DNA from: Flagellimonas oceani
GTDB taxonomy: Bacteria > Bacteroidota > Bacteroidia > Flavobacteriales > Flavobacteriaceae
Length of the DNA: 64,000 nucleotides
Direction of reading: 5' to 3'
Assembly (NCBI RefSeq): GCF_011068285.1
Contig: NZ_CP049616.1
Span: 186,001 to 250,000, forward strand
The notes under the pieces: generated by a model
Told to the model about the DNA's origin: nothing
The model's database searches: none
Seen by the model: only the letters and a program-made list of their open reading frames with translations
Program-made: the position numbers and the translations under genes
In this document: positions 1-64,000 of the stretch, piece after piece
Position numbering within the stretch: position 1 is the first letter of the stretch
How the letters are laid out: every line of letters begins with the position of its first letter

Positions 1-763
1 TTTTGGTATTATAGCCAGCCATTGTGCCCGGGGCCATCTTAAAAGACTTTTCGTCATCATGGTCATAGGTCACCAAAACACTGCCGCTCTTAAGAACTGT
101 ACTAGCCATTTCATCATCGGGATAAGTGCTGACATTGAAAACGGTTCCCAATACATTGATCTCCTGATTGGTCGAGATCACCCGAAAGGGTTTTGATGGG
201 TTATGTGCAACTTCGAATATGGCCTCACCTTCGAGAAAGACCTCCCGCTCCTTATCCCTGAAAAACGCAGGGTAGATAAGCCTAGACCCTGAATTTATCC
301 ATATTTTCGTTCCATCAGAAAGGGTCACGTCGGTACGTTTTCCAAAGGGCACCAGTATCGTGTTGAATACAGGTTTTTTTTCATCTTCTATAGTTTGTCT
401 ATATTTTTCACCTGTTCCCACGTGCAGATCTTTTCCCGTTGACGAGTACCTTAATGTGTTGTTCTTTTCATTTAGTTGAATTTTTTCTCTCTCTCCGAGC
501 ACCACGATTACTTGGCTGCTACTGCCAAAGTCAACAATTGATTTATTTTCATCAATATAATCCTGCAATGACTGTTCGCTAGATTTGTCAAAAACGGTAA
601 AAACAGCAAACAACAGCGCTATCGATGCCGCCGCACCGTACAACAACGTTGCCCTTCGTTGCCTTTTTGCATTTTTTCTTAGAAGTTTGGCCGATCTTAT
701 AATACGGCTCTTAAGCTTTGTCCGCTCTAAGTCGGAAAGTGGTTCGTTCTCGCTAAAGTTCAT
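1..763 (-). CDS. FecR-family anti-sigma factor, C-terminus outside the window
   Basis: Inner-membrane anti-sigma/sigma-regulator protein of the FecR family, read on the minus strand from ATG at 763 and still open at the window edge (about 254 residues visible). A basic cytoplasmic N-terminus precedes one membrane segment at about residues 40-58. The periplasmic FecR domain then shows the typical VPFGKRTDVTLSDGTKIWIN stretch, followed by FLEGEAIFEV and VLGTVFNVS. The C-terminal secretin-interacting part is cut off. It lies 90 bp downstream of the ECF sigma gene, so the pair should be co-transcribed and, by family analogy, answer a SusC-type receptor lying beyond the left edge. Family call certain; partner receptor inferred. 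Confidence 0.9.
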   Translation of the reverse strand, partial: MNFSENEPLSDLERTKLKSRIIRSAKLLRKNAKRQRRATLLYGAAASIALLFAVFTVFDKSSEQSLQDYIDENKSIVDFGSSSQVIVVLGEREKIQLNEKNNTLRYSSTGKDLHVGTGEKYRQTIEDEKKPVFNTILVPFGKRTDVTLSDGTKIWINSGSRLIYPAFFRDKEREVFLEGEAIFEVAHNPSKPFRVISTNQEINVLGTVFNVSTYPDDEMASTVLKSGSVLVTYDHDDEKSFKMAPGTMAGYNTK

Positions 764-853
764 ACTTTATTTGTAATTATGGGGTAAATGGAACTTACCG
801 TCCATATATAAGAGGGCAGTTTTTGATATTTATAGACAAAAAAAAACGCTTTT

Positions 854-1453
854 TTAAAAGAACAATGTTAAGGCCGTGTCGCGGATCGTTTTTAACGTTC
901 TGTAAACCAGCGTTCTGGCAGAAGCAACAGAAAGTCCCAAATCTCCGGCGATCTGTTGATATGTCTTTTCTTGGGCGAAACGAAGTCGAAGTATCTTTCG
1001 TTGATGATCCGTTAAATTAACCATTATTTTTTTTAGCCTCTTTGACAGTTCATTTTCTTTTTCATCTTCGATCATTTCTTCCTCATGTGAAATAACCGTC
1101 AGGCCTGCAGTAGAGTAACTATTGTTAAAGGTTTCCAATTCGCTCTCCAAACTCTTGATCTTATGGTCGCTTTGCTTAATGAGTTTTCTTTTAAGGGACA
1201 TTATCAAATAGGCCTCTATGTTTTTGACATCCGATAATTTCTTGTGGTATCTATAAAGGTCTAGAAAAAGATTGTGGATTTCATCTTGAACTTTAGCTCT
1301 ATCTCCACTGATTTTGTACCCATAGGCAAAAAGTTTGTCAACGTAAAGGTCATATAGAGACCCCAAAGATGCCAAACAGCCTTTCTTCAGATCTTTCCAG
1401 AGCAGTTTCTCTATAGAGTCTAGTACTTGGTCTATTTTTTTTTCTCTTCCCAT
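854..1453 (-). CDS. ECF-type RNA polymerase sigma factor
   Basis: Sigma-70 family extracytoplasmic-function factor, 199 aa. Region 2 lies in the first half (YDLYVDKLFAYGYKI, then FLDLY) and region 4 at the end, with the helix-turn-helix TYQQIAGDLGLSVASARTLV. The reading frame extends upstream to 1585, but the extra 44 residues are AT-rich and unlike the family, so the start at 1453 (MGREKK) is preferred. It is followed by the fecR gene on the same strand, the usual sigma/anti-sigma arrangement for Bacteroidota polysaccharide utilization loci. It would recruit RNA polymerase to its own susC-type operon once the receptor signals substrate. The target is not visible here. Confidence 0.88.
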   Translation of the reverse strand: MGREKKIDQVLDSIEKLLWKDLKKGCLASLGSLYDLYVDKLFAYGYKISGDRAKVQDEIHNLFLDLYRYHKKLSDVKNIEAYLIMSLKRKLIKQSDHKIKSLESELETFNNSYSTAGLTVISHEEEMIEDEKENELSKRLKKIMVNLTDHQRKILRLRFAQEKTYQQIAGDLGLSVASARTLVYRTLKTIRDTALTLFF

Positions 1454-1746
1454 TGATACCGTAATCCAAATGGTATGGCAAATTTGCCGATTGACAAAAT
1501 CATAATTAGTAAATGGAATATTATCATGTCCCATTATTGAAATTATCGCAACTAATGTATAAAAAAAATAAAGAATTGATAACAATGATAAATTTTTTTA
1601 CAAATTAACTTTTTAATGATATGAGAAGTTGGGTGCCCAGCTCAAAAGGGCTAAGAGTGTCAAGAAAACAAAAAATGATGTCTATAAAAAAAGGGTTTTC
1701 ATCTCTTACTAAAAATGGGCGACCAACAAGTTAAAACTCTGCAGAC

Positions 1747-3483
1747 ATGAAAAGTCATCTTAAAAAAATAGGTCAAGGAACGACTAGGTTGTTGCTTATG
1801 GTTGCCATCTTATTGGTTTTTCTTATGTGTAAGGTGATGTTTTCTCAGCAAAGCCCGAATATAGTTTGGATAGTATGCGAGGATATTTCCCCTTTTTTGG
1901 AAGTATATGGCGATTCAATTGCGAAAACCCCTAACATAAATGCTCTGGCTCAAGATGCGGTTGTTTTTACAAAAGCATATACCACGTCCGGGGTATGCGC
2001 ACCTAGTAGATCATCCATTATTACCGGCATGCATGCAATTTCTATAGGCACACAACACATGCGCACCCTTTCTAACTCAACAATTTTTATGCCGGAAGGC
2101 CTGCCAAGCTATTCAGCCGTTTTGCCGGACAATGTAAAGGCTTTTCCTGAATATCTAAGGGCACGGGGCTATTATACGACAAACAACTATAAAGAAGATT
2201 ATCAGTTTGAAGTGCCGGTTACAGTTTGGGATGACAGTAGCCCAGCGGCTTCTTATGAATATAGGCCTAAAAACGTTCCGTTCTTCAGTGTGTTCAACTT
2301 GGCTGTCACACACGAATCAAAGTTGATGGCGTCGCCAGACAGCATTTTTTTCGACCCCAATGACATGAAGTTGCCTCCATATTACGTCGATACCGAAACT
2401 GTGCGCAAAGATATGGCAGTTCTCTATACCCGTATCGAACAAATGGATCAGGCTGTGGGCGAGATTGTTGACAAGTTAAAAAAAGATCAAGTCTATGATG
2501 ACTCTTATGTGATATTTTTTAGCGATCATGGTGGATGCATGCCTTGGACCAAGCGGGAAATTCTTGAAAGGGGGACGCATATACCTTTAATCATTAAATT
2601 TCCCAAAAACCGTTTTTCCGGCACCAAAGACGATAGGTTGATCAGTGCAGTGGACTTGGCACCAACAATGCTTTCCATAGCGGGTATCAAGCCTCCCGAC
2701 CATCTTCAGGGAACCGCTTTTCTGGGGGCATACAAATCTTCGGAAGGAAGAAAGTATGTCTTTGCGGCGAGAGACCGTATGGCAAATAAATATGATAGGG
2801 TACGGTCTGTGAGCGACGGTGACTTCAGGTATGTGTACAACTTTATGCCAGAACTCCCCAAATACCAAGACCTGCAATACAGAAAGGGCATACCCACGAT
2901 GAAAGAAATATTGGAACTCTATAAAGAGGGAAATTTAGATAACCCCTATCTGTTGGACTGGTTTGCCGGAAATAAACCTTCCGAAGAACTCTATCACACG
3001 AAAATGGATCCCAATGAGTTGTTAAATATTGCGGAAGAGCCCCAATATGCGGCAAAAAAGAAAGAACTTAAAGAAACTCTTTTTGATTGGATAACAAAAG
3101 TGGGCGACCTATCCTCGGTCGGCGAAAAAGAGATGGTATTCAACAATTGGTGGAAAAACACAAAGGAACCTCCTAAAACATCTCCCCCGAAAATAATAGG
3201 TAACAAAAATGGGGTTACTATAGAATGTGCTACTAAAGGAGCTTCGATCGGTTATCGCATAGTTGACCAAGGTGACCTCCTTGACGCGAAATCAAGGCGT
3301 AGGGCCAAAAGTTGGGATTTTGGTTTTACAATCGACCAAGAAAAGACCATTGAACTTGTTGATGTGCACAAGCCATGGAAGATCTACCTAGGAGAAACCA
3401 TTAATTTGGAAAAGGGACAGACACTTATCATCAATGCCCATAGAATCGGGTATTTGCCCAATGAAGTGACCTATACATATTAG
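1747..3483 (+). CDS. Secreted S1-family sulfatase with C-terminal chitobiase-like domain
   Basis: Type I (formylglycine) sulfatase, 578 aa, hydrolysing sulfate esters on glycans in the periplasm or at the cell surface. A hydrophobic leader (about residues 14-33) precedes the catalytic domain. The modification motif CAPSR has its key Cys at residue 84. Metal-ligand regions are CED near residue 45 and SDHGG near residue 259. The last 90 residues (GASIGYRI, AHRIGYLP) resemble the small beta-sandwich found at the C-terminus of chitobiases. It is a diverged paralogue of the sulfatase at 23350-25110. It is the first gene of a plus-strand run with a hydrolase and an esterase, so co-expression is likely. 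I cannot assign the substrate or the S1 subfamily. Confidence 0.93.
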   Translation: MKSHLKKIGQGTTRLLLMVAILLVFLMCKVMFSQQSPNIVWIVCEDISPFLEVYGDSIAKTPNINALAQDAVVFTKAYTTSGVCAPSRSSIITGMHAISIGTQHMRTLSNSTIFMPEGLPSYSAVLPDNVKAFPEYLRARGYYTTNNYKEDYQFEVPVTVWDDSSPAASYEYRPKNVPFFSVFNLAVTHESKLMASPDSIFFDPNDMKLPPYYVDTETVRKDMAVLYTRIEQMDQAVGEIVDKLKKDQVYDDSYVIFFSDHGGCMPWTKREILERGTHIPLIIKFPKNRFSGTKDDRLISAVDLAPTMLSIAGIKPPDHLQGTAFLGAYKSSEGRKYVFAARDRMANKYDRVRSVSDGDFRYVYNFMPELPKYQDLQYRKGIPTMKEILELYKEGNLDNPYLLDWFAGNKPSEELYHTKMDPNELLNIAEEPQYAAKKKELKETLFDWITKVGDLSSVGEKEMVFNNWWKNTKEPPKTSPPKIIGNKNGVTIECATKGASIGYRIVDQGDLLDAKSRRRAKSWDFGFTIDQEKTIELVDVHKPWKIYLGETINLEKGQTLIINAHRIGYLPNEVTYTY

Positions 3484-3517
3484 AATTTTAACAAAAATTA
3501 TATAAATCAATTTAACT

Positions 3518-4405
3518 ATGAAGAAAATCAATCGCTTATTTTTTGGAACGGCATTTTTGTCATTGCTATTGTTCGCCTCCTGCTCGGACACATCTTTTGA
3601 GGAAGAAAACCTGAATGCTTCCAAAAACCTAACCGAGTCGGATAAAGTATCGCTGTTCGGCAACATGTCCGAAGACATTCAATTTGATGGTTACTACGTA
3701 GGGGCGGACACCTTACTTTTTGATTATCGGACCACCAGTATTCTGGATGTGCCCCCAGTATACCCAGAAACAATCACAAACGACGAACCCATATGGTTTA
3801 TCAACGGTGCCGGCAACGATGTGACAAGACAGTTCAAAAGCATGCTTGAAATTGCAGAATTTACAGGTCGCCCCGTTGTTGGCATACACAATGGCACCAA
3901 AGGAGGAAAACTGGATGCTCTTGAAATCATCTTGCCCACCAACGAGGTCGTGGAGGCCGCTATTGAAAAGAGTGTGCTCGAAATCATTGATACAGAGACC
4001 AGGGTACTTTTGTTGGGACACAGTCAGGGGGCCTTTCACTTGGCCAGATCACTACGTTCGCTGGAAAACCAGCTTTCGAACAGCCAATTGGGCCAACTCA
4101 TGGTAGAAACATCGGGTGGTGCAGGTATGTGGTTCCCCCGAGGCCCCCAATATGTCCATTATGCCAACGAAGGTGACCCAGCCCCAAAGTTGCACGGAGT
4201 GCTCACCCCGGGCGCATTACCTGGAAATAGAAGCGTTATCTTGATTTTTGATGACGAATGGTATGATATCCCACCTGAGATTGACACCCCTTTTACACGA
4301 GTACATGCCCAAATCGTTTATTTGCGGAATCGACTGACTTTTGCCGAGGCTCGGACCTATGCCCCTTTGTTCGGCAGCAAAAAGATCAACTTGGATAATC
4401 TATAA
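3518..4405 (+). CDS. Lipoprotein with alpha/beta-hydrolase (GxSxG) motif
   Basis: Predicted secreted lipoprotein of 295 aa. The signal sequence ends in a lipobox with Cys22 (LLLFASC). The nucleophile elbow LLLGHSQGAFH puts the likely catalytic Ser at residue 169. The strand before it (RVLLLGHS) and an upstream WFINGAG segment fit an alpha/beta-hydrolase fold. Substrate is unknown; with a sulfatase 34 bp upstream and an esterase 10 bp downstream, removal of acyl groups from a polysaccharide is a reasonable guess. I do not recognise a named family. Confidence 0.7.
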   Translation: MKKINRLFFGTAFLSLLLFASCSDTSFEEENLNASKNLTESDKVSLFGNMSEDIQFDGYYVGADTLLFDYRTTSILDVPPVYPETITNDEPIWFINGAGNDVTRQFKSMLEIAEFTGRPVVGIHNGTKGGKLDALEIILPTNEVVEAAIEKSVLEIIDTETRVLLLGHSQGAFHLARSLRSLENQLSNSQLGQLMVETSGGAGMWFPRGPQYVHYANEGDPAPKLHGVLTPGALPGNRSVILIFDDEWYDIPPEIDTPFTRVHAQIVYLRNRLTFAEARTYAPLFGSKKINLDNL

Positions 4406-4415
4406 ATAACAAAAA

Positions 4416-5297
4416 ATGAAAAAATCAAGAAGTTCTATTACTTCAATTGCCATAACTCTACTAAGCACGATGTTTTGTTTTGGCCAGGGAAAAGTTTTGG
4501 AAGGACAGTCGGTAAAAAGCGCCATTTTGGGCAAAGAGGTTGATTATACCGTTTATTTGCCAACCGGTTATGATGACTCTACAAGAAGCTACCCTGTAAT
4601 CTATCTTTTGCACGGTTATGGGGGTGATGAAAATGTTTGGGTACAATATGGGCTTATAGACCATTTCATGGATTCTGCCATTGAGAAGGCACAAATCCCT
4701 CCTTCAATTGTAATAATGCCTGATGGAGGGCAGTATTTTTACATCAATGATTTCCAAGGCAATTCAAGGTTTGAAGATATGTTCTTTCAAGAATTTATAC
4801 CAATGGTCGAAAAAACCTATAGGATTAAAAAGACAAAGGAACACCGGGCCGTTGTAGGCAATTCAATGGGTGGCTATGGCGCCTTTTTGTATGGGGTGAA
4901 ACACCATGATATGTTCGGTACCTGTGTGCCACTCAGTGCGGCAATTATTTCAATGGATGATCCAATGACCAAAAACCCCATGTGGAAAGGACTGGCTAAA
5001 AACCTTTATGGGATGGATGTAGATTCTGAAAACCCGGATACTAGCCATTGGGATGCCAACAACCCCATGAAATTGATTAATACAATAGCAAAGGATAACC
5101 TGAAATTAAGACTTTACTTTAACATCGGCGATGATGATTTTCTATATACAGGTAATGCCGCGGCCCATGTCTCATTACGAAACATGAAAATAGACCATGA
5201 GTTCCGCATCATTGATGGTGGGCATGATTGGACATTTTGGCGGTCCTCTATCCCCGATTTTCTAAAATATATAGGGCTGGGCTTTATGAGACAGTGA
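4416..5297 (+). CDS. Secreted esterase, CE1/esterase-D type alpha/beta hydrolase
   Basis: Putative carbohydrate esterase of 293 aa with a cleavable signal peptide (about residues 1-24). Family features are the oxyanion HG in YLLHGYGGDENVW, the nucleophile motif VGNSMGGYGA with Ser150, and the late His in DGGHDWTFW. This layout is that of CE1-like feruloyl or acetyl-xylan esterases and S-formylglutathione-hydrolase relatives. It starts 10 bp after the lipoprotein hydrolase gene and likely belongs to the same transcript as the sulfatase. A role in removing ester decorations before glycan cleavage is inferred from context. Confidence 0.88.
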   Translation: MKKSRSSITSIAITLLSTMFCFGQGKVLEGQSVKSAILGKEVDYTVYLPTGYDDSTRSYPVIYLLHGYGGDENVWVQYGLIDHFMDSAIEKAQIPPSIVIMPDGGQYFYINDFQGNSRFEDMFFQEFIPMVEKTYRIKKTKEHRAVVGNSMGGYGAFLYGVKHHDMFGTCVPLSAAIISMDDPMTKNPMWKGLAKNLYGMDVDSENPDTSHWDANNPMKLINTIAKDNLKLRLYFNIGDDDFLYTGNAAAHVSLRNMKIDHEFRIIDGGHDWTFWRSSIPDFLKYIGLGFMRQ

Positions 5298-5488
5298 ACT
5301 TAAAACAGGGAGAGAGCCAAGCCCCATGCGGGCAGGCACTATGCGTAATCTTCATTTCCCGTTATATTGGAAAAACAACGCGCCTTGCCCTAGGGGTTTG
5401 GTCTCTATTCCCTTTCGCTTTGGACTTACTACATTTGACTGGACATTGAGAAAAGAGCATGTTGACTGTTTGAATTAACTTTGAAAAC

Positions 5489-5779
5489 ATGTCAAAACAA
5501 AAAAGAGAGTACACAATGGAGTTCAAGCAAAAGGCTGTCGAACTGAGCCATGCAAGGGGCAATGCAGCAGAGGTATGTAGGGAACTTGGGCTGAACCCCT
5601 CGGTATTGGGACGCTGGCGCAGGGAGGCCAAAAAAAATGGGGAGAACAGTTTTTTCCCGGAAAGGGGAACCCCAAGCTTACTGATGAACAAAGGGAGATA
5701 AACCTAGCTCAAGAAAAAACTGAGGAGCGTGGAGATCGAGCGCGATATCCTAAAAAAGGCAATAGCCATCTTCTCCTAG
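5489..5779 (+). pseudogene. IS3-family OrfA, frameshifted
   Basis: The first 55 codons give the usual helix-turn-helix protein (YTMEFKQKAVELSHARGNAA, then VLGRWRRE). At the poly-T tract around 5651-5656 the frame is lost and the annotated reading stops at 5701. The expected continuation (PGKGNPKLTDEQREI) is one frame over, and a second lesion near 5704-5710 returns to the first frame for KKKLRSVEIERDILKKAIAI, ending at TAG 5777. An undamaged OrfA would be about 96 aa. So the DNA-binding half of the transposase is broken by two indels. Confidence 0.8.
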
Positions 5780-5796
5780 GGCGACAGGAAAAATAT

Positions 5797-6679
5797 AGGT
5801 TCATAAAACACCACAGGTTCAAATTTCCTGTCGGGAAGATGTGCAAAATGTTCAAGATAAGCAAAAGTGGGTATTACAATTGGTTGAACCGGGCCTTCCA
5901 GAAGATGGTTGGAGAACGAGGCCCTGACGGTGGCCATACATGGTATTTTCAAGGACAGCTTTGGGAGTTACGGGGCACCAAGGATCCAGGATGAGCTCTT
6001 GAAAAGGGGATATGGGGCCTCAAGACCGAGGGAGGCCAGGATAGTGAGGGCCAACAGGCTTTTCGCCAAAAGAAAGAGAAAGTTCAGGGTCACCACGGAC
6101 AGCAGACACGATTATCCGATAGCGCCCAATATATTGGATCGTGACTTTACGGTACACAGGAAAAACCAGGTATGGGTATCCGACATGACCCGCATAAGGA
6201 CCGGTGAGGGATGGATGTACCTGACGGTGATCATGGACCCGTTCCAACGAAAGGTCGTTGGAAGGTCGATGGGCAAGACCTTGGGGACTGCCGACACCAT
6301 AATTCCCGCTTGGAAGATGGCGATAAGGTCGAACAATACCACGGACAGGCTTATTTTCCATTCCGATAGGAACTCACAATATGCCAGTTACGAGTTTGCC
6401 GATATCCTTAAAGAGCATAATGGTCCAGTGGTACAATCAATGAGCCGAAAAGGGAACTGCTGGGACAAGGCAGTGGCGGAATCCTTCTTCAAGAGCTTGA
6501 AGGTCGAATGGGTGTACCATCAAAACTATAGCTTCAGGTCCGAAGCGGAACTATCGATATTCGAGTGGATAGAGACCTGGTACAATAGAAGCAGGACACG
6601 CTCGACATTGGACTATAAAACAATAGAGGAATTTGAAAACGAAATGTATAACCAAAAATCAGAGGCATCAGAGGCATGA
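5797..6679 (+). pseudogene. IS3-family OrfB (DDE transposase), frameshifted near its start
   Basis: The N-terminal part (FIKHHRFKFPVGKMCKMFKI, then SGYYNWLNR) is read in the -1 frame relative to OrfA, as usual for IS3. A one-base shift around 5897-5905 puts the rest in another frame, open from 5909 to 6679. That part contains the rve catalytic domain: first Asp in VWVSDMTRI, second in FHSDRNSQY, and Glu in KAVAESFFKSLK. Catalytic residues are present, but the gene cannot give one continuous product without recoding. Confidence 0.8.
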
Positions 6680-6711
6680 CTCTTAACTGGTTGTCCATTT
6701 TTTTGTTGCAA

Positions 6712-6800
6712 GCCCAGTTTACACGGCTTATCCACTTGGGCATAGCTGACGAAATTGGCGTTATATGCTTAAGAAAGTTGGAGATATAAGCTAGTTGGGC
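6712..6800 (+). repeat. attC-like imperfect hairpin (candidate integron recombination site)
   Basis: An 89-bp imperfect inverted repeat begins GCCCAGT (6712-6718) and ends GTTGGGC (6794-6800), a match to the attC core GTTRRRY. Stems between them are GCTTAT/ATAAGC (6726-6731 with 6786-6791), CCACTT with AAGTTGG with one bulged base (6732-6737 with 6775-6781), GCATA/TATGC (6740-6744 with 6764-6768) and TGACG/CGTTA (6747-6751 with 6759-6763). Bulges and this length are typical of attC. The left core deviates (AGT for AAC) exactly where the IS3 copy ends. No integrase gene is present. Confidence 0.5.
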
Positions 6801-6872
6801 ACAATCTGGAAAACACATAGTTTCTGTAACCTATTAGCAATTTGAATTGTCTAATACTTAAAAGACAACGCA

Positions 6873-7961
6873 ATGTTTAGAATACTTACAAACCTACTTT
6901 TAACCATACTGCTTCTTTCTTGTAGCAAAAATTCAGTTACACCTACTGAAATGCCGAAACCTAAATTACTAATTGGACTTTCTCTGCAACAATATAAAAA
7001 TACAGCTCCCGGTTTAGACGGATATCTTGAAGGACTGGACTATGCGGTTCGAAATGGCATTAATATATTTGGAATGAGCCCTGAATGGAATACATTGGAA
7101 ACTAATCCTAATTCTTATTCATTACAAGATAATCTGGCAAATCCTCTTAATTTACTCGATCCAGATAAGACCAAATTGAATAGTTATATTCTTGTCTTGA
7201 AAATGATAGATACAAATATCAAATCAGTTCCAGATGATTTAGAAAACTTGGATTTCGATGATCCCGATATGATAAATAGATTTTCACTGCTTTTAGATAA
7301 AATTTTTTCAGAAGTTCCATCCATCGAAAGAGTTTCCTATATTTTAATAGGAAATGAAATTGATGGATATTTAAGTGCCAATCCAAATCAATTACAAGGA
7401 TTCAAAGTATTTTATGTATCTGCTATTCAGAAAATACACGCATTAAATCCAAAAGTAAAAGTAGGCACAATTATTACTTTTAACTCAGCTAAAACTAATC
7501 CAACCTTGTTTGACACATTTAAATATGTAGGCGATTTTATTTGCTATACCTATTACCCAACAGACGAGCAAAATAGCATTCCTTGGCAAATGCGTCCAAC
7601 CAACCAAGTTAAAGATGATATTGACTGGATGGTTCAGAATGCAGCGGGTAAACCAATTGCATTTACAGAAATAGGATATACATCTTCAAGTGAAAATTCA
7701 TCATCTGAAGTACAACAAACAGAATTTGTGCAAGTAATGTTTAGCTCTTTGAAACCATATATAGACAGTAAAAAAGTAGCGTTCGTTTACTATCACGGTA
7801 TGTATGATTATCCTCAAGGATTCTGCAACCAATATGCCCAGCAACAAGGTGTCGATTCAACTTATTTATGTGGTTTTATGGATAACTTAGGTCTTCACAG
7901 TTGGGAAACTGGGCAACCTAAACCAGCTTGGAATACTTTCGTGAGTGAAATAAATGAATAA
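6873..7961 (+). CDS. Lipoprotein, TIM-barrel glycoside-hydrolase-like
   Basis: Predicted lipoprotein of 362 aa with lipobox Cys17 (TILLLSC). The body looks like a clan GH-A (beta/alpha)8 barrel: NGINIFGMSPEWNTLE near residue 61, the acid/base signature ILIGNEID with Glu162 at a strand end, and a candidate nucleophile in PIAFTEIGYTS with Glu266. Family membership within GH-A is not recognisable by eye, so endo-glycosidase activity is inferred. The gene is clearly more AT-rich than the sulfatase genes around it and sits between two attC-like cores and two IS3 copies, all signs of transfer. Confidence 0.7.
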   Translation: MFRILTNLLLTILLLSCSKNSVTPTEMPKPKLLIGLSLQQYKNTAPGLDGYLEGLDYAVRNGINIFGMSPEWNTLETNPNSYSLQDNLANPLNLLDPDKTKLNSYILVLKMIDTNIKSVPDDLENLDFDDPDMINRFSLLLDKIFSEVPSIERVSYILIGNEIDGYLSANPNQLQGFKVFYVSAIQKIHALNPKVKVGTIITFNSAKTNPTLFDTFKYVGDFICYTYYPTDEQNSIPWQMRPTNQVKDDIDWMVQNAAGKPIAFTEIGYTSSSENSSSEVQQTEFVQVMFSSLKPYIDSKKVAFVYYHGMYDYPQGFCNQYAQQQGVDSTYLCGFMDNLGLHSWETGQPKPAWNTFVSEINE

Positions 7962-7967
7962 CACTGG

Positions 7968-7974
7968 GCCCAAC
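7968..7974 (+). repeat. attC-like R'' core GCCCAAC
   Basis: A perfect match to the attC core RYYYAAC begins 7 bp after the stop codon of the TIM-barrel gene, the position expected for the cassette's own attC. The following 46 bp up to the IS3 copy 2 border at 8021 would be the left half of that site. The matching right half (GTTRRRY) is not visible beyond the IS, so this site is at best truncated. Confidence 0.35.
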
Positions 7975-8020
7975 AATGATCACCGTTGCGCAAGTCTCGA
8001 AAATTTGGAAAACTTAATTG

Positions 8021-8908
8021 TGGACTTACTACATTTGACTGGACATTGAGAAAAGAGCATGTTGACTGTTTGAATTAACTTTGAAAACATGTCAAAACAA
8101 AAAAGAGAGTACACAATGGAGTTCAAGCAAAAGGCTGTCGAACTGAGCCATGCAAGGGGCAATGCAGCAGAGGTATGTAGGGAACTTGGGCTGAACCCCT
8201 CGGTATTGGGACGCTGGCGCAGGGAGACCAGGATAGTGAGGGCCAACAGGCTTTTCGCCAAAAGAAAGAGAAAGTTCAGGGTCACCACGGACAGCAGACA
8301 CGATTATCCGATAGCGCCCAATATATTGGACCGTGACTTTACGGTACACAGGAAAAACCAGGTATGGGTATCCGACATGACCCGCATAAGGACCGGTGAG
8401 GGATGGATGTACCTGACGGTGATCATGGACCCGTTCCAACGAAAGGTCGTTGGAAGGTCGATGGGCAAGACCTTGGGGACTGCCGACACCATAATTCCCG
8501 CTTGGAAGATGGCGATAAGGTCGAACAATACCACGGACAGGCTTATTTTCCATTCCGATAGGAACTCACAATATGCCAGTTACGAGTTTGCCGATATCCT
8601 TAAAGAGCATAATGGTCCAGTGGTACAATCAATGAGCCGAAAAGGGAACTGCTGGGACAAGGCAGTGGCGGAATCCTTCTTCAAGAGCTTGAAGGTCGAA
8701 TGGGTGTACCATCAAAACTATAGCTTCAGGTCCGAAGCGGAACTATCGATATTCGAGTGGATAGAGACCTGGTACAATAGAAGCAGGACACACTCGACAT
8801 TGGACTATAAAACAATAGAGGAATTTGAAAACGAAATGTATAACCAAAAATCAGAGGCATCAGAGGCATGACTCTTAACTGGTTGTCCATTTTTTTGTTG
8901 CAAGTCCA
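8021..8908 (+). mobile_element. IS3-family insertion sequence, copy 2 (888-bp internal deletion derivative)
   Basis: Terminal repeats are TGGACTTACTAC on the left and TGGACTTGCAAC read inwards on the right. It matches copy 1 except for a 408-bp internal gap and a handful of substitutions. In copy 1 the missing part lies between two copies of the 10-mer AGGGAGGCCA (5621-5630 and 6029-6038). Here a single AGGGAGACCA remains at 8221-8230, so the deletion ran between short direct repeats. Confidence 0.9.
8089..8871 (+). CDS. Fused IS3-family transposase (OrfA N-terminus joined in frame to OrfB)
   Basis: A single open frame of 260 aa in which the first 46 residues of OrfA (helix-turn-helix, ending GRWRRE) run directly into the OrfB integrase region at TRIVRANRLFAKR. 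Lost are the OrfA leucine-zipper-like tail and the first third of OrfB. The DDE residues (VSDMTRI, FHSDRNSQY, AESFFK) are intact. Whether such a protein can cut or only binds the ends is unknown; it could act as a repressor of the family. Confidence 0.85.
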   Translation: MSKQKREYTMEFKQKAVELSHARGNAAEVCRELGLNPSVLGRWRRETRIVRANRLFAKRKRKFRVTTDSRHDYPIAPNILDRDFTVHRKNQVWVSDMTRIRTGEGWMYLTVIMDPFQRKVVGRSMGKTLGTADTIIPAWKMAIRSNNTTDRLIFHSDRNSQYASYEFADILKEHNGPVVQSMSRKGNCWDKAVAESFFKSLKVEWVYHQNYSFRSEAELSIFEWIETWYNRSRTHSTLDYKTIEEFENEMYNQKSEASEA

Positions 8909-9187
8909 AGTTCAAATCTGCTTAAGACATACAGGGAGTAATAGAGATTAACAAAATAAAGTAGCATCCTCTTTGAAAACTCTTTCATATATTTCTTTTG
9001 GTAACTTCTTCAGAATCAATAAAAAGACGGGCTTCTATCTTAGGAAGGTTGTAGCTTTTCTGATTCTTTATTTGATTACGGTGCATGAAGAAATATTTAC
9101 TTCATCTTAAATGAAAGATTCTGCTATATTTGTCAGAAATCAAAACAATACATTTATTATGATTACATGTAATAAACAAACTATGCT

Positions 9188-10027
9188 ATGATGGCATTAA
9201 GACTATTTATTATTTTGACATTGTTACCAGTTTTGTATGGCTATTCTCAAGATTTAAAGGTTAAGTACGCTGAGAATTTATCCAAAGATGAACAATACTG
9301 TGTTATATTGATGGGTGGCCAATCAAATATGGTTGGGAGAGGAAAACAAATTGATTTGGATGAAATGATGTTTTCCAATATTTCTTTTTTCGATTTTGGT
9401 CTAAGTCCCGGCTTGATAAACCCAAAAGATAATTTTGGACCAGAAATTGGAATTTCTATGCAATTGAGCAAAAACAATCCGAACAAAAAATTTATTTTGA
9501 TCAAATATGCAATTGGCGGAGCTTCATTATTGGACTGGGCACCCAACTACAGTAAAGATAAGGCTGAAATAACGGGGAATCCTCAATTCGGTAGCATGTA
9601 CAATAGGTTGATAAAACTCACAGATAGTCTCACTGAGGGGCTCAATGCAAAAGTCAAAGCTCTAATTTGGATGCAGGGAGAACGTGATGCTCGAATTCCT
9701 GAGGCTGGTAAAGATTATTATGGCAACTTTGAAAAATTAATCAATTCGGTTAGAATAGATTATGAAAACCAAGAGATGCCTATAATTTTTGGGAAGATTA
9801 ATCCACCCAAAGCTTGGTTCCCAGCATTAGACAATGTCGTTGATGCACAAATTCGCATTAGTGAAGAAATACCAAATACTTACTTCATTGATACGGATAG
9901 TCTCGAAAAACTGAACGATGACATTCATTATTCTTCAAACGGACAAATTAATTTAGGCATTAAATTTGGAGAAAAAATATCAGAGTTATTGAAAAATTTG
10001 AGAGGGTGTAAACTGAACTCTGTCTGA
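9188..10027 (+). CDS. Secreted SGNH acetylesterase, CE6/sialate-O-acetylesterase-like
   Basis: Predicted secreted carbohydrate esterase of 279 aa. A signal peptide covers about residues 1-21. The SASA/CE6 signatures are present: nucleophile block MGGQSNMVGRG with Ser46, central WMQGERDA, and the His block DDIHYSSNG near residue 257. It would remove O-acetyl groups from polysaccharide. The last seven residues and the stop codon lie inside the left end of the downstream IS256 element, so the native C-terminus has been replaced, though the domain looks complete. The gene is AT-rich and stands alone among mobile elements. Confidence 0.85.
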   Translation: MMALRLFIILTLLPVLYGYSQDLKVKYAENLSKDEQYCVILMGGQSNMVGRGKQIDLDEMMFSNISFFDFGLSPGLINPKDNFGPEIGISMQLSKNNPNKKFILIKYAIGGASLLDWAPNYSKDKAEITGNPQFGSMYNRLIKLTDSLTEGLNAKVKALIWMQGERDARIPEAGKDYYGNFEKLINSVRIDYENQEMPIIFGKINPPKAWFPALDNVVDAQIRISEEIPNTYFIDTDSLEKLNDDIHYSSNGQINLGIKFGEKISELLKNLRGCKLNSV

Positions 10028-10063
10028 AATAAATTTAAGTGCTAATTTTATTCAGACAGAATC

Positions 10064-11329
10064 ATGAGAAAAGAAGAACAGACAGAATTCGAGAAAAAGG
10101 TACTTGACCAGTTTATGTCCGGCAAGAATCTTTTCGGCAAAGGAGGCGCATTCGCCCCAATGCTGAAGAATGTTATTGAAAAGGCCCTTGAGGCAGAGAT
10201 GGAAGGTCATCTGGACGAGTCTCAACGTAACCAAGGTAACAAGCGCAATGGCAAGGGTAAGAAGACGATCAAAAGCGGCTTTGGCACTTTTGATATCGAT
10301 ACGCCACAGGACAGGCAAAGCAGCTTTGAGCCCGAACTGGTAAAAAAGCGGCAAACTATTCTGGCCGACAATCTATCGGACAAGATCATTGGCCTTTACG
10401 GCCTTGGGATGAGTTACCGAGACATTTCCTCCCATATCAAAGAAATGTACGATACCGATATCTCCCATACCGTTCTGAGCCAAATAACCGATAAGATCAT
10501 ACCTGACGTGAAAGCCTGGCAGAACCGCCCATTAGAGCCGCTCTATTGTATCGTGTGGCTCGATGCGATGCATTACAAGGTCAAAGAGGATGGTAGGATA
10601 ACCCATAAGGCCCTTTACAATATTCTGGGCATCAACAAGGAAGGTCGCAAAGAAATATTGGGCATGTACATTTCCGAGAGCGAAGGAGCCAATTTTTGGT
10701 TGCAAGTACTTACAGACCTGAACAACCGTGGACTTAAAGATATCCTGATCGCCTGTACGGACAACCTCAGAGGCTTTACCGATGCGATATTGAGCGTATT
10801 CCCGAAAGCACAGGTGCAGCTCTGCATCGTACATCAAATACGCAACTCGCTGAAGTACATTGCCTCTAAGGATCAAAAAGAGTTCATGCGAGACCTAAAA
10901 CTTGTTTATCGTGCCACCAGCAAGGAAGTTGCGGAGGATGCCCTTATCGATTTGGAAGAGAAATGGGGCGACAAATACCCCGTGGTCATCGAAAGCTGGC
11001 AGCGTAATTGGGAGCAGCTATCACAGTACTTCCAATATACGGAACCCATCAGAAAAATAATCTATACCACCAATGCAGTAGAAGGGTTCCACCGTCAGGT
11101 GCGTAAGGTCACCAAAACCAAAGGGGCGTTCACCAATGACATGGCCCTGCTCAAACTGGTATACCTGGCCACAAAGAACATCGAAAAAAAATGGACCAGC
11201 CCTTTGCACAATTGGAGCCTAACGGTTCAACAACTTTATATTAAATTTGGGGAGAGGATACCCTTGATATTAAACACCAATTCCTTTGGGGCTAGCCCCA
11301 AAGGAATTGAATCAAAGGACAGAGTTTAA
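10064..11329 (+). CDS. IS256-family transposase
   Basis: Mutator-type transposase of 421 aa, full length for the family. The DDE core is readable: first Asp in YCIVWLDAMHYKVK, second in DILIACTDNLRGF, then the conserved CIVHQIRNS, and Glu in IIYTTNAVEGFHRQVRK. The N-terminal part (FAPMLKNVIEKALEAEMEGH) is also typical. No frameshift or stop was seen. The gene's 3' end overlaps a perfect 32-bp palindrome. Confidence 0.95.
   Translation: MRKEEQTEFEKKVLDQFMSGKNLFGKGGAFAPMLKNVIEKALEAEMEGHLDESQRNQGNKRNGKGKKTIKSGFGTFDIDTPQDRQSSFEPELVKKRQTILADNLSDKIIGLYGLGMSYRDISSHIKEMYDTDISHTVLSQITDKIIPDVKAWQNRPLEPLYCIVWLDAMHYKVKEDGRITHKALYNILGINKEGRKEILGMYISESEGANFWLQVLTDLNNRGLKDILIACTDNLRGFTDAILSVFPKAQVQLCIVHQIRNSLKYIASKDQKEFMRDLKLVYRATSKEVAEDALIDLEEKWGDKYPVVIESWQRNWEQLSQYFQYTEPIRKIIYTTNAVEGFHRQVRKVTKTKGAFTNDMALLKLVYLATKNIEKKWTSPLHNWSLTVQQLYIKFGERIPLILNTNSFGASPKGIESKDRV
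11278..11309 (+). repeat. Perfect 32-bp palindrome at the 3' end of the IS256 transposase gene
   Basis: Two 16-base arms, CAATTCCTTTGGGGCT and AGCCCCAAAGGAATTG, meet with no spacer. It lies inside the last codons of the transposase and 31 bp before the IS end. As RNA the arms could form a GC-rich hairpin; there is no T-run right after it, so it is not a textbook terminator. Confidence 0.9.
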
Positions 11330-11467
11330 TTTACAGACCCAAATTAGAATATGCAAACAAGTCATAAATTTTGTTGTCACTCAATTGATATTCATTGTAC
11401 TTTTCTGTTATTCTGTTCAAACTTTGAAAGTGTTTCTTTCTTTGAACCTAATCAACTTAGGGTATTT

Positions 11468-12061
11468 TTAGTTCAACGGCAATTTTAAACGTTTTCCCAA
11501 TATGAGAACAAGAATCCCAGAATATTTTTCTCCAAGGTTTTTTCGAAGTATACCAAATGCTTTGGTAATCTGTGCTTCCACAGTTTTTACCGATATATTG
11601 AGATGGTTCGATATTTCTAAATTTGTCAGACCTTCTCTTCGGCTCAAATTAAAAACCTCTTGACATTTCGGGGGTAATTTCTCAATTTCTCTGATTACTA
11701 ATACGATTAATTTTTCCAGCCTACTATAGTCCTCCGTTCTGGCAGCCTTTTCAAGGTTTTCGTAATATTTCTGTTCCAACAACAAGTTGGACTGCCGTTT
11801 TTTGTATTGGTTTATAAATTCATTGTGGATAGATCGGAATAGATAATTCTGCAGAGAGGTCGTAACATTCAATTTCCGTCTTTTCTCCCATGTACGCAAG
11901 AATACATTTTGTAATATATCCTCGGCCATTGCATGGTCGTTGGCCAACGTAAGTGAATATCCGAATAGCCTTCTACTATATCTATCTACTAAACAGATGT
12001 AGGCATCCTCGGTTCCTGCCTTCAAGCCTTCGATTAGCAGTCTCTCATCTGAATACTTCAT
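11468..12061 (-). CDS. ECF-type RNA polymerase sigma factor
   Basis: ECF sigma factor of 197 aa of the Bacteroidota susC-associated kind. Region 2 contains LVDRYSRRLFGYSLTLANDH and AEDILQNVFLRTWEKR; region 4 contains LPPKCQEVFNLSRREGLTN followed by LNISVKTVEAQI. It is divergent from fecR-susC-susD with a 125-bp gap, so the shared intergenic region should hold both promoters. It would drive expression of the operon when the SusC receptor engages FecR. Confidence 0.95.
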   Translation of the reverse strand: MKYSDERLLIEGLKAGTEDAYICLVDRYSRRLFGYSLTLANDHAMAEDILQNVFLRTWEKRRKLNVTTSLQNYLFRSIHNEFINQYKKRQSNLLLEQKYYENLEKAARTEDYSRLEKLIVLVIREIEKLPPKCQEVFNLSRREGLTNLEISNHLNISVKTVEAQITKAFGILRKNLGEKYSGILVLILGKRLKLPLN

Positions 12062-12186
12062 AAAAAATCAAAGAATTTATTTCCTTTAATAAAGGATGTG
12101 AAATATTACAAATATGAAAAAAATATTGATATTAAGTTAGGGTTTTATCAAATGGATTTGTCTTCATTACATAAATGTGAATTGTT

Positions 12187-13338
12187 GTGGTAAGTTCCAA
12201 GATTGAAAATCATATTGTTAAATACCTCCTCAACGAGTCAACATCAGGAGAATTGGATCAACTGTCTCAATGGATTATGGAGCCTAAAAATCAAAAAAAA
12301 TTTCAAAAATATATACAATCCCATTATAAAATTACTATTTCCTTGAACAAACCTGATGTCGAAAAAATAAAGAAGAACCTTTTAAGTGAGATTAAAAAGG
12401 ATAAAACAAGATTAATGAAACAAACGGCCAGGAAACTTATGGCATATGCATCCGTGGGCATACTGTTATTAGGTCTTGGATATAATATTCTAAAAGATCA
12501 TCTAGATAGGAGTGGACATCAGGAACCCCTAAATATAGGACAATCAGTGATCATTGAAACTAGTAACGGGGATGTTCAACCATTATCGGAGGAAGGAAGT
12601 AAAATAATCCGTAGTAAAGATGGTAAGGTACTTGGTAAGCAAAATGGTGCACAGCTGGTCTATTTACATACGCATAATTTAAAATCATTATCCTACAATA
12701 CTATCCGTGTTCCCTACGGCAAGCGGTTTAATGTGGTTCTTTCAGACGGTACCCGTGTTTATTTGAATTCAGGCACTTCTTTAAAATATCCTGTCGAATT
12801 TTTAAAGGGGCAAGATAGACAGGTGTTCCTATCTGGGGAGGCCTACTTTGATGTCGCCGAAGATTCCGCCCGCCCCTTTAAAGTTCATGCCGATGAAATT
12901 GAGCTGGTTGTATTGGGTACTATGTTCAATATATCTTATTATCCAGAGAATCCCGAAATCCAAACAGTTCTTGTAGAAGGGTCAGTTGAAATCAAGAACC
13001 GTAAAATGATAGACTATCAGTCAATTAAGCTCAAACCAGGGAAAATGGGTAAATGGAACAAGAAAACCCAAAAAATGTCTATCGAAAGTGTAGATACCTA
13101 TATTCATACGGCATGGATGCAGGATAAATTGATCTTCAGGTTTGCCACTTTCAAGAGTATTAGACATGCTTTGGAGAGAAAGTATAACGTAACCATTAAA
13201 AATCTGAACGGTGATTTAGACCAACAGCGTTTTGATGCCTCTTTTGATATAGAATCTATTGATGAAGTGTTGCAATCATTCAGTAGGAGCTATGATATGG
13301 ATTACAAAATTGTAAACAACGAAATAATTATTGAATAA
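12187..13338 (+). CDS. FecR-family anti-sigma factor
   Basis: Inner-membrane sigma regulator, 383 aa. A cytoplasmic N-terminal part (about residues 1-80) is followed by a single membrane segment (LMAYASVGILLLGLGYNIL, about residues 84-102). The periplasmic FecR domain carries RVPYGKRFNVVLSDGTRVYL and VFLSGEAYFDVAED. A C-terminal DUF4974-like part (LIFRFATFKSIRHALERKY) completes the usual architecture. The apparent start is GTG at 12187; no in-frame ATG lies just upstream. It is followed by susC after 122 bp that contain a hairpin. Confidence 0.93.
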   Translation: MVSSKIENHIVKYLLNESTSGELDQLSQWIMEPKNQKKFQKYIQSHYKITISLNKPDVEKIKKNLLSEIKKDKTRLMKQTARKLMAYASVGILLLGLGYNILKDHLDRSGHQEPLNIGQSVIIETSNGDVQPLSEEGSKIIRSKDGKVLGKQNGAQLVYLHTHNLKSLSYNTIRVPYGKRFNVVLSDGTRVYLNSGTSLKYPVEFLKGQDRQVFLSGEAYFDVAEDSARPFKVHADEIELVVLGTMFNISYYPENPEIQTVLVEGSVEIKNRKMIDYQSIKLKPGKMGKWNKKTQKMSIESVDTYIHTAWMQDKLIFRFATFKSIRHALERKYNVTIKNLNGDLDQQRFDASFDIESIDEVLQSFSRSYDMDYKIVNNEIIIE

Positions 13339-13388
13339 TCCAAAAAAAAGACGTTATGCAAAACAATAAATAGCCTCTTCAAATAAAA

Positions 13389-13418
13389 AACCGAAAAATG
13401 TGCCAGCATTTTCCGGTT
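13389..13418 (+). promoter_or_regulatory. Hairpin between fecR and susC
   Basis: Arms AACCGAAAAATG (13389-13400) and CATTTTCCGGTT (13407-13418) pair with one mismatch around a 6-base loop. It sits 43 bp before the susC start with no T-run behind it. It could be a processing or stability element that sets susC levels against fecR, or an attenuated terminator; function not shown. Confidence 0.5.
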
Positions 13419-13460
13419 CGGTAAAAAGATTTATAAAAATTAAATAACTAACTCGAAATT

Positions 13461-16400
13461 ATGAAAAAATTCATAGAACCAAACAATTTGCGTAAGCATA
13501 TTTCGCTATCAAAGTTGAAAATGAAACTAACCATACTTTTCTTAATTCTTACCCTATTCCAAATCAATGCGAATTCTTATTCACAGAACAAAAAGATTTC
13601 CTTGAATATGCAAAATGTCACTATTGCCGATGTGATTCAGGAAATAGAGGCTATATCTGATTTTAAGTTCTTATTGAACCGACGAGATGTGGACCTTGAT
13701 CGCAAGGTTTCAATTGAGGCAATAAAAGAACCCTTGCCATCGGTTTTAACAAAATTGTTTGAAGGTGAAGGGTTGGGTTTTAAAGTGTTTAAGAAACAAA
13801 TAATCCTACATGGGGTAGCAAATAAGTTGGAATCAACACCCAAAATGCCATTACCTATGAAGACAAGTATTCTTCTGTTCCAGGAATTGGTTTCTGGATC
13901 GGTCAAAGATGGTAATGGACAACCATTGCCGGGTGCTAGCATTGTAGAAAAGGGTACCGCGAATGGAACGCAATCTGACTTTGATGGTAATTTTTCGTTG
14001 GAGGTCACCAATGAAAATGCCACCTTGGTGATTTCTTATATAGGGTTTGCAAAAAAAGAAATCGAGGTAAATGGAAGAACCAGTTTCGATATCATATTAG
14101 AGGAGAGTGCCGCAGGCCTTGATGAAGTGGTTGTTGTCGGCTATGGTACCCAACGTAAGAGTGATTTTACCGGTGCCTTGAGTTCTTTGAAGAGTGATGA
14201 CCTTAATCCCGGTACCAATGTGTCCGTTGATCAGTTGCTGGTGGGCAGAGCAGCAGGAGTACAGATAAGCCAGACAAGTGCGGAACCTGGAGGAGGAATT
14301 TCCATTAGGGTGCGAGGTGCAAGTTCTATATCAGCTGGCAATGAGCCATTGTACGTCATCGATGGTTTTCCAATCGACAATTCACAAGGGCTTTCTGGAT
14401 CTGACCCCAATACGGGTATGGGCACCAACGTAAACCCTAGGAACCCCTTAAATACCTTGAACCCCCAAGATGTAGAATCTATTGAAATTCTAAAAGACGC
14501 ATCAGCAACAGCAATCTATGGGTCTAGGGGCGCCAATGGAGTTGTCTTGATTACAACCAAAAAGGGGTCAGCACAAAGACTGACCGTAAATTATGATGAA
14601 TCGGTAGGGTTTCAGCAAGTTCACAATAGAATAAATCTTCTCTCTGCATCAGAATATATTGATGTTATCAACGGTATTGCTGTAGACAATGGCAATGAGC
14701 CTGTGTTCACCCAAGTAGACATCCAACAAATAGGTGCCGGTACTGATTGGCAGGACCAAATTTTCAGAACAGCCATTATACAAAATAGAAATTTATCAAT
14801 TTCAGGAGGAAGTGAAAATTCCAAGTTTTTTGTCTCTTTAAACCAATACAATCAAGATGGGGTGGTCAAAAATACCGGTATTAAAAAATATATCGGCCGA
14901 GTAAATTACGAGAGCACACTTGGCAACAAGGTCAGAATGGGCCTCAATCTTAATACAAGCCATATCAAGGACAAAAATAGTGTTGATGGCGTTGGATTCA
15001 ATTACAGTTCGGGGCCCATTTTTTCAGCACTTTCATATGACCCCACTGAACAGGTATTTGATGAGAATGGCAATTTCAGCGAATCTTCCCAATTGACCGT
15101 GAACAACCCTTTGAGCTTAGTTGAGGGTGTGTTGAGCGAAAACCTCACAAACCGCACACTCGGGAATATATACTTTCAGTATGAAATCAGTAATTTATTG
15201 AATGCCAAACTAAGTTTTGGGTCAGATAGGTCGAACTCCCGAAGAGATGTTTATAACTCTACTTTGACCGTGAACGGAAGGGCACAGGGCGGGGTTGCCA
15301 ATGTCTCGACATTAGAACGCAACAGCAACCTCGTTGAATTTACCATGAATTATAATAAGAAGTTTGGTTCTGAAAGTAATTTGAGCGTTTTGGCCGGTGC
15401 TACCTATCAAGATTTCAGTGTGAGGGAATTTTCGGGAACCATTGGAGGTTTTCCTGATGATATAATAGAAACCAACAATCTATCATTGGGGGACACTGGA
15501 AATGACAACCTAAGAAGCCTGAAAGAAGAAAATGTGCTAACCTCGTACCTAGCAAGATTTAACTATAATCTTATGGATCGCTATCTCTTTACGGCAACGG
15601 TTCGAACTGACGGTTCTTCTCGTTTTGGAGAGAATAACAAATTCGGTTATTTTCCTTCGGCAGCTTTTGGTTGGAAACTTTCAAATGAAGTCTTTGTACC
15701 TGATTTTTTTGAGGAACTGAAACTTAGGGCGAGTTGGGGTCAGACGGGCAATCAAGAAATAGGCAACTACAGTTCCTTACTTACTTTCAGCAGTAGTACA
15801 AACGCCGTTTTTGATAATCAACCTATTACCACCACAAGACCTTCAAGGATTTCAAATCCCGATTTGAAGTGGGAGACTACAGAACAGCTCAATATTGGTT
15901 TGGATATGTCTATACTAAAAGGAAGGCTACGTACCTCGGTAGACTTTTTTGTCAAAAACACAAGAGATTTACTCTTTGACTTGCCTTTACCTTCGGCATC
16001 CGGCTTTAATTCTATCTTATCGAATGTCGGAAAAATACAGAACAAAGGTTTCGAGGCATTGATCAACAGCATAAATGTATCTTCACCCGACTTTATGTGG
16101 ACTACCGCAGTAAATTTTTCTATGATCAAAAATGAAGTATCCGATTTGGGCAGAATAGATGAGATTCCCACGGGAAACATAGCTGATATTGGAAACAATG
16201 CCATAATCAGGAGAGGTGAGCCGTTGGCATCCTATTTCGGCTATGAGGTAACGGGCATTTTTCAAGAAGGCGATGACATTGCCAATTCGCCGCAACCTAC
16301 AGCACAACCTGGATTTCCAATCTTTAGAGATGCTGATCAAGATGGCACAATCGACCCCGATGACCAAATCATTTTAGGGGATCCATTTCCTGATTTTACA

Positions 16401-16883
16401 TATGGGATAAACAACAGTTTCAGTTATAAGGGCTTGACCCTGGATATTTTCATACAAGGTCAAGAGGGGGTTGAGCTCTTAAATGTCAATGCCATTCAAA
16501 GCCTCTATCCTGGTACGTTTAGGTTGAACAGATATGCACATCAATACTTGGATAGATGGACTCCCCAAAACACAAACACTATATGGCCTTCGGGTACCAA
16601 TCCTTCATCATACGGTGGAGGAAGGGTCAATTCACTGGTTGTCGAAGACGCGTCCTATATAAGGTTAAAAAGCATAAACATCAGCTATCAAGTACCTGTT
16701 GACAACATAAAGTTCTTGTCTTCTTTAAAGCTCTATTTGACAGGACAAAACTTGTTGACCATAACAGATTATTCAGGTTTCGATCCAGAGGCCAATTCCT
16801 TTGGAAGAAATAACACCAAGGTTGACTATAGCAGCTACCCCTTGGCAAGCAGCTGGATTTTGGGTGTAAACATTGGATTATAA
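13461..16883 (+). CDS. susC: SusC/RagA-type TonB-dependent receptor with STN signalling domain
   Basis: Outer-membrane glycan importer of 1,140 aa. Order of domains: signal peptide (hydrophobic stretch about residues 22-38), secretin/TonB short N-terminal (STN) domain at about 45-120 (KISLNMQNVTIADVIQEIEA), carboxypeptidase-regulatory-like domain at about 140-215 (SGSVKDGNGQPLPGASIVEK), a TonB-box-like DEVVVVGYGTQRKSDFTGA, the plug with ILKDASATAIYGSRGANGVV, and the 22-strand barrel to the end. The STN domain fits direct signalling to the FecR encoded just upstream. susD follows immediately. The natural glycan cannot be told from sequence, but the neighbours point to a sulfated, acetylated polysaccharide. 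Confidence 0.95.
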   Translation: MKKFIEPNNLRKHISLSKLKMKLTILFLILTLFQINANSYSQNKKISLNMQNVTIADVIQEIEAISDFKFLLNRRDVDLDRKVSIEAIKEPLPSVLTKLFEGEGLGFKVFKKQIILHGVANKLESTPKMPLPMKTSILLFQELVSGSVKDGNGQPLPGASIVEKGTANGTQSDFDGNFSLEVTNENATLVISYIGFAKKEIEVNGRTSFDIILEESAAGLDEVVVVGYGTQRKSDFTGALSSLKSDDLNPGTNVSVDQLLVGRAAGVQISQTSAEPGGGISIRVRGASSISAGNEPLYVIDGFPIDNSQGLSGSDPNTGMGTNVNPRNPLNTLNPQDVESIEILKDASATAIYGSRGANGVVLITTKKGSAQRLTVNYDESVGFQQVHNRINLLSASEYIDVINGIAVDNGNEPVFTQVDIQQIGAGTDWQDQIFRTAIIQNRNLSISGGSENSKFFVSLNQYNQDGVVKNTGIKKYIGRVNYESTLGNKVRMGLNLNTSHIKDKNSVDGVGFNYSSGPIFSALSYDPTEQVFDENGNFSESSQLTVNNPLSLVEGVLSENLTNRTLGNIYFQYEISNLLNAKLSFGSDRSNSRRDVYNSTLTVNGRAQGGVANVSTLERNSNLVEFTMNYNKKFGSESNLSVLAGATYQDFSVREFSGTIGGFPDDIIETNNLSLGDTGNDNLRSLKEENVLTSYLARFNYNLMDRYLFTATVRTDGSSRFGENNKFGYFPSAAFGWKLSNEVFVPDFFEELKLRASWGQTGNQEIGNYSSLLTFSSSTNAVFDNQPITTTRPSRISNPDLKWETTEQLNIGLDMSILKGRLRTSVDFFVKNTRDLLFDLPLPSASGFNSILSNVGKIQNKGFEALINSINVSSPDFMWTTAVNFSMIKNEVSDLGRIDEIPTGNIADIGNNAIIRRGEPLASYFGYEVTGIFQEGDDIANSPQPTAQPGFPIFRDADQDGTIDPDDQIILGDPFPDFTYGINNSFSYKGLTLDIFIQGQEGVELLNVNAIQSLYPGTFRLNRYAHQYLDRWTPQNTNTIWPSGTNPSSYGGGRVNSLVVEDASYIRLKSINISYQVPVDNIKFLSSLKLYLTGQNLLTITDYSGFDPEANSFGRNNTKVDYSSYPLASSWILGVNIGL

Positions 16884-16899
16884 AATTAAATTTACTAAT

Positions 16900-18321
16900 A
16901 TGAAATCACTATATAAATACTATGGAATTGCGGTGCTGGCCCTATCGGCATCGTGCACTGATATCTTGGAGGAAGAAACATTCTCCGAACTGGAACCCGA
17001 AACATTTTTGGCCACTGAGAAAGGAATTAGGTCGTTGCTTGGTTCCGCATACAGTTCAATACAAGTGCAACCCGGCATACCCCAGCAAGGTATTTATGCA
17101 TTATCGGGACTTTCTTCGGGAGAAGTGTCAAGCTTAAACGGGAGCATTGAAATATTTTATAGGCAGCTTTCCGATTTCACATGGGACAGCAATAATAGAC
17201 ATATTTTAGGGCAGTGGGACCTATATTATGCAGCTATCAGAGATGCAAACGTGGTGTTGAGCAATATTGACAATGGCCCATTTAGTGAAGATTTCAAAAC
17301 TCTGATTACCGCCGAGGCTCGCTTTATTAGAGGGTATAGCTATTCTAAGCTATATAACCTTTTTGGCCCAGTGCCCTTGTATAAGGATTTATTTAACGAA
17401 GACCTTTTACTACCCAGAAGTACAGAGGCCGAAATAGAATCGTTCATCGAACAAGAATTGATTTTTGCGTCAACAAACCTTCCAATTAGAGCAATTGAAG
17501 AAGGTAGGGCGACCAAAGGAGCTGCGCTTGGCACCTTATGCAAACATTATTTGAATACCAAAGAATGGCAGAAAAGTGCGGAAAAGGCAAACGAAATCAT
17601 CTCTTTGGGGGTTTATGAACTTTTGCCCGATTACGAAGAAGTTTTCAGTTTGGACAATGAAATCAATGATGAAATGGTATGGGCACTGCCTCACGTAGCT
17701 CCTGATGCTGGCAACCAAATAAATGCGCTCACTTACCCAAGTGATTTTCCTAGACCGGGAGACCTTAGGCTGTATCCGGTCATCATATTTTTTGAAGATG
17801 AATTTGTATTATCGTTCGAGGATAATGATGCTAGGAAAAACTTGATTGTTACTGAATACACCAATACGGCCGGGGATGAGATTCAGCTTTTTGGCAACGA
17901 CCGTTCTTTTCCTGCTAAATATCCCATGGATCCCAATGGATCGGGAGATGGGCAAGGAAACGACATCCCTGATATTCGTTACTCAGATATTTTGTTATCG
18001 AGAGCTGAGGCTTTGAACGAACTCAACGGACCTGTTCAAGAATCAATCGATTTGATAAATCAGGTTCGCAGCAGAGCCGGAGCAAGTGAAATCTCACTTG
18101 CTGATTTTTCAAAACAAAGTTTGAAGAGTTTCATATTGGATGAAAGAAAAAGAGAATTTTTCTGGGAAGGCAAAGGAAGGGAAGACCAGCTTAGACAAGA
18201 TGTATTCATATCTAAAGCTGTTGAAAGAGGTAAGCTTGCCCAAACGTTTCATGTATTGTTCCCAATTCCTCAGATCAATTTAGATGCAAATCCAAAATTG
18301 GTGCAAAACGAGGGTTATTGA
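16900..18321 (+). CDS. susD: SusD/RagB-type glycan-binding lipoprotein
   Basis: Surface lipoprotein of 473 aa that lids the SusC barrel and binds glycan. The frame is open from 16873, but the ATG at 16900 (MKSLYKYYG) gives a proper lipoprotein signal with the lipobox ALSASC. SusD signatures are LRSLLG-type helices near the start, ARFIRGYSYSKLYNLFGPVP and the C-terminal LDERKREFFWEGKGREDQLR. It begins 16 bp after susC and must be in the same operon. No gene follows on this strand before mobile-element remnants. Confidence 0.93.
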   Translation: MKSLYKYYGIAVLALSASCTDILEEETFSELEPETFLATEKGIRSLLGSAYSSIQVQPGIPQQGIYALSGLSSGEVSSLNGSIEIFYRQLSDFTWDSNNRHILGQWDLYYAAIRDANVVLSNIDNGPFSEDFKTLITAEARFIRGYSYSKLYNLFGPVPLYKDLFNEDLLLPRSTEAEIESFIEQELIFASTNLPIRAIEEGRATKGAALGTLCKHYLNTKEWQKSAEKANEIISLGVYELLPDYEEVFSLDNEINDEMVWALPHVAPDAGNQINALTYPSDFPRPGDLRLYPVIIFFEDEFVLSFEDNDARKNLIVTEYTNTAGDEIQLFGNDRSFPAKYPMDPNGSGDGQGNDIPDIRYSDILLSRAEALNELNGPVQESIDLINQVRSRAGASEISLADFSKQSLKSFILDERKREFFWEGKGREDQLRQDVFISKAVERGKLAQTFHVLFPIPQINLDANPKLVQNEGY

Positions 18322-18621
18322 TTTTTGTAGAACATTTTTATTTCGAGCACAGTGGAAAAGGAAAATTCGTTGCATTTAGAGAAGAATTAACAATCTTTAA
18401 GGACGGAATGATTGAAATGGTTTCCAAAAAATAGATGCTGAGCTACAAGCTTAAATTGTGTGATTCGCACACATAGCTTCAATAAATCCCCCCACGGATT
18501 TAGAACAAAGGAAGGGTTTGAAATGGGTCTGGATAAGCCCGCGTAAACTGACCCACCTTCGCCGGATGAAACCGACCAGGGCAAATGGACTGCCCAGATT
18601 TGATCTATCCGTGGGTTAAAC
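18322..18621. other. Gap after susD: hairpin and IS21-type right end
   Basis: No gene. A stem-loop, TGTGTG-ATTCG-CACACA with outer AAGCT/AGCTT pairs, lies at about 18447-18479. From about 18483 to 18610 the sequence read on the minus strand has the look of an IS21 right end (GTGGGTCAGTTTACGCGGGC), with CCCACGGAT and ATCCGTGGG repeats near its two borders. An open stretch of about 36 codons in frame with TTTAAGGACGGAATGATTG before 18432 has no recognisable start or family. Confidence 0.5.
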
Positions 18622-18816
18622 TTAGTTTTTATTTTTCAATTTTCTTCTCATTGATTCTCCTTTTATATCTATTCTGTAGGCTGTATGCACCAAACGATCG
18701 AGGATGGCATCGGCTAGTGTTCTCTCCCCGATGATGTCGTGCCATTTTGATACGGGCAATTGTGGACTATAATTCTGTGTTTTTATCTCAGAATAACCGT
18801 ACATGGTACCATTCAC
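18622..18816 (-). pseudogene. IstB remnant (IS21-family helper ATPase, C-terminal part)
   Basis: The visible peptide SPQLPVSKWHDIIGERTLAD, followed by AILDRLVHTAYRIDIKGESM and RRK, is the C-terminal signature of IstB, the AAA+ helper of IS21 transposition. About 190 N-terminal residues with the Walker motifs are missing and the first residues are out of frame. Orientation is minus, opposite to the IstA remnant at 26447. Confidence 0.8.
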
Positions 18817-18982
18817 ATTTTTTAGTAAAATAGGCTCTACCCATCATAAAATAAAGGGTTTGATAGAACTTGTAATCAGAAAACCTTTATAGGAAAAATA
18901 CTTTCAAAACAATCCTTTCTACTTATTTTATCATATAACTTCTTAATGAGAAGTGATTTAAACTTTTTTTGGATCGAAAGAT

Positions 18983-19490
18983 AGGGCTACGGACATTTGT
19001 GTCGCCAAACATAAATACCATAGCCCATGTACAAAGGATACCATAGAAATGGAGATAGTTCCGCACATACCTTTACCGAAAAGGGGTTTTGCCCCAACGG
19101 CTCCCTTGTACGAGATTGTCAATGCGATACTCTACAAGTTGAAGACGGGCGTGCAATGGGAGTACCTGCCCACGAGCTCGCTGTTCTCCCAAAAGGTCCT
19201 GAGTTGGCAATCGGTCTACCACCATTATCGCAAATGGTGCCGTTCAGGGACATTTCTGGATTGTTGGATCGGTATTTTAAAACGGTACAGGGACATGTTC
19301 GACCTCTCCAGTGTCGATCTTGACGGCAGCCACACTGCCATCAGGGGAGGCTAGGCCGTGGAATACCAAGGCCGCAAAAAGGGCAGGACCACCAATGCCC
19401 TCTTCCTTACCGATAGGCAGGGACTGCCCTTGGCCATCTCGGAACCGGTATCCGGTAACCACAATGACCTTTTTGACATCGAGGTACTGC
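18983..19490 (+). pseudogene. IS5-like transposase remnant, stop codon and 3' truncation
   Basis: A left end (GGGCTACGGACATTTGTGTC) at 18983 precedes a broken transposase gene. The coding frame from 19049 reads YEIVNAILYKLKTGVQWEYL, then the catalytic DLSSVDLDGSHT, and meets TAG at 19352. The same frame continues with EYQGRKKGRTTNALFLTDRQ and SEPVSGNHNDLFDIE, so an amber mutation split it. It ends abruptly near 19490 at the GH3 fragment; the last third and the right IS end are gone. Confidence 0.8.
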
Positions 19491-20460
19491 GTAGGCTCCA
19501 TAACCAAAATGGGCGTCATGCCCTCCTTCTTCGGGACCACCCCCAGGCCAGTGTTTCACCATCGCATTCACGCTTTGGTAGCCCCAACCGCCATCACCGG
19601 AAGATTGAAATCCATCCACATAGGCCCTGGCCATATCGGTGGCCAATTTAGGGTCCTCACCCATGGTACCATCAAAACGGGACCAACGGGGTTCCGTGGC
19701 CAAATCAATTTGGGAGGAGAGTGCCGTGGCAATGCACAAGGCACGATATTCCTTGGAAGCAATCTCCCCAAATTGCTTCATCAATCCAGGATCAAAACTG
19801 GCCGCAATGCCCAAGCTACTGGGCCACATGGAAATCTGTCCGCCCGATCCTGCATTGAATTCCGCATAGGAATCGCTGCCATGCCTTGGATACGAACTCG
19901 TGTTCACCGGAATGCCCATGCCGATACCTTCCACAAAGGCTTGCGCATTGTTGTTCCATTGCGCAGCAACTCCGGGAGATTCCACGCTGGTAATCAATAC
20001 ATGCCGTAAGTTGTCATACTTTAAAAAAACTTGTTGGGCATCGGAAAGGTCACTTGCCTTTGCCCCACTTTCCGCAAAAGGCTTTACATTGTAGGTCGCC
20101 GGACCAAAAAAACGGTTCCCACCTCCTGGAATGGATTGGTGGGCACTGTACAACATCAATCCGGCAATTCGCTCAATGCTCATCTTGGAAGCCAAGTCCT
20201 GGGCTCGTTCCTCAACGGGCAATCGCCAATCCTCATAGGAATCCAGTCCCATTTTGATTTAGATCCTTGAAGGCCAATTGATCTACTTCAAGGATGAGAA
20301 CCCCGGATTTAGAGCAATACCCTAAACTTTTCCCAACTTGTTGGTGTACAAGATTGAATTCTCCTTTATTCTCTTCGGTAAATTTTGGACCACTGCAGCC
20401 CGTCAAGAGTATAACTGAAACAGCAATGCTAAAATAGAATGGGCGCTTTTAGGATTTCAT
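19485..20460 (-). pseudogene. GH3 beta-glucosidase-like lipoprotein, broken gene
   Basis: N-terminal part of a glycoside hydrolase family 3 enzyme. Reading from ATG at 20460: codon 4 is TAA, then the frame continues as a lipoprotein signal (SIAVSVILLTGC). Near 20245 a one-base shift moves the reading into SYEDWRLPVEERAQDLASKM. The conserved NAMVKHWPGGGPEEGGHDAH follows, and the gene ends near 19490 where IS5 sequence takes over. The nucleophile Asp region and the second domain are lost. Three lesions make it non-functional; it was likely a secreted glycosidase of this locus. Confidence 0.85.
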
Positions 20461-20535
20461 ATTGGTGTATTTTGTGTTCAAAGACTGTTTTTTGGCTTTC
20501 CGTTTTTAGGATTTTTGGGAGGAATCATATAGATG

Positions 20536-21645
20536 CTATTTGTTTCTGGGCATTTTTACCGGCATTACTGTCCTAAACCCTAAATGCTCCATTCCCGAAT
20601 CAGGACTGGTGGCCATACGGGCACTTATCCGGTAGCTGGCACAATAGGAGGCACTGCATAGGAAAGACCCGCCCTTGATCACTTTTTCCTTGGCATATGG
20701 GTTCGAGGGATTATAGGCCTCAAAAGCCCCTTTAGGGTTTTGGGTAACCTCGTTTTTGTCCGCAAGTTCCTTATAATAATTCGTGTTGTACCAGTCGCTA
20801 GTCCATTCCCAGACATTTCCGGCCATATCGTAAAGGCCAAAGTCGTTCTTGGGATAGCTCATCACGGGGGCCCTACGCTCAAATCCATCCTCTTTGGTAT
20901 TGTTCAACGGAAATTCCCCTTCCCACGAATTGGCATGGGAACTCAACTGCGAGACATCGCTTCCCCAAAAGAACAGCTCGTCCTTTTTGCCTGCCCGTGC
21001 GGCATATTCCCACTCGGCCTCGGTGGGTAATCTCCTTCCCGCCCACTTACAATAGGCCAGGGCATCCTCAAGGGCAATGTGCACCACAGGCTCATTTTCC
21101 TTGTCCTTAATAGTGCTTTCCGGCCCGTTGGGATGTTTCCAATTGGCACCTATCTTCCATTCCCACCATTGCGAATAATCATATAGGTTAGTCACACTGG
21201 ATTTGGTTTTTTTGAACACAAGGGACCCTGGCTGCAAAATGGAGTCATGGGGTTTGGGAGTGCCCTCTGGCAATTGTTTCTTCATTTCCTCCCAATCAAT
21301 TTCCCGTTCTGCGACAGTTACGTAACCGGTCTCATCCACAAATTTGACGAACTGTTCATTGGTGACCTCATGGATGTCCATAAAAAAACCGTCAACGTGC
21401 ACCTGGTGCGCCGGCTTTTCATGCATCATGGCCATTTTGTCCTTAGCGACGGCACCCTCCATAAATTCTCCACCTGGTATCCAAACCATACCTTCTGGTG
21501 CTTCGGTCGGTGAATCTGTTAATTTTGGAGGCCCCTCTATTTCTGTTATGCCAATGGATTCATTTGCTCCATCTGTTTTGGTCCTGCACCCTATCAGGAA
21601 GACAAACAGGATAATAAAAAGTGCCGATTTATGCTTTAATACCAT
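20536..21645 (-). CDS. Lipoprotein formylglycine-generating enzyme (SUMF1 family)
   Basis: Sulfatase-maturing enzyme of 369 aa that would convert the Cys of CxPSR motifs to formylglycine. The signal sequence ends at lipobox Cys20 (VFLIGC). The FGE-sulfatase domain runs from WIPGGEFMEGA to the end, with RRLPTEAEWEYAARAG, YDMAGNVWEWTSDWY and the active-site segment KGGSFLCSASYCASYRISAR. The two redox cysteines are present (330 and 335) with the same four-residue spacing as in human FGE, which many paralogues lack, so catalysis is likely. Export as a lipoprotein implies modification outside the cytoplasm. It is the last of three minus-strand genes after two sulfatases. Confidence 0.88.
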   Translation of the reverse strand: MVLKHKSALFIILFVFLIGCRTKTDGANESIGITEIEGPPKLTDSPTEAPEGMVWIPGGEFMEGAVAKDKMAMMHEKPAHQVHVDGFFMDIHEVTNEQFVKFVDETGYVTVAEREIDWEEMKKQLPEGTPKPHDSILQPGSLVFKKTKSSVTNLYDYSQWWEWKIGANWKHPNGPESTIKDKENEPVVHIALEDALAYCKWAGRRLPTEAEWEYAARAGKKDELFFWGSDVSQLSSHANSWEGEFPLNNTKEDGFERRAPVMSYPKNDFGLYDMAGNVWEWTSDWYNTNYYKELADKNEVTQNPKGAFEAYNPSNPYAKEKVIKGGSFLCSASYCASYRISARMATSPDSGMEHLGFRTVMPVKMPRNK

Positions 21646-21699
21646 TGTTCTTGGTTCTATGAAGATGTTTTGACCTGGACTATATGGTTAATTTCGTGT

Positions 21700-23343
21700 T
21701 TATAAATATTCTTGGTACAACCTTTTTCTTTTTTCGGGGGAAAGTTTCCAATATTCAACCAATGGGTTGGCTTTGACCTTTTCATAATATTCCTCAATGA
21801 ATTGCCGGTTTTGGGCATCGTTGTCCCCGTATTTCACCCTTAATTGTTCAAGTTCCTTGTGAAGCTCTTTTTGGATGCTTGCATAGGATAGATCTCCATA
21901 TACATTGTTCAGTTCATTAGGATCCTTTTGGAAGTCGTATAATTCCCATTTATCCAAATCATAGTAGAAATGGATCAACATGTATCTATCGGTGGTAATT
22001 CCGTAATGCCTTCTTACATCGTGCTCGGAAGGATGTTCGTAGTAGTGGTAGTAATGGGCTTTTCTCCAATCCTTAGGTGTGTTTCCCTCTAAAATGGGCA
22101 GCATGCTTTTCCCTTGCATGTCCGCTGAAATTTCGGTTTGTGCGATATCCAAAAAGGTTTCGGCAAAATCCAGATTGGAAACCAGGTCCTTATTGGTCGT
22201 TCCTGGGCTGACCTTACCGGGCAACTTTACCAGTAATGGAGTTTGCAAAGATTCCTTATACATCCATCTTTTATCAAACCAGCCGTGTTCCCCCAAATAG
22301 AATCCTTGGTCGGAGGTATAAATAACAATAGTGTTCTCATCGAGCCCAGCTTCCTTTAAATAATCCAATACTTGGCCAACCCCTTTGTCCACGCCGGCAA
22401 TACAGGCCAAATAATCCCGCATGTAACGTTGATACTTAAAACGGGTCAGATTGTCTCCCTTAAGATTAGCTTTCTTGACCTTTTCGTTGATAGGCCCATA
22501 GATAGAATCCCATTTTTTCTGTTGTTCCTCTGTAAAACCAGCTTGGGGTTGGTCCGTTATTTTAATATCCTGTGCCATTTTCATGGCTTCGGAAATGGAC
22601 ATATAGTTCATGGCGGCTACCTCCCTGTTTCCTGAGTAATCATCGAACAAAGTCTTTGGTTCTGGAATCTCTACATTTTCATACATGCCCAACTCATTTG
22701 GTCCCGGCTGCCATGGTCTGTGTGAGGATTTGTGTCCCAAAAACAGCATAAAGGGCTGGTCATCGGATTTGATGGCGTCAATCCATTTGATGGCTTTCTC
22801 CGTAATGATTTCCGTAGTGTATCCTTCCAATTGATATTGTCCCTCATTATTGATGAAAAGGGGATTGTAATAGGATCCCTGACCTGGTAGAATGTCGATA
22901 TAATCGAATCCTTTGGTCGGTTTATCGCCCAGATGTAGTTTACCGAGCACCCCGGTTTTGTATCCCGCCTGTTGGAGCAATTCACCAAAGGTTTGTTGGT
23001 CAAAGTCGAATTTGGTACCGAACCTATTGTCGATAAATCCATTTTTATGACTGTACTTGCCCGTGAGTATGGTAGCCCTTGATGGCCCACAAATAGAATT
23101 GGCAACCAGACAATTCTCAAAGAGCATGCCTTCCTTGGCAATCCGATCAATATTGGGAGTTGGTGCTACTTGGGCCAATCTACCGCCATAGGCACTGATG
23201 GCCTGATAGGCATGGTCATCACTGATAATGAAGACAATATTGGGCCTTTTTTGGTTTTCATCTTTTTGTTGGGCCTGTATTTTGGTAATGCTGAACGACC
23301 ACAACATTACGAATACCAGTATGATTTGAAAAGGATTCTTCAT
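21700..23343 (-). CDS. Secreted S1-family sulfatase (GlcNAc-6-sulfatase-like)
   Basis: Formylglycine sulfatase of 547 aa with a signal peptide ending near residue 24. Motifs: IISDDHAYQ metal ligands near residue 42, NSICGPSRATILTGKYSHKN with the modified Cys85, and TSDQGFYLGEHGW near residue 345. The CGPSR variant and the following KYSHKNGF resemble S1_11 enzymes, some of which act on GlcNAc-6-sulfate; the subfamily is my guess. It lies between a second sulfatase (6 bp upstream) and the formylglycine enzyme (54 bp downstream), one transcription unit. Confidence 0.93.
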   Translation of the reverse strand: MKNPFQIILVFVMLWSFSITKIQAQQKDENQKRPNIVFIISDDHAYQAISAYGGRLAQVAPTPNIDRIAKEGMLFENCLVANSICGPSRATILTGKYSHKNGFIDNRFGTKFDFDQQTFGELLQQAGYKTGVLGKLHLGDKPTKGFDYIDILPGQGSYYNPLFINNEGQYQLEGYTTEIITEKAIKWIDAIKSDDQPFMLFLGHKSSHRPWQPGPNELGMYENVEIPEPKTLFDDYSGNREVAAMNYMSISEAMKMAQDIKITDQPQAGFTEEQQKKWDSIYGPINEKVKKANLKGDNLTRFKYQRYMRDYLACIAGVDKGVGQVLDYLKEAGLDENTIVIYTSDQGFYLGEHGWFDKRWMYKESLQTPLLVKLPGKVSPGTTNKDLVSNLDFAETFLDIAQTEISADMQGKSMLPILEGNTPKDWRKAHYYHYYEHPSEHDVRRHYGITTDRYMLIHFYYDLDKWELYDFQKDPNELNNVYGDLSYASIQKELHKELEQLRVKYGDNDAQNRQFIEEYYEKVKANPLVEYWKLSPEKRKRLYQEYL

Positions 23344-23349
23344 GTTATT

Positions 23350-25110
23350 TTATTTAAACTTATAGATGATTTCTGTTGGCTTATATCCTATACGATGCGC
23401 ATTGACTTGAATGGTCTGCCCTTTTTTGAGTGATATGTTACCACCGGTGTAAACATTCCACGGCTTGGGCACGGTCACTGTTTTTTTGTTGTTATGTGGC
23501 ATTAGGTAGAAAAAGTCCCAAGTTTTTATGTCCCGTACCAAGGTGGAATCCGCTACATTGTCCTTGAATATTCGATAACCTATGGAGGCACCATCGGTGG
23601 CACATGAAAGTGTTACACCTTCCTTGCTTTTTTTTATGACTGGTTTTTCGGTCATAGGGGCATCATCCTTACCTTTCCACCACATGTTCCTGACCATTTC
23701 TTTTTCTGGAATTTTACCGGTGTCCCCAACAACTTCCAGCCAGTTAAAAAGTACTTCTTTCAACTCGTTTTTCTTGTCTTGGTATGCGGGGTCGTCTGCT
23801 AGATTGTGTACTTCGTCCGGATCTTTGGTGGTATAATAGAATTCTTCTTGCGGTTTTGGCGTATTGAACCAGTCCGAAAGGTATGGATTGGTAATCTTGC
23901 CTGCATCCCTCATATCAATGATTTCCTGCATGCTGACCATTTGTCTTCTGTAGGCCAAATCCTGGTATTTGGGCAATTCGGGATGAAAATTATAAACGTA
24001 CCTAAAGGTCCCATCGGTCACAGAGCGAACTCTATCATATTTATCCGCCATTCTATCCCTGCCGGCAAATACATATTGGTTCTTTTCACTTCCCGATTTT
24101 GGGCCCAAAAATGGCTTGCCCTGCAAGTAGTCTGGAATATCAGCCCTGGCAATGGATAACATACTGGGGGCGAAATCAACGGAACTGATCAAGTCATTGT
24201 TCACGGTACCGGCCATTTCAGATCCTGGATGTTTCACAACAAATGGGATATGGGTGCCTCTCTCCAAGATTTCACGTTTCATCCAGGGCAAATTGCCTCC
24301 ATGATCACTATAAAAGATCACATAACTATCATCATAGACCCCATCTTTTTTTAGTTGTTGGATCAATTCTCCCACATCACTGTCCATTTGCTCAATCCGA
24401 GTATACAAGGCAGCCTTGTCGTGCCTCATTTGTTCCGTATTCTGGTAATAAAGGGGCAGCACCATTTTAGATGGATCGTAGTAGAGGGAATCTGGAGGAG
24501 AAATGATTTGGGACTCATGCGAAATGGCAAAGTTAAAGACACTGAAGAAAGGTTGCCCAGCCTTCCTGTTTTGGTAGGAGGCACCAATACTGCTTTCGTC
24601 CCAAACGGTCACGGGCTCCTCAAATTGATAATCTTCTTTTGCGTTGTTCGATGTGTAATACCCAACTTTTCTCAGATACTCGGGAAAAGCCTTGACTTTT
24701 GGTGGTAACACGGCCGAATAGCTGGGGACCCCTTCGGGCATCAATTTTGAGTTGTTATGAGTAGTTCTCATATGGGAAGTCCCGATGGAGATCTGGTTCA
24801 TTCCCGTAATGATAGAGGACCTACTTGGGGCACAGACCCCAGCAGTCGTATATACCCGCGTATACCTAACGCCATCCCTTGCCAGTGCGTCAATATTGGG
24901 AGTCCGCACAGTGGCATCCCCATAAACCCCGATATAGGGGGAAATATCTTCACAAACGATCCAAACAATATTAGATTTGGTCTGGGAAAATGTGTGCGCG
25001 GTGAAAATAAATATAAGAAGAATCGTAAATCGTTTGGTAATCGTTCTTAAAAATAATGTTACAGTATGCGAAAAAGAATCAAAAATCATGTTGTACAAGA
25101 TTGGCTTCAC
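23350..25110 (-). CDS. Secreted S1-family sulfatase with C-terminal chitobiase-like domain
   Basis: Sulfatase of 586 aa, collinear with the one at 1747-3483: both have NIVWIVCEDISP, GVCAPSRSSIITGM (modified Cys93 here), ALYTRIEQMD and REILERGTHIP, with many differences between, so an old duplication. The signal segment is RFTILLIFIFTAHTFSQ. A start at 25089 (second Met) or further in is possible because the first 20 residues are unusual. The C-terminal 90 residues repeat the GASIGYRI and AHRIGYKP module. First gene of the minus-strand operon; an IS481-like element lies 55 bp upstream and may have replaced its promoter. Confidence 0.92.
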   Translation of the reverse strand: MKPILYNMIFDSFSHTVTLFLRTITKRFTILLIFIFTAHTFSQTKSNIVWIVCEDISPYIGVYGDATVRTPNIDALARDGVRYTRVYTTAGVCAPSRSSIITGMNQISIGTSHMRTTHNNSKLMPEGVPSYSAVLPPKVKAFPEYLRKVGYYTSNNAKEDYQFEEPVTVWDESSIGASYQNRKAGQPFFSVFNFAISHESQIISPPDSLYYDPSKMVLPLYYQNTEQMRHDKAALYTRIEQMDSDVGELIQQLKKDGVYDDSYVIFYSDHGGNLPWMKREILERGTHIPFVVKHPGSEMAGTVNNDLISSVDFAPSMLSIARADIPDYLQGKPFLGPKSGSEKNQYVFAGRDRMADKYDRVRSVTDGTFRYVYNFHPELPKYQDLAYRRQMVSMQEIIDMRDAGKITNPYLSDWFNTPKPQEEFYYTTKDPDEVHNLADDPAYQDKKNELKEVLFNWLEVVGDTGKIPEKEMVRNMWWKGKDDAPMTEKPVIKKSKEGVTLSCATDGASIGYRIFKDNVADSTLVRDIKTWDFFYLMPHNNKKTVTVPKPWNVYTGGNISLKKGQTIQVNAHRIGYKPTEIIYKFK

Positions 25111-25165
25111 TAATTAGAGCGATCCATTTTCCTTTTATAGACAAGATTTTGATTTTTTTTTCTAG

Positions 25166-26134
25166 TGTGCTACTTCAGCTAAAATGGCAATAAACTCTCA
25201 TTCTTTTAAGTGAAACATTAAAATCTCATAGGGTGTCTTTCCCTTAAATGCACCTTGTGTTCTATAAAGTTATAAAAGTCTTCCCATTGTTTTATTTTCT
25301 TGTTCAAATCAACATCATCAGAATAATCTAGTAGTTGATAAAACTCTTTCTTGTCCGTGAGGTGTGATCGTTCCACCTTTCCGTGAGCTGTGGTCTTCCT
25401 GGCTCTATGTAACGGTGCTCCATGCCAAGGTCCTTCACGTGCCAATTGAACCTAGATTGGAACTCATGTCAATTGTCTGTCTGGACTGCATGGATTCGGA
25501 AAGGGAACTTATTGGCAACATAATCCATAAAGTCAATGGAACTTGACTGGTTGTGACTTTCATATACTTTCAATGCCCTGATACGCGTGTAATCATCAAT
25601 GGCCGTGTACTGATATCGTTTTATCTTTTTTCCTTCGTTGGTGTGGAAAATCAAGAATTTAACATCCACTTGGACATGGTGTCCCGGAGTTTCCTTGGCG
25701 TAACGTTTAGGTCCCATCGCTTTTCTGGTAACTGCTCGTTTGAGCGGTTTGATACCGTTTCTTTTAAGGGTCCTATAAACACTTGATTCAGAAATATTGA
25801 TGTCATGGTATCTTTCCAAGTACCATTTGATACGCCATGCGCCAAGTTTGTATTTCCTTCTAAGGTCCAATATCAGATCAACCGTTTTTTGATTGATTCT
25901 ATTGGGGTAGGTATCCGCTTCCCTTTTTTTCCTTAAAAGACCCTCTGTCCCATACTAATCATACTTTCTTTTCCAGCTAAAGAAAGTGCTCCTGCTCACA
26001 TTGAACATCTCACAGGTTTCCTTGACCTTTCCATAATCTATTGCAAAGTCCAATACCCTCAGTTTGAACTTCCATCTCAAAAGTGTCTCTTTAAATATTA
26101 TCAAAATAGTACACTTTTAGTTGACGTAGTCACA
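25166..26134 (-). mobile_element. Decayed IS481-like insertion sequence
   Basis: Inverted ends TGTGCTACTTCAGCTAAAAT (from 25166) and, read from 26134 on the minus strand, TGTGACTACGTCAACTAAAA. The transposase is on the minus strand in pieces: an N-terminal helix-turn-helix part (about 25900-26090), the rve core at 25469-25870 (VQVDVKFLIF, YTAIDDYTRIRALKVYES, then AVQTDN and a stop) and a C-terminal part at 25218-25445 (GKVERSHLTDKKEFYQLLDY). Stops and frameshifts separate them. Family call from the rve layout; IS3 relatives cannot be excluded. Confidence 0.75.
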
Positions 26135-26359
26135 TACATGAACAAGTAACAGGGAGCCTTCAGGAGGTCCTACATTCTACATAAATAATATACAACCTAA
26201 AGTCTCACTTAAAGGGGAGGGATTTTCCCTGGATAAATATAATAAAATCGAGCACTTATGTATATTAGTTAATACTTAATCTGACAATCTCAATATATTA
26301 GTTTAACCCTTGAATTAGTGGAAACGCCAGACATAGTATATCATCTTCGTCGGGTCAAA

Positions 26360-26640
26360 GTGAGTGTAGCTGGCCAGTGAAAGTGAGCCACTTTTGATTT
26401 GTGCTGTTTGTAAAGTCCCAAAGGTCTTTTTTTGCCAAAGAGGACCATGGCGAACAAGCAGGTAGACGTGCAAAAATAAATAGATATTCAAATTCTACAC
26501 CTGGGGTGTGAGCAAGCGGCGGATAAGCCAGAAGTTAGGCATCTTCCGAACACGGTGGACAAGCACATCGATTTCTCTAAGCTTTACCGCTTGACGACAT
26601 ATGAGGTGGAGAATATTTATACTCCTTGATGGGCTAAAAT
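26360..26640 (+). mobile_element. IS21-family left end with decayed istA start
   Basis: A terminal-type region with repeated AAAGTGAG (near 26360 and 26380) leads to ATG at 26447. The peptide MANKQVDVQK, a stop, then NTVDKHIDFSKLYRLTTYEV is the N-terminus of an IstA transposase, but with several frameshifts and no remainder. Plus orientation, opposite to the istB remnant at 18622. Between 26134 and 26360 I see nothing recognisable. Confidence 0.7.
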
Positions 26641-26699
26641 CAAGCTCTTCTGATATGAAATGACTTATTTAAAATGATTTCAATATCTTTCTTTAAAAA

Positions 26700-26728
26700 G
26701 TTCGAATTCTGTCCTGCCGAGGTCACCA
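26700..26728 (+). repeat. tRNA 3'-end-like fragment, candidate attachment site
   Basis: CCTGC (T-stem half, 26713-26717), CGAGGTC (7-base acceptor half, 26718-26724), A73 and CCA (26726-26728) follow the exact layout of a tRNA 3' end. GTTCGAAT, a T-loop, stands 5 bases too far upstream; removing TCTGT (26708-26712) would give a perfect T-arm end. The rest of a tRNA is absent. A terminator begins 3 bases later. This is what an integrative element leaves at its far border. Confidence 0.55.
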
Positions 26729-26730
26729 TA

Positions 26731-26764
26731 AAAAAAGCACACTGGGACAGCGTGCTTTTTTATT
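26731..26764. terminator. Rho-independent terminator, usable from both strands
   Basis: AAAAAAGCAC and GTGCTTTTT arms enclose CT..AG with a single A/C mismatch. T-runs follow on both strands. On the minus strand it ends the hybrid kinase gene; on the plus strand it would follow the tRNA-like fragment. Confidence 0.85.
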
Positions 26765-26768
26765 TTAA

Positions 26769-29165
26769 TTAAGCGACGTTACTAATTGCCTTGTCAATTG
26801 CATTTTTGCTCATTTTTGAAAAAAGAAGCGGACCGTTAACGGGTTTTGTTACAAGGTCGTTGGCCCCAAGTTCAAAAATCTTTTTCCTTGTTTTACTGGT
26901 GTTGTCCGCTGTAAGGACTATGATGGGAATACCTGGATGGCAATTGGCCATGCCATTTCTGATGAGGGATGTAGTTTCGAATCCATCCATTTCCGGCATT
27001 TGAAGGTCCATTAGAATCATGTCGAATTTCTTTTCCTTCATGATTTCCAAAGCTTCTTTTCCATGATTGGCAATAGTAAGGTTGGCCTTGTCCCAATTCT
27101 TTTTGAACAAGAGTTTCACAACGGTCTGGTTCATCTTATTGTCCTCAACATATAGAATGTTGCCCGTTTCCGTTTGAATTTCAGGAACAACCGATTTGGA
27201 GCCTTGCGGGGTCTCGGTTTGATGGTCATCAATCTCAAAGCTTAAATTCAACTCACAAATTGTACCCTGGGTCTCGTTGTTTTTAAGGTTGATGCTCCCT
27301 TTTTGTAAGTCAACATAGGTTTTTACAATATACAGCCCTAGGCCCAAGCCGCTGAACTCCCTTTTGTCCATAAAGGATTTTTTGGTAAAGGATTCGAATA
27401 TGGTGCTCATCTTTTCTTCGGAAATCCCTATTCCAGTATCTTTTATTTTGAAGTTTATTGAGGCTTGGTCATCTTTTTTCTGACATTGGATCTCGACATC
27501 TACGCTTCCCTTATTGGTGAACTTTATGGCATTGTCCAAAAGGTGGGTAAGAATCTGGACTAGTTTTGCCTTGTCCCCGACTATTCGGGCCGGTAAATTA
27601 TCAGAAATTGATACGTTGAAAGCCAATCCTTTGGCGATCGCTTTCTTTTCTTGTTGGTTTACAACTTTTTGGATCGATGATTTTATGCCAAAAGAGACTT
27701 CTTTTAATTCTTGGTCTCCTTTTTCGATTACCGTAAAATCCAAAATATCCTCAATATAGCCCAATAGATTCTTGGAGGAGCTTAGGAGCATCTTGCATTT
27801 TTCGTCCAGATTTTCTCCTTCTTTGTTTTCCTGTAGCGAGGTGGCTACGCCCATAATCAAGTTAAGGGGTGTCCTAAGTTCATGGCTGATATTGGACAGA
27901 AACGATGATTTGATATCGTTCATATCCTCAGCGCGTTGGAGGGCGAGCATTTGGTTCTGTTCATTTTCCATGCGTAGGTTACGAATCCTATTGACCATGG
28001 ATATGGATAGGAATATGATTTCAAAGCCAATACCGAACTTGGTACCGTTACTAGTGAGAAAGGAGTTCTCCACAGCATTGAAATTATTTAAAATAAAAAC
28101 CACAAAGCCCAACAGCAAAAAGGAAATACCGATTATAAAGAAAACGTCGACCTTTTGCTTTTTAAACTTCATTACCACAAGGGATACGAGCATTTGTGCC
28201 AATACCAATATGCCGATAGCGTTGGCCAACGGATAGGAATACTCAAAGTTTGTTGAGAGCACCAGCATAAGAACGGCAAGGAGTATTGCGAATCCTGTTA
28301 CTTTGTTGACAATGTGCAACAATGGAATATTTTTCTTCAAGTTAAGAAAGGTGTCCCCGTATTTTCCAAAAAAGAGTAGGGAGGTCAGGGCGGTCAATAA
28401 AACGGCCCTGTCGGAGAGCCATCCTCCCTGGGGCGTAAAATATTGGTGGAAAAACCCATCCAAAGAGAATTGCATCAAGGCGATAAAGAGCACATAGAGC
28501 GCATAGTATATAAACGCCTTGTCCTTTAGGGCAAAAAAGAAGAACAGGTATATAATGCAGGCCAAGATCAAGATGCCGTAAAAGAAACCGTAAAACACCT
28601 GCTCTTTATAGGTTAGATTGAAAAAACTGGCCTCTTGGTAAAGTTTCATGGGAAGCATTACCACCTCTCCATCACTTTTTAGGTGTATGTATGCTTCTAT
28701 TTTTTGACCGGGCCTGAGACCGATTTCAAATATGGACTTTCTGTGTTGGATGGTCTTTTTGGAAAAAGGAATTTTATCTCCGCTGTATTGCTTTTCCAAT
28801 TGTCCGGTTTCATCAATTAGGAATAGATTTACAACATCTGTAATGGGTCGAGCGGTTTCTAAATAATACTGTTTGTACCGGTCTGTTGTGTTTTTCAAGC
28901 TGAAGTTCAGCCAATAGTTGTCATTGGAAAATCCCAGATTTTCCTTTAAACTGGAGAGCGGAACAAACTCCAAAGCGGGATTGTTTCTGATTTCCTCAAG
29001 GTTATATTCATTTTGTCCGGCCAATAACACTGATGTAATGGGGCGCAGTGAAACGGCCTCCGTGAAATTTTGCTCATCAAGGTTTTGGGCATTCGATACT
29101 ATGGGAAATGCTAAGAAAAGAATCTTTAGCCAAAAGAACAATCTATGGGGAGTTGACTGGCGCAT
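26769..29165 (-). CDS. Hybrid sensor histidine kinase with 7TMR-DISM sensor
   Basis: Membrane two-component protein of 798 aa. A signal peptide (about 1-26) is followed by a periplasmic DISMED2-type domain (to about residue 185), seven membrane helices (about 190-395), a HisKA domain with the phospho-acceptor box NISHELRTPLNL, a HATPase domain (DNAIKFTN; GLGLGLYIVKTY), and a C-terminal receiver domain with VEDNKMNQ and the Asp in MILMDLQMPEMDG. No DNA-binding output domain is attached, so a separate response regulator or Hpt protein elsewhere is expected. Such 7TMR sensors often detect carbohydrate-derived ligands. Monocistronic as far as seen. Confidence 0.93.
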   Translation of the reverse strand: MRQSTPHRLFFWLKILFLAFPIVSNAQNLDEQNFTEAVSLRPITSVLLAGQNEYNLEEIRNNPALEFVPLSSLKENLGFSNDNYWLNFSLKNTTDRYKQYYLETARPITDVVNLFLIDETGQLEKQYSGDKIPFSKKTIQHRKSIFEIGLRPGQKIEAYIHLKSDGEVVMLPMKLYQEASFFNLTYKEQVFYGFFYGILILACIIYLFFFFALKDKAFIYYALYVLFIALMQFSLDGFFHQYFTPQGGWLSDRAVLLTALTSLLFFGKYGDTFLNLKKNIPLLHIVNKVTGFAILLAVLMLVLSTNFEYSYPLANAIGILVLAQMLVSLVVMKFKKQKVDVFFIIGISFLLLGFVVFILNNFNAVENSFLTSNGTKFGIGFEIIFLSISMVNRIRNLRMENEQNQMLALQRAEDMNDIKSSFLSNISHELRTPLNLIMGVATSLQENKEGENLDEKCKMLLSSSKNLLGYIEDILDFTVIEKGDQELKEVSFGIKSSIQKVVNQQEKKAIAKGLAFNVSISDNLPARIVGDKAKLVQILTHLLDNAIKFTNKGSVDVEIQCQKKDDQASINFKIKDTGIGISEEKMSTIFESFTKKSFMDKREFSGLGLGLYIVKTYVDLQKGSINLKNNETQGTICELNLSFEIDDHQTETPQGSKSVVPEIQTETGNILYVEDNKMNQTVVKLLFKKNWDKANLTIANHGKEALEIMKEKKFDMILMDLQMPEMDGFETTSLIRNGMANCHPGIPIIVLTADNTSKTRKKIFELGANDLVTKPVNGPLLFSKMSKNAIDKAISNVA

Positions 29166-29352
29166 TAAGTAGGTATTAGTTTGATACCATCCTTTGGGAA
29201 GATGATATCAAGTTCGTTGGGTTTATTATATAACGCTTAAGGCCGTACCCTTAGTGTATTTGCCCGCTTGAGGGCGGAAACGATTAGACGTAATCATAAA
29301 AAACTTCGATGAACGGTTTTTTTGGGGTGTGCTCGCGTTCTTTTTGAGCTGA

Positions 29353-29931
29353 TTATTGGTCAAGGTTTATTCCCAAAACTGCCATAATTTCTTCAAAACT
29401 CCCGGAACTGTTTGTGGACAGGTCGCTGTTTAAGGCAACATCAGCTGGAACCAAAACATAGCGGATACCAACTTTTTCCGGCTCGGATTGAAAAATATTT
29501 ATGGTAATGGGCTGTCCATCAAAAAAGATTCTAAAGCCTTTAAAGGCTTGGGTTTGATAAGTTGCATTTTCCGGAAATTCACCATAGCTAAAATCGAGGT
29601 AATCGGAATTACCATAATATGAAGGTAGCGGCTTTGCATTTGAACCGATTTTGAAATACATCAGGGCAACGCCACCGTTTTCCATGAAAGTGCTTATATT
29701 TTCTACCGGGACATCAAAAATGGCATCACCTGTCTCTAGGTTTTTCCAAGTCCAAACAATGGGCATCCAATCCGATACAATCACGTTGGCATTACCGTCC
29801 TTGCCATCTTTTCCGGCAGGACCGGTTTCGCCATCTTCGCCATCTTCGCCCGAGCATGAAAGTAACAGGGTAACTAGACTTAATATGGCAATGTGCACGA
29901 ATTTATTTACGTTAGGGCAAAAAGTTTTCAT
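29353..29931 (-). CDS. Lipoprotein with short collagen-like Gly-X-Y stretch
   Basis: Secreted lipoprotein of about 192 aa; start taken at 29931 (MKTFCPN) because it gives a clean signal with lipobox LLLSC. Right after the Cys come Gly-X-Y triplets (GEDGEDGETGPAGKDGKDGN), as in many Bacteroidota surface lipoproteins, then a beta-rich domain of unknown function. A direct-repeat motif with 21-bp spacing lies 59 bp upstream and points towards this gene; the same motif precedes the surface lipoprotein at 39557. Function unknown. Confidence 0.8.
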   Translation of the reverse strand: MKTFCPNVNKFVHIAILSLVTLLLSCSGEDGEDGETGPAGKDGKDGNANVIVSDWMPIVWTWKNLETGDAIFDVPVENISTFMENGGVALMYFKIGSNAKPLPSYYGNSDYLDFSYGEFPENATYQTQAFKGFRIFFDGQPITINIFQSEPEKVGIRYVLVPADVALNSDLSTNSSGSFEEIMAVLGINLDQ

Positions 29932-29990
29932 GGCGCATGTGTTTTTGATCAATTAAAAATAGGATAAGGTCTTCAGCTATTTTTACTCAA

Positions 29991-30021
29991 TTGACGAATG
30001 CCCACTTTGGATTGACGAATG
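29991..30021 (-). promoter_or_regulatory. Direct repeat CATTCGTCAA x2, 21-bp period
   Basis: On the minus strand CATTCGTCAA occurs at 30021-30012 and again, identically, at 30000-29991, separated by 11 bp and followed by TTGA. Two repeats one double-turn apart are the layout used by LytTR-type and similar dimeric activators. It faces the lipoprotein start at 29931. Confidence 0.6.
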
Positions 30022-30160
30022 CATGCTTTGAAGCAGTTTGTGATCAATTTAGACCGTAACTATCAATAAGGTGCCCAATTTTTTATCGATTTTGATACCG
30101 ACTGAAAGGAATGGATTGCTTTAGGGACTAAACGCAGAGTTGCATTTCAATATTTATATC

Positions 30161-30604
30161 ATGAAAACGATTGCTTACCTTCTATTTTTAACAATAACTG
30201 TTTCGGGCGTTGCCCAATCCACAGACTATAATACCAAAAATGGTTTTGCCGCCCAGGGCTATGATGTGGTATCCTACTTTAATGAAATGCCGTTGGAAGG
30301 TAAAAAGGAGTTCTCAACCACTTTTGATGGGACCGATTTTAAATTTCACAGCTCGGAAAACTTGGAAAGGTTTAGATTGGACCCGACTGCTTATCTTCCA
30401 GAATATGGAGGCTACTGCGCCTATGCCGTAGCGGTAAACGGCAAAAAAGTAACCGTGGACCCGGAAACTTACGAGATCAGGGAGGGAAAACTCTATCTGT
30501 TCTATAACAAGGGAAAAAATAACACGTTGCAATTTTGGCTAAACGGGTCTCCAGAAGACCTAAAAACAATGGCCGATAAAAACTGGGAGAAGATAAAGAG
30601 TTGA
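30161..30604 (+). CDS. Secreted YHS-domain protein
   Basis: Small secreted protein of 147 aa; the ATG at 30161 gives a standard signal peptide (MKTIAYLLFLTITVSGVAQ). The YHS-like domain has GFAAQGYDVVSYF, FHSSENLERF and YGGYCAYAVAVNGKKV with the conserved Cys. YHS modules often bind metal or copper; the role here is unknown. Followed 62 bp later by the DinB gene, perhaps a separate unit. Confidence 0.85.
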   Translation: MKTIAYLLFLTITVSGVAQSTDYNTKNGFAAQGYDVVSYFNEMPLEGKKEFSTTFDGTDFKFHSSENLERFRLDPTAYLPEYGGYCAYAVAVNGKKVTVDPETYEIREGKLYLFYNKGKNNTLQFWLNGSPEDLKTMADKNWEKIKS

Positions 30605-30665
30605 ATATTCTTTCTATCTTATACTCAAATTCATCAAGAAAAACCAAAATCAATAAGTAAACACT

Positions 30666-31151
30666 ATGTTCAAATCCTCTCTGGATACTTTGGAGCAGTT
30701 TAAACAAGTGCTGTTGGAACTCCCCAAAGACTGTTATTCCAAACCATGCAGTATTCTTTCCAACGCCAGCATTGGCCAACATACACGGCACATTATCGAG
30801 CTTTACCTGTGTTTGATCAAAGGATACGAACTTTCCGATGTTTCTTACGACCGCAGGGAACGCAATTTAAAGATTGAAAAGGATTTAACGTTTGCCCTTG
30901 AACAATTGACCTACATACAAACCAACTTGGAAAAGGAAAACAAAAGCATTAAAATATGCTATGAACTGGCCGGTGAGGAAAATACGCTGGATTCCAATTA
31001 TTTTAGGGAGGTCGTATATAACTTGGAGCATACGATCCATCATCAGGCATTGATCAAAGTGGGCATTAAGCACTTTTCTGCGCAAGAGATTCCCGAAACT
31101 TTTGGGGTGGCACCATCTACCATACAATACAGAAAGACATGTGCACAGTAA
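30666..31151 (+). CDS. DinB/YfiT-superfamily protein
   Basis: Four-helix-bundle protein of 161 aa. Likely metal-binding histidines are in SIGQHTRHIIELY and in NLEHTIHHQALIKVG; the tail FGVAPSTIQYR is also typical of the family. Members include thiol-dependent transferases such as bacillithiol S-transferases. The next gene starts inside its last codons (13-bp overlap), so the two are translationally linked. The ypdA gene for a bacillithiol-disulfide reductase lies 1.8 kb downstream on the other strand, which makes a thiol link possible but unproven. Confidence 0.82.
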   Translation: MFKSSLDTLEQFKQVLLELPKDCYSKPCSILSNASIGQHTRHIIELYLCLIKGYELSDVSYDRRERNLKIEKDLTFALEQLTYIQTNLEKENKSIKICYELAGEENTLDSNYFREVVYNLEHTIHHQALIKVGIKHFSAQEIPETFGVAPSTIQYRKTCAQ

Positions 31152-31855
31152 GTTTTATTTCCTCAGGTGGCAAGCGGTTAATTACCTCCAACCGCGATGA
31201 GCATGTTTCAAGGCCTTTGGCCTTGCAGCCACGGGAGGAGACCATCGGTTCGGTAAAGGTACTTTTCCCAAAGGACCCCAAAGCGGGCGGTACTTGGTTT
31301 GCCCTTAACGAAAACGGTTCGGTGGCAGTGCTCCTGAACGGAGGTTTTGTAAATCATATTCCTACGGGCGATTATGCTCGGAGCCGCGGCCTGGTGCTTT
31401 TGGATGTGATTGCATCCGAGCAACCTTATGATTTGCTTCAGGAGATGGAACTGATTAACATTGAGCCCTTTACTTTGGTTTTGTTCAATGGTGGTTTATT
31501 GGAATTTAGGTGGGATGGACATCAAAAATATTTTAGGCCATTGGATGCAACAGAAAACCATATCTGGTCCTCGGCCACCCTTTACAAAGATGAGGTGATT
31601 CAACATCGACGGAACCTTTTTCAAAAATTTTTGGATGCAAATACCCAAATAACCGCTAGTAGGGTGATTGATTTTCACTCCAATAATAATGATGATTTTG
31701 AAAACGGGTTTATCATTGACCGTGATTCCGGGCTAAAAACCTTTAGCGTGACCCAAGCCGTACTCGATGGGGAGGAAATTGTGATGCGCCACTTGGATTT
31801 GCTGAACGATAAATTTTTTGAAGTTCCCTTTTCACCTACACAGCTTACCCTGTAA
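31139..31855 (+). CDS. NRDE (TANGO2-like) family protein
   Basis: Protein of 238 aa starting MCTVSF, with the family signature LITSNRDEHVSRP and VLLNGGFVNH and a conserved Cys at position 2. NRDE/TANGO2 proteins have been linked to lipid and heme handling in eukaryotes; the bacterial role is unclear. It overlaps the DinB gene upstream and lies 5 bp before the ATP-grasp gene, so all three form one operon. Confidence 0.88.
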   Translation: MCTVSFISSGGKRLITSNRDEHVSRPLALQPREETIGSVKVLFPKDPKAGGTWFALNENGSVAVLLNGGFVNHIPTGDYARSRGLVLLDVIASEQPYDLLQEMELINIEPFTLVLFNGGLLEFRWDGHQKYFRPLDATENHIWSSATLYKDEVIQHRRNLFQKFLDANTQITASRVIDFHSNNNDDFENGFIIDRDSGLKTFSVTQAVLDGEEIVMRHLDLLNDKFFEVPFSPTQLTL

Positions 31856-31860
31856 TTGCC

Positions 31861-32910
31861 ATGGTTGCGCTAAAACTGATATGGCATCGAATCACTCATT
31901 GGGAATATTGGCCATTTTGGCTGCTCTATTACCCCATGGCCCCTGTTTGGTTGTATTACTCCATTAAGGCGCGTTCCTTGTTCTTTTTTAACGCGGCCAA
32001 TCCCGGAATGAAAAACGGGGGGATGGCCATGATCTCCAAAATGGAAATTTATAATTTGATTCCAAAGGAATTTATTCCAAAAACGCTCTTTTTTAAAAAA
32101 GATGAAGCGGCCGAATCGGCTTTGAAAACGATTCTTGAAGCGGGTATTAATTTTCCTTTTATTGCCAAACCGGACATTGGTATGAAGGCCTTTGGGGTAG
32201 AAAAAATCCATAATAAGGAAGAATTCCAGAAATATGTACAGTGGACACCTTCCCATTTTTTGGTGCAAGAGCTGATTCCGTTCCAAAAAGAAGCGGGTAT
32301 TTTTTATGTTCGCAGACCAGGTGATCCCCAAGGTAAAATAACAGGGATTGTGTCCAAGGAATTTTTATCCATCACAGGCGATGGGCATAGCACTATGTTG
32401 GAACTCATCAAAAGTAATCCGCGAAGCCACTTGCAGTTAAAGGTGTTGGAGCAGAAGTTCGGAGCCAAGCTTCAAAATGTATTAAAAAAAGACGAAAAAT
32501 TTATCTTGGTACCCTATGGCAGCCACACACGTGGTGCCAAGTTTGTGGACATCAGCCATAAAATCAACCCCGATTTGGTAAAGACCATTGATGGAGTCTG
32601 TTCCCGAATGAACGGGTTTTATTATGGGCGTTTGGATGTGCTCTATAATTCCTATGAAGAACTTTGCGAAGGAAAAAATTTTAGTATTATCGAAGTGAAC
32701 GGGGCAGGAGGGGAGGCTACGCATATTTATGACCCCAAACATTCCCTTGCATGGGCTTGGCGCGAAGTGGCACGCCATTGGGGCATGTTGTGCGAAATCA
32801 GTATCCAGAACAAAAGGGAAGGCCATCCTTATTTAAGTTTTAAAGACGGTAGGGCCATGCTAAAACAGAATGGCACCTTGCAGTCTCAATTAAGGATTGA
32901 TTATAGTTAG
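31861..32910 (+). CDS. ATP-grasp ligase-like protein (D-Ala-D-Ala-ligase fold)
   Basis: 349 aa. An N-terminal aromatic, possibly membrane-associated segment (residues 10-45, WPFWLLYYPMAPVWLYYSI) precedes an ATP-grasp domain: FPFIAKPDIGMKAFGV (ATP-binding Lys), FLVQELIPF, and the Mg-binding FSIIEVNGAGGEATHI near residue 280. It would join a carboxylate to an amine or thiol acceptor that I cannot name. Last gene of the DinB-NRDE-ATP-grasp operon; converges on ypdA with a 7-bp gap. Confidence 0.8.
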   Translation: MVALKLIWHRITHWEYWPFWLLYYPMAPVWLYYSIKARSLFFFNAANPGMKNGGMAMISKMEIYNLIPKEFIPKTLFFKKDEAAESALKTILEAGINFPFIAKPDIGMKAFGVEKIHNKEEFQKYVQWTPSHFLVQELIPFQKEAGIFYVRRPGDPQGKITGIVSKEFLSITGDGHSTMLELIKSNPRSHLQLKVLEQKFGAKLQNVLKKDEKFILVPYGSHTRGAKFVDISHKINPDLVKTIDGVCSRMNGFYYGRLDVLYNSYEELCEGKNFSIIEVNGAGGEATHIYDPKHSLAWAWREVARHWGMLCEISIQNKREGHPYLSFKDGRAMLKQNGTLQSQLRIDYS

Positions 32911-32917
32911 CTTTCGG

Positions 32918-33904
32918 TCAAGACCTTTGTTCGGCCATATCTTTCTTCTTTTTTATGGTGCCCATAATAATGGGCGCGTGTATGCGCGAGTTTTCTATGA
33001 ACCATTTATGGGTTTCCATTCCCCCGCAGATAACACCTGCCAAAAATAGCCCGTCAACATTGGTTTCCATGGTTTCGGGGTCATACGTGGGCAGCCTTTT
33101 GGGGTCGTTGGAGAGTTCGATGCCCAGCTTTTCCAAGAATGCAAAATTCGGTTTGTACCCAGTTAGCGCAAGGACAAAGTCGTTTTCCAAGGTAAGTTCT
33201 CCCTTGGGCGAATTGATGACGATTTGGTCCGGTTTGATTTCCTTGACGGTGGAATTGTAATATGCCTTTATGCTGCCTTCCTCGATACGGTTGATGATAT
33301 CGGGCCGTACCCAATATTTTACACGTGGGCCCACTTCTGGTCCCCGAATCACCAAGGTTACCTCCGCGCCTTTGCGCCAACATTCCAACGCCGCATCTAT
33401 TGCTGAGTTACTTGCGCCGACCACCACCAATTTTTGACTGGCATAAAAATGCGGGTCGTTGTAGTAATGGGATACTTTGGGCAAATCTTCGCCGGGAACG
33501 TCCATGGTGTTGGGTATGTCGTAGAAGCCTGTGGCGACCACTACGTTCTTGGATTGGTACTCATCTTTATCTGTCTTTACCAAAAAGGTTTCGTTCTGCT
33601 TTTCGGTATCCAGTACCTTTTCAAAAAGATGGATGTTGAGTTGGTTCGAAGTCACGATTCTTCGGTAATATTCCAAAGCTTCGTTGCGTTTGGGCTTGGC
33701 CTCCTTACTTATGAAGGGTATCTCGTCTATCTCCAATTTTTCCGAAGAGGAAAAGAACTGCATGTTCACGGGGTAGTTGAACAAGGAGTTTACTATGGGA
33801 CCTTTTTCTATTATTATATATGAAATGCCCTGTTTTTTGGCCTCAAGGCCGCAGGCGATTCCGATGGGGCCACCCCCAATGATGACAACATCAAATTGTT
33901 GCAT
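32918..33904 (-). CDS. ypdA: YpdA-family flavoprotein, putative bacillithiol-disulfide reductase
   Basis: FAD/NADPH oxidoreductase of 328 aa. The FAD site is FDVVIIGGGPIGIACGLEAK at residues 4-23, the NADPH site LVVVGASNSAIDAALECW near residue 170, and a late FLAGVICGG block binds flavin. No CxxC pair is present, as in YpdA, which reduces bacillithiol disulfide through NADPH. The ATG overlaps the end of rpe by one base, so the pair is co-transcribed. Name based on family resemblance. Confidence 0.85.
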   Translation of the reverse strand: MQQFDVVIIGGGPIGIACGLEAKKQGISYIIIEKGPIVNSLFNYPVNMQFFSSSEKLEIDEIPFISKEAKPKRNEALEYYRRIVTSNQLNIHLFEKVLDTEKQNETFLVKTDKDEYQSKNVVVATGFYDIPNTMDVPGEDLPKVSHYYNDPHFYASQKLVVVGASNSAIDAALECWRKGAEVTLVIRGPEVGPRVKYWVRPDIINRIEEGSIKAYYNSTVKEIKPDQIVINSPKGELTLENDFVLALTGYKPNFAFLEKLGIELSNDPKRLPTYDPETMETNVDGLFLAGVICGGMETHKWFIENSRIHAPIIMGTIKKKKDMAEQRS

Positions 33905-34563
33905 TACGCTATTTCCTCTTTTAATTTTTTAATGGTTTCGGTAGGATTGGCACTTTTGAAAACAAAACTGCCCGCGACCAAAACATCCGCTCCATGATCT
34001 ATCAATTTCTTCGCATTGTCCGCATTTACACCACCGTCAATTTCAATCAATGTATTTGCGTTCTTCCGATTGATCAATTCTTTTAAATCGGCCACTTTTT
34101 GATAGGTGTTCCCTATAAAGGATTGTCCCCCAAAGCCCGGGTTAACGCTCATCACTATGACAATATCAATATCCTGAATGGTATCCTCCAACAATTTCAC
34201 CGAAGTATGCGGGTTAATGGCCACTCCGGCTTTCATGCCCTCGGCTTTAATGGCTTGTAGGGTTCTGTGCAAATGGGGGCATGCCTCATAATGAACGGTC
34301 AAATGGTCTACGCCCAAATCGGCAAATGTTTTAATGTACTTGTCGGGATCAACAATCATCAAGTGGGTGTCCAACGGTTTTTTTGCATGTTGGGCAATGG
34401 CTTGTATCACGGGCATTCCAAAGGAAATGTTGGGTACAAAAACGCCGTCCATCACATCCAAATGGAACCAATCGGCGTCACTTTGGTTCACCATTTCAAT
34501 TTCGCGTTGCAAGTTGGCAAAATCTGAGGCCAACAATGAAGGTGCAATAATTTTTTTGCTCAT
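33904..34563 (-). CDS. rpe: Ribulose-phosphate 3-epimerase
   Basis: Pentose-phosphate pathway enzyme (D-ribulose 5-phosphate to D-xylulose 5-phosphate), 219 aa, full length. TIM-barrel signatures: APSLLASDFANL, WFHLDVMDGVFVPN with the catalytic Asp, DTHLMIVDPDKY, VMSVNPGFGGQSFI, and IEIDGGVNADN. Cytoplasmic. First gene of the rpe-ypdA unit. Confidence 0.97.
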   Translation of the reverse strand: MSKKIIAPSLLASDFANLQREIEMVNQSDADWFHLDVMDGVFVPNISFGMPVIQAIAQHAKKPLDTHLMIVDPDKYIKTFADLGVDHLTVHYEACPHLHRTLQAIKAEGMKAGVAINPHTSVKLLEDTIQDIDIVIVMSVNPGFGGQSFIGNTYQKVADLKELINRKNANTLIEIDGGVNADNAKKLIDHGADVLVAGSFVFKSANPTETIKKLKEEIA

Positions 34564-34630
34564 GTAAGAATTTGCTCGTTCCCTGCAAAGATAGTGAAAT
34601 GTTAAAGCAATACCTTATTCCGTTTGATGC

Positions 34631-35899
34631 CTATTGGGAGTTTTTTGGCAGCACGATCGGGCCATAGACTGCATCCCTGAAGCGTTTGTGAAGGGAACCG
34701 TTGTAAGGGAAAATCTGAACAAAGAAGACAGCGGTCAACTCGTTCACCGGGTCTACCCAAAACAGGGTGCTGGCCGCACCATCCCAGAAGAATTCGCCCA
34801 CAACGCCATTGTTCTCTTCGACCGATGCAGGAGGTTGAATCCGAACGGCAAAATCAATCCCAAAACCCACTTGCCCCTTGCTGGGCAACCAAGACCTATC
34901 CGTAATGTTTTCATCCAAATGGTTGGTGGACATCAACTCCACAGTTTGGGGTTCAAGAATTTGCTCTCCATCCAATTTTCCATCGTTGACCAACATTCTG
35001 GCAAAGCGCATATAATCGTCTAAGGTGGACGTCAATCCCCAACCGCCTGGTGTCAATGGCCATTTTTTATAGTTGAAAGCATGCGCTTCATCATTGGGGG
35101 ATTGGTTCAATTCCCCGATTTCAGTTTTGCGATAGGCAGATGACATCCTTGAACGGTCCTCTTTGGGAACAATATAACGTGTATCCGTCATTTTCAACGG
35201 GTCAAGAACGTGCTCACGGACATATTCCTGATACGATTGACCCGATATCCGTTCCACCAAAAATGCTTGAACATCGACCGAAGGACCATATTCCCATTTA
35301 GCTTCAGGCTGAAACCACAGCGGAAGATTACCCAATTTTTCCGCCATTTGGGGCAAGGTGTTCTCCCAGTTGAAAGGGTCGGCCTTTTTTAGGGCCTCGC
35401 TAAATCCTGGAACATCATCTCGAGTGGAAAATCCAGCCGTGTGTCGTGTAATGTCCCGAATGGTGATGGGGCGTTCCAAATCCTCCAATATCATTTCCCC
35501 ATTAGAATCCACACCTTTGTACACTTTCATATTGGCAAATTCAGGGGCATATTTTTCCAAAGGGTCGTCCAATTGGAATTTGTCTTTGTCATAAAGTGTC
35601 ATCAAGGCTGTACCGGTAATGGGTTTAGTCATGGAGTAAATCTGTACCAAAGTATTACGTTTCATAGGTACTTTATTTTCCATGTCAGCATAGCCAAAAG
35701 CATTGAAGTACACTTCTTTGCCTTTTTCAAAAATCAAAGCCGACGCTCCGGCCACTTCACCATTTTTCACAAAGCTTTGCAAAGTGGAGTCCAATCTGGC
35801 CTTTGCCGTTTCCTGAATTACTTTTTTAGAATTTTCCTGACCTATAGCTGTGGATATAAAGGTAGTTACTGTAAGAATATAGAGAAATCTTCTTTTCAT
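34631..35899 (-). CDS. Secreted serine hydrolase, class C beta-lactamase-like
   Basis: Penicillin-binding-protein/beta-lactamase family hydrolase of 422 aa. The start at 35899 (MKRRFLYILTVTTFISTAIG) gives a signal peptide; the longer frame to 35929 does not. The SxxK motif is in LVQIYSMTKPITGTAL, a YxN-like motif in WEYGPSVDVQAF. Many members are esterases or D-amino-peptidases rather than beta-lactamases, so substrate is open. Stands alone; no operon partner visible. Confidence 0.88.
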   Translation of the reverse strand: MKRRFLYILTVTTFISTAIGQENSKKVIQETAKARLDSTLQSFVKNGEVAGASALIFEKGKEVYFNAFGYADMENKVPMKRNTLVQIYSMTKPITGTALMTLYDKDKFQLDDPLEKYAPEFANMKVYKGVDSNGEMILEDLERPITIRDITRHTAGFSTRDDVPGFSEALKKADPFNWENTLPQMAEKLGNLPLWFQPEAKWEYGPSVDVQAFLVERISGQSYQEYVREHVLDPLKMTDTRYIVPKEDRSRMSSAYRKTEIGELNQSPNDEAHAFNYKKWPLTPGGWGLTSTLDDYMRFARMLVNDGKLDGEQILEPQTVELMSTNHLDENITDRSWLPSKGQVGFGIDFAVRIQPPASVEENNGVVGEFFWDGAASTLFWVDPVNELTAVFFVQIFPYNGSLHKRFRDAVYGPIVLPKNSQ

Positions 35900-36077
35900 G
35901 TTGGGTTGAATGTATTTCTTGAATATCAAATCTGTTCATTGCTAGAAAGGTAGCCAATTTATTGGTATATCCTCATTGTTTTAAACTCAATAAAATTGAT
36001 GTTTGAAATTTCATGAGACTTTTTTGTGAAAAATATATTATACCTGCATTGGAGACGGTAAATTTTATTATTTTCAC

Positions 36078-36091
36078 CGCAATCGATTGCG
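36078..36091. promoter_or_regulatory. 14-bp palindrome CGCAATCGATTGCG, LacI-type operator candidate
   Basis: A perfect palindrome centred on CG with the AATCGATT core common to LacI-family operators. It ends 14 bp before the dehydratase ATG, well placed to block transcription or translation start. No lacI-type gene is in the window. Confidence 0.55.
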
Positions 36092-36105
36092 TTTATCAAA
36101 TTAAA

Positions 36106-37827
36106 ATGAAAAAAAATAAAGAAGATCTAAGGAGCAAGGAATGGTTTGGCACCAATGACAAAATGGGTTTTGTACACCGTTCCTGGCTTCGGAACCAAGG
36201 GTATCCCAATGATATGTTCCAAGGAAAGCCAGTTATCGGTATCTGCAATACCTGGTCGGAACTCACCCCTTGTAACGGTCACTTGCGCGAGTTTGCGGAA
36301 ATTGTAAAAAAGGGGGTGCTGGAAGCAGGTGGATTTCCACTAGAATTCCCGGTGATGTCCCTTGGCGAAACCATAATGAGGCCTACCACCATGCTTTTCA
36401 GAAATTTGGCAAGTATGGATGTCGAGGAATCCATCCGCGCAAACCCATTGGACGGCATCGTTTTGCTCACAGGATGTGATAAAACCACTCCTTCGACCAT
36501 TATGGGAGCCTGTAGTGTGGACCTTCCCACCATTGTGGTGCCGGGCGGCCCTATGTTGAACGGAAAGTTTCGAGGGGGTGAAATCGGCTCAGGTTCCTTC
36601 AATTGGATGATCAAGGAAAAGCAGAAAAAGGACAATTTTACTGAGGAGGACTTTTTAGAGGCCGAAATATGCGCTGCACGAAGCGCAGGGCATTGCAACA
36701 CTATGGGAACGGCATCTACCATGGCCACCATGGCAGAAGCCTTGGGCTTGACGTTGCCAGGAGCATCGGCAATCCCCGCAGTGGATGCCCGGAAAAAGGT
36801 AATGGCGCAACTTTCTGGAAGAAAAATTGTGGAAATGGTCAACCAAGACCTAAAGCTGTCCAAAATATTGACCCGGGAGGCTTTTGAAAATGCAATAGTA
36901 GTGAATGCGGCCGTTGGGGGTTCCACCAACTTGATTGTTCATTTACTGGCGATTGCCGGTAGGATAGGAGTTCCTTTGAAACTGGAAGATTTTGATGAGA
37001 TTGGAAGTAAAATCCCGTTGCTGCTCAATTTGATGCCCTCCGGTAAACATTTGATGGAAGATTATTTTTATGCGGGCGGTCTTCCGGTGGTGTTAAAGGA
37101 ATTGAAATCAAAATTGCATGAAACCATTACGGTCAACGGCAAGAGCCATCATGAGAATTGCGAAAAATCCATTTGCTACAATGAGGGGGTCATTGCAAAA
37201 ATGGATGCCCCCTTTCAAAAGGATGCAGGAATTGCCGTTTTAAAAGGAAATCTATGTGAAAATGGAGCCGTTATAAAACCTTCTGCCGCAACTCCCGAAT
37301 TAATGAAGCATCGAGGTAAAGCTGTCGTTTTTACCAGTATGGATGATTATCATGAACGGGTTGACGACCCAGATTTGGATATAGATGCAGATAGTGTGAT
37401 CGTTCTTCAAAATGTGGGGCCCAAAGGCTACCCAGGCATGCCAGAGGTAGGTAATGTAGATCTCCCGGAAAAATTGATCATGCAGGGCGTGAAGGATATG
37501 GTCCGAATTTCCGATGGACGAATGAGCGGAACGGCATATGGTACCGTGGTGCTTCACGTATCGCCCGAGGCGGCCATCGGCGGCACCTTGGCTTTGGTTA
37601 AAAATGGAGATTACATCGAGCTTGATGTGGAAAATAGAAAATTGCATTTGGATGTAACGGACGAAGAACTCGCCAAAAGACGAGCAGCTTGGAAACCGCC
37701 CCAGCCCCATACGGATAGGGGTTACGTGAAAATTTACCTGAACCATGTGGAGCAAGCCGACAAGGGTGCGGATTTTGATATTTTGGTAGGTGGTTCTGGC
37801 AGTGAAGTAAAAGGAGATTTGCACTGA
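36106..37827 (+). CDS. IlvD/Edd-family dehydratase, probably for a sugar acid
   Basis: Iron-sulfur dehydratase of 573 aa; the ATG at 36106 (MKKNKEDLRSKEWFG) fits the family start, the longer frame to 36013 does not. Cluster cysteines: NTWSELTPCNGHLREFAE, LLTGCDKTTPSTIMGAC and SAGHCNTMGTASTM. MRPTTMLFRN and the RSKEWFG start resemble L-arabinonate/D-xylonate dehydratases more than branched-chain IlvD. The GntP-type permease gene follows after 24 bp, which supports uptake and dehydration of an aldonic acid. A LacI-type palindrome sits just upstream. Confidence 0.85.
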   Translation: MKKNKEDLRSKEWFGTNDKMGFVHRSWLRNQGYPNDMFQGKPVIGICNTWSELTPCNGHLREFAEIVKKGVLEAGGFPLEFPVMSLGETIMRPTTMLFRNLASMDVEESIRANPLDGIVLLTGCDKTTPSTIMGACSVDLPTIVVPGGPMLNGKFRGGEIGSGSFNWMIKEKQKKDNFTEEDFLEAEICAARSAGHCNTMGTASTMATMAEALGLTLPGASAIPAVDARKKVMAQLSGRKIVEMVNQDLKLSKILTREAFENAIVVNAAVGGSTNLIVHLLAIAGRIGVPLKLEDFDEIGSKIPLLLNLMPSGKHLMEDYFYAGGLPVVLKELKSKLHETITVNGKSHHENCEKSICYNEGVIAKMDAPFQKDAGIAVLKGNLCENGAVIKPSAATPELMKHRGKAVVFTSMDDYHERVDDPDLDIDADSVIVLQNVGPKGYPGMPEVGNVDLPEKLIMQGVKDMVRISDGRMSGTAYGTVVLHVSPEAAIGGTLALVKNGDYIELDVENRKLHLDVTDEELAKRRAAWKPPQPHTDRGYVKIYLNHVEQADKGADFDILVGGSGSEVKGDLH

Positions 37828-37851
37828 TCATCATAATCTAAACAACCAACC

Positions 37852-39183
37852 ATGTTAGTAGTCTATCTTTTATTGAGCATTGCCCTTATCATCGGTTTGG
37901 TCAATTATTTGCGGCTCCACCCATTTTTGGCACTTTTTATGGTGGCCATTTTTTTTGGTTTAGCTGCTGGGATGGACTATCAAATTATTTTACAGACCAT
38001 AAACGATGGGTTTGGTGGCACACTGGGCAAGATAGGACTGGTCATCATTTTTGGGGTGATTATTGGGGCTTTTTTGGAGAATACAGGTGGTGCCTATGCG
38101 CTGGCCGAAGCGGTTCTTAAAGTTGTGGGAAAGAAGCGGGTGCCTACGGCCATGGGAATTTTAGGGTACTTTGTTTCTATTCCCGTTTTTGCCGATAGTG
38201 GTTTCATCTTGTTATCCCCGTTAAACAAAAGTCTATCCAAAAAGGCAGGAATCAGTTTGGCAGGTTCGGCCATTGCACTGGCCATGGGTCTTACCATTGC
38301 CCATAATCTGGTGCCTCCAACTCCCGGACCCATAGCAGCGGCAGGTATTCTAAACGCTGATTTGGGGCTGGTATTGGCTTTGGCCATTCCAGTGAGCATT
38401 GTTGCACTCATTATGGCATTGTTATTTGCGACCAAGTTTGCAGCGCGTACCTATATTGACCCAAATCCGGATATTTCTCAGGAGGATATAGATCTCCGGA
38501 TGAAAACAGCACCTTCGGCGTTTAAAGCTTCTTTGCCGATTTTGGTTCCCATTGTTTTGATTATGATGAATTCTAGGTTACGGTTGATTCCCTCAGAGGA
38601 AATTGCCTCTTGGCAGTCGTTTCTGCTTTTCTTGGGTGAACCCGTCATTGCCTTGGTCATTGGAATGTTTCTGGCATTTGCCTTGCCCAAAAAATTGAAT
38701 AGGGAATTGATTTCAACGGATGGATGGGTCGGCAAGGCCTTAAAGGATTCCGCAAATATTTTATTGATTACGGGAGCAGGGGGTGTTTTTGGAAAAATGC
38801 TTCAAAATTCGGGTATAGCTAGCGTAATGGGTGATGCATTGAGCGACTTGAACCTTAGTTTTTTTCTACCCTTTTTGATTGCTTCAGCCATAAAATTGGC
38901 TCAAGGTTCTTCCACTGTGGCATTGATAACAGCAGCTTCCATAGTATTTCCCATGATGGGAAGCCTTGGATTCGTAACGGAAATGGACAAGGCGTTATTG
39001 GTAATCTCAATAGGAGCAGGGTCTATGGTGGTCTCTCATGCCAATGATAGTTTTTTTTGGGTAGTGACCCAAATGAGCGGAATGAACATTGCCAAAGGCT
39101 ATAAACTCCACAGTTTGGGAACTTTGGTGATTGGCTTAACTTCCATAATTTCTGTATTCATCATAAATCTATTTGTAAACTAA
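37852..39183 (+). CDS. GntP-family sugar-acid:H+ symporter
   Basis: Inner-membrane permease of 443 aa made of about 12 hydrophobic helices. Family blocks: GFGGTLGKIGLVIIFGVIIG, FADSGFILLSPLNKSLSKKA, HNLVPPTPGPIAAAGIL, and VSHANDSFFWVVTQMSGMN near the end. GntP proteins import gluconate and related aldonates. Same operon as the dehydratase; specificity not determinable from sequence. Confidence 0.92.
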   Translation: MLVVYLLLSIALIIGLVNYLRLHPFLALFMVAIFFGLAAGMDYQIILQTINDGFGGTLGKIGLVIIFGVIIGAFLENTGGAYALAEAVLKVVGKKRVPTAMGILGYFVSIPVFADSGFILLSPLNKSLSKKAGISLAGSAIALAMGLTIAHNLVPPTPGPIAAAGILNADLGLVLALAIPVSIVALIMALLFATKFAARTYIDPNPDISQEDIDLRMKTAPSAFKASLPILVPIVLIMMNSRLRLIPSEEIASWQSFLLFLGEPVIALVIGMFLAFALPKKLNRELISTDGWVGKALKDSANILLITGAGGVFGKMLQNSGIASVMGDALSDLNLSFFLPFLIASAIKLAQGSSTVALITAASIVFPMMGSLGFVTEMDKALLVISIGAGSMVVSHANDSFFWVVTQMSGMNIAKGYKLHSLGTLVIGLTSIISVFIINLFVN

Positions 39184-39556
39184 CGGTATGAAATTATGGC
39201 TGAGTTTGAGGAAAAAAATGAATTAATTCGAAGCAGGACAATTTCTTCAATCTTATACCTTTGAAATCCATATTACCTAGGATTTATAGCGTACTTACTA
39301 ATATTGTTGGATAAATTTAAAGTGATGAATGCAATTACACGGTAAACATCATAATGGTAAATTCACATCTGTATTTTTTTATCTGTTACCTAAAGATATC
39401 TTTTAGCTTCATTTACTTAAGCAACTGAAGAAGAAACTAGTCAGTTCATTTTTTGCCCATTCGTCAACTCAAACCACCCATCCATCAATTGACGGTGAAT
39501 AAATAGGTGGATTATTGTAATATTATCCTGTTTACGAATCACTTACACCTACTCAA
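39184..39556. other. 372-bp intergenic region upstream of the cadherin/BspA lipoprotein
   Basis: No gene of believable length. It is AT-rich and holds the direct-repeat motif at 39458-39488 and, further down, TTATCCTGTTT at about 39524, the same word (TTATCCT plus a T-rich run) as found downstream of the motif near 29950. The remainder shows nothing I recognise. Confidence 0.5.
39458..39488 (+). promoter_or_regulatory. Direct repeat CATTCGTCAA / CATCCATCAA, 21-bp period
   Basis: CATTCGTCAA at 39458-39467 and CATCCATCAA at 39479-39488 are spaced exactly as in the motif at 29991-30021, also followed by TTGA. It lies 68 bp before the lipoprotein start codon at 39557 and points towards it. Confidence 0.55.
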
Positions 39557-41533
39557 ATGAATGCTACTATTTTTCAAAGAGGTGCTTTTCCACTCTGTAT
39601 TGCGATAATATTTTGGTCTTGCGGCAAAGACAATGACCCGCAGCTTCCAAGTGAGATCAACCATGCTCCTGTAATGGAAGAGCAGAGTTTCACAGTATCC
39701 GAGAGCTTAGCATCCAATGATGTAATAGGTAAAATAAAGGCGGATGATGAAGATGGGGATTCCCTTACATACAATATTATCTCCAATGATAAAAGCCTCT
39801 TCGAAATAACAGGGTCTGGAACTTTGAGCCTGGCTCAAGGTAAGACTCTTGATTTTGAAACCAAAACGCTACATTCTATAATTGTTGGTGTTACCGATAA
39901 AAAGAAAAGTACTGAAGCTGAAATTACAATTCAGGTAACCAATAGTAATGACCTTGTTCCCGAGTTTGCACAGGAATCATATGAATTTGAAGTAAATGAA
40001 GATATAGTTGAGACTTTCATCATAGGTCAGGCGGTTGCCTTTGATGCTGATAATGATGGTCTTACATATAAAATTGAGGAGAATGACAATACTCTTTTCA
40101 CCATTGATGAAAGTTCGGGTGAAATACGGTTAAATGAGGGGCAAAATCTCGATTTTGAGACTACTCAGGAACATGTAATTATGATTAGTGTAAGTGATGG
40201 GAGTTACAGTGGTATGGTACCTGTCACAATTATAGTTAAAAATGTCATCGATTCTTTAGCCGAGTATTCGGATACCTTTATTACCTCTTGGCAGGTTACC
40301 AAAGGAATGACCTTGGCCATTGGTGTTGACCCTAATTACGAGTATGATTTTACAATAGATTGGGGCGATGGTACTCTTGAAGACAAAAGTTTTAATAATA
40401 AAACTTCCGTTGACCACACTTATGACAATGAAGGAGTTTTTACGGTAGCCATCCAAGGTAGTTTTCCTGCACTTAACATGTCCAATAGTACAAATATTGG
40501 TCGTTTAAGCCTTATTGGAATTGAGCAATGGGGAAATATCGAATGGAAAACGATGGAAACTACCTTTTTTGCATGCGAGAATATGGAATATAATGCAACG
40601 GATTCCCCAAACCTATCCAATGTAACCAGTATGCTCGGAATGTTTAATGACTGTAAAAAATTCAATGGAGCTATTGGTGATTGGAAAACTTCCAGTATAA
40701 CCCTAATGAAGGACACGTTTAGAGGGGCAACTACTTTTAATCAGGATATTGGAACTTGGGAAACAATTAATGTCACAACTATGTCAGGAATGTTTGCTGA
40801 TTCTGAATTCAACCAAGATATTGGAGGTTGGGATACCGATAATGTTACTAATATGGATTATATGTTTTCTGGTGCAAGTTTATTCAATCAGGACATAGGT
40901 GGATGGAATACTGAAAATGTAACATCTATGATAGCGATGTTCCAGCATGCAATCTCTTTTGACAAGGATATTGGAAGTTGGGTTACCGAAAATGTGGTGA
41001 ATATGAATGCAATGTTTTTCGGGGCTACTTCCTTTAATCAAAATATCGGTAACTGGAATACGGTTAACGTGACCAATATGAATGGAATGTTTTCAAATGC
41101 TACTTTATTCAATCAAAGTATTGGGGCATGGGATACTAGCTCTGTGGTATCTATGCTCAGTATGTTTCAGAATGCTGTTTCTTTTAATCAAAATATTGCC
41201 AATTGGGATGTTAGCAATGTTATCTCCATGTATCTAATGTTCAGTAATGCTACGTCATTTGACCAAAACTTAGGCAGTTGGAATATTCAAAATATTGGTG
41301 GATTGGGTCTAAGCTTTATCTCTTCGGGAATGTCTCCTCAAAATTATAGTGCAACATTGTTAGGTTGGGCAACTCTTGATCAAGGAGAACTAAGTATACC
41401 ACAAAACATCATTTTAAGAGCACAGGGTCTTAATTTTTGTAATGGAACTGATGGGGAATTAGCAAGAAATACTCTTATTGATACACATAATTGGACTATT
41501 TACGATGAAGAAGGAGTAGATTGCCAACTCTAA
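39557..41533 (+). CDS. Surface lipoprotein with cadherin-like and BspA-type (DUF285) repeats
   Basis: 658 aa, signal with lipobox at Cys22 (IIFWSC). Two cadherin-like repeats (about 36-230; each with a [13 protein letters not shown] calcium motif and LDFET) are followed by a PKD-like unit ([12 protein letters not shown], about 258-300). Then come about nine 25-26-residue repeats of the form [20 protein letters not shown] (about 345-610), the DUF285/BspA type found in adhesins of bacteria and protists. No type IX sorting domain is visible at the end. Probably an adhesion or partner-binding protein on the cell surface; ligand unknown. Single gene, with a terminator after it. Confidence 0.88.
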
Positions 41534-41589
41534 CAGATGGAGGTCAAAAGCTTCTTTTCAAAAATATTCAAGAACCTTTTAAACGAAAA

Positions 41590-41614
41590 AAACTCCGGTA
41601 ATCAGCCGGAGTTT
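41590..41614. terminator. Terminator hairpin between convergent genes
   Basis: AAACTCCGG (41590-41598) pairs with CCGGAGTTT (41606-41614). A-rich on the left, T-rich on the right, 57 bp after the lipoprotein stop; it may also serve rpoD from the other strand. Confidence 0.8.
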
Positions 41615-41736
41615 ATTCATCAATCAAAAAACGAACAGTCATGATAAACTGTTATATCTTACTAAATTACAACTTTCCTGCCAAAAATCAAATTTAAGGA
41701 TAGTTTAACTGTAATTTCTAGGGTGATTTTTACACT

Positions 41737-42600
41737 TTATCCCAAATATGTCTTTAAAATCTTACTTCTGGAGGTGTGCTTTAACCTTCGGATTGCCTTT
41801 TCCTTGATTTGACGAACCCTTTCTCGGGTAAGATCAAAAGTTTCGCCGATTTCTTCCAAGGTCATGGAATGTTGTCCCGCCAAACCAAAGTAAAGCCTGA
41901 TAACATCAGCTTCACGAGGGGTAAGGGTTTCCAATGCACGTTCAATTTCGGTACGAAGTGAATCGTGCAAAAGTTCCTTGTCCGGGTTAGGGGACTCACC
42001 ACTGCGCAATACATCGTACAGGTTGGAATCCTCGCCATCGATCAAGGGTGCGTCCATGGATACGTGGCGACCTGAGTTTTTCAAGGATTGCTTCACATCT
42101 TCCACCGTCATGTCCAATTCTTTGGCAATTTCCTCTGCGGATGGTGGACGCTCGTGCGCTTGCTCCAAGAAAGCAAATGTTTTGTTGATCTTGTTGATGG
42201 AACCGATCTTGTTCAATGGCAAACGAACAATACGGGACTGCTCTGCCAAGGCTTGTAGAATGGATTGACGAATCCACCAAACGGCGTAGGAAATAAATTT
42301 AAATCCACGGGTCTCATCAAAACGCTGTGCTGCCTTGATCAGCCCCAAGTTTCCTTCATTGATCAAATCAGGAAGTGTCAACCCTTGGTTTTGGTACTGT
42401 TTAGCCACAGAAACCACGAACCTAAGGTTGGCTTTAGTTAATTTTTCAAGAGCTACCTGATCTCCCGCTTTGATTCGCTGTGCCAACTCTACTTCCTCAT
42501 CGGCGGTAATCAAATCCACCTTGCCGATTTCCTGCAAATACTTGTCCAACGATGCGGTTTCCCTGTTGGTAACCTGTTTTGTAATCTTTAACTGTCTCAT
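41737..42600 (-). CDS. rpoD: Primary sigma factor RpoD/SigA, Bacteroidota type
   Basis: Housekeeping sigma factor, 287 aa, the short form typical of Bacteroidota (no long region 1.1). Region 1.2: [20 protein letters not shown]. Region 2: [55 protein letters not shown]. Region 3 and region 4: [15 protein letters not shown] and [20 protein letters not shown]. Recognises the TTTG/TAnnTTTG promoters of the phylum. Confidence 0.97.
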
Positions 42601-42704
42601 CTAAAAATCCCTTCAAATTAAATTTGTGAACCGGAGCTCAATAGGTTATACGCTCAAAAAGCATAAAAGGTTACATTTTGATTACATTTTTTTTTAAAAA
42701 TAAA

Positions 42705-42727
42705 ACCCCGGGGTGTTTCCCCGGGGT
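42705..42727 (-). terminator. Terminator of pnp
   Basis: ACCCCGGGG and CCCCGGGGT flank a TGTTT loop; on the minus strand the stem is followed by TTTTATTTTTAAAAA. It lies 31 bp after the pnp stop codon. Confidence 0.88.
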
Positions 42728-42758
42728 CATTTTATAGTCTACTAGGATTGTTCTAAAA

Positions 42759-44993
42759 CTAATCCCTTCTTGGCTTTCTATCTCGGTTGCCGCCTCTGCG
42801 GTCGCCACCACCTCTACGATCACCACGGTCACCGCCTCTATCGTTGCGCGGTGGACGCTCTTGGTATCCTTCAGGTTTGGGCAACAAGGCTTTTCTTGAT
42901 ACCTTTTCCTTTTTGGTCCTTGGATCAAGACCGAAGTATTTTACATCAAAAACATCGCCCATGTTTACCACATCGGACACGTTTTCGGTGCGTTCCCATG
43001 CCAATTCGGATACGTGGAGCAATACTTCGTTCCCTGGGGCTTCGGTATATTCTACCACAGCGCCAAAGTCAAGCATCTTGATGACCTTCACTTCATAAAC
43101 ACTTCCAACCTCAGGTTTGAACATCAACGAATCGATTTTTGCCAATACGGCATCGATACCATTCTGATCTGTACCCAGGATTTCCACAATACCTTCTTCG
43201 GTATCAGGGTCCTCATTGATTACAATGGTAGTCTTGGTTGTTTTTTGAAGTTCTTGGATCACCTCGCCACCTTTACCGATCAATGCTCCAATATATTCCC
43301 CAGGAATAACTCTGGTAACGATTTTTGGTGCGTAAGACTTCACTTCTGGTCTAGGAGCTTCAATGGTCTCAGTAAGTTTGCCCAAAATGTGCAATCTGCC
43401 ATCTTTGGCTTGCATTAAAGCTTTCACCAAGATTTCGTATGAAAGTCCTTTTACCTTAATGTCCATTTGGCAAGCTGTGATACCATCTGCAGTACCGGTC
43501 ACCTTAAAGTCCATGTCTCCCAAGTGATCTTCATCACCTAAGATGTCGGATAGTACGGCGTATTTGCCAGTTTCCATATCGGTAATCAATCCCATGGCGA
43601 TACCGGAAACAGGCTTTTTCAACTGAACACCAGCATCCATCAATGCCATAGTTCCGGAACATACCGTAGCCATGGAAGAAGATCCATTGGACTCCAACAC
43701 TTCGGAAACGACACGAACTGTATATGGACAATCGGCAGGAATCATTCCTTTAAGGGCACGTTGTGCCAAGTTACCGTGTCCTACCTCTCTACGGGATGTA
43801 CCACGAATAGGTCGTGCTTCACCAGTGGAGAAAGGAGGGAAGTTATAATGCAGATAGAATGTTTCCTCACCTTCAAAAGATGGCATATCTATTTGATTGG
43901 CCTCTCTGGAAGTACCCAAGGTAACGGTTGCCAATGCCTGTGTTTCACCACGGGTAAAAATGGCAGAACCATGTACGGATGGCAAATAATCCACCTCGCA
44001 CCAGATGGGACGGATGTCGGTAGTCTTACGACCGTCCAAACGAAGTCCTTCCTCTAGCGTAAGGTTTCTGACCGCCTCTTTTTCGGCCTTGTAGAAGTAT
44101 TTGGAAACCAAATCTCCAAACTCCTCCAGTTCCTCTTCTGTAAAAGTGGCCTTCACTTCTTCTTTAATGGCATCAAAGGCAGCACTGCGCTCATGTTTGG
44201 ACGAACCAGCTTTTGCTACGGCATACACTTTATCATACGTAAGATCGTATACCTTCTTTTCAAGATCGGCATCTTCGTTTTCCGGCTCGTATTCACGAAC
44301 TTCTTTTTTTCCGAATGCTTCGGCCAATTTTTCCTGCGCTGCACATTGTACCTTAATGGCCTCGTGTGCAAATTTGATGGCTTCTACCATTTCCTCTTCG
44401 GAAATTTCATCCATTTCACCTTCTACCATCATCACAGAATCCGCAGAGGCACCAATGATCATGTCTATGTCGGACTCATCAAGTTGAGCTCTGGTCGGGT
44501 TGATGACGAATTCACCATTTACCCTACCAACACGAACTTCTGAAATGGCACATTCGAACGGAAAGTCCGAAAGTTGAATGGCAGCAGAAGCAGCCAATCC
44601 GGCCATAGCGTCGGGCATCACATCTTCGTCGTGCGACATCAACTGAATCATTACCTGTGTTTCAGAATGATAATCTTTTGGGAACAATGGGCGAAGTACC
44701 CTATCCACCAAACGCATGGTCAATACTTCGCCATCACTGGGTCTGGCCTCTCTTTTAAAGAAACCTCCAGGGTAACGTCCTGCAGCAGCAAATTTTTCGC
44801 GGTAATCTACGGTAAGTGGCAAAAAGTCCACGTCCGAAGCTTTGTAATTGGAGACAACCGTACACAATAGCATACACTTGCCAGATTGGACAACAACAGA
44901 GCCATGGGCCTGCTTTGCCAGTTTTCCGGTTTCGATAGAAATCTCTCTACCGTCACCGAGGTCTATGACCTCTTTGAATGTCTTTGGAATCAT
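42759..44993 (-). CDS. pnp: Polyribonucleotide nucleotidyltransferase (PNPase)
   Basis: 3'-to-5' phosphorolytic exoribonuclease, 744 aa. Two RNase PH cores (start [20 protein letters not shown]; second [20 protein letters not shown] with [15 protein letters not shown]), a KH domain ([19 protein letters not shown]) and an S1 domain ([20 protein letters not shown]). The last 30 residues are rich in Arg, Gly and Asp ([11 protein letters not shown]), likely an RNA-binding tail. It is downstream of rpsO, as in many bacteria, behind a 214-nt leader with hairpins. Confidence 0.97.
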
Positions 44994-45010
44994 AAAATTA
45001 ATCTTACCTA

Positions 45011-45146
45011 ACCCCTAGGGTCAGGCTGTTAAACTTTGGTCTACCGCCATCCGGGCGGTCGGGTTGTGTTGTTGTTGTGTGTGCCTTGGGCACTTGACCA
45101 ATGAAAAACTATTTTGTAGCTTTTTGTGTTTGCCCGGTTGCCCGGG
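45011..45146 (-). promoter_or_regulatory. pnp leader with three GC-rich hairpins
   Basis: In the 214 bp between rpsO and pnp are CCGCC-ATCCG-GGCGG (45044-45058), GTGCC-TTG-GGCAC (45081-45093) and CCCGG-TTGC-CCGGG (45133-45146). In E. coli a leader hairpin cut by RNase III lets PNPase repress itself; these stems could do the same here, by inference. Confidence 0.5.
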
Positions 45147-45177
45147 ACTTTTTGTTGAAACAAATTCAACTAAAACA

Positions 45178-45201
45178 AAGGGGAAGCCGTAGCCTCCCCT
45201 T
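45178..45201 (-). terminator. Terminator-like hairpin after rpsO
   Basis: AAGGGGA and TCCCCTT arms with partly paired interior, 7 bp after the rpsO stop codon; on the minus strand followed by TTTGTTTTAG. May be leaky, leaving some rpsO-pnp read-through. Confidence 0.65.
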
Positions 45202-45207
45202 GTGTTT

Positions 45208-45477
45208 TTATTTTCTAATACCTAATTCCTTGATCAAGGTACGGTATTTTGCAATATCTTTTTTCTTTAGATAATCCAAAAGACTACGTCTTTTACCTAC
45301 CAACGCTACCAAAGAACGCTCGGTGTTGTAATCTTTGTGGTTTCTCTTAAGGTGTTCTGTCAAATGGTTGATACGGTGCGTGAACAAAGCGATTTGTCCT
45401 TCCGTAGAACCGGTGTTGCTCTCAGAGCCGCCGTGTTTCTTGAAAATCTCGGCCTTTACTTCTTTTGTTAAATACAT
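45208..45477 (-). CDS. rpsO: 30S ribosomal protein S15
   Basis: 89 aa, full length. S15 signatures: GSTEGQIALFTHRINHLTEH, KRNHKDYNTERSLVALVGKR and LLDYLKKKDIAKYRTLIKEL. Binds 16S rRNA in the platform of the small subunit. Upstream of pnp on the same strand. Confidence 0.98.
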   Translation of the reverse strand: MYLTKEVKAEIFKKHGGSESNTGSTEGQIALFTHRINHLTEHLKRNHKDYNTERSLVALVGKRRSLLDYLKKKDIAKYRTLIKELGIRK

Positions 45478-45616
45478 TCCAATATTATTTAAATGATTTT
45501 TATGTATTGATTGACCCTCAATCAGCGTGCAAAGATATGCTTTTATTTGAAATCAAAAGACTTATTGAAAATAAACTTTGGATGCGGTTATCCTGATTAA
45601 TTTTCTACGGTAAAGC

Positions 45617-45644
45617 AAAAAAGCCCCGAATCCGGGGCTTTTTT
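45617..45644 (-). terminator. Terminator of accD
   Basis: AAAAAAGCCCCG-AATC-CGGGGCTTTTTT, a strong symmetric stem with T-runs on both strands. Its right edge touches the accD stop codon (45644-45646). Confidence 0.92.
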
Positions 45645-46504
45645 TAATTTCTTACAGGTTGATTGGTAATCAAATCGATATACAGATTGATTTTCTTTTT
45701 CAAATCCCTGCGGTGGGTAATGAAATCCAAAAACCCATGTTCTTTCAAGAACTCGGAAGTTTGGAAACCATCCGGAAGGTCTTTTCCTGTAGTATCCTTT
45801 ACAACCCTTGGTCCTGCAAAACCGATAAGTGCTCCTGGTTCCGCAATGTTGATGTCTCCCAACATGGCATAAGAGGCTGTTGTTCCTCCGGTAGTTGGGT
45901 CGGTACACAATGAAATGTAAGGTATTTTTGCATCGGCCAATTGGGCCAGCTTGGCTGATGTTTTCGCCAACTGCATCAAAGATAGTGCGGCTTCCATCAT
46001 ACGGGCTCCCCCGGATTTGGAGATCATCACAAATGGAATCTTCTTTCTTTTGGCAACATCTATCGCGCGTGAAATTTTTTCACCTACCACACTTCCCATC
46101 GATCCTCCGATAAAAGCAAAATCCATACAGGCCACAACAATATCCTTGCCCTCGGATTTTCCCACGGCTGTTCGAACAGCGTCTTTTAATCCTGTTTTTT
46201 GCTGGGCTGCTTTTAAACGATCGGAATATTTTTTGGTATCCTCGAACTTCAAAGGGTCCTTGGCGGTCATTTTTGTGTCAAGCTCACGGAACTTGTTGTC
46301 ATCAAAAAGAATCTCAAAATATTCTTTGCTTCCTATTCGTACGTGATAATCATCTTCTGGACTTACATAAAAGTTTTTGGCCAGATCTTCGGCCTCGACA
46401 ATCTTACCGGTAGGGGATTTGTACCAAAGTCCCTTGGGGGTGTCCTTTTTTTCCTCCGTGGCGGTCTGTATTCCTTTTTCCTTTCTTTTAAACCAAGACG
46501 ACAT
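45644..46504 (-). CDS. accD: Acetyl-CoA carboxylase carboxyltransferase beta subunit
   Basis: Fatty-acid synthesis enzyme subunit, 286 aa; transfers carboxyl from biotin to acetyl-CoA together with AccA. Signatures: [71 protein letters not shown]. The N-terminal zinc ribbon is altered: where E. coli has two CxxC pairs, this protein reads [11 protein letters not shown] and [11 protein letters not shown], with no cysteine. Start at [11 protein letters not shown]. Monocistronic, 27 bp downstream of fbaA. Confidence 0.95.
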
Positions 46505-46531
46505 GCAATCAATATTTAGTTAGACAAAGGC

Positions 46532-47599
<1,068 letters not shown>

Positions 47600-47651
47600 A
47601 GTTATATTGGTTTCGAATTAAATAGGGAACAAAAGTAATAAATTATTTGCT

Positions 47652-50240
47652 CTAGAAAGGATAATTGATCCCGATGTTGAAGACGGCCTGTTTGAAGTTG
47701 TAGCCGTCGAACCATCTGTCGGAACCAACTTTGGCAGGATTATAGGCCTTGAACCCCACATCCAACCTAAAAACAAAATAGGTAAAATCGTATCGTAGGC
47801 CTACCCCGGTGCCCAGCGCAATGTCGCCCAAGGAGGAGAGCCCTGTAAAGACTGCATCGGGATTGGTTTCACTGTCAAAAACATTCCAAATATTGCCGGC
47901 GTCCGCAAATAATGCTCCTTTTACATCACCTGCGATCGGAAACCTGTATTCTAGGTTCATGGCGAGTTTTAGGTTGGCTTCGTTAAAGTCGTTGATGTTG
48001 TCCGTGCTTCCCGGTCCAAGCTCGTATGCGTTCCATGCACGGTTATCGTTGGAGCCCCCTGCAAAATAACTGCGAACAAAGGGTATGTTGTCCGAATTGC
48101 CATATGGGACGGCCAGACCGGAGAAACTCCTAAAGGCGATTACTTGCGAACCTCCAATTTCCCAGTGCCTAATATAATCGAACTCGGTTTTTACATATTG
48201 GGAATAGGGAACGCTGAACACCAGATGTTGACCGTTGGGGTTTTTATTGAAGGGTATTATGTTGGTAAGAAGCGAAAGCATGGCCCCTGCACTTTCTACT
48301 TTTATACGGTACTGATAAAAATCGAGGTCGTTTATGCCCGATTTACTGTTTTTGGTGTGGGTGAAATTGGTTGCGAAGATAAGGTTGTTCTCCGTTAACC
48401 TTCTGCGCCTTTCCTCGATGCTGTTCACCAACTCCTTGTCGTCTGGGCTTACAGGAATGGAATCGTTCAATATATTGCGAACAAAATCATTTGCCCCGGT
48501 CGGAATGTCCAATACCGGCTCGTCATCCTCATTTTCCAATGGTCTAAAGTATTGCGCATATTGGGGGTCGTCCTGAAAATTGTCGGCAACCCTGTTCAGG
48601 TTGGAAAACGTATTTCTATAAACGTTGTAAAAGTTATCCGGATTTACGTTTCTTACAAATTCCACGTTGAGCAGCTCAATGTTATTTTTTAACCGTTCCG
48701 AAGGTGACCAGTTAAAGGATAGCATGGAGTTTAAGGATTGTTTGTCCAAACCTATGTTTTTCTGAAAGTTGGTACCTGCGGAAAGCCTGGTCTGCGGCAA
48801 CATGTAATATGGGATTATATTTTCTGTATTGAACGGGAGCCAAATCCGCGGGAAAATAATATTTACATCCCCGCCCAACTCTGAAGTAAACGTTTCGTTG
48901 GACAACGAAGCGTCGCTCAACAAACCAACGGACCCCCTTGCCGAGACGTTCAAGGTCTCTGCGCCTCCAAAAACGTTCCTTGTGATCACCGAAGCGCTAA
49001 AGGCCGTTCCCACTTGTTGAATGTTTGAGTGGGTAATGTCAAAATTCAGATTAAGGGAATATTTCGGCTTGGCCGCCAAATAAATGTTTGTTTCCAGTTG
49101 TGTTTGGGTGGAATCAGGCAAAAACTCTATGTTGGGATACTTGAACGTATTAAGGTTGGTAATCTGCCTGTAGCTGCGTATTCGGTCCAAATCGCGGTAA
49201 ACACTGTCCTTTTCAAAGAAAATGGCATCGGTGAGCGCCTTTGGCCTGTACCTGAGCTTTCCGCTGTAGTAGATATTGTAGTTCTCGTGCTGCAGACTTT
49301 TTAGGGAATCTGTGTTTCCATTGATATCGTAATCCGCATAAATGTTGATTTCCTTGTGCCGTGCCACTTTATAGGGCATGTTGGTATCGGTACTGTCATT
49401 TGTGCTTCGAAATTTTTTGATGTTCAGTTCAACATCCATCAACTGATCGTCCGAAGCAAGTGTGGTATCCCTGAGAATACTGTAGTTGATCGAGCTTTCC
49501 TGAAAGTTATATACGCCCGAATTCCTAAAAAGGGCGGTGAGGCGCTCCCGTTCCAAGGTAAAATTGCTCAAATCGAATTGTTGCCCTTGCCTTACGAAAC
49601 TCCATCTTACCGATTGATTATAAATGGAATCCAGTTCCGGAGAGGTGATGTTTTTTTGTATCGTATCTACAATGTAGGGCTTGTTCAAGGTTACGCGGTA
49701 CTCTATTTCCGCCTTTTTTGCTTTTTTGCCCTGGACAATCTCATACTCCCCGGTATTGTTAAAGTATCCCTTGGTATTGTAGTAGGAACGGAGCCTGTCT
49801 ATGGATTTATTGGTTTTTGCCGTATCAATTATGGCAGGAGGCTCTCCGATTCTTTTTAGGAATTCGCTGTAACCTTTCACCAAAAAAGATTCCCGTAATC
49901 TGTTCACCTGTTTTTCGGATAGCAGATTGTTCAGTCGTTTTTCCCTTTTCTCCTTTCGGTTTAACCAGTCTTGAAAAGAGGAATCGGGATTTTCCTTGGC
50001 CAGATTGTAAAGATTCAATTTTAAGGGATAGCCAAGTACGCTGCTATTGGGTTTTTGGCTGATCAGGCCTTTGATTTCACTGCTTGCGACTTTCTCCCCA
50101 TCTACCAAAATGGTGTTCTTGGTGAGCAATAATTCATCCTCCCCGACCTTTTTTAAGGTATTGCAGCCAAAAATACCGAGCAAAAGCAACAATAATCCTA
50201 TTTTTGCCCAGTTGCCCCTTACACCAAAATAACCACTCAT
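47652..50240 (-). CDS. tamL: TamL-type lipoprotein, BamA/TamA (Omp85) family
   Basis: Outer-membrane assembly protein of 862 aa. The start at 50240 (MSGYFGVRGNWAKIG) gives a lipoprotein signal with lipobox Cys26 (LGIFGC) and avoids overlap with the divergent gene at 50265. POTRA-like repeats occupy about residues 30-350 (NTKGYFNNTGEYEIVQGKKA). The 16-strand barrel follows and ends GYNFKQAVFNIGINYPF, with FLAGGSNDNRAWN-type lid motif (SYFAGGSNDNRAWNAYELGP). In Bacteroidota TamA homologues carry a lipid anchor and are called TamL; likely role is insertion of outer-membrane or surface lipoproteins. Confidence 0.9.
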   Translation of the reverse strand: MSGYFGVRGNWAKIGLLLLLLGIFGCNTLKKVGEDELLLTKNTILVDGEKVASSEIKGLISQKPNSSVLGYPLKLNLYNLAKENPDSSFQDWLNRKEKREKRLNNLLSEKQVNRLRESFLVKGYSEFLKRIGEPPAIIDTAKTNKSIDRLRSYYNTKGYFNNTGEYEIVQGKKAKKAEIEYRVTLNKPYIVDTIQKNITSPELDSIYNQSVRWSFVRQGQQFDLSNFTLERERLTALFRNSGVYNFQESSINYSILRDTTLASDDQLMDVELNIKKFRSTNDSTDTNMPYKVARHKEINIYADYDINGNTDSLKSLQHENYNIYYSGKLRYRPKALTDAIFFEKDSVYRDLDRIRSYRQITNLNTFKYPNIEFLPDSTQTQLETNIYLAAKPKYSLNLNFDITHSNIQQVGTAFSASVITRNVFGGAETLNVSARGSVGLLSDASLSNETFTSELGGDVNIIFPRIWLPFNTENIIPYYMLPQTRLSAGTNFQKNIGLDKQSLNSMLSFNWSPSERLKNNIELLNVEFVRNVNPDNFYNVYRNTFSNLNRVADNFQDDPQYAQYFRPLENEDDEPVLDIPTGANDFVRNILNDSIPVSPDDKELVNSIEERRRRLTENNLIFATNFTHTKNSKSGINDLDFYQYRIKVESAGAMLSLLTNIIPFNKNPNGQHLVFSVPYSQYVKTEFDYIRHWEIGGSQVIAFRSFSGLAVPYGNSDNIPFVRSYFAGGSNDNRAWNAYELGPGSTDNINDFNEANLKLAMNLEYRFPIAGDVKGALFADAGNIWNVFDSETNPDAVFTGLSSLGDIALGTGVGLRYDFTYFVFRLDVGFKAYNPAKVGSDRWFDGYNFKQAVFNIGINYPF

Positions 50241-50264
50241 AGAAGCCAAAAATACACGATTTAG

Positions 50265-50984
50265 ATGGTTACAAAAAACCAAATCAAACTAGTTGTTAGC
50301 CTAAAGCAAAAAAAGTACCGATCTCAACATCGGCTATTTGTTGTAGAGGGTGAAAAGTTGGTCAATGAATTGCTTGGAGCAGGATTGAGGCCCTATCAAA
50401 TTTTTGTGTCAGATACCAATTTGCTCGAAGAATTCGACCAGGCCGAGCTGGTTGCCGCCAAAACGCTTAAGCAAATGAGCAGCTTGACACATCCTAGTGG
50501 CGTACTCGCTGTTTTTAATATGATGGCTCCCGAAGAGGGGCATACTGCGGATTGGACCTTGGTATTGGATGCCGTTAGGGACCCGGGCAATCTGGGAACC
50601 ATCATCCGGCTTTGTGATTGGTTCGGGATAGAACGATTGGTGTGCTCTAAAGATACCGTGGACTGTTATAACCCTAAAGTGTTACAGGCCACTATGGGCT
50701 CCATTGCAAGGGTGGGTATTGTATATACTGATTTGGAGTCTTTCTTGAGTGAAACAGATGTACCGGTGTACGGTGCTTACATGGACGGCGAACCGGTCTA
50801 TGGTTCCAACCTACCTGAAAAAGGGATTTTGGTAATGGGCAACGAGGCCAATGGCGTTTCTTCCGAGGTGGGGAAATTCATCACGCATAAAATTACCATT
50901 CCCCAATTTGGTGCCACTACGGCGGAAAGCTTGAATGTGGCCACGGCCACCGCAATCCTTCTGAACGAAATTCGTAGAAGGTAG
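50265..50984 (+). CDS. TrmH/SpoU-family RNA 2'-O-methyltransferase
   Basis: SPOUT methyltransferase of 239 aa. An N-terminal substrate-binding domain (LFVVEGEKLVNELL) precedes the knotted SAM domain: VLDAVRDPGNLGTIIRLCDW, LVCSKDTVDCYNPKVLQATM, LVMGNEANGVSSEV and IPQFGATTAESLNVATATAI. Probably methylates rRNA or tRNA ribose; exact site unknown. Divergent from tamL by 24 bp, and its stop abuts the stop of porT with no gap. Confidence 0.93.
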   Translation: MVTKNQIKLVVSLKQKKYRSQHRLFVVEGEKLVNELLGAGLRPYQIFVSDTNLLEEFDQAELVAAKTLKQMSSLTHPSGVLAVFNMMAPEEGHTADWTLVLDAVRDPGNLGTIIRLCDWFGIERLVCSKDTVDCYNPKVLQATMGSIARVGIVYTDLESFLSETDVPVYGAYMDGEPVYGSNLPEKGILVMGNEANGVSSEVGKFITHKITIPQFGATTAESLNVATATAILLNEIRRR

Positions 50985-51683
50985 TTATTCAAAAGTAAAA
51001 TTGATGAAGATTCCGCGCGTTCGCATGGCAGCGATATTTCCCGTCCAAGGGCTGTTGGGGTCGGCGTCGGGCACCAACTCGTCCGTAAGGGCAAAAACGC
51101 CTCTGATGGACGGAGTGAACTTAAAATATTCGGTGTAGAAATCAATCCCAAAACCAACTTCGTACCCGTACACATTTTGTTTCATCCTAAATTGCCCACT
51201 ACTATTGTCGTCCAGACTATCTTCGTTGCTCCCTAAATTGATGGAGGTATACACACCGCCAACTATAAATGGTCTCCAGTTTCCGATTCTTCGGGTGCTT
51301 GCCTTGAGCAGTAAGGGGAATCGAATGTAGGTGGAGCGGACCTCGCGAAGCGCGTCGTTCTCGGTGGTGAACCCAGGGAAGCCCAAAGTCCTTGCCGTAT
51401 AGAGCAGACCTGGCTCAAAACGGGCGTCCAAAAATTCGTTTATTCTAAGCTCTCCTATCAGGCCAACGTTGAACCCAAGGCTTTTATCGACCAATATATC
51501 CTGACCAATATCATCCTTGTACTCAAATTGAAAATCATATTGGTTGAACCCAAGGTAATATCCCCAGTTCAAAAATTTCTTGTCCTCGTTCTGAAGGTTG
51601 AGGATGGGGTCACTTCCAAATTGGGCAACGGCCGATTGGTTCGATACTATGATAAGTCCAAATAGGATCAGGAGATTTTTCAT
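50985..51683 (-). CDS. porT: PorT-family type IX secretion protein
   Basis: Outer-membrane beta-barrel protein of 232 aa with a signal peptide (LLILFGLIIVSNQSAVAQ). Start taken at 51683. Signatures: NWGYYLGFNQYDFQFEY, IGELRINEFLDARFEPGLLY and VRSTYIRFPLLLKASTRR. PorT (SprT in gliding flavobacteria) is needed for type IX secretion. It begins 4 bp after ubiE, a pairing common in the family. Implies the organism secretes proteins with type IX sorting domains, though none was seen in this window. Confidence 0.9.
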   Translation of the reverse strand: MKNLLILFGLIIVSNQSAVAQFGSDPILNLQNEDKKFLNWGYYLGFNQYDFQFEYKDDIGQDILVDKSLGFNVGLIGELRINEFLDARFEPGLLYTARTLGFPGFTTENDALREVRSTYIRFPLLLKASTRRIGNWRPFIVGGVYTSINLGSNEDSLDDNSSGQFRMKQNVYGYEVGFGIDFYTEYFKFTPSIRGVFALTDELVPDADPNSPWTGNIAAMRTRGIFINFTFE

Positions 51684-51687
51684 CAAT

Positions 51688-52416
51688 CTATTTTGAAGCA
51701 ACATAAATGGATGCTACACCCATTGTCTGTGGTTTGTTCTCTATTCCTATAAACCCAATTTTCTTCAAAATATTGTTGAAAGCCTCTCCATGAGGAAAAA
51801 CTGAGGCCGATTCGCTCAAATATTTGTAAGCGGACCTATCTTTTGAAAATAAATTGCCAATCGAGGGCAGTACATATTTGGTGTAGATTTGATAACCTTG
51901 TTTAAACGGTGTCTTTGTGGGGACCGAGGTTTCTAAAACAACAAAATGACCTTCGGGCTTCAGGACCCTGTAGATTTCTTCCAGTCCTTTTTCCAGATTT
52001 TCAAAATTACGTACACCAAAGGCAACCGTGATAGCATCGAAAGAATTATCCTCAAAAGGAAGATTTTCGCTATCGCCAACGACCATTTCGATAGTGTTCT
52101 GTAAATTCTTGTGGGCCACTTTCTTCTTTCCGACTTCCAACATTCCGGGAGAAAGGTCGAGGCCAACAATGTTTTTTGCCCCTGTGTTTGCCATGGCGAT
52201 GGCGAGATCTCCGGTGCCGGTAGCTATATCGAGAATGGAATCGGGGGATTTCTCCTTTAAAAAAGCCACTATTTTCTTGCGCCATTTAATATCTGTTCCA
52301 AAGGAAATAACACGGTTGAGCCCATCGTAGTTTCCCGAAATGTTATCGAACATTTGCTTTACTTGCTCCTTTTTGCCGAGCTCAGATTCTTTGTAAGGTT
52401 TTACCTTTTCCGACAT
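51688..52416 (-). CDS. ubiE: Demethylmenaquinone methyltransferase
   Basis: SAM-dependent methyltransferase (MenG/UbiE) of 242 aa, last step of menaquinone synthesis. Start at 52416 ([11 protein letters not shown]). Signatures: [80 protein letters not shown]. First gene of the ubiE-porT pair. Confidence 0.96.
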
Positions 52417-52610
52417 AGCTTTTATTTGCTGGCAAATATACAACTTAGGTTAGGGGATGCGGACAAAAATATTTGTGTAATTTTGCCCTCCAAAGGGATT
52501 TATTTTCCGTATTTGGTTAAAAGTATGGAGTTTACGTATAGCATACCATTCTTAGTATCGGTTGCAGCGTGCAAACCGAAATTTTTTAAGAACACATCCT
52601 ATTCTATTCA

Positions 52611-53960
52611 ATGAGAATAATTATTGCAGGTGCTGGTGAAGTCGGGTTTCATTTGGCAAAACTATTGTCCTACGAAGCACAGGAAATCACGTTGATCGAT
52701 ACCGATAAGGAACGACTGTCCTATGCGGATACCCATTTGGATATACGCGTGCTGCGAGGGGATGCCACATCGATACAAGTGCTACAGGATGCCGATGTCG
52801 ACGGCTCCGACCTGGTGATAGGGGTTACCGCTTCGGAGACCACCAATCTAACCCTTTGTGTGCTGGCAAAACAATTGGGGTGCAAGCGTACCATGGCCCG
52901 GATTTCGAACACGGAGTTCATGGACAACAGGGAACTGATCAAGTTTGAACAGTTGGGAATCGATGAACTGATTTCCCCCGAGCGGCTTGCCGCCACCGAA
53001 ATACAGTTAATGCTGAACCAGTCCGCCTTTAACGACACCTATCAGTTTGAAGAAGGATTGTTGACCATGTTCGGTGTCATACTTCCCAAAACCGCACCTT
53101 TTGTGGGCAAGATGGTGAAGGAAGCAGCACGGATTTTTCCCGAACTCAACTTTATGCCCATTGCATTGCAACGAAAAGGCACCCAGTTTACCTTGATTCC
53201 TAGGGGTGATACTGTTTTTAAAGAAGGTGACCAAGTGTATTTTATTACATCGGATAAAGGAGTTGAAGAACTCTACAAGCTCTCGGGAATGCAAAAGCAG
53301 GAGATTAAAAATGTGATGATTCTCGGAGGAAGCAAGGTCGGGTACAAAACGGCCCGTGACCTTTGCAACAAAAAATTCAACGTAAAGCTTATCGAGAAAA
53401 ATAAGGAAAAGGCCTTTGATATCGCCGACGAATTGCCACATGCACTTGTCATCAATGGGGATGGGCGAAATGTAGAGCTGTTGGAAGAGGAGAGTCTGGA
53501 GTCCATGGATGCGTTTATCGCGGTAACGGGCAATTCCGAGACCAACATTATGTCGTGTTTGGTGGCCAAGAACAAGAAAATCAAAAAGACGATTGCCTTG
53601 GTGGAGAACATGGATTATTTCCAGTTGTCACATTCCATTGGTGTGGATACGCTCATCAATAAAAAACTGCTTGCGGCTAACAGCATATTCCGATATATCC
53701 GAAAAGGGGAGGTGCTCGCACTCACCCGTCTGAACAATTTAAATGCCGAGATCTTGGAGTTCGAGGTGAAGGCGTCGTCGTTGGTGAACGGTGAGATTAT
53801 CCGAGAGCTCAATTTTCCTAGGGAAGCGAGCATAGGCGGTGTTATCCGCAATGGAGAAGGAATCATTGCGTTGGGTGATTTTAGGATTGCCGAAGGCGAT
53901 AAAGTGGTGGTCTGTTGTCTGCCCAAAGCCATACCACGGATAGAAAAGCTGTTCCTCTAA
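52611..53960 (+). CDS. trkA: Trk potassium uptake regulator TrkA
   Basis: Cytoplasmic NAD-binding gating protein of 449 aa with two RCK halves. First: MRIIIAGAGEVGFHLAKLLS, then TrkA-C; second: VMILGGSKVGYKTARDLC, then TrkA-C to the end (DFRIAEGDKVVVCCLPK). Its stop codon overlaps the trkH start as TAATG, so the two are translationally coupled. Confidence 0.96.
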   Translation: MRIIIAGAGEVGFHLAKLLSYEAQEITLIDTDKERLSYADTHLDIRVLRGDATSIQVLQDADVDGSDLVIGVTASETTNLTLCVLAKQLGCKRTMARISNTEFMDNRELIKFEQLGIDELISPERLAATEIQLMLNQSAFNDTYQFEEGLLTMFGVILPKTAPFVGKMVKEAARIFPELNFMPIALQRKGTQFTLIPRGDTVFKEGDQVYFITSDKGVEELYKLSGMQKQEIKNVMILGGSKVGYKTARDLCNKKFNVKLIEKNKEKAFDIADELPHALVINGDGRNVELLEEESLESMDAFIAVTGNSETNIMSCLVAKNKKIKKTIALVENMDYFQLSHSIGVDTLINKKLLAANSIFRYIRKGEVLALTRLNNLNAEILEFEVKASSLVNGEIIRELNFPREASIGGVIRNGEGIIALGDFRIAEGDKVVVCCLPKAIPRIEKLFL

Positions 53961-55450
53961 TGAAGCTCAATACACGTATCATCATCCATATCATGGGGCT
54001 TTTGTTGCTTTGCAATGGTTCCTTTATGCTCTTGGCGGCATTGGCCAGCGGCATTTATAAAGATGGCGCCACCATGGACATCATGTTGTCCGCCATTGTA
54101 ACCATGCTTTTTGGGATGATGGCCATGTTCTATACAAGGGGGCATAAAAAGGAGGTCAAAAAGAAGGAAGGATATATCGTGGTGACCTTCGGCTGGATAG
54201 TGATGTCCATTTCAGGAATGTTGCCCTATCTTTTTTCAGGTTCCATTCCATCCATTACAGATGCTTTTTTTGAAACCATGTCCGGTTACACCACAACAGG
54301 AGCATCCATATTGGACGATATAGAAGCGCTTCCCGAAGGTATTTTGCTATGGCGAAGCCTTACCCATTGGATCGGGGGAATGGGAATCATTGTTTTGGCC
54401 ATTGCCATTTTACCACTTTTAGGTATTGGGGGCATGCAGTTGTTCAGTGCCGAAGCGCCAGGCCCCGGCGGGGACAAGCTCCACCCTAGGATTACGGATA
54501 CGGCAAAGAGGCTTTGGCTCATTTATTTTGGGTACACGGTCTTGGAAACCCTGCTGCTAAAATTTGCGGGGATGTCCTTTTTTGATGCCATAAACCATGC
54601 CTTGGCCACGATGTCCACTGGAGGGTTCTCCACTAAAAATGCCAGTTTGGCCTATTGGAACGATTCTCCAATAATCCAATACATCATCATTGTTTTTATG
54701 TTTTTGGCGGGAAGCAACTTTGTACTCAGTTATTTTGCACTGACCGGCAGAGTGAAGCGTGTTTTTCAAGATGAAGAATTCAAATACTATTTTGGGTTTG
54801 TGGCCATCTTTACCATTTTGGCAACGCTGGGCGTTTATTTTAAAGCGGATGTCCCTGTATCGGATTTCCATCCTATGGTTTGGGGCAAGGCGGAAAGTGC
54901 CTTTAGGCATACCTTGTTCCAAGTGATAGCTGTGATCACCACAACGGGCTTTGTTTCGGCCGACTTTACTTCGTGGACCCATTTCTTGACCGTTTTCTTT
55001 TTCGGTTTGATGTTTCTAGGAGGTTCCGCAGGTTCAACGGCAGGTGGAATCAAGGTGATGCGGCATTTATTGATTATCAAGAACGGTATCCTGGAATTTA
55101 AACGTACACTGCACCCCAATGCGGTGATTCCTGTTCGCTACAATCAAAAAACCGTTACGGAGCACATCGTATACAATGTGGTGGCGTTCTTTGTCCTCTA
55201 CATGTTGCTGTTTATTATCGGCTCTTTGGTGCTTGGTTTTCTAGGGTTGGATTTTGTTTCCGCGGTAGGTGGTTCAGCTTCATCGCTGGGGAACGTTGGG
55301 CCCGCTTTGGGCAGTTTGAACCCGGTTAGCAATTATAATAGTCTTCCAGCGGCAGGAAAATGGTGGTGTGCCTTTTTAATGCTTTTAGGGCGTTTGGAAC
55401 TGTTCACCGTTTTGATTGTGCTTACCCCATACTTCTGGAAAAAGACCTAA
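53960..55450 (+). CDS. trkH: Trk potassium channel subunit TrkH
   Basis: Inner-membrane K+ channel of 496 aa, with about ten membrane segments and the four pore-loop motifs: MSGYTTTGASIL, MSTGGFSTKNAS, TTTGFVSADF and a fourth around ASSLGNVGPALG. Start at 53960, overlapping the trkA stop; the open frame to 53915 is inside trkA. Works with TrkA as a nucleotide-gated uptake system. Confidence 0.96.
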   Translation: MKLNTRIIIHIMGLLLLCNGSFMLLAALASGIYKDGATMDIMLSAIVTMLFGMMAMFYTRGHKKEVKKKEGYIVVTFGWIVMSISGMLPYLFSGSIPSITDAFFETMSGYTTTGASILDDIEALPEGILLWRSLTHWIGGMGIIVLAIAILPLLGIGGMQLFSAEAPGPGGDKLHPRITDTAKRLWLIYFGYTVLETLLLKFAGMSFFDAINHALATMSTGGFSTKNASLAYWNDSPIIQYIIIVFMFLAGSNFVLSYFALTGRVKRVFQDEEFKYYFGFVAIFTILATLGVYFKADVPVSDFHPMVWGKAESAFRHTLFQVIAVITTTGFVSADFTSWTHFLTVFFFGLMFLGGSAGSTAGGIKVMRHLLIIKNGILEFKRTLHPNAVIPVRYNQKTVTEHIVYNVVAFFVLYMLLFIIGSLVLGFLGLDFVSAVGGSASSLGNVGPALGSLNPVSNYNSLPAAGKWWCAFLMLLGRLELFTVLIVLTPYFWKKT

Positions 55451-55455
55451 TAAAA

Positions 55456-55485
55456 AAACCTCTCAAAGTAGACTTCAAGAGGTTT
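55456..55485. terminator. Terminator between trkH and the aminotransferase gene
   Basis: AAACCTCT and AGAGGTTT arms with a 14-base loop, directly after the trkH stop; A- and T-rich flanks suit both converging genes. Confidence 0.8.
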
Positions 55486-55535
55486 CTAATTTATTATGAA
55501 TAGCTGAACTTGCTTCAGCATATCCTGTTTTTATA

Positions 55536-56723
55536 TTAAAGTACAGCCTTTATTCTTGAAATGGCTTCTTTTAGTTCTTTTTCTGATGCAGCGTAAGAAA
55601 TACGGATGCAGTTCGGGTTTCCGAATGCTTCACCGGTCACTGTGGCCACATTCGCATGTTCCAATAGGTACAGTGAAAAATCCGATGCATTGTTGATGGT
55701 GACGCCCTTTAAGGTCTTTCCAAAGAAAGCTGATATATCGGGGAATACATAAAACGCACCCTCGGGAACGTTGAGGTTAAATCCTTCTATTTCACCCAAA
55801 AGATCTAGAACAAGGTCCCTTCTTTCGTGGAACTTGTCGATCATAAATTGGATTTTGCTCACGGGGGCGTCCAATGCCGTGATAACGGCACGTTGGGCAA
55901 TGGCGTTGGCGCCACTGGTTACCTGACCTTGCAATTTAGTGCATCCCTTGGCAATCCATTCCGGGGCGCCAATGTAACCGATACGCCATCCGGTCATGGC
56001 AAATGCCTTGGATACACCGTTCACGGTTACTGTTCTTTCGTACATACCATCAATACCTGCGATACTTGTATGGCCGCCTTCTGTAAAGTTGATGTGCTCA
56101 TAGATTTCGTCGGAAACAATATAGATGTCAGGATGTTTTTTCAATACCTCTGCCAAACCTTCCAACTCTTCCTTACTGTAAACGGAGCCACTGGGATTAC
56201 AGGGAGAACTGAACCAAAGCATTCTTGTTTTTGGAGTAATGGCGGCTTCCAGCTGTTCTGGCGTCATTTTAAAATCGGTGTCGATTTGGGTAAGCACCTC
56301 TACGGGAACACCCTCGGCCAATTTTACAATGTCGCTATAGCTTACCCAATAGGGCGCTGGCAATATAACTTCGTCCCCTGGGTTTAGGACCACCATGGCC
56401 ACATTAAAGAGCGATTGCTTTGCCCCTGTGGAAACCACAATTTGGTTTGCACCGTAATCCAGGTTGTTATCCCTTTTGAATTTATTGGAAATTGCCGTCT
56501 TTAGCTCAGCGTAACCATCAACAGGGGTGTAGCTGCTATAATTTTCGTCAATTGCCTGCTTAGCGGCATCCTTGATAAAATCTGGAATATTGAAGTCGGG
56601 TTCCCCCAAGCTCAGACCGATGATATCCTTTCCTTCATTTCGTAATTCCCGTGCTTTGGCTGCCATGGCCAAAGTTGCTGACGTGGACATGTTCTTGATC
56701 CTGTCAGATAGATGGTTGCTCAT
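55536..56723 (-). CDS. PLP-dependent aspartate aminotransferase (class I)
   Basis: 395 aa. Fold-type I aminotransferase: GLSLGEPDFNIPDFIKDAAK, STGAKQSLFNVAMVVLNPGD, WFSSPCNPSGSVYSKEEL, the PLP Lys in TVNGVSKAFAMTGWRIGY, and the late Arg in NCIRISYAASEKEL. Matches the short aspartate aminotransferase (Igamma-type AspC). 14 bp downstream of the desaturase gene. Confidence 0.94.
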   Translation of the reverse strand: MSNHLSDRIKNMSTSATLAMAAKARELRNEGKDIIGLSLGEPDFNIPDFIKDAAKQAIDENYSSYTPVDGYAELKTAISNKFKRDNNLDYGANQIVVSTGAKQSLFNVAMVVLNPGDEVILPAPYWVSYSDIVKLAEGVPVEVLTQIDTDFKMTPEQLEAAITPKTRMLWFSSPCNPSGSVYSKEELEGLAEVLKKHPDIYIVSDEIYEHINFTEGGHTSIAGIDGMYERTVTVNGVSKAFAMTGWRIGYIGAPEWIAKGCTKLQGQVTSGANAIAQRAVITALDAPVSKIQFMIDKFHERRDLVLDLLGEIEGFNLNVPEGAFYVFPDISAFFGKTLKGVTINNASDFSLYLLEHANVATVTGEAFGNPNCIRISYAASEKELKEAISRIKAVL

Positions 56724-56737
56724 TGATGCTTCGTTTT

Positions 56738-57841
56738 TTACTGATATTGGAGTGCTGGCTTTTTGCCCAGTTCCTTTAAGTGTTTGAAGTGCGAAATTAT
56801 GGCTTTTCTTGTAGTTTTATATTCGTGGTACGGTAAATTGAACTCCTGAGCGGTCTGTTTCACAATTTTGGAAATATTTGTGTAATGGATGTGACTGATG
56901 TTCGGGAAGATATGGTGCTCCACCTGATGGTTCAATCCGCCGGTAAACCAGTTTACTATTCTGTTTTTGGTGCCAAAATTTACCGTGGTGAACAACTGGT
57001 GAATGGCCCATGTGTTTTTCATGTTTCCAGCTTCATCCGGAAGAGGGGTTTCCGCGTGGTCCACAATGTGGGCCAACTGGAATACTACACTTAGAATCAC
57101 ACCGGCAACGTAGTGCATAATAAAGAATCCAAGCAATACTTGCCACCATGCGATATCGACAAAAACCATTGGGAGTACAATCCAGATGGTCAAATAAATC
57201 ACTTTTGTGATCACCAAAGTACTCCAGTTGATTACCGGGTTGGGAAGTTTTCCGTAGCTCAACTTCCTCTTCATGTAACGGTACATCTGCTGGAAATCCG
57301 TGGTAATGGCCCAGTTAAAGGTCAACAATCCATAAAGGAAAATAGAGTAGTAGTGCTGAAATTTATGGTGCTTTCTCCACTCGGCATGTTTGGAGAATCT
57401 TAAAACGCGTCCGGCTTCCATATCCTCGTCATGTTCGTGGATGTTGGTATAGGTATGGTGCAGTACATTGTGCTGTACTTGCCAGTTGTAAACATTACCG
57501 GCCAAAATGTAGATGCTGCTCCCCATCAACTTGTTCACCCATTTTTTGTTGGAATATGCGCCGTGGTTTCCATCGTGCATAACGTTCATTCCAACTCCGG
57601 CCATTCCTACGCCCATTGTTATGGAAAGTAGCAAGTAGCCCCAAAAAGGGAGGTCAAGGGTCAACATTAAAAAGTAGGGGGTCAAAAAAATGGCAAACAT
57701 CACAATGGTTTTCAAGTGAAGTTTCCAGTTCCCGGTTTTCTTAAGGTCGTTTTCTTTGAAGTATTCGTTTACTCTCTTGTTCAGTGTTCTGAAAAACTGT
57801 GCTGAATCTCTTCTTGAAAACCGGACGGTATTCTTATCCAT
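56738..57841 (-). CDS. Membrane fatty acid desaturase
   Basis: Integral-membrane di-iron acyl-lipid desaturase of 367 aa. The three His boxes are MHDGNHGAYSNKKWVN, NVLHHTYTNIHEHDEDMEAG and GGLNHQVEHHIFPNISHIHY, the last in the QxxHH form of front-end/linoleoyl-CoA-type desaturases. No fused cytochrome b5 domain. Introduces double bonds for membrane fluidity. Four or more hydrophobic segments, the first at about 48-68. Confidence 0.93.
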   Translation of the reverse strand: MDKNTVRFSRRDSAQFFRTLNKRVNEYFKENDLKKTGNWKLHLKTIVMFAIFLTPYFLMLTLDLPFWGYLLLSITMGVGMAGVGMNVMHDGNHGAYSNKKWVNKLMGSSIYILAGNVYNWQVQHNVLHHTYTNIHEHDEDMEAGRVLRFSKHAEWRKHHKFQHYYSIFLYGLLTFNWAITTDFQQMYRYMKRKLSYGKLPNPVINWSTLVITKVIYLTIWIVLPMVFVDIAWWQVLLGFFIMHYVAGVILSVVFQLAHIVDHAETPLPDEAGNMKNTWAIHQLFTTVNFGTKNRIVNWFTGGLNHQVEHHIFPNISHIHYTNISKIVKQTAQEFNLPYHEYKTTRKAIISHFKHLKELGKKPALQYQ

Positions 57842-57955
57842 AAAAAAATATTTTTACAAAGGTAACTAAAAAGCTTTTTTAGAGTTACAACCTTTTGTTA
57901 GAACGGTGTTAAGGTCTATAAAAGTATTAATTTTGTCAAAATTAACTTCTATCCT

Positions 57956-58591
57956 ATGAAAGCGGAGCTCATCTTTAAATATTTTACGACGCTCAACCAA
58001 GAACAGAAAGAACAGTTTGCCAAATTGGAAGGGTTGTACCAGGACTGGAACCAAAAGATAAATGTGGTTTCCAGAAAGGATATTGATGAGCTGTACCTTC
58101 GACATGTGTTGCATTCGTTGGGGATTGCCAGGGTTCAATCCTTTAACGAGGGGTCGGAAATTTTGGATGTCGGAACCGGAGGCGGCTTTCCGGGTATTCC
58201 GTTGGCCATCATGTTCCCAAACGTGAAATTTACCCTTGTGGATGCCATCGGAAAAAAAATAAAGGTGGTCAACGAAGTGATAGAGGGACTGGGTTTGGAA
58301 AATATTGAGACCCATCATTCAAGGGTCGAGGAAATTCCCGGACAATTTGATTTTATTGTCAGTAGGGCCGTGGCAGCAATGCCAACATTTGTACATTGGA
58401 CCAAGGGGAAGGTTAAAAAAGAATCCGCCCATCAGCGAAAAAATGGCATACTTTACCTGAAGGGCGGAGACCTTACGGAAGAGCTGAAGGGTTACGAAAC
58501 CGTTCAGACCTTCGATTTAAACGAATATTTTGAGGAGGATTTCTTTGATACCAAAAAAGTGGTGTACTTACCTCAGAAGTATAAAGGATAG
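57956..58591 (+). CDS. rsmG: 16S rRNA (guanine-527-N7)-methyltransferase
   Basis: 211 aa. RsmG/GidB signatures: YQDWNQKINVVSRKDIDELY, RHVLHSLGIARV, ILDVGTGGGFPGIPLAIMFP and FDFIVSRAVAAMPTFVHW. Methylates G527 in the decoding region of 16S rRNA. Divergent from the desaturase gene. Confidence 0.96.
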   Translation: MKAELIFKYFTTLNQEQKEQFAKLEGLYQDWNQKINVVSRKDIDELYLRHVLHSLGIARVQSFNEGSEILDVGTGGGFPGIPLAIMFPNVKFTLVDAIGKKIKVVNEVIEGLGLENIETHHSRVEEIPGQFDFIVSRAVAAMPTFVHWTKGKVKKESAHQRKNGILYLKGGDLTEELKGYETVQTFDLNEYFEEDFFDTKKVVYLPQKYKG

Positions 58592-58592
58592 C

Positions 58593-58715
58593 TTAAATGC
58601 TGTACATCCTTTTATATACCAACCTACATTTTCGGGCATAATCCTTGGCGTATAGCCATAATTGCTGATATTTTTTGATCATCAATTTCCCCCATCCATT
58701 ACTTCTAACTGTCAT
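58593..58715 (-). CDS. Small basic ORF, 40 aa
   Basis: An ATG at 58715 opens 40 codons to TAA at 58593: MTVRSNGWGKLMIKKYQQLW, then LYAKDYARKCRLVYKRMYSI. The composition is protein-like (basic, aromatic, no low complexity), the upstream stretch is very AT-rich like a promoter, and the region is otherwise empty. No family recognised, so existence is a guess. Confidence 0.4.
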   Translation of the reverse strand: MTVRSNGWGKLMIKKYQQLWLYAKDYARKCRLVYKRMYSI

Positions 58716-58869
58716 AACTAATTGATTTAAGGTAAACAAAGATAAATATATTACGTTTAGTTTACAATTAGTTAACGTTAAATTTACATTTAAATTATGC
58801 TTTGATAGATTATTTTATTGTTAGTCATTTGAAAAAAGGATGTTAAAGAGGGTTTTTGTAAAGTTCGGT

Positions 58870-59907
58870 CTAATCCAATTTATCGAATGTTTTGCCATTT
58901 TGCTCTAACCGATAACCTGTTATCGCTCCCGATGCATTCCTTAAGAAATACACATATTCACTGTCTACATCCGAGAAAACATCGTCGTTTTCATGGTAAA
59001 TGGGATAAAACAGATGGTCGATTTCAACTTCTAGATTCCCTTGGTGCTTGTTGTATCTTAATTTGAATGTTGTATCATTTTTGTATTGATAAACGCCCTC
59101 AAAATCCTGAAAAAATCCTTCCTGTTTTGTATTGGCATATGGATTCGATTCCGATAAGAGGAGCCCGTTGCCCATGTTCCAGTTGTCATATTCCATATAA
59201 TAAGCGGTTCTTTTGGCTGCGTTTATGCCCTGTAATTTGGCAACGATATGCAGGGCACCGTCGATTCCGGCCGAAATCCCTGCCGTGGTGATTACCTCAC
59301 CGTTGTCCACATATCTAACATTTTTACGTACATCCACTTCGGGGTAGTTCGTTTCCAGATCGGAAAGAGCGTTGTGGAATGTTGTGGCTACTTTTCCATT
59401 AAGTATGCCCGCTTCGGCCAATACAAATGCACCGGTACAGACCGAGAAATGGTACTCAATATCCTCTTGTTTTTTTACCCATGCAATTACCTCTTCGTTT
59501 TGGGAAGCGGCCTGCGAATTCCCTCCAAAAAAGGCCAATATATCCGCTTTTGGAGCATCCTTTATACTATAGTCGGGAACCACGGTTAAAATGCCTTGCG
59601 ATTTAATGGGGTCTTTGGTGGCCGATACGGTAAAAACCCGATATCCGGCATAACTGAATACTTCCATAGGTCCTGCAAAGTCCAATACTTCCACCCCATC
59701 TTGAAGGTAGAAGGCAATGGTTTTGGATGTTCCTTTCTGTATCAGCGGCATATTGCAATGCTCGCAGACCCCGGGAGCATCATGGGTAACGTTGTCACAT
59801 TCACTGTTGCAGGGCGGACATATGTATTCGGTGTTGGATTCTTTGGTGCTTTGGGCCATGGTCGTTACGGAGATAAAGCAAATTACTAAACGTGCTAACT
59901 GTTTCAT
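58870..59907 (-). CDS. Secreted DJ-1/PfpI-family protein with N-terminal metal-binding ribbon
   Basis: 345 aa. A signal peptide (about 1-18) is followed by a Cys-rich ribbon at about 28-58 (YICPPCNSECDN, GVCEHCNMPL), similar to heavy-metal-binding YHS-like domains. A DJ-1/PfpI domain follows at about 63-245, starting IAFYLQDGVEVLDFAGPMEV with the nucleophile in FSVCTGAFVLAEAG. A C-terminal beta-rich domain of about 85 residues has no clear family. The gene is 102 bp downstream of a GlxA-type regulator that carries its own DJ-1 domain. Confidence 0.8.
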   Translation of the reverse strand: MKQLARLVICFISVTTMAQSTKESNTEYICPPCNSECDNVTHDAPGVCEHCNMPLIQKGTSKTIAFYLQDGVEVLDFAGPMEVFSYAGYRVFTVSATKDPIKSQGILTVVPDYSIKDAPKADILAFFGGNSQAASQNEEVIAWVKKQEDIEYHFSVCTGAFVLAEAGILNGKVATTFHNALSDLETNYPEVDVRKNVRYVDNGEVITTAGISAGIDGALHIVAKLQGINAAKRTAYYMEYDNWNMGNGLLLSESNPYANTKQEGFFQDFEGVYQYKNDTTFKLRYNKHQGNLEVEIDHLFYPIYHENDDVFSDVDSEYVYFLRNASGAITGYRLEQNGKTFDKLD

Positions 59908-60009
59908 TTTTTTAGACTGATGATTTCTTCAAAATTAGAAAGTTCGCTATCGACCTGAAAGGACAATTATGCTCAGTTTTGAGACACCTACGCACCTAAT
60001 TTTTGGAAC

Positions 60010-60954
60010 TTACCTCTGGTGCTTTTTTAATAACGCCCTTAATTGGTTGCTGCTTTTAAGTCCGCAGGCCTGTGCTGCGGCGCTTATCTTGGAGCCATTG
60101 GAAAGTAGCTGTGTTGCACGCTCCGTACGCAATTGGTCCAAATAATCTCCAATTGTAATTCCAGTAGTGTTTTTAAACAGGCGGGTAAGGTTCCTGCGGC
60201 TCATATGAACCGTTTCGGCGAGGGTTTCTACCTTGACTTTTTCTTCGAGATGCTGTGACAGCAAATCCTGGACCATGTGGATTCTATTGTCCAAATGATT
60301 CCTGTAACGCAGGTAAATGCTTAACTGTGGATCTTTTGGGGTGCGTCGCGAATAAATCACTACTTCTTTTGCAATTTTAGAGGCAAAAACGGGTCCCAAG
60401 AGTTCTTCTATTATATAAAGGGCCAAATCTATACCGGATGAGACGCCGGCACTCGAGTAGATGTTTCCATCTTTTACGATCAATCGATCGCTTAGGACTT
60501 TGGTCCTTGGGAATCTATTCTTAAAATCTTCAATGTACTTCCAATGCGTAGTGCATTCTTTTTCATCTAAAACACCAGCCATTCCCATAAGGTAAGCCCC
60601 TGTGCAGACCGAACAGATTTTGACGCCGGTTTTATTTTGGGTTTTGAGCCATTCAAAGAACAGGGAGTGCTTCTGTTTGAATTGTTCGGACAACAATAAA
60701 TGGGATTCCAAACCCGGAATAAACAAAAGATCTTCTTTGTTTAATCGGTAGCGCTCAAAGAATTCTAAATTGCCCATGGATATACCTGCGCTGGATGATT
60801 GTTGTAAATTTTTGTCCAAACTCAAATAATGGACATCGATGTCGGCTCCATATTCTTTCGCTTCATAAAACAGTTGAGCAGGACCGGCAAAATCCAAAAG
60901 TTGTACCTCTGGGGGAATCAAAAAGAAGACTCGGAACTTGGTTTTGTAGTTCAT
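60010..60954 (-). CDS. GlxA-type AraC-family transcriptional regulator
   Basis: 314 aa. N-terminal DJ-1/PfpI-like domain (FFLIPPEVQLLDFAGPAQLF; CSVCTGAYLMGMAGVLDEKE) as ligand sensor and a C-terminal AraC double helix-turn-helix (VETLAETVHMSRRNLTRLFK, then QACGLKSSNQLRAL). Probably activates its own neighbourhood, including the DJ-1 lipoprotein-like gene after it. Its ATG overlaps the stop of the creatininase-like gene (ATGA). Confidence 0.93.
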   Translation of the reverse strand: MNYKTKFRVFFLIPPEVQLLDFAGPAQLFYEAKEYGADIDVHYLSLDKNLQQSSSAGISMGNLEFFERYRLNKEDLLFIPGLESHLLLSEQFKQKHSLFFEWLKTQNKTGVKICSVCTGAYLMGMAGVLDEKECTTHWKYIEDFKNRFPRTKVLSDRLIVKDGNIYSSAGVSSGIDLALYIIEELLGPVFASKIAKEVVIYSRRTPKDPQLSIYLRYRNHLDNRIHMVQDLLSQHLEEKVKVETLAETVHMSRRNLTRLFKNTTGITIGDYLDQLRTERATQLLSNGSKISAAAQACGLKSSNQLRALLKKHQR

Positions 60955-61721
60955 TTTTTTTGATAAAGGTCATCGATGTCGGTGATGGAGATATCAACAA
61001 GTAGCTTTCCCATTTTGGCACACACCAAATTGAAGAATGTTTCACCTTTTTCTTTGGTCGCCTTGCTGGGGTCGCCAACCCCTGTATCTTGGGTCACTTT
61101 GGACCAAGGCCGTTCGGTCCATGCCCAGCCTTCGGAAAAGGCGTTGATTTTGTTTTTGAGTTCTTTGCCTTCTCCCCAATCTTCTTTTGGAAGTACCAGG
61201 TTGGGCGTTAAATGCAGGATAAGGCTGGTCTCCATTTCATCGGCATGGTCGCCCGGTTTTTCAAATACGCCCGAATCATTGCCAAGTTTGAACCAGTTGG
61301 TAACACAAAGGAACATTTCAGGGAAAAGAAGCCCGAGTTCCCTGATGATGGCCTTCCAATTATTGCCTCCATGGCTGTTCAATATCATAAACTTTTTTAT
61401 GCCCTGTCGATCCAATACAGTAATCAAATCCTTCAAGATGGCAAATTGCGTGCTGGGATTCAGGTTCATGTCCAAGTAAATGTCCGATTGTCCCGTGTTC
61501 ACTCCAAAGGGTATGTTTGGCAATACAATTACTTTGCTCCCTTGTTCCCATGCAATTCTCGCCGATTCCTCTGCTATAGAAGTTCCTTCAATCACATCGG
61601 TGGCATAGGGTAAGTGGTAATTGTGGGCTTCAGTGGCGCCCCAAGGTAGAATAGCAAGGTCAAAAGATTCATCCTTTAGGTGTTTCCAATTGGTTTCTGC
61701 CAAAATATAGGGTCTGGGCAT
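60951..61721 (-). CDS. Creatininase-family amidohydrolase
   Basis: 256 aa. Metal-site blocks: LPWGATEAHNYHLPYATDV (Glu, His), ILNSHGGNNWKAIIREL and PGDHADEMETSLIL (His, Asp/Glu). Family members hydrolyse cyclic amides such as creatinine, or formamide intermediates of riboflavin and other pathways. Natural substrate unknown. First gene of the creatininase-glxA-DJ-1 unit. Confidence 0.9.
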   Translation of the reverse strand: MPRPYILAETNWKHLKDESFDLAILPWGATEAHNYHLPYATDVIEGTSIAEESARIAWEQGSKVIVLPNIPFGVNTGQSDIYLDMNLNPSTQFAILKDLITVLDRQGIKKFMILNSHGGNNWKAIIRELGLLFPEMFLCVTNWFKLGNDSGVFEKPGDHADEMETSLILHLTPNLVLPKEDWGEGKELKNKINAFSEGWAWTERPWSKVTQDTGVGDPSKATKEKGETFFNLVCAKMGKLLVDISITDIDDLYQKK

Positions 61722-61747
61722 GTCAAAAAAGGGTTAGGTTAACAAAA

Positions 61748-61775
61748 AAGGCCGTCATATTCGTATGACGGCCTT
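61748..61775 (-). terminator. Terminator of pruA
   Basis: AAGGCCGTCATA-TTCG-TATGACGGCCTT, a 12-bp perfect stem with a UUCG/CGAA loop; on the minus strand followed by TTTTTTGTT. 22 bp after the pruA stop. Confidence 0.93.
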
Positions 61776-61796
61776 GAAATTAGTTGTTTTTTGGTC

Positions 61797-63425
61797 TTAT
61801 CCCAAAAAAGGATACCTGTAATCCTCGGGGGTCACAAAAGTTTCCTTGATGAGCCTTGGAGATACCCATCTCAACAAGTTTTGCATGGAACCTGCCTTGT
61901 CGTTGGTACCAGAGGCCCTAGCGCCTCCGAACGGCTGTTGTCCCACAACGGCCCCTGTGGGCTTGTCGTTGATGTAGAAGTTCCCTGCTGCGTTCTGCAA
62001 GGCCTTGGTGGCCTCGTCGATGGAGTATCGGTCTCCCGAAAGAACGGCCCCAGTCAAACCATATTCAGAGGTTCCGTCCACCAGCTTCAAGGTTTCGCTC
62101 CAATCCTTGTCCTCGTACACATAAACGGTCACCACTGGACCAAAGAGTTCGGTGTACATGGTCTCGTACTTTGGATTAGTGGTCAATATTACGGTAGGCT
62201 CTATAAAATATCCTACGGATTTATCATAATTTCCACCCGCGATTATTTCTGCATCATCGTCTGCTTTTGCTTGATCGATGTATTTGGCCAATTTGTCAAA
62301 AGCACCTTCGTGGATCACTGCCGTGATAAAATTGCTCATGTCCTCTGGGGAACCCGGCTTGTTAAAGGAAGCGATATCTTTTTTGACGAGTTCCAAAATT
62401 TCATCGGCTGTGGATTTTGGCAGATAAACTCTTGATGCGGCACTGCATTTTTGACCTTGAAACTCAAAAGCACCTCGGCTGATGGCGGTGGCCACCTGTT
62501 GCGGTTTGGCCGTTGGGTGTGCAATGATAAAATCCTTTCCGCCCGTTTCACCTACGATACGTGGGTATGTCTTGTAGTTATGGATGTTGTTCCCGATCTG
62601 TTTCCAAAGATTTTTGAACACGGTGGTTGAGCCGGTAAAGTGTATGCCTGAGAAATCTGGACTTGCCAAAATGGTATCGGAGATCATAACGGGGTCGCCA
62701 TAGATCATGTTGATCACCCCATCGGGCAATCCGGCCTCTTTGAACACGTCCATGATCACCTTGGCGGAATAGATCTGGCTGTCGCTCGGTTTCCAGACGG
62801 CCACATTCCCCATCATGGCGGCACTGGCAGGAAGGTTACCTGCAATGGCGGTAAAGTTGAACGGAGTGATGGCATATACGAAACCTTCCAATGGACGGTA
62901 TTCCACACGGTTCCAGACCCCTTCCGAGGATTCCGGCTGTTCGCCATAGATCTGGGACATGTACTCCACGTTGAAACGCAAAAAGTCCACGATCTCGCAG
63001 GCGGAATCTATCTCGGCCTGATAAATGTTCTTGGATTGGGCCAGCATGGTGGCGGCGTTCATTTTTTGGCGGTAAGGACCTGCGATGAGCTCGGCGGCCT
63101 TCAGGAAAACCGCGGCGCGCTGTTCCCATGTAAGGTTTGCCCAGGCTTCCCTGGCTTCCAAACAATTGGAGATGGCCTGTTCCACATGTTTCTTTTCTGC
63201 CAAGTGGTAGTGTCCCAAAATGTGCTTGTGTTCGTGCGGTGGGGACATGGGCTTGGTATTGCCCGTTCTTATCTCTTCGCTTCCGATATAAAGTGGAACA
63301 TCCACTTCACTGTCATAAAACGCCTTGTATTGTTTTAGTACTTCTTCTCGTTCGGGCGAACCCGGAGCATAGCTCAGTACAGGTTCATTGTATGCTGTTG
63401 GAACTTGAAAAAATCCTTTTCCCAT
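61797..63425 (-). CDS. pruA: L-glutamate gamma-semialdehyde dehydrogenase
   Basis: Delta-1-pyrroline-5-carboxylate dehydrogenase, 542 aa, second step of proline catabolism. ALDH signatures: YAITPFNFTAIAGNLPASAA, HFTGSTTVFKNLW, the Glu in RIVGETGGKDF and the catalytic Cys in FQGQKCSAASRVY. The monofunctional form, without the PutA proline-dehydrogenase half. Single gene with its own terminator. Confidence 0.96.
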   Translation of the reverse strand: MGKGFFQVPTAYNEPVLSYAPGSPEREEVLKQYKAFYDSEVDVPLYIGSEEIRTGNTKPMSPPHEHKHILGHYHLAEKKHVEQAISNCLEAREAWANLTWEQRAAVFLKAAELIAGPYRQKMNAATMLAQSKNIYQAEIDSACEIVDFLRFNVEYMSQIYGEQPESSEGVWNRVEYRPLEGFVYAITPFNFTAIAGNLPASAAMMGNVAVWKPSDSQIYSAKVIMDVFKEAGLPDGVINMIYGDPVMISDTILASPDFSGIHFTGSTTVFKNLWKQIGNNIHNYKTYPRIVGETGGKDFIIAHPTAKPQQVATAISRGAFEFQGQKCSAASRVYLPKSTADEILELVKKDIASFNKPGSPEDMSNFITAVIHEGAFDKLAKYIDQAKADDDAEIIAGGNYDKSVGYFIEPTVILTTNPKYETMYTELFGPVVTVYVYEDKDWSETLKLVDGTSEYGLTGAVLSGDRYSIDEATKALQNAAGNFYINDKPTGAVVGQQPFGGARASGTNDKAGSMQNLLRWVSPRLIKETFVTPEDYRYPFLG

Positions 63426-63500
63426 AGAAATGTTTTTTTTTAATGATTTACAATTCTATCAAAGGTAATGAAACCGCCAGCGAATATAAAATGGTGCGGG

Positions 63501-63887
63501 TTAGTTTATTGCAAAGGGTGCGGCAAACTTAAAAGTCGGTATTTCCACTTCGAACTCTTCGGCATTGGTAAAGTTTACCATGTGGTAATGTCCGCGCATG
63601 GCCCCGACAGGCGATGCCAAGAGGCAACCGGAGCTATAGGTGTGGGAACTGCCGGGCTTTATTACGGGCTTTCTTCCGATAACCCCCTCCCCATCAACGG
63701 TTTCCATATCCTTAAGGGCATCGAATACATCCCAATGCCTTGCGGTTAGCTGTACCGTGTCCTTGCTCAAGTTCTCGATGGTTATGGTATAGCCAAAGGC
63801 ATAGTGCACTTTGTAATTCTTAAAAAATGTGCCTTCAAACGAGGTGCGTACCGATACTTTTATTCCTTTGGTTACCTGTGTAAACAT
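63501..63887 (-). CDS. apaG: ApaG-domain protein
   Basis: 128 aa; start taken at 63887 (MFTQVTKGIKVSV). ApaG signatures: FFKNYKVHYAFGYTITIENL, TARHWDVFDA, and PVIKPGSSHTYSSGC with VGAMRGHYHMV. A small beta-sandwich protein linked in enterobacteria to Co2+/Mg2+ handling and nucleotide (Ap4A) metabolism; mechanism unclear. It lies 5 bp after the membrane-protein gene that runs off the window. Confidence 0.95.
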   Translation of the reverse strand: MFTQVTKGIKVSVRTSFEGTFFKNYKVHYAFGYTITIENLSKDTVQLTARHWDVFDALKDMETVDGEGVIGRKPVIKPGSSHTYSSGCLLASPVGAMRGHYHMVNFTNAEEFEVEIPTFKFAAPFAIN

Positions 63888-63892
63888 AACTA

Positions 63893-64000
63893 TCAATAGG
63901 TTAAACCGCTTCCTGCAAACGTGACTATGATCGTAAAAAAGGCCAAGATCATAAATACCGTATTCAAAAAGATGTATTTTACAATAGTTTTAAATCTTCC
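63893..64000 (-). CDS. C-terminus of a membrane protein (rest outside the window)
   Basis: The last 35 codons of a gene entering from the right edge: FKTIVKYIFLNTVFMILAFF, then TIIVTFAGSGLTY and TGA at 63893. One clear membrane helix. A DUF3667-type protein is possible from memory of similar neighbourhoods, but the fragment is too short to tell. Directly upstream of apaG, likely one operon. Confidence 0.65.
   Translation of the reverse strand, partial: GRFKTIVKYIFLNTVFMILAFFTIIVTFAGSGLTY

Follow-up and report, generated by a model that had tools for sequence, protein, structure and literature searches.

The window analysed here comprises 64,000 nucleotides of the Flagellimonas oceani genome (G000:186001-250000, G000 being the organism's own genome, one contig of 4,610,330 bases; positions without prefix refer to the window) and is divided at position 26726, equal to G000:212726, by the right end of a 57.7-kb island of a large serine recombinase (LSR). 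Positions 1-26726 are its rightmost 26.7 kb, and the island extends leftward to G000:155053. Its genes in the window include an insertion sequence (IS) with a Mutator-family transposase (10002-11340, plus strand; ORF 10064-11329), a sigma factor and a FecR-type anti-sigma factor (11468-13338) just upstream of a SusC/SusD-like pair recognized with Pfam (13461-18321, plus strand), and, as cargo beside the border, two sulfatases and a formylglycine-generating-enzyme (FGE)-type protein, likewise assigned with Pfam (20536-25110, minus strand). An rve-type transposase remnant lies between this cargo and the border (25469-25870, minus strand), its Pfam match being weak and below the curated cut-off. 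The cargo among the genes examined comprises an AcrB-type pump, two SusC/SusD-like pairs, four sulfatases, an FGE-type protein and esterases, genes that, judged from sequence, look like machinery for digesting sulfated algal sugars.

To the right of the border the DNA is native to the site. A terminator hairpin (26731-26761; -14 kcal/mol, z -5.05, with none of 200 shuffled sequences equally stable), missing from the output of a simple consensus terminator scan, is followed by the native right neighbour, a convergent gene for a 7TMR-DISM hybrid histidine kinase with a response-regulator domain (26769-29165, minus strand), which is colinear in the relatives G016, G021, G018 and G002. Similarity of the right flank in these four genomes extends to ~32 kb, where the query stops, and is interrupted near 29-30 kb by an unaligned gap of variable length. 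Farther right, Rfam recognizes an S15-Flavobacteria ribosomal leader (RF03161, 73.4 bits, 45475-45537, minus strand).

ARAGORN finds zero tRNA genes in the window. An intact tRNA-Arg(TCG) gene is located 66.8 kb left of the border in the same orientation (G000:145868-145941), and comparison of positions 26560-29400 with 39 genomes, the organism's own included, revealed where it formerly stood. In eight relatives the aligned DNA extends as far as the kinase gene's 3' end; three further genomes (G004, G005, G022) match only in short stretches within that gene. In six of the eight (G016, G021, G018, G002, G017 and G010), tRNA-Arg(TCG) directly precedes the kinase terminator, the tRNA being joined to the other flank as at an empty site, and hairpins occupy the same place between tRNA and kinase gene. 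The left flank of the G000 tRNA-Arg(TCG) is colinear, at 83-88% identity, in five of these six; the contig of the sixth, G002, stops at the tRNA. The other two relatives, G008 and G011, show no tRNA beside the kinase within the stretch compared; tRNA-Arg lies ~2 kb from the kinase in G008, and in G011 it is found at a contig end, abutting LSR DNA. Given the six empty-site relatives and the colinear left flank, tRNA-Arg(TCG) and the kinase gene were once neighbours. An earlier sequence-only reading of the window had placed the border of a genomic island here, with a terminator native to the site, an absent tRNA body, an intact tRNA beyond the left edge, and relatives in which that tRNA would be followed directly by the kinase gene; each of these expectations is borne out. 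A reading of position 26726 as the end of an insertion sequence was rejected, since the identity extends beyond 50 kb and tRNA-Arg is present at the empty sites.

The recombinase gene and the tail at attR

The LSR gene lies at the left end of the island (G000:154981-156621, minus strand) and encodes 546 residues with matches to PF00239 (Resolvase, 6e-26) and PF07508 (Recombinase, 5e-9); no match to a Pfam zinc-ribbon was found in it. LSR integrases are typically ~450-700 residues long. Structural relatives recognizable by sequence (3guv, 3bvp) cover the catalytic part only, and we infer that the enzyme catalyses attP x attB recombination here. Behind the gene follow a Fic-domain protein and then a MobA/VirD2-type relaxase; the island is integrative and probably mobilizable.

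The gene crosses the core GTGACC in frame. At its other end the island meets the native flank in the same core, read on the plus strand as GGTCAC (26721-26726), which is common to the element and the tRNA and has its partner attL copy at G000:155047-155052. The antisense strand of this end (26640-26726, minus strand) continues the LSR frame across the core for 28 codons and a stop, reading VTSAGQNSNFLKKDIEIILNKSFHIRRA, an orphaned LSR 3' end. Since the LSR gene and the far end of the island form one reading frame across the core, attP is placed inside the LSR gene, and positions 26721-26726 are very probably the attR of an LSR island that inserted at a tRNA-Arg 3' end. Read in this way, integration is an event that replaces the last 26 residues of the enzyme with tRNA antisense and leaves the original tail behind at 26640-26726.

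At attL the LSR frame crosses the core into the antisense of an RNA gene, an overlap of the DsiB type. The G000 enzyme ends in VTQGGFEPHPLALKFIDLCLAYV; roughly eight residues at the start of this peptide are tRNA antisense, and those after them derive from the neighbouring tyrosine-integrase element. LSR ends in the family differ by target: VTAAGFKPATF or close variants at tRNA-Arg(ACG), VTQGGFEPPTLRAEI or variants at tRNA-Arg(TCG), and VIAEGFEPSTVCLEG, among others, at tRNA-Arg(TCT). Of the 38 related loci, 25 have the 3' end of the LSR gene lying antisense over a tRNA-Arg gene (11 ACG, 11 TCG, 3 TCT). The LSR end lacks a complete tRNA in the other 13, of which six carry a tRNA 3' piece only and seven comprise four short remnants, one contig end, one 59% relative and one locus with an unrelated peptide tail (L221). 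By a simple motif rule, 103 of 120 homologues, among the matches listed (of 2257), end in a tail resembling tRNA antisense. Named carriers include Flagellimonas/Allomuricauda/Muricauda, Maribacter, Mariniflexile and others. Plasmid and phage collections yielded no relatives of the LSR at limits of 1e-40 and 1e-30.

Among 15 distinct ends, 11 preserve the frame of the stranded tail. The pN/pS was calculated on these 11, leaving out the four whose frame to the core is lost; over all 28 codons it is 0.37. Such an end, of ~90 bases, might be kept only as a DNA-binding arm of the recombinase, the open frame being a by-product, and this explanation is improbable. In its favour, the inner ~25 bases must be an attP half-site, pN/pS of codons 2-9 is a moderate 0.52, and the frame has after all been lost in those four ends. 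Against it, codons 10-28, which lie beyond the half-site, have a pN/pS of 0.28 in the LSR frame, a value as low as which was reached in none of 500 column shuffles (mean 0.77), with the qualification that the shuffles ignore relatedness and that choosing intact frames somewhat favours a low pN/pS. Variable columns in this part are distributed 7, 6 and 13 over the three codon positions, and both other frames of the same strand contain stops in all 11 tails. One reverse frame gives a pN/pS of 0.34, yet has a stop in nine of the 11. In its pattern of substitutions, then, the tail shows the signature of purifying selection.

Two degraded copies retain an LSR end and a tail contiguous across the core, one in G040, F. 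aequoris (L176, L239), and one in G062 (L177), their LSR remnants corresponding in tblastn to residues 383-525 and 478-525. This is the appearance expected of attP, though both copies are broken. The same contiguity in L176 and L177 speaks against the tail being a separate 28-residue peptide, for example a directionality factor, started from the GTG of the core. GTG is usable as a start, and an ATG happens to precede it in the window; the bases before the core are, however, native and differ among six identical copies, so that no conserved ribosome-binding site is possible, and we regard a separate peptide as very unlikely. As the continuation of the LSR, the tail would be exposed to selection only where it is translated, that is, on the circle or in a tandem, and it is therefore most simply explained as needed for integration, its presumed role.

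By eye, an LSR copy on a Flagellimonas pelagia contig (L201/L221) that ends in VNDMVQNSNQLIEDLKLLADILAA and lacks a tRNA there looks similar to the stranded tail; the proposal that it shares the tail motif was dropped, because its profile score of 22.7 stayed below the 27.4 that marks the 99.9% level of shuffles. The same proposal, also made by eye, for the non-tRNA tails of the distant LSRs P0102, P0104 and P0107 gained no support from the profile test.

Origin of the border letters and the stacked elements

In the sequence-only reading, CCTGC (26713-26717), CGAGGTC (26718-26724), A (26725) and CCA (26726-26728) were the 3' end of a tRNA with a T-loop five bases off register, stranded as the distal att scar of a single element that carried the sulfated-glycan locus. 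The letters are present at these positions, the terminator hairpin does follow them, and the scar does belong to an element with that locus. Most of the letters called tRNA are, however, the attP arm of the LSR. The exact 16-mer CCTGCCGAGGTCACCA occurs once in the 4.61-Mb genome, at the border itself, and no tRNA ends so; among the tRNA ends compared (30 loci; the genome has 37 tRNAs, three of them outside those loci), the closest is that of tRNA-Arg(ACG), TCCTGCCGCGGTCACT, 2.37 Mb away and with 2 mismatches in 16. The absence of any tRNA with this 3' end is the very result that had been named as fatal to the border reading, which nonetheless survives because the letters are attP.

The inner attP arm, CCTGCCGA (26713-26720, plus strand), matches the 3' side of tRNA-Arg(ACG), CCTGCCGC, in seven of eight bases, and is preceded by the T-loop-like motif GTTCGAAT (26700-26707, plus strand). 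Both are identical in six genomes, the organism's own included, whose flanks differ, and both are therefore element DNA. The motif starts 23 bases before TCAC at the border, as it does in nine of 15 distinct attR ends, against 18 bases in all nine tRNA-Arg genes examined; among the other six ends, four lack the motif or TCAC, and two degraded ends with LSR attached give 22 and 25. The register shift noticed earlier is thus real and recurrent, while the motif itself belongs to attP rather than to a tRNA. For a Listeria phage integrase, PMC3783163 describes a zinc-domain motif shifted by 5 bp between attP and attB, and since the spacings of 23 and 18 reproduce this offset, we interpret the border as an LSR attP arm that mimics a tRNA-Arg 3' end and read GTTCGAAT as its zinc-domain motif. 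Inspection by eye revealed no clear motif in the native attB half. At the border, Rfam yielded no convincing hit, and a comparison of the border sequence with phages gave no match.

A tRNA origin is possible only for GGTCAC (26721-26726) and for CA (26727-26728, plus strand), the first native bases. By comparison with the tRNA end in G017, which reads ..GGGTCACCACAAAAAAAGC, this CA is probably the last two bases of a CCA once encoded by tRNA-Arg(TCG).

Between tRNA-Arg(TCG) and the kinase gene lie two stacked elements, rather than the one that had been supposed. A 9.1-kb element (G000:145918-155053; L105, L106) adjoins the tRNA, encodes a tyrosine integrase (G000:146173-147444, Pfam Phage_integrase) and is bounded by identical 26-bp tRNA repeats (G000:145918-145943 and 155028-155053); the 57.7-kb island follows. 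An integrase suspected beyond the left edge is accordingly present twice, as this enzyme and as the LSR. A tyrosine integrase directly after the tRNA, together with true tRNA repeats, is what would be expected if a tyrosine-integrase island had displaced a tRNA and the border letters were genuine remains of that tRNA. Those repeats delimit a separate element left of the window, though, and the constancy of CCTGCCGA and GTTCGAAT amid different flanks, the retained 23-base spacing and the lack of a matching tRNA end refute a tRNA remnant for all letters but GGTCACCA; we consider this origin highly improbable.

Related arrangements occur at other sites. A left arm similar to that of the 9.1-kb element also follows tRNA-Arg(TCT) and tRNA-Val(TAC) in G000. 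A second LSR of the same family is found in G000 at tRNA-Arg(ACG) (G000:2584694-2726442), with its attR end ~142 kb away, and the flank of that attR equals the flank of the ACG site in G064; this interval possibly consists of several stacked elements. In tRNA-Arg(TCG) of G064 resides a different element of ~28 kb with an LSR of the same family (G064:C1:2500561-2528408). The suggestion that it adjoins the same kinase gene was abandoned, a search beyond its right end having failed to find the gene.

Near-identical copies in other species

The island recurs in other genomes with little divergence. In G011 the identity is 99.94% over G000:160076-196001 and 99.99% over 197341-212726, its contig starting there, the draft genome G007 matches window positions 11341-26726 at 99.99% and 8651-10001 at 99.93%, and the complete genome G064 matches G000:158131-196001 at 99.4% and 197341-212739 at 99.96%, the IS excepted. 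This IS is absent in the four copies that cover its place (G007, G011, G064, G065), and the stretch at 25469-25870 is 99.9-100% identical among the other copies compared. The G064 copy, an island of 54.8 kb, starts in tRNA-Arg(ACG). As a control, core DNA left of tRNA-Arg(TCG) is 79.9% identical in G011 (15.0 kb), 80.2% in G007 (10.4 kb) and 75.4% in G064 (1.5 kb). On these alignments, a near-identical island (99.4-100%) is common to species whose core DNA is 75-80% identical, and the same unit is found at another tRNA gene and in other species. Its last 97 bases are identical in six of 71 genomes of the genus, the organism's own included, with six different flanks; any match to this end (28 match rows) was found in 13 of the 71, two of them with matches of only 29-31 bases (G081, G082), which were dropped. 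Four of the genomes concerned (G007, G011, G063, G065) are draft assemblies, and contamination or assembly error might be invoked for 99.9% identity, but with the single-contig genomes G000 and G064 carrying the island in different tRNA genes and between different flanks, its probability is negligible.

The LSR gene is only 92% identical between G000 and G064, while the rest of the island is at least 99.4% identical, and LSR and cargo may not be one travelling unit in G000. In the region G000:154981-158130, a 1.5-kb stretch containing the Fic gene is absent in G064; this integration module may have been exchanged. A near-identical repeat of ~0.7 kb with transposase-like ORFs (6029-6716 and 8221-8908) is also present twice in G011 and G064.

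Relation to known systems and a possible switch

Islands at tRNA genes are commonplace, and overlap between an LSR gene and its att site is known from Dehalococcoides dsiB; the selected and swapped LSR tail seems new. To our knowledge, phage LSR genes do not end inside attP; the present enzyme is directed to the 3' ends of tRNA genes, and its gene terminates within attP. It shares with Listeria phage LI/A118-type LSR integrases the 5-bp shift of the zinc-domain motif relative to the centre (PMC3783163).

In the Dehalococcoides ssrA islands, the gene of the serine recombinase DsiB overlaps attL at a structural RNA gene and has variable C-termini, and its authors suggested that it may have full function only in the circular form, or when next to another island that contains the 3' fragment (PMC3146451). 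The two systems have in common an LSR-type integrase gene that overlaps attL, variable C-termini and adaptive cargo. The DsiB system targets tmRNA through a CcrB-like LSR with a small partner, DsiA, and the section on it shows no conserved 3' tail; the present island, unlike it, targets tRNA-Arg, and its tail lies in frame at attR and is under selection. In mycobacteriophages with integration-dependent immunity, attP likewise lies inside a gene and integration alters the C-terminus of the protein, but there the altered protein is the repressor, integration is by a tyrosine integrase, and what is lost is typically a degradation tag of the ssrA-like kind (PMC8092301), while here it is the C-terminus of the recombinase itself that changes. 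Pleolipovirus-like proviruses of archaeal viruses resemble the island in having a coding frame that spans attP and is intact only in the circular form; in their case it is a separate ORF after the integrase gene (PMC7911831). Integrated elements with polysaccharide utilization loci and SusC/SusD cargo are known from gut Bacteroidetes, there in gut species and with serine integrases rare (12 of 197 Bacteroidetes IME clusters; PMC6907783). A swap of an LSR tail with a conserved tail was not found among the open-licence papers listed, beyond the dsiB suggestion, and there was no match in passages of an integrative-mobilizable-element review (PMC5704250) or of an LSR survey (PMC10083194).

In the mechanism that we propose, the LSR with its own tail would be made from the circle and serve integration. 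The circle would cross its attP with the 3' end of a tRNA-Arg, the crossover falling within TCAC. The sequence shows the outcome: the island lies at the 3' end of tRNA-Arg genes with the tRNA whole at its left end, the attL copy of the LSR gene runs into tRNA antisense, and the original last codons stand in frame at the right end; the integrated enzyme with its tRNA-antisense tail may then serve excision, or be reduced in it. Transfer of the island could proceed by its own relaxase with help from another element. We tentatively suggest that the recombinase in this way rewrites itself: the selected 26-residue tail would favour integration, and its exchange for a tRNA-antisense peptide would change the activity or stability of the enzyme and so set the direction of recombination. 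This is a possibility to which we give less than even weight.

A near-identical island with sulfated-glycan-degradation cargo is thus common to marine flavobacterial species, its recombinase and target being traceable. For one family, the tail is a candidate answer to the open dsiB question: the recombinase gene does have a conserved 3' end, located at the distal att site. Should activity depend on the tail, members of this family chosen from databases for use as genome tools would have an incorrect C-terminus. And if the proposed switch is true, exchange of a protein segment, and not only a separate directionality factor, would determine direction, and the annotated C-termini across a large Bacteroidota LSR family would be products of integration, unlike those of the integrating enzyme.
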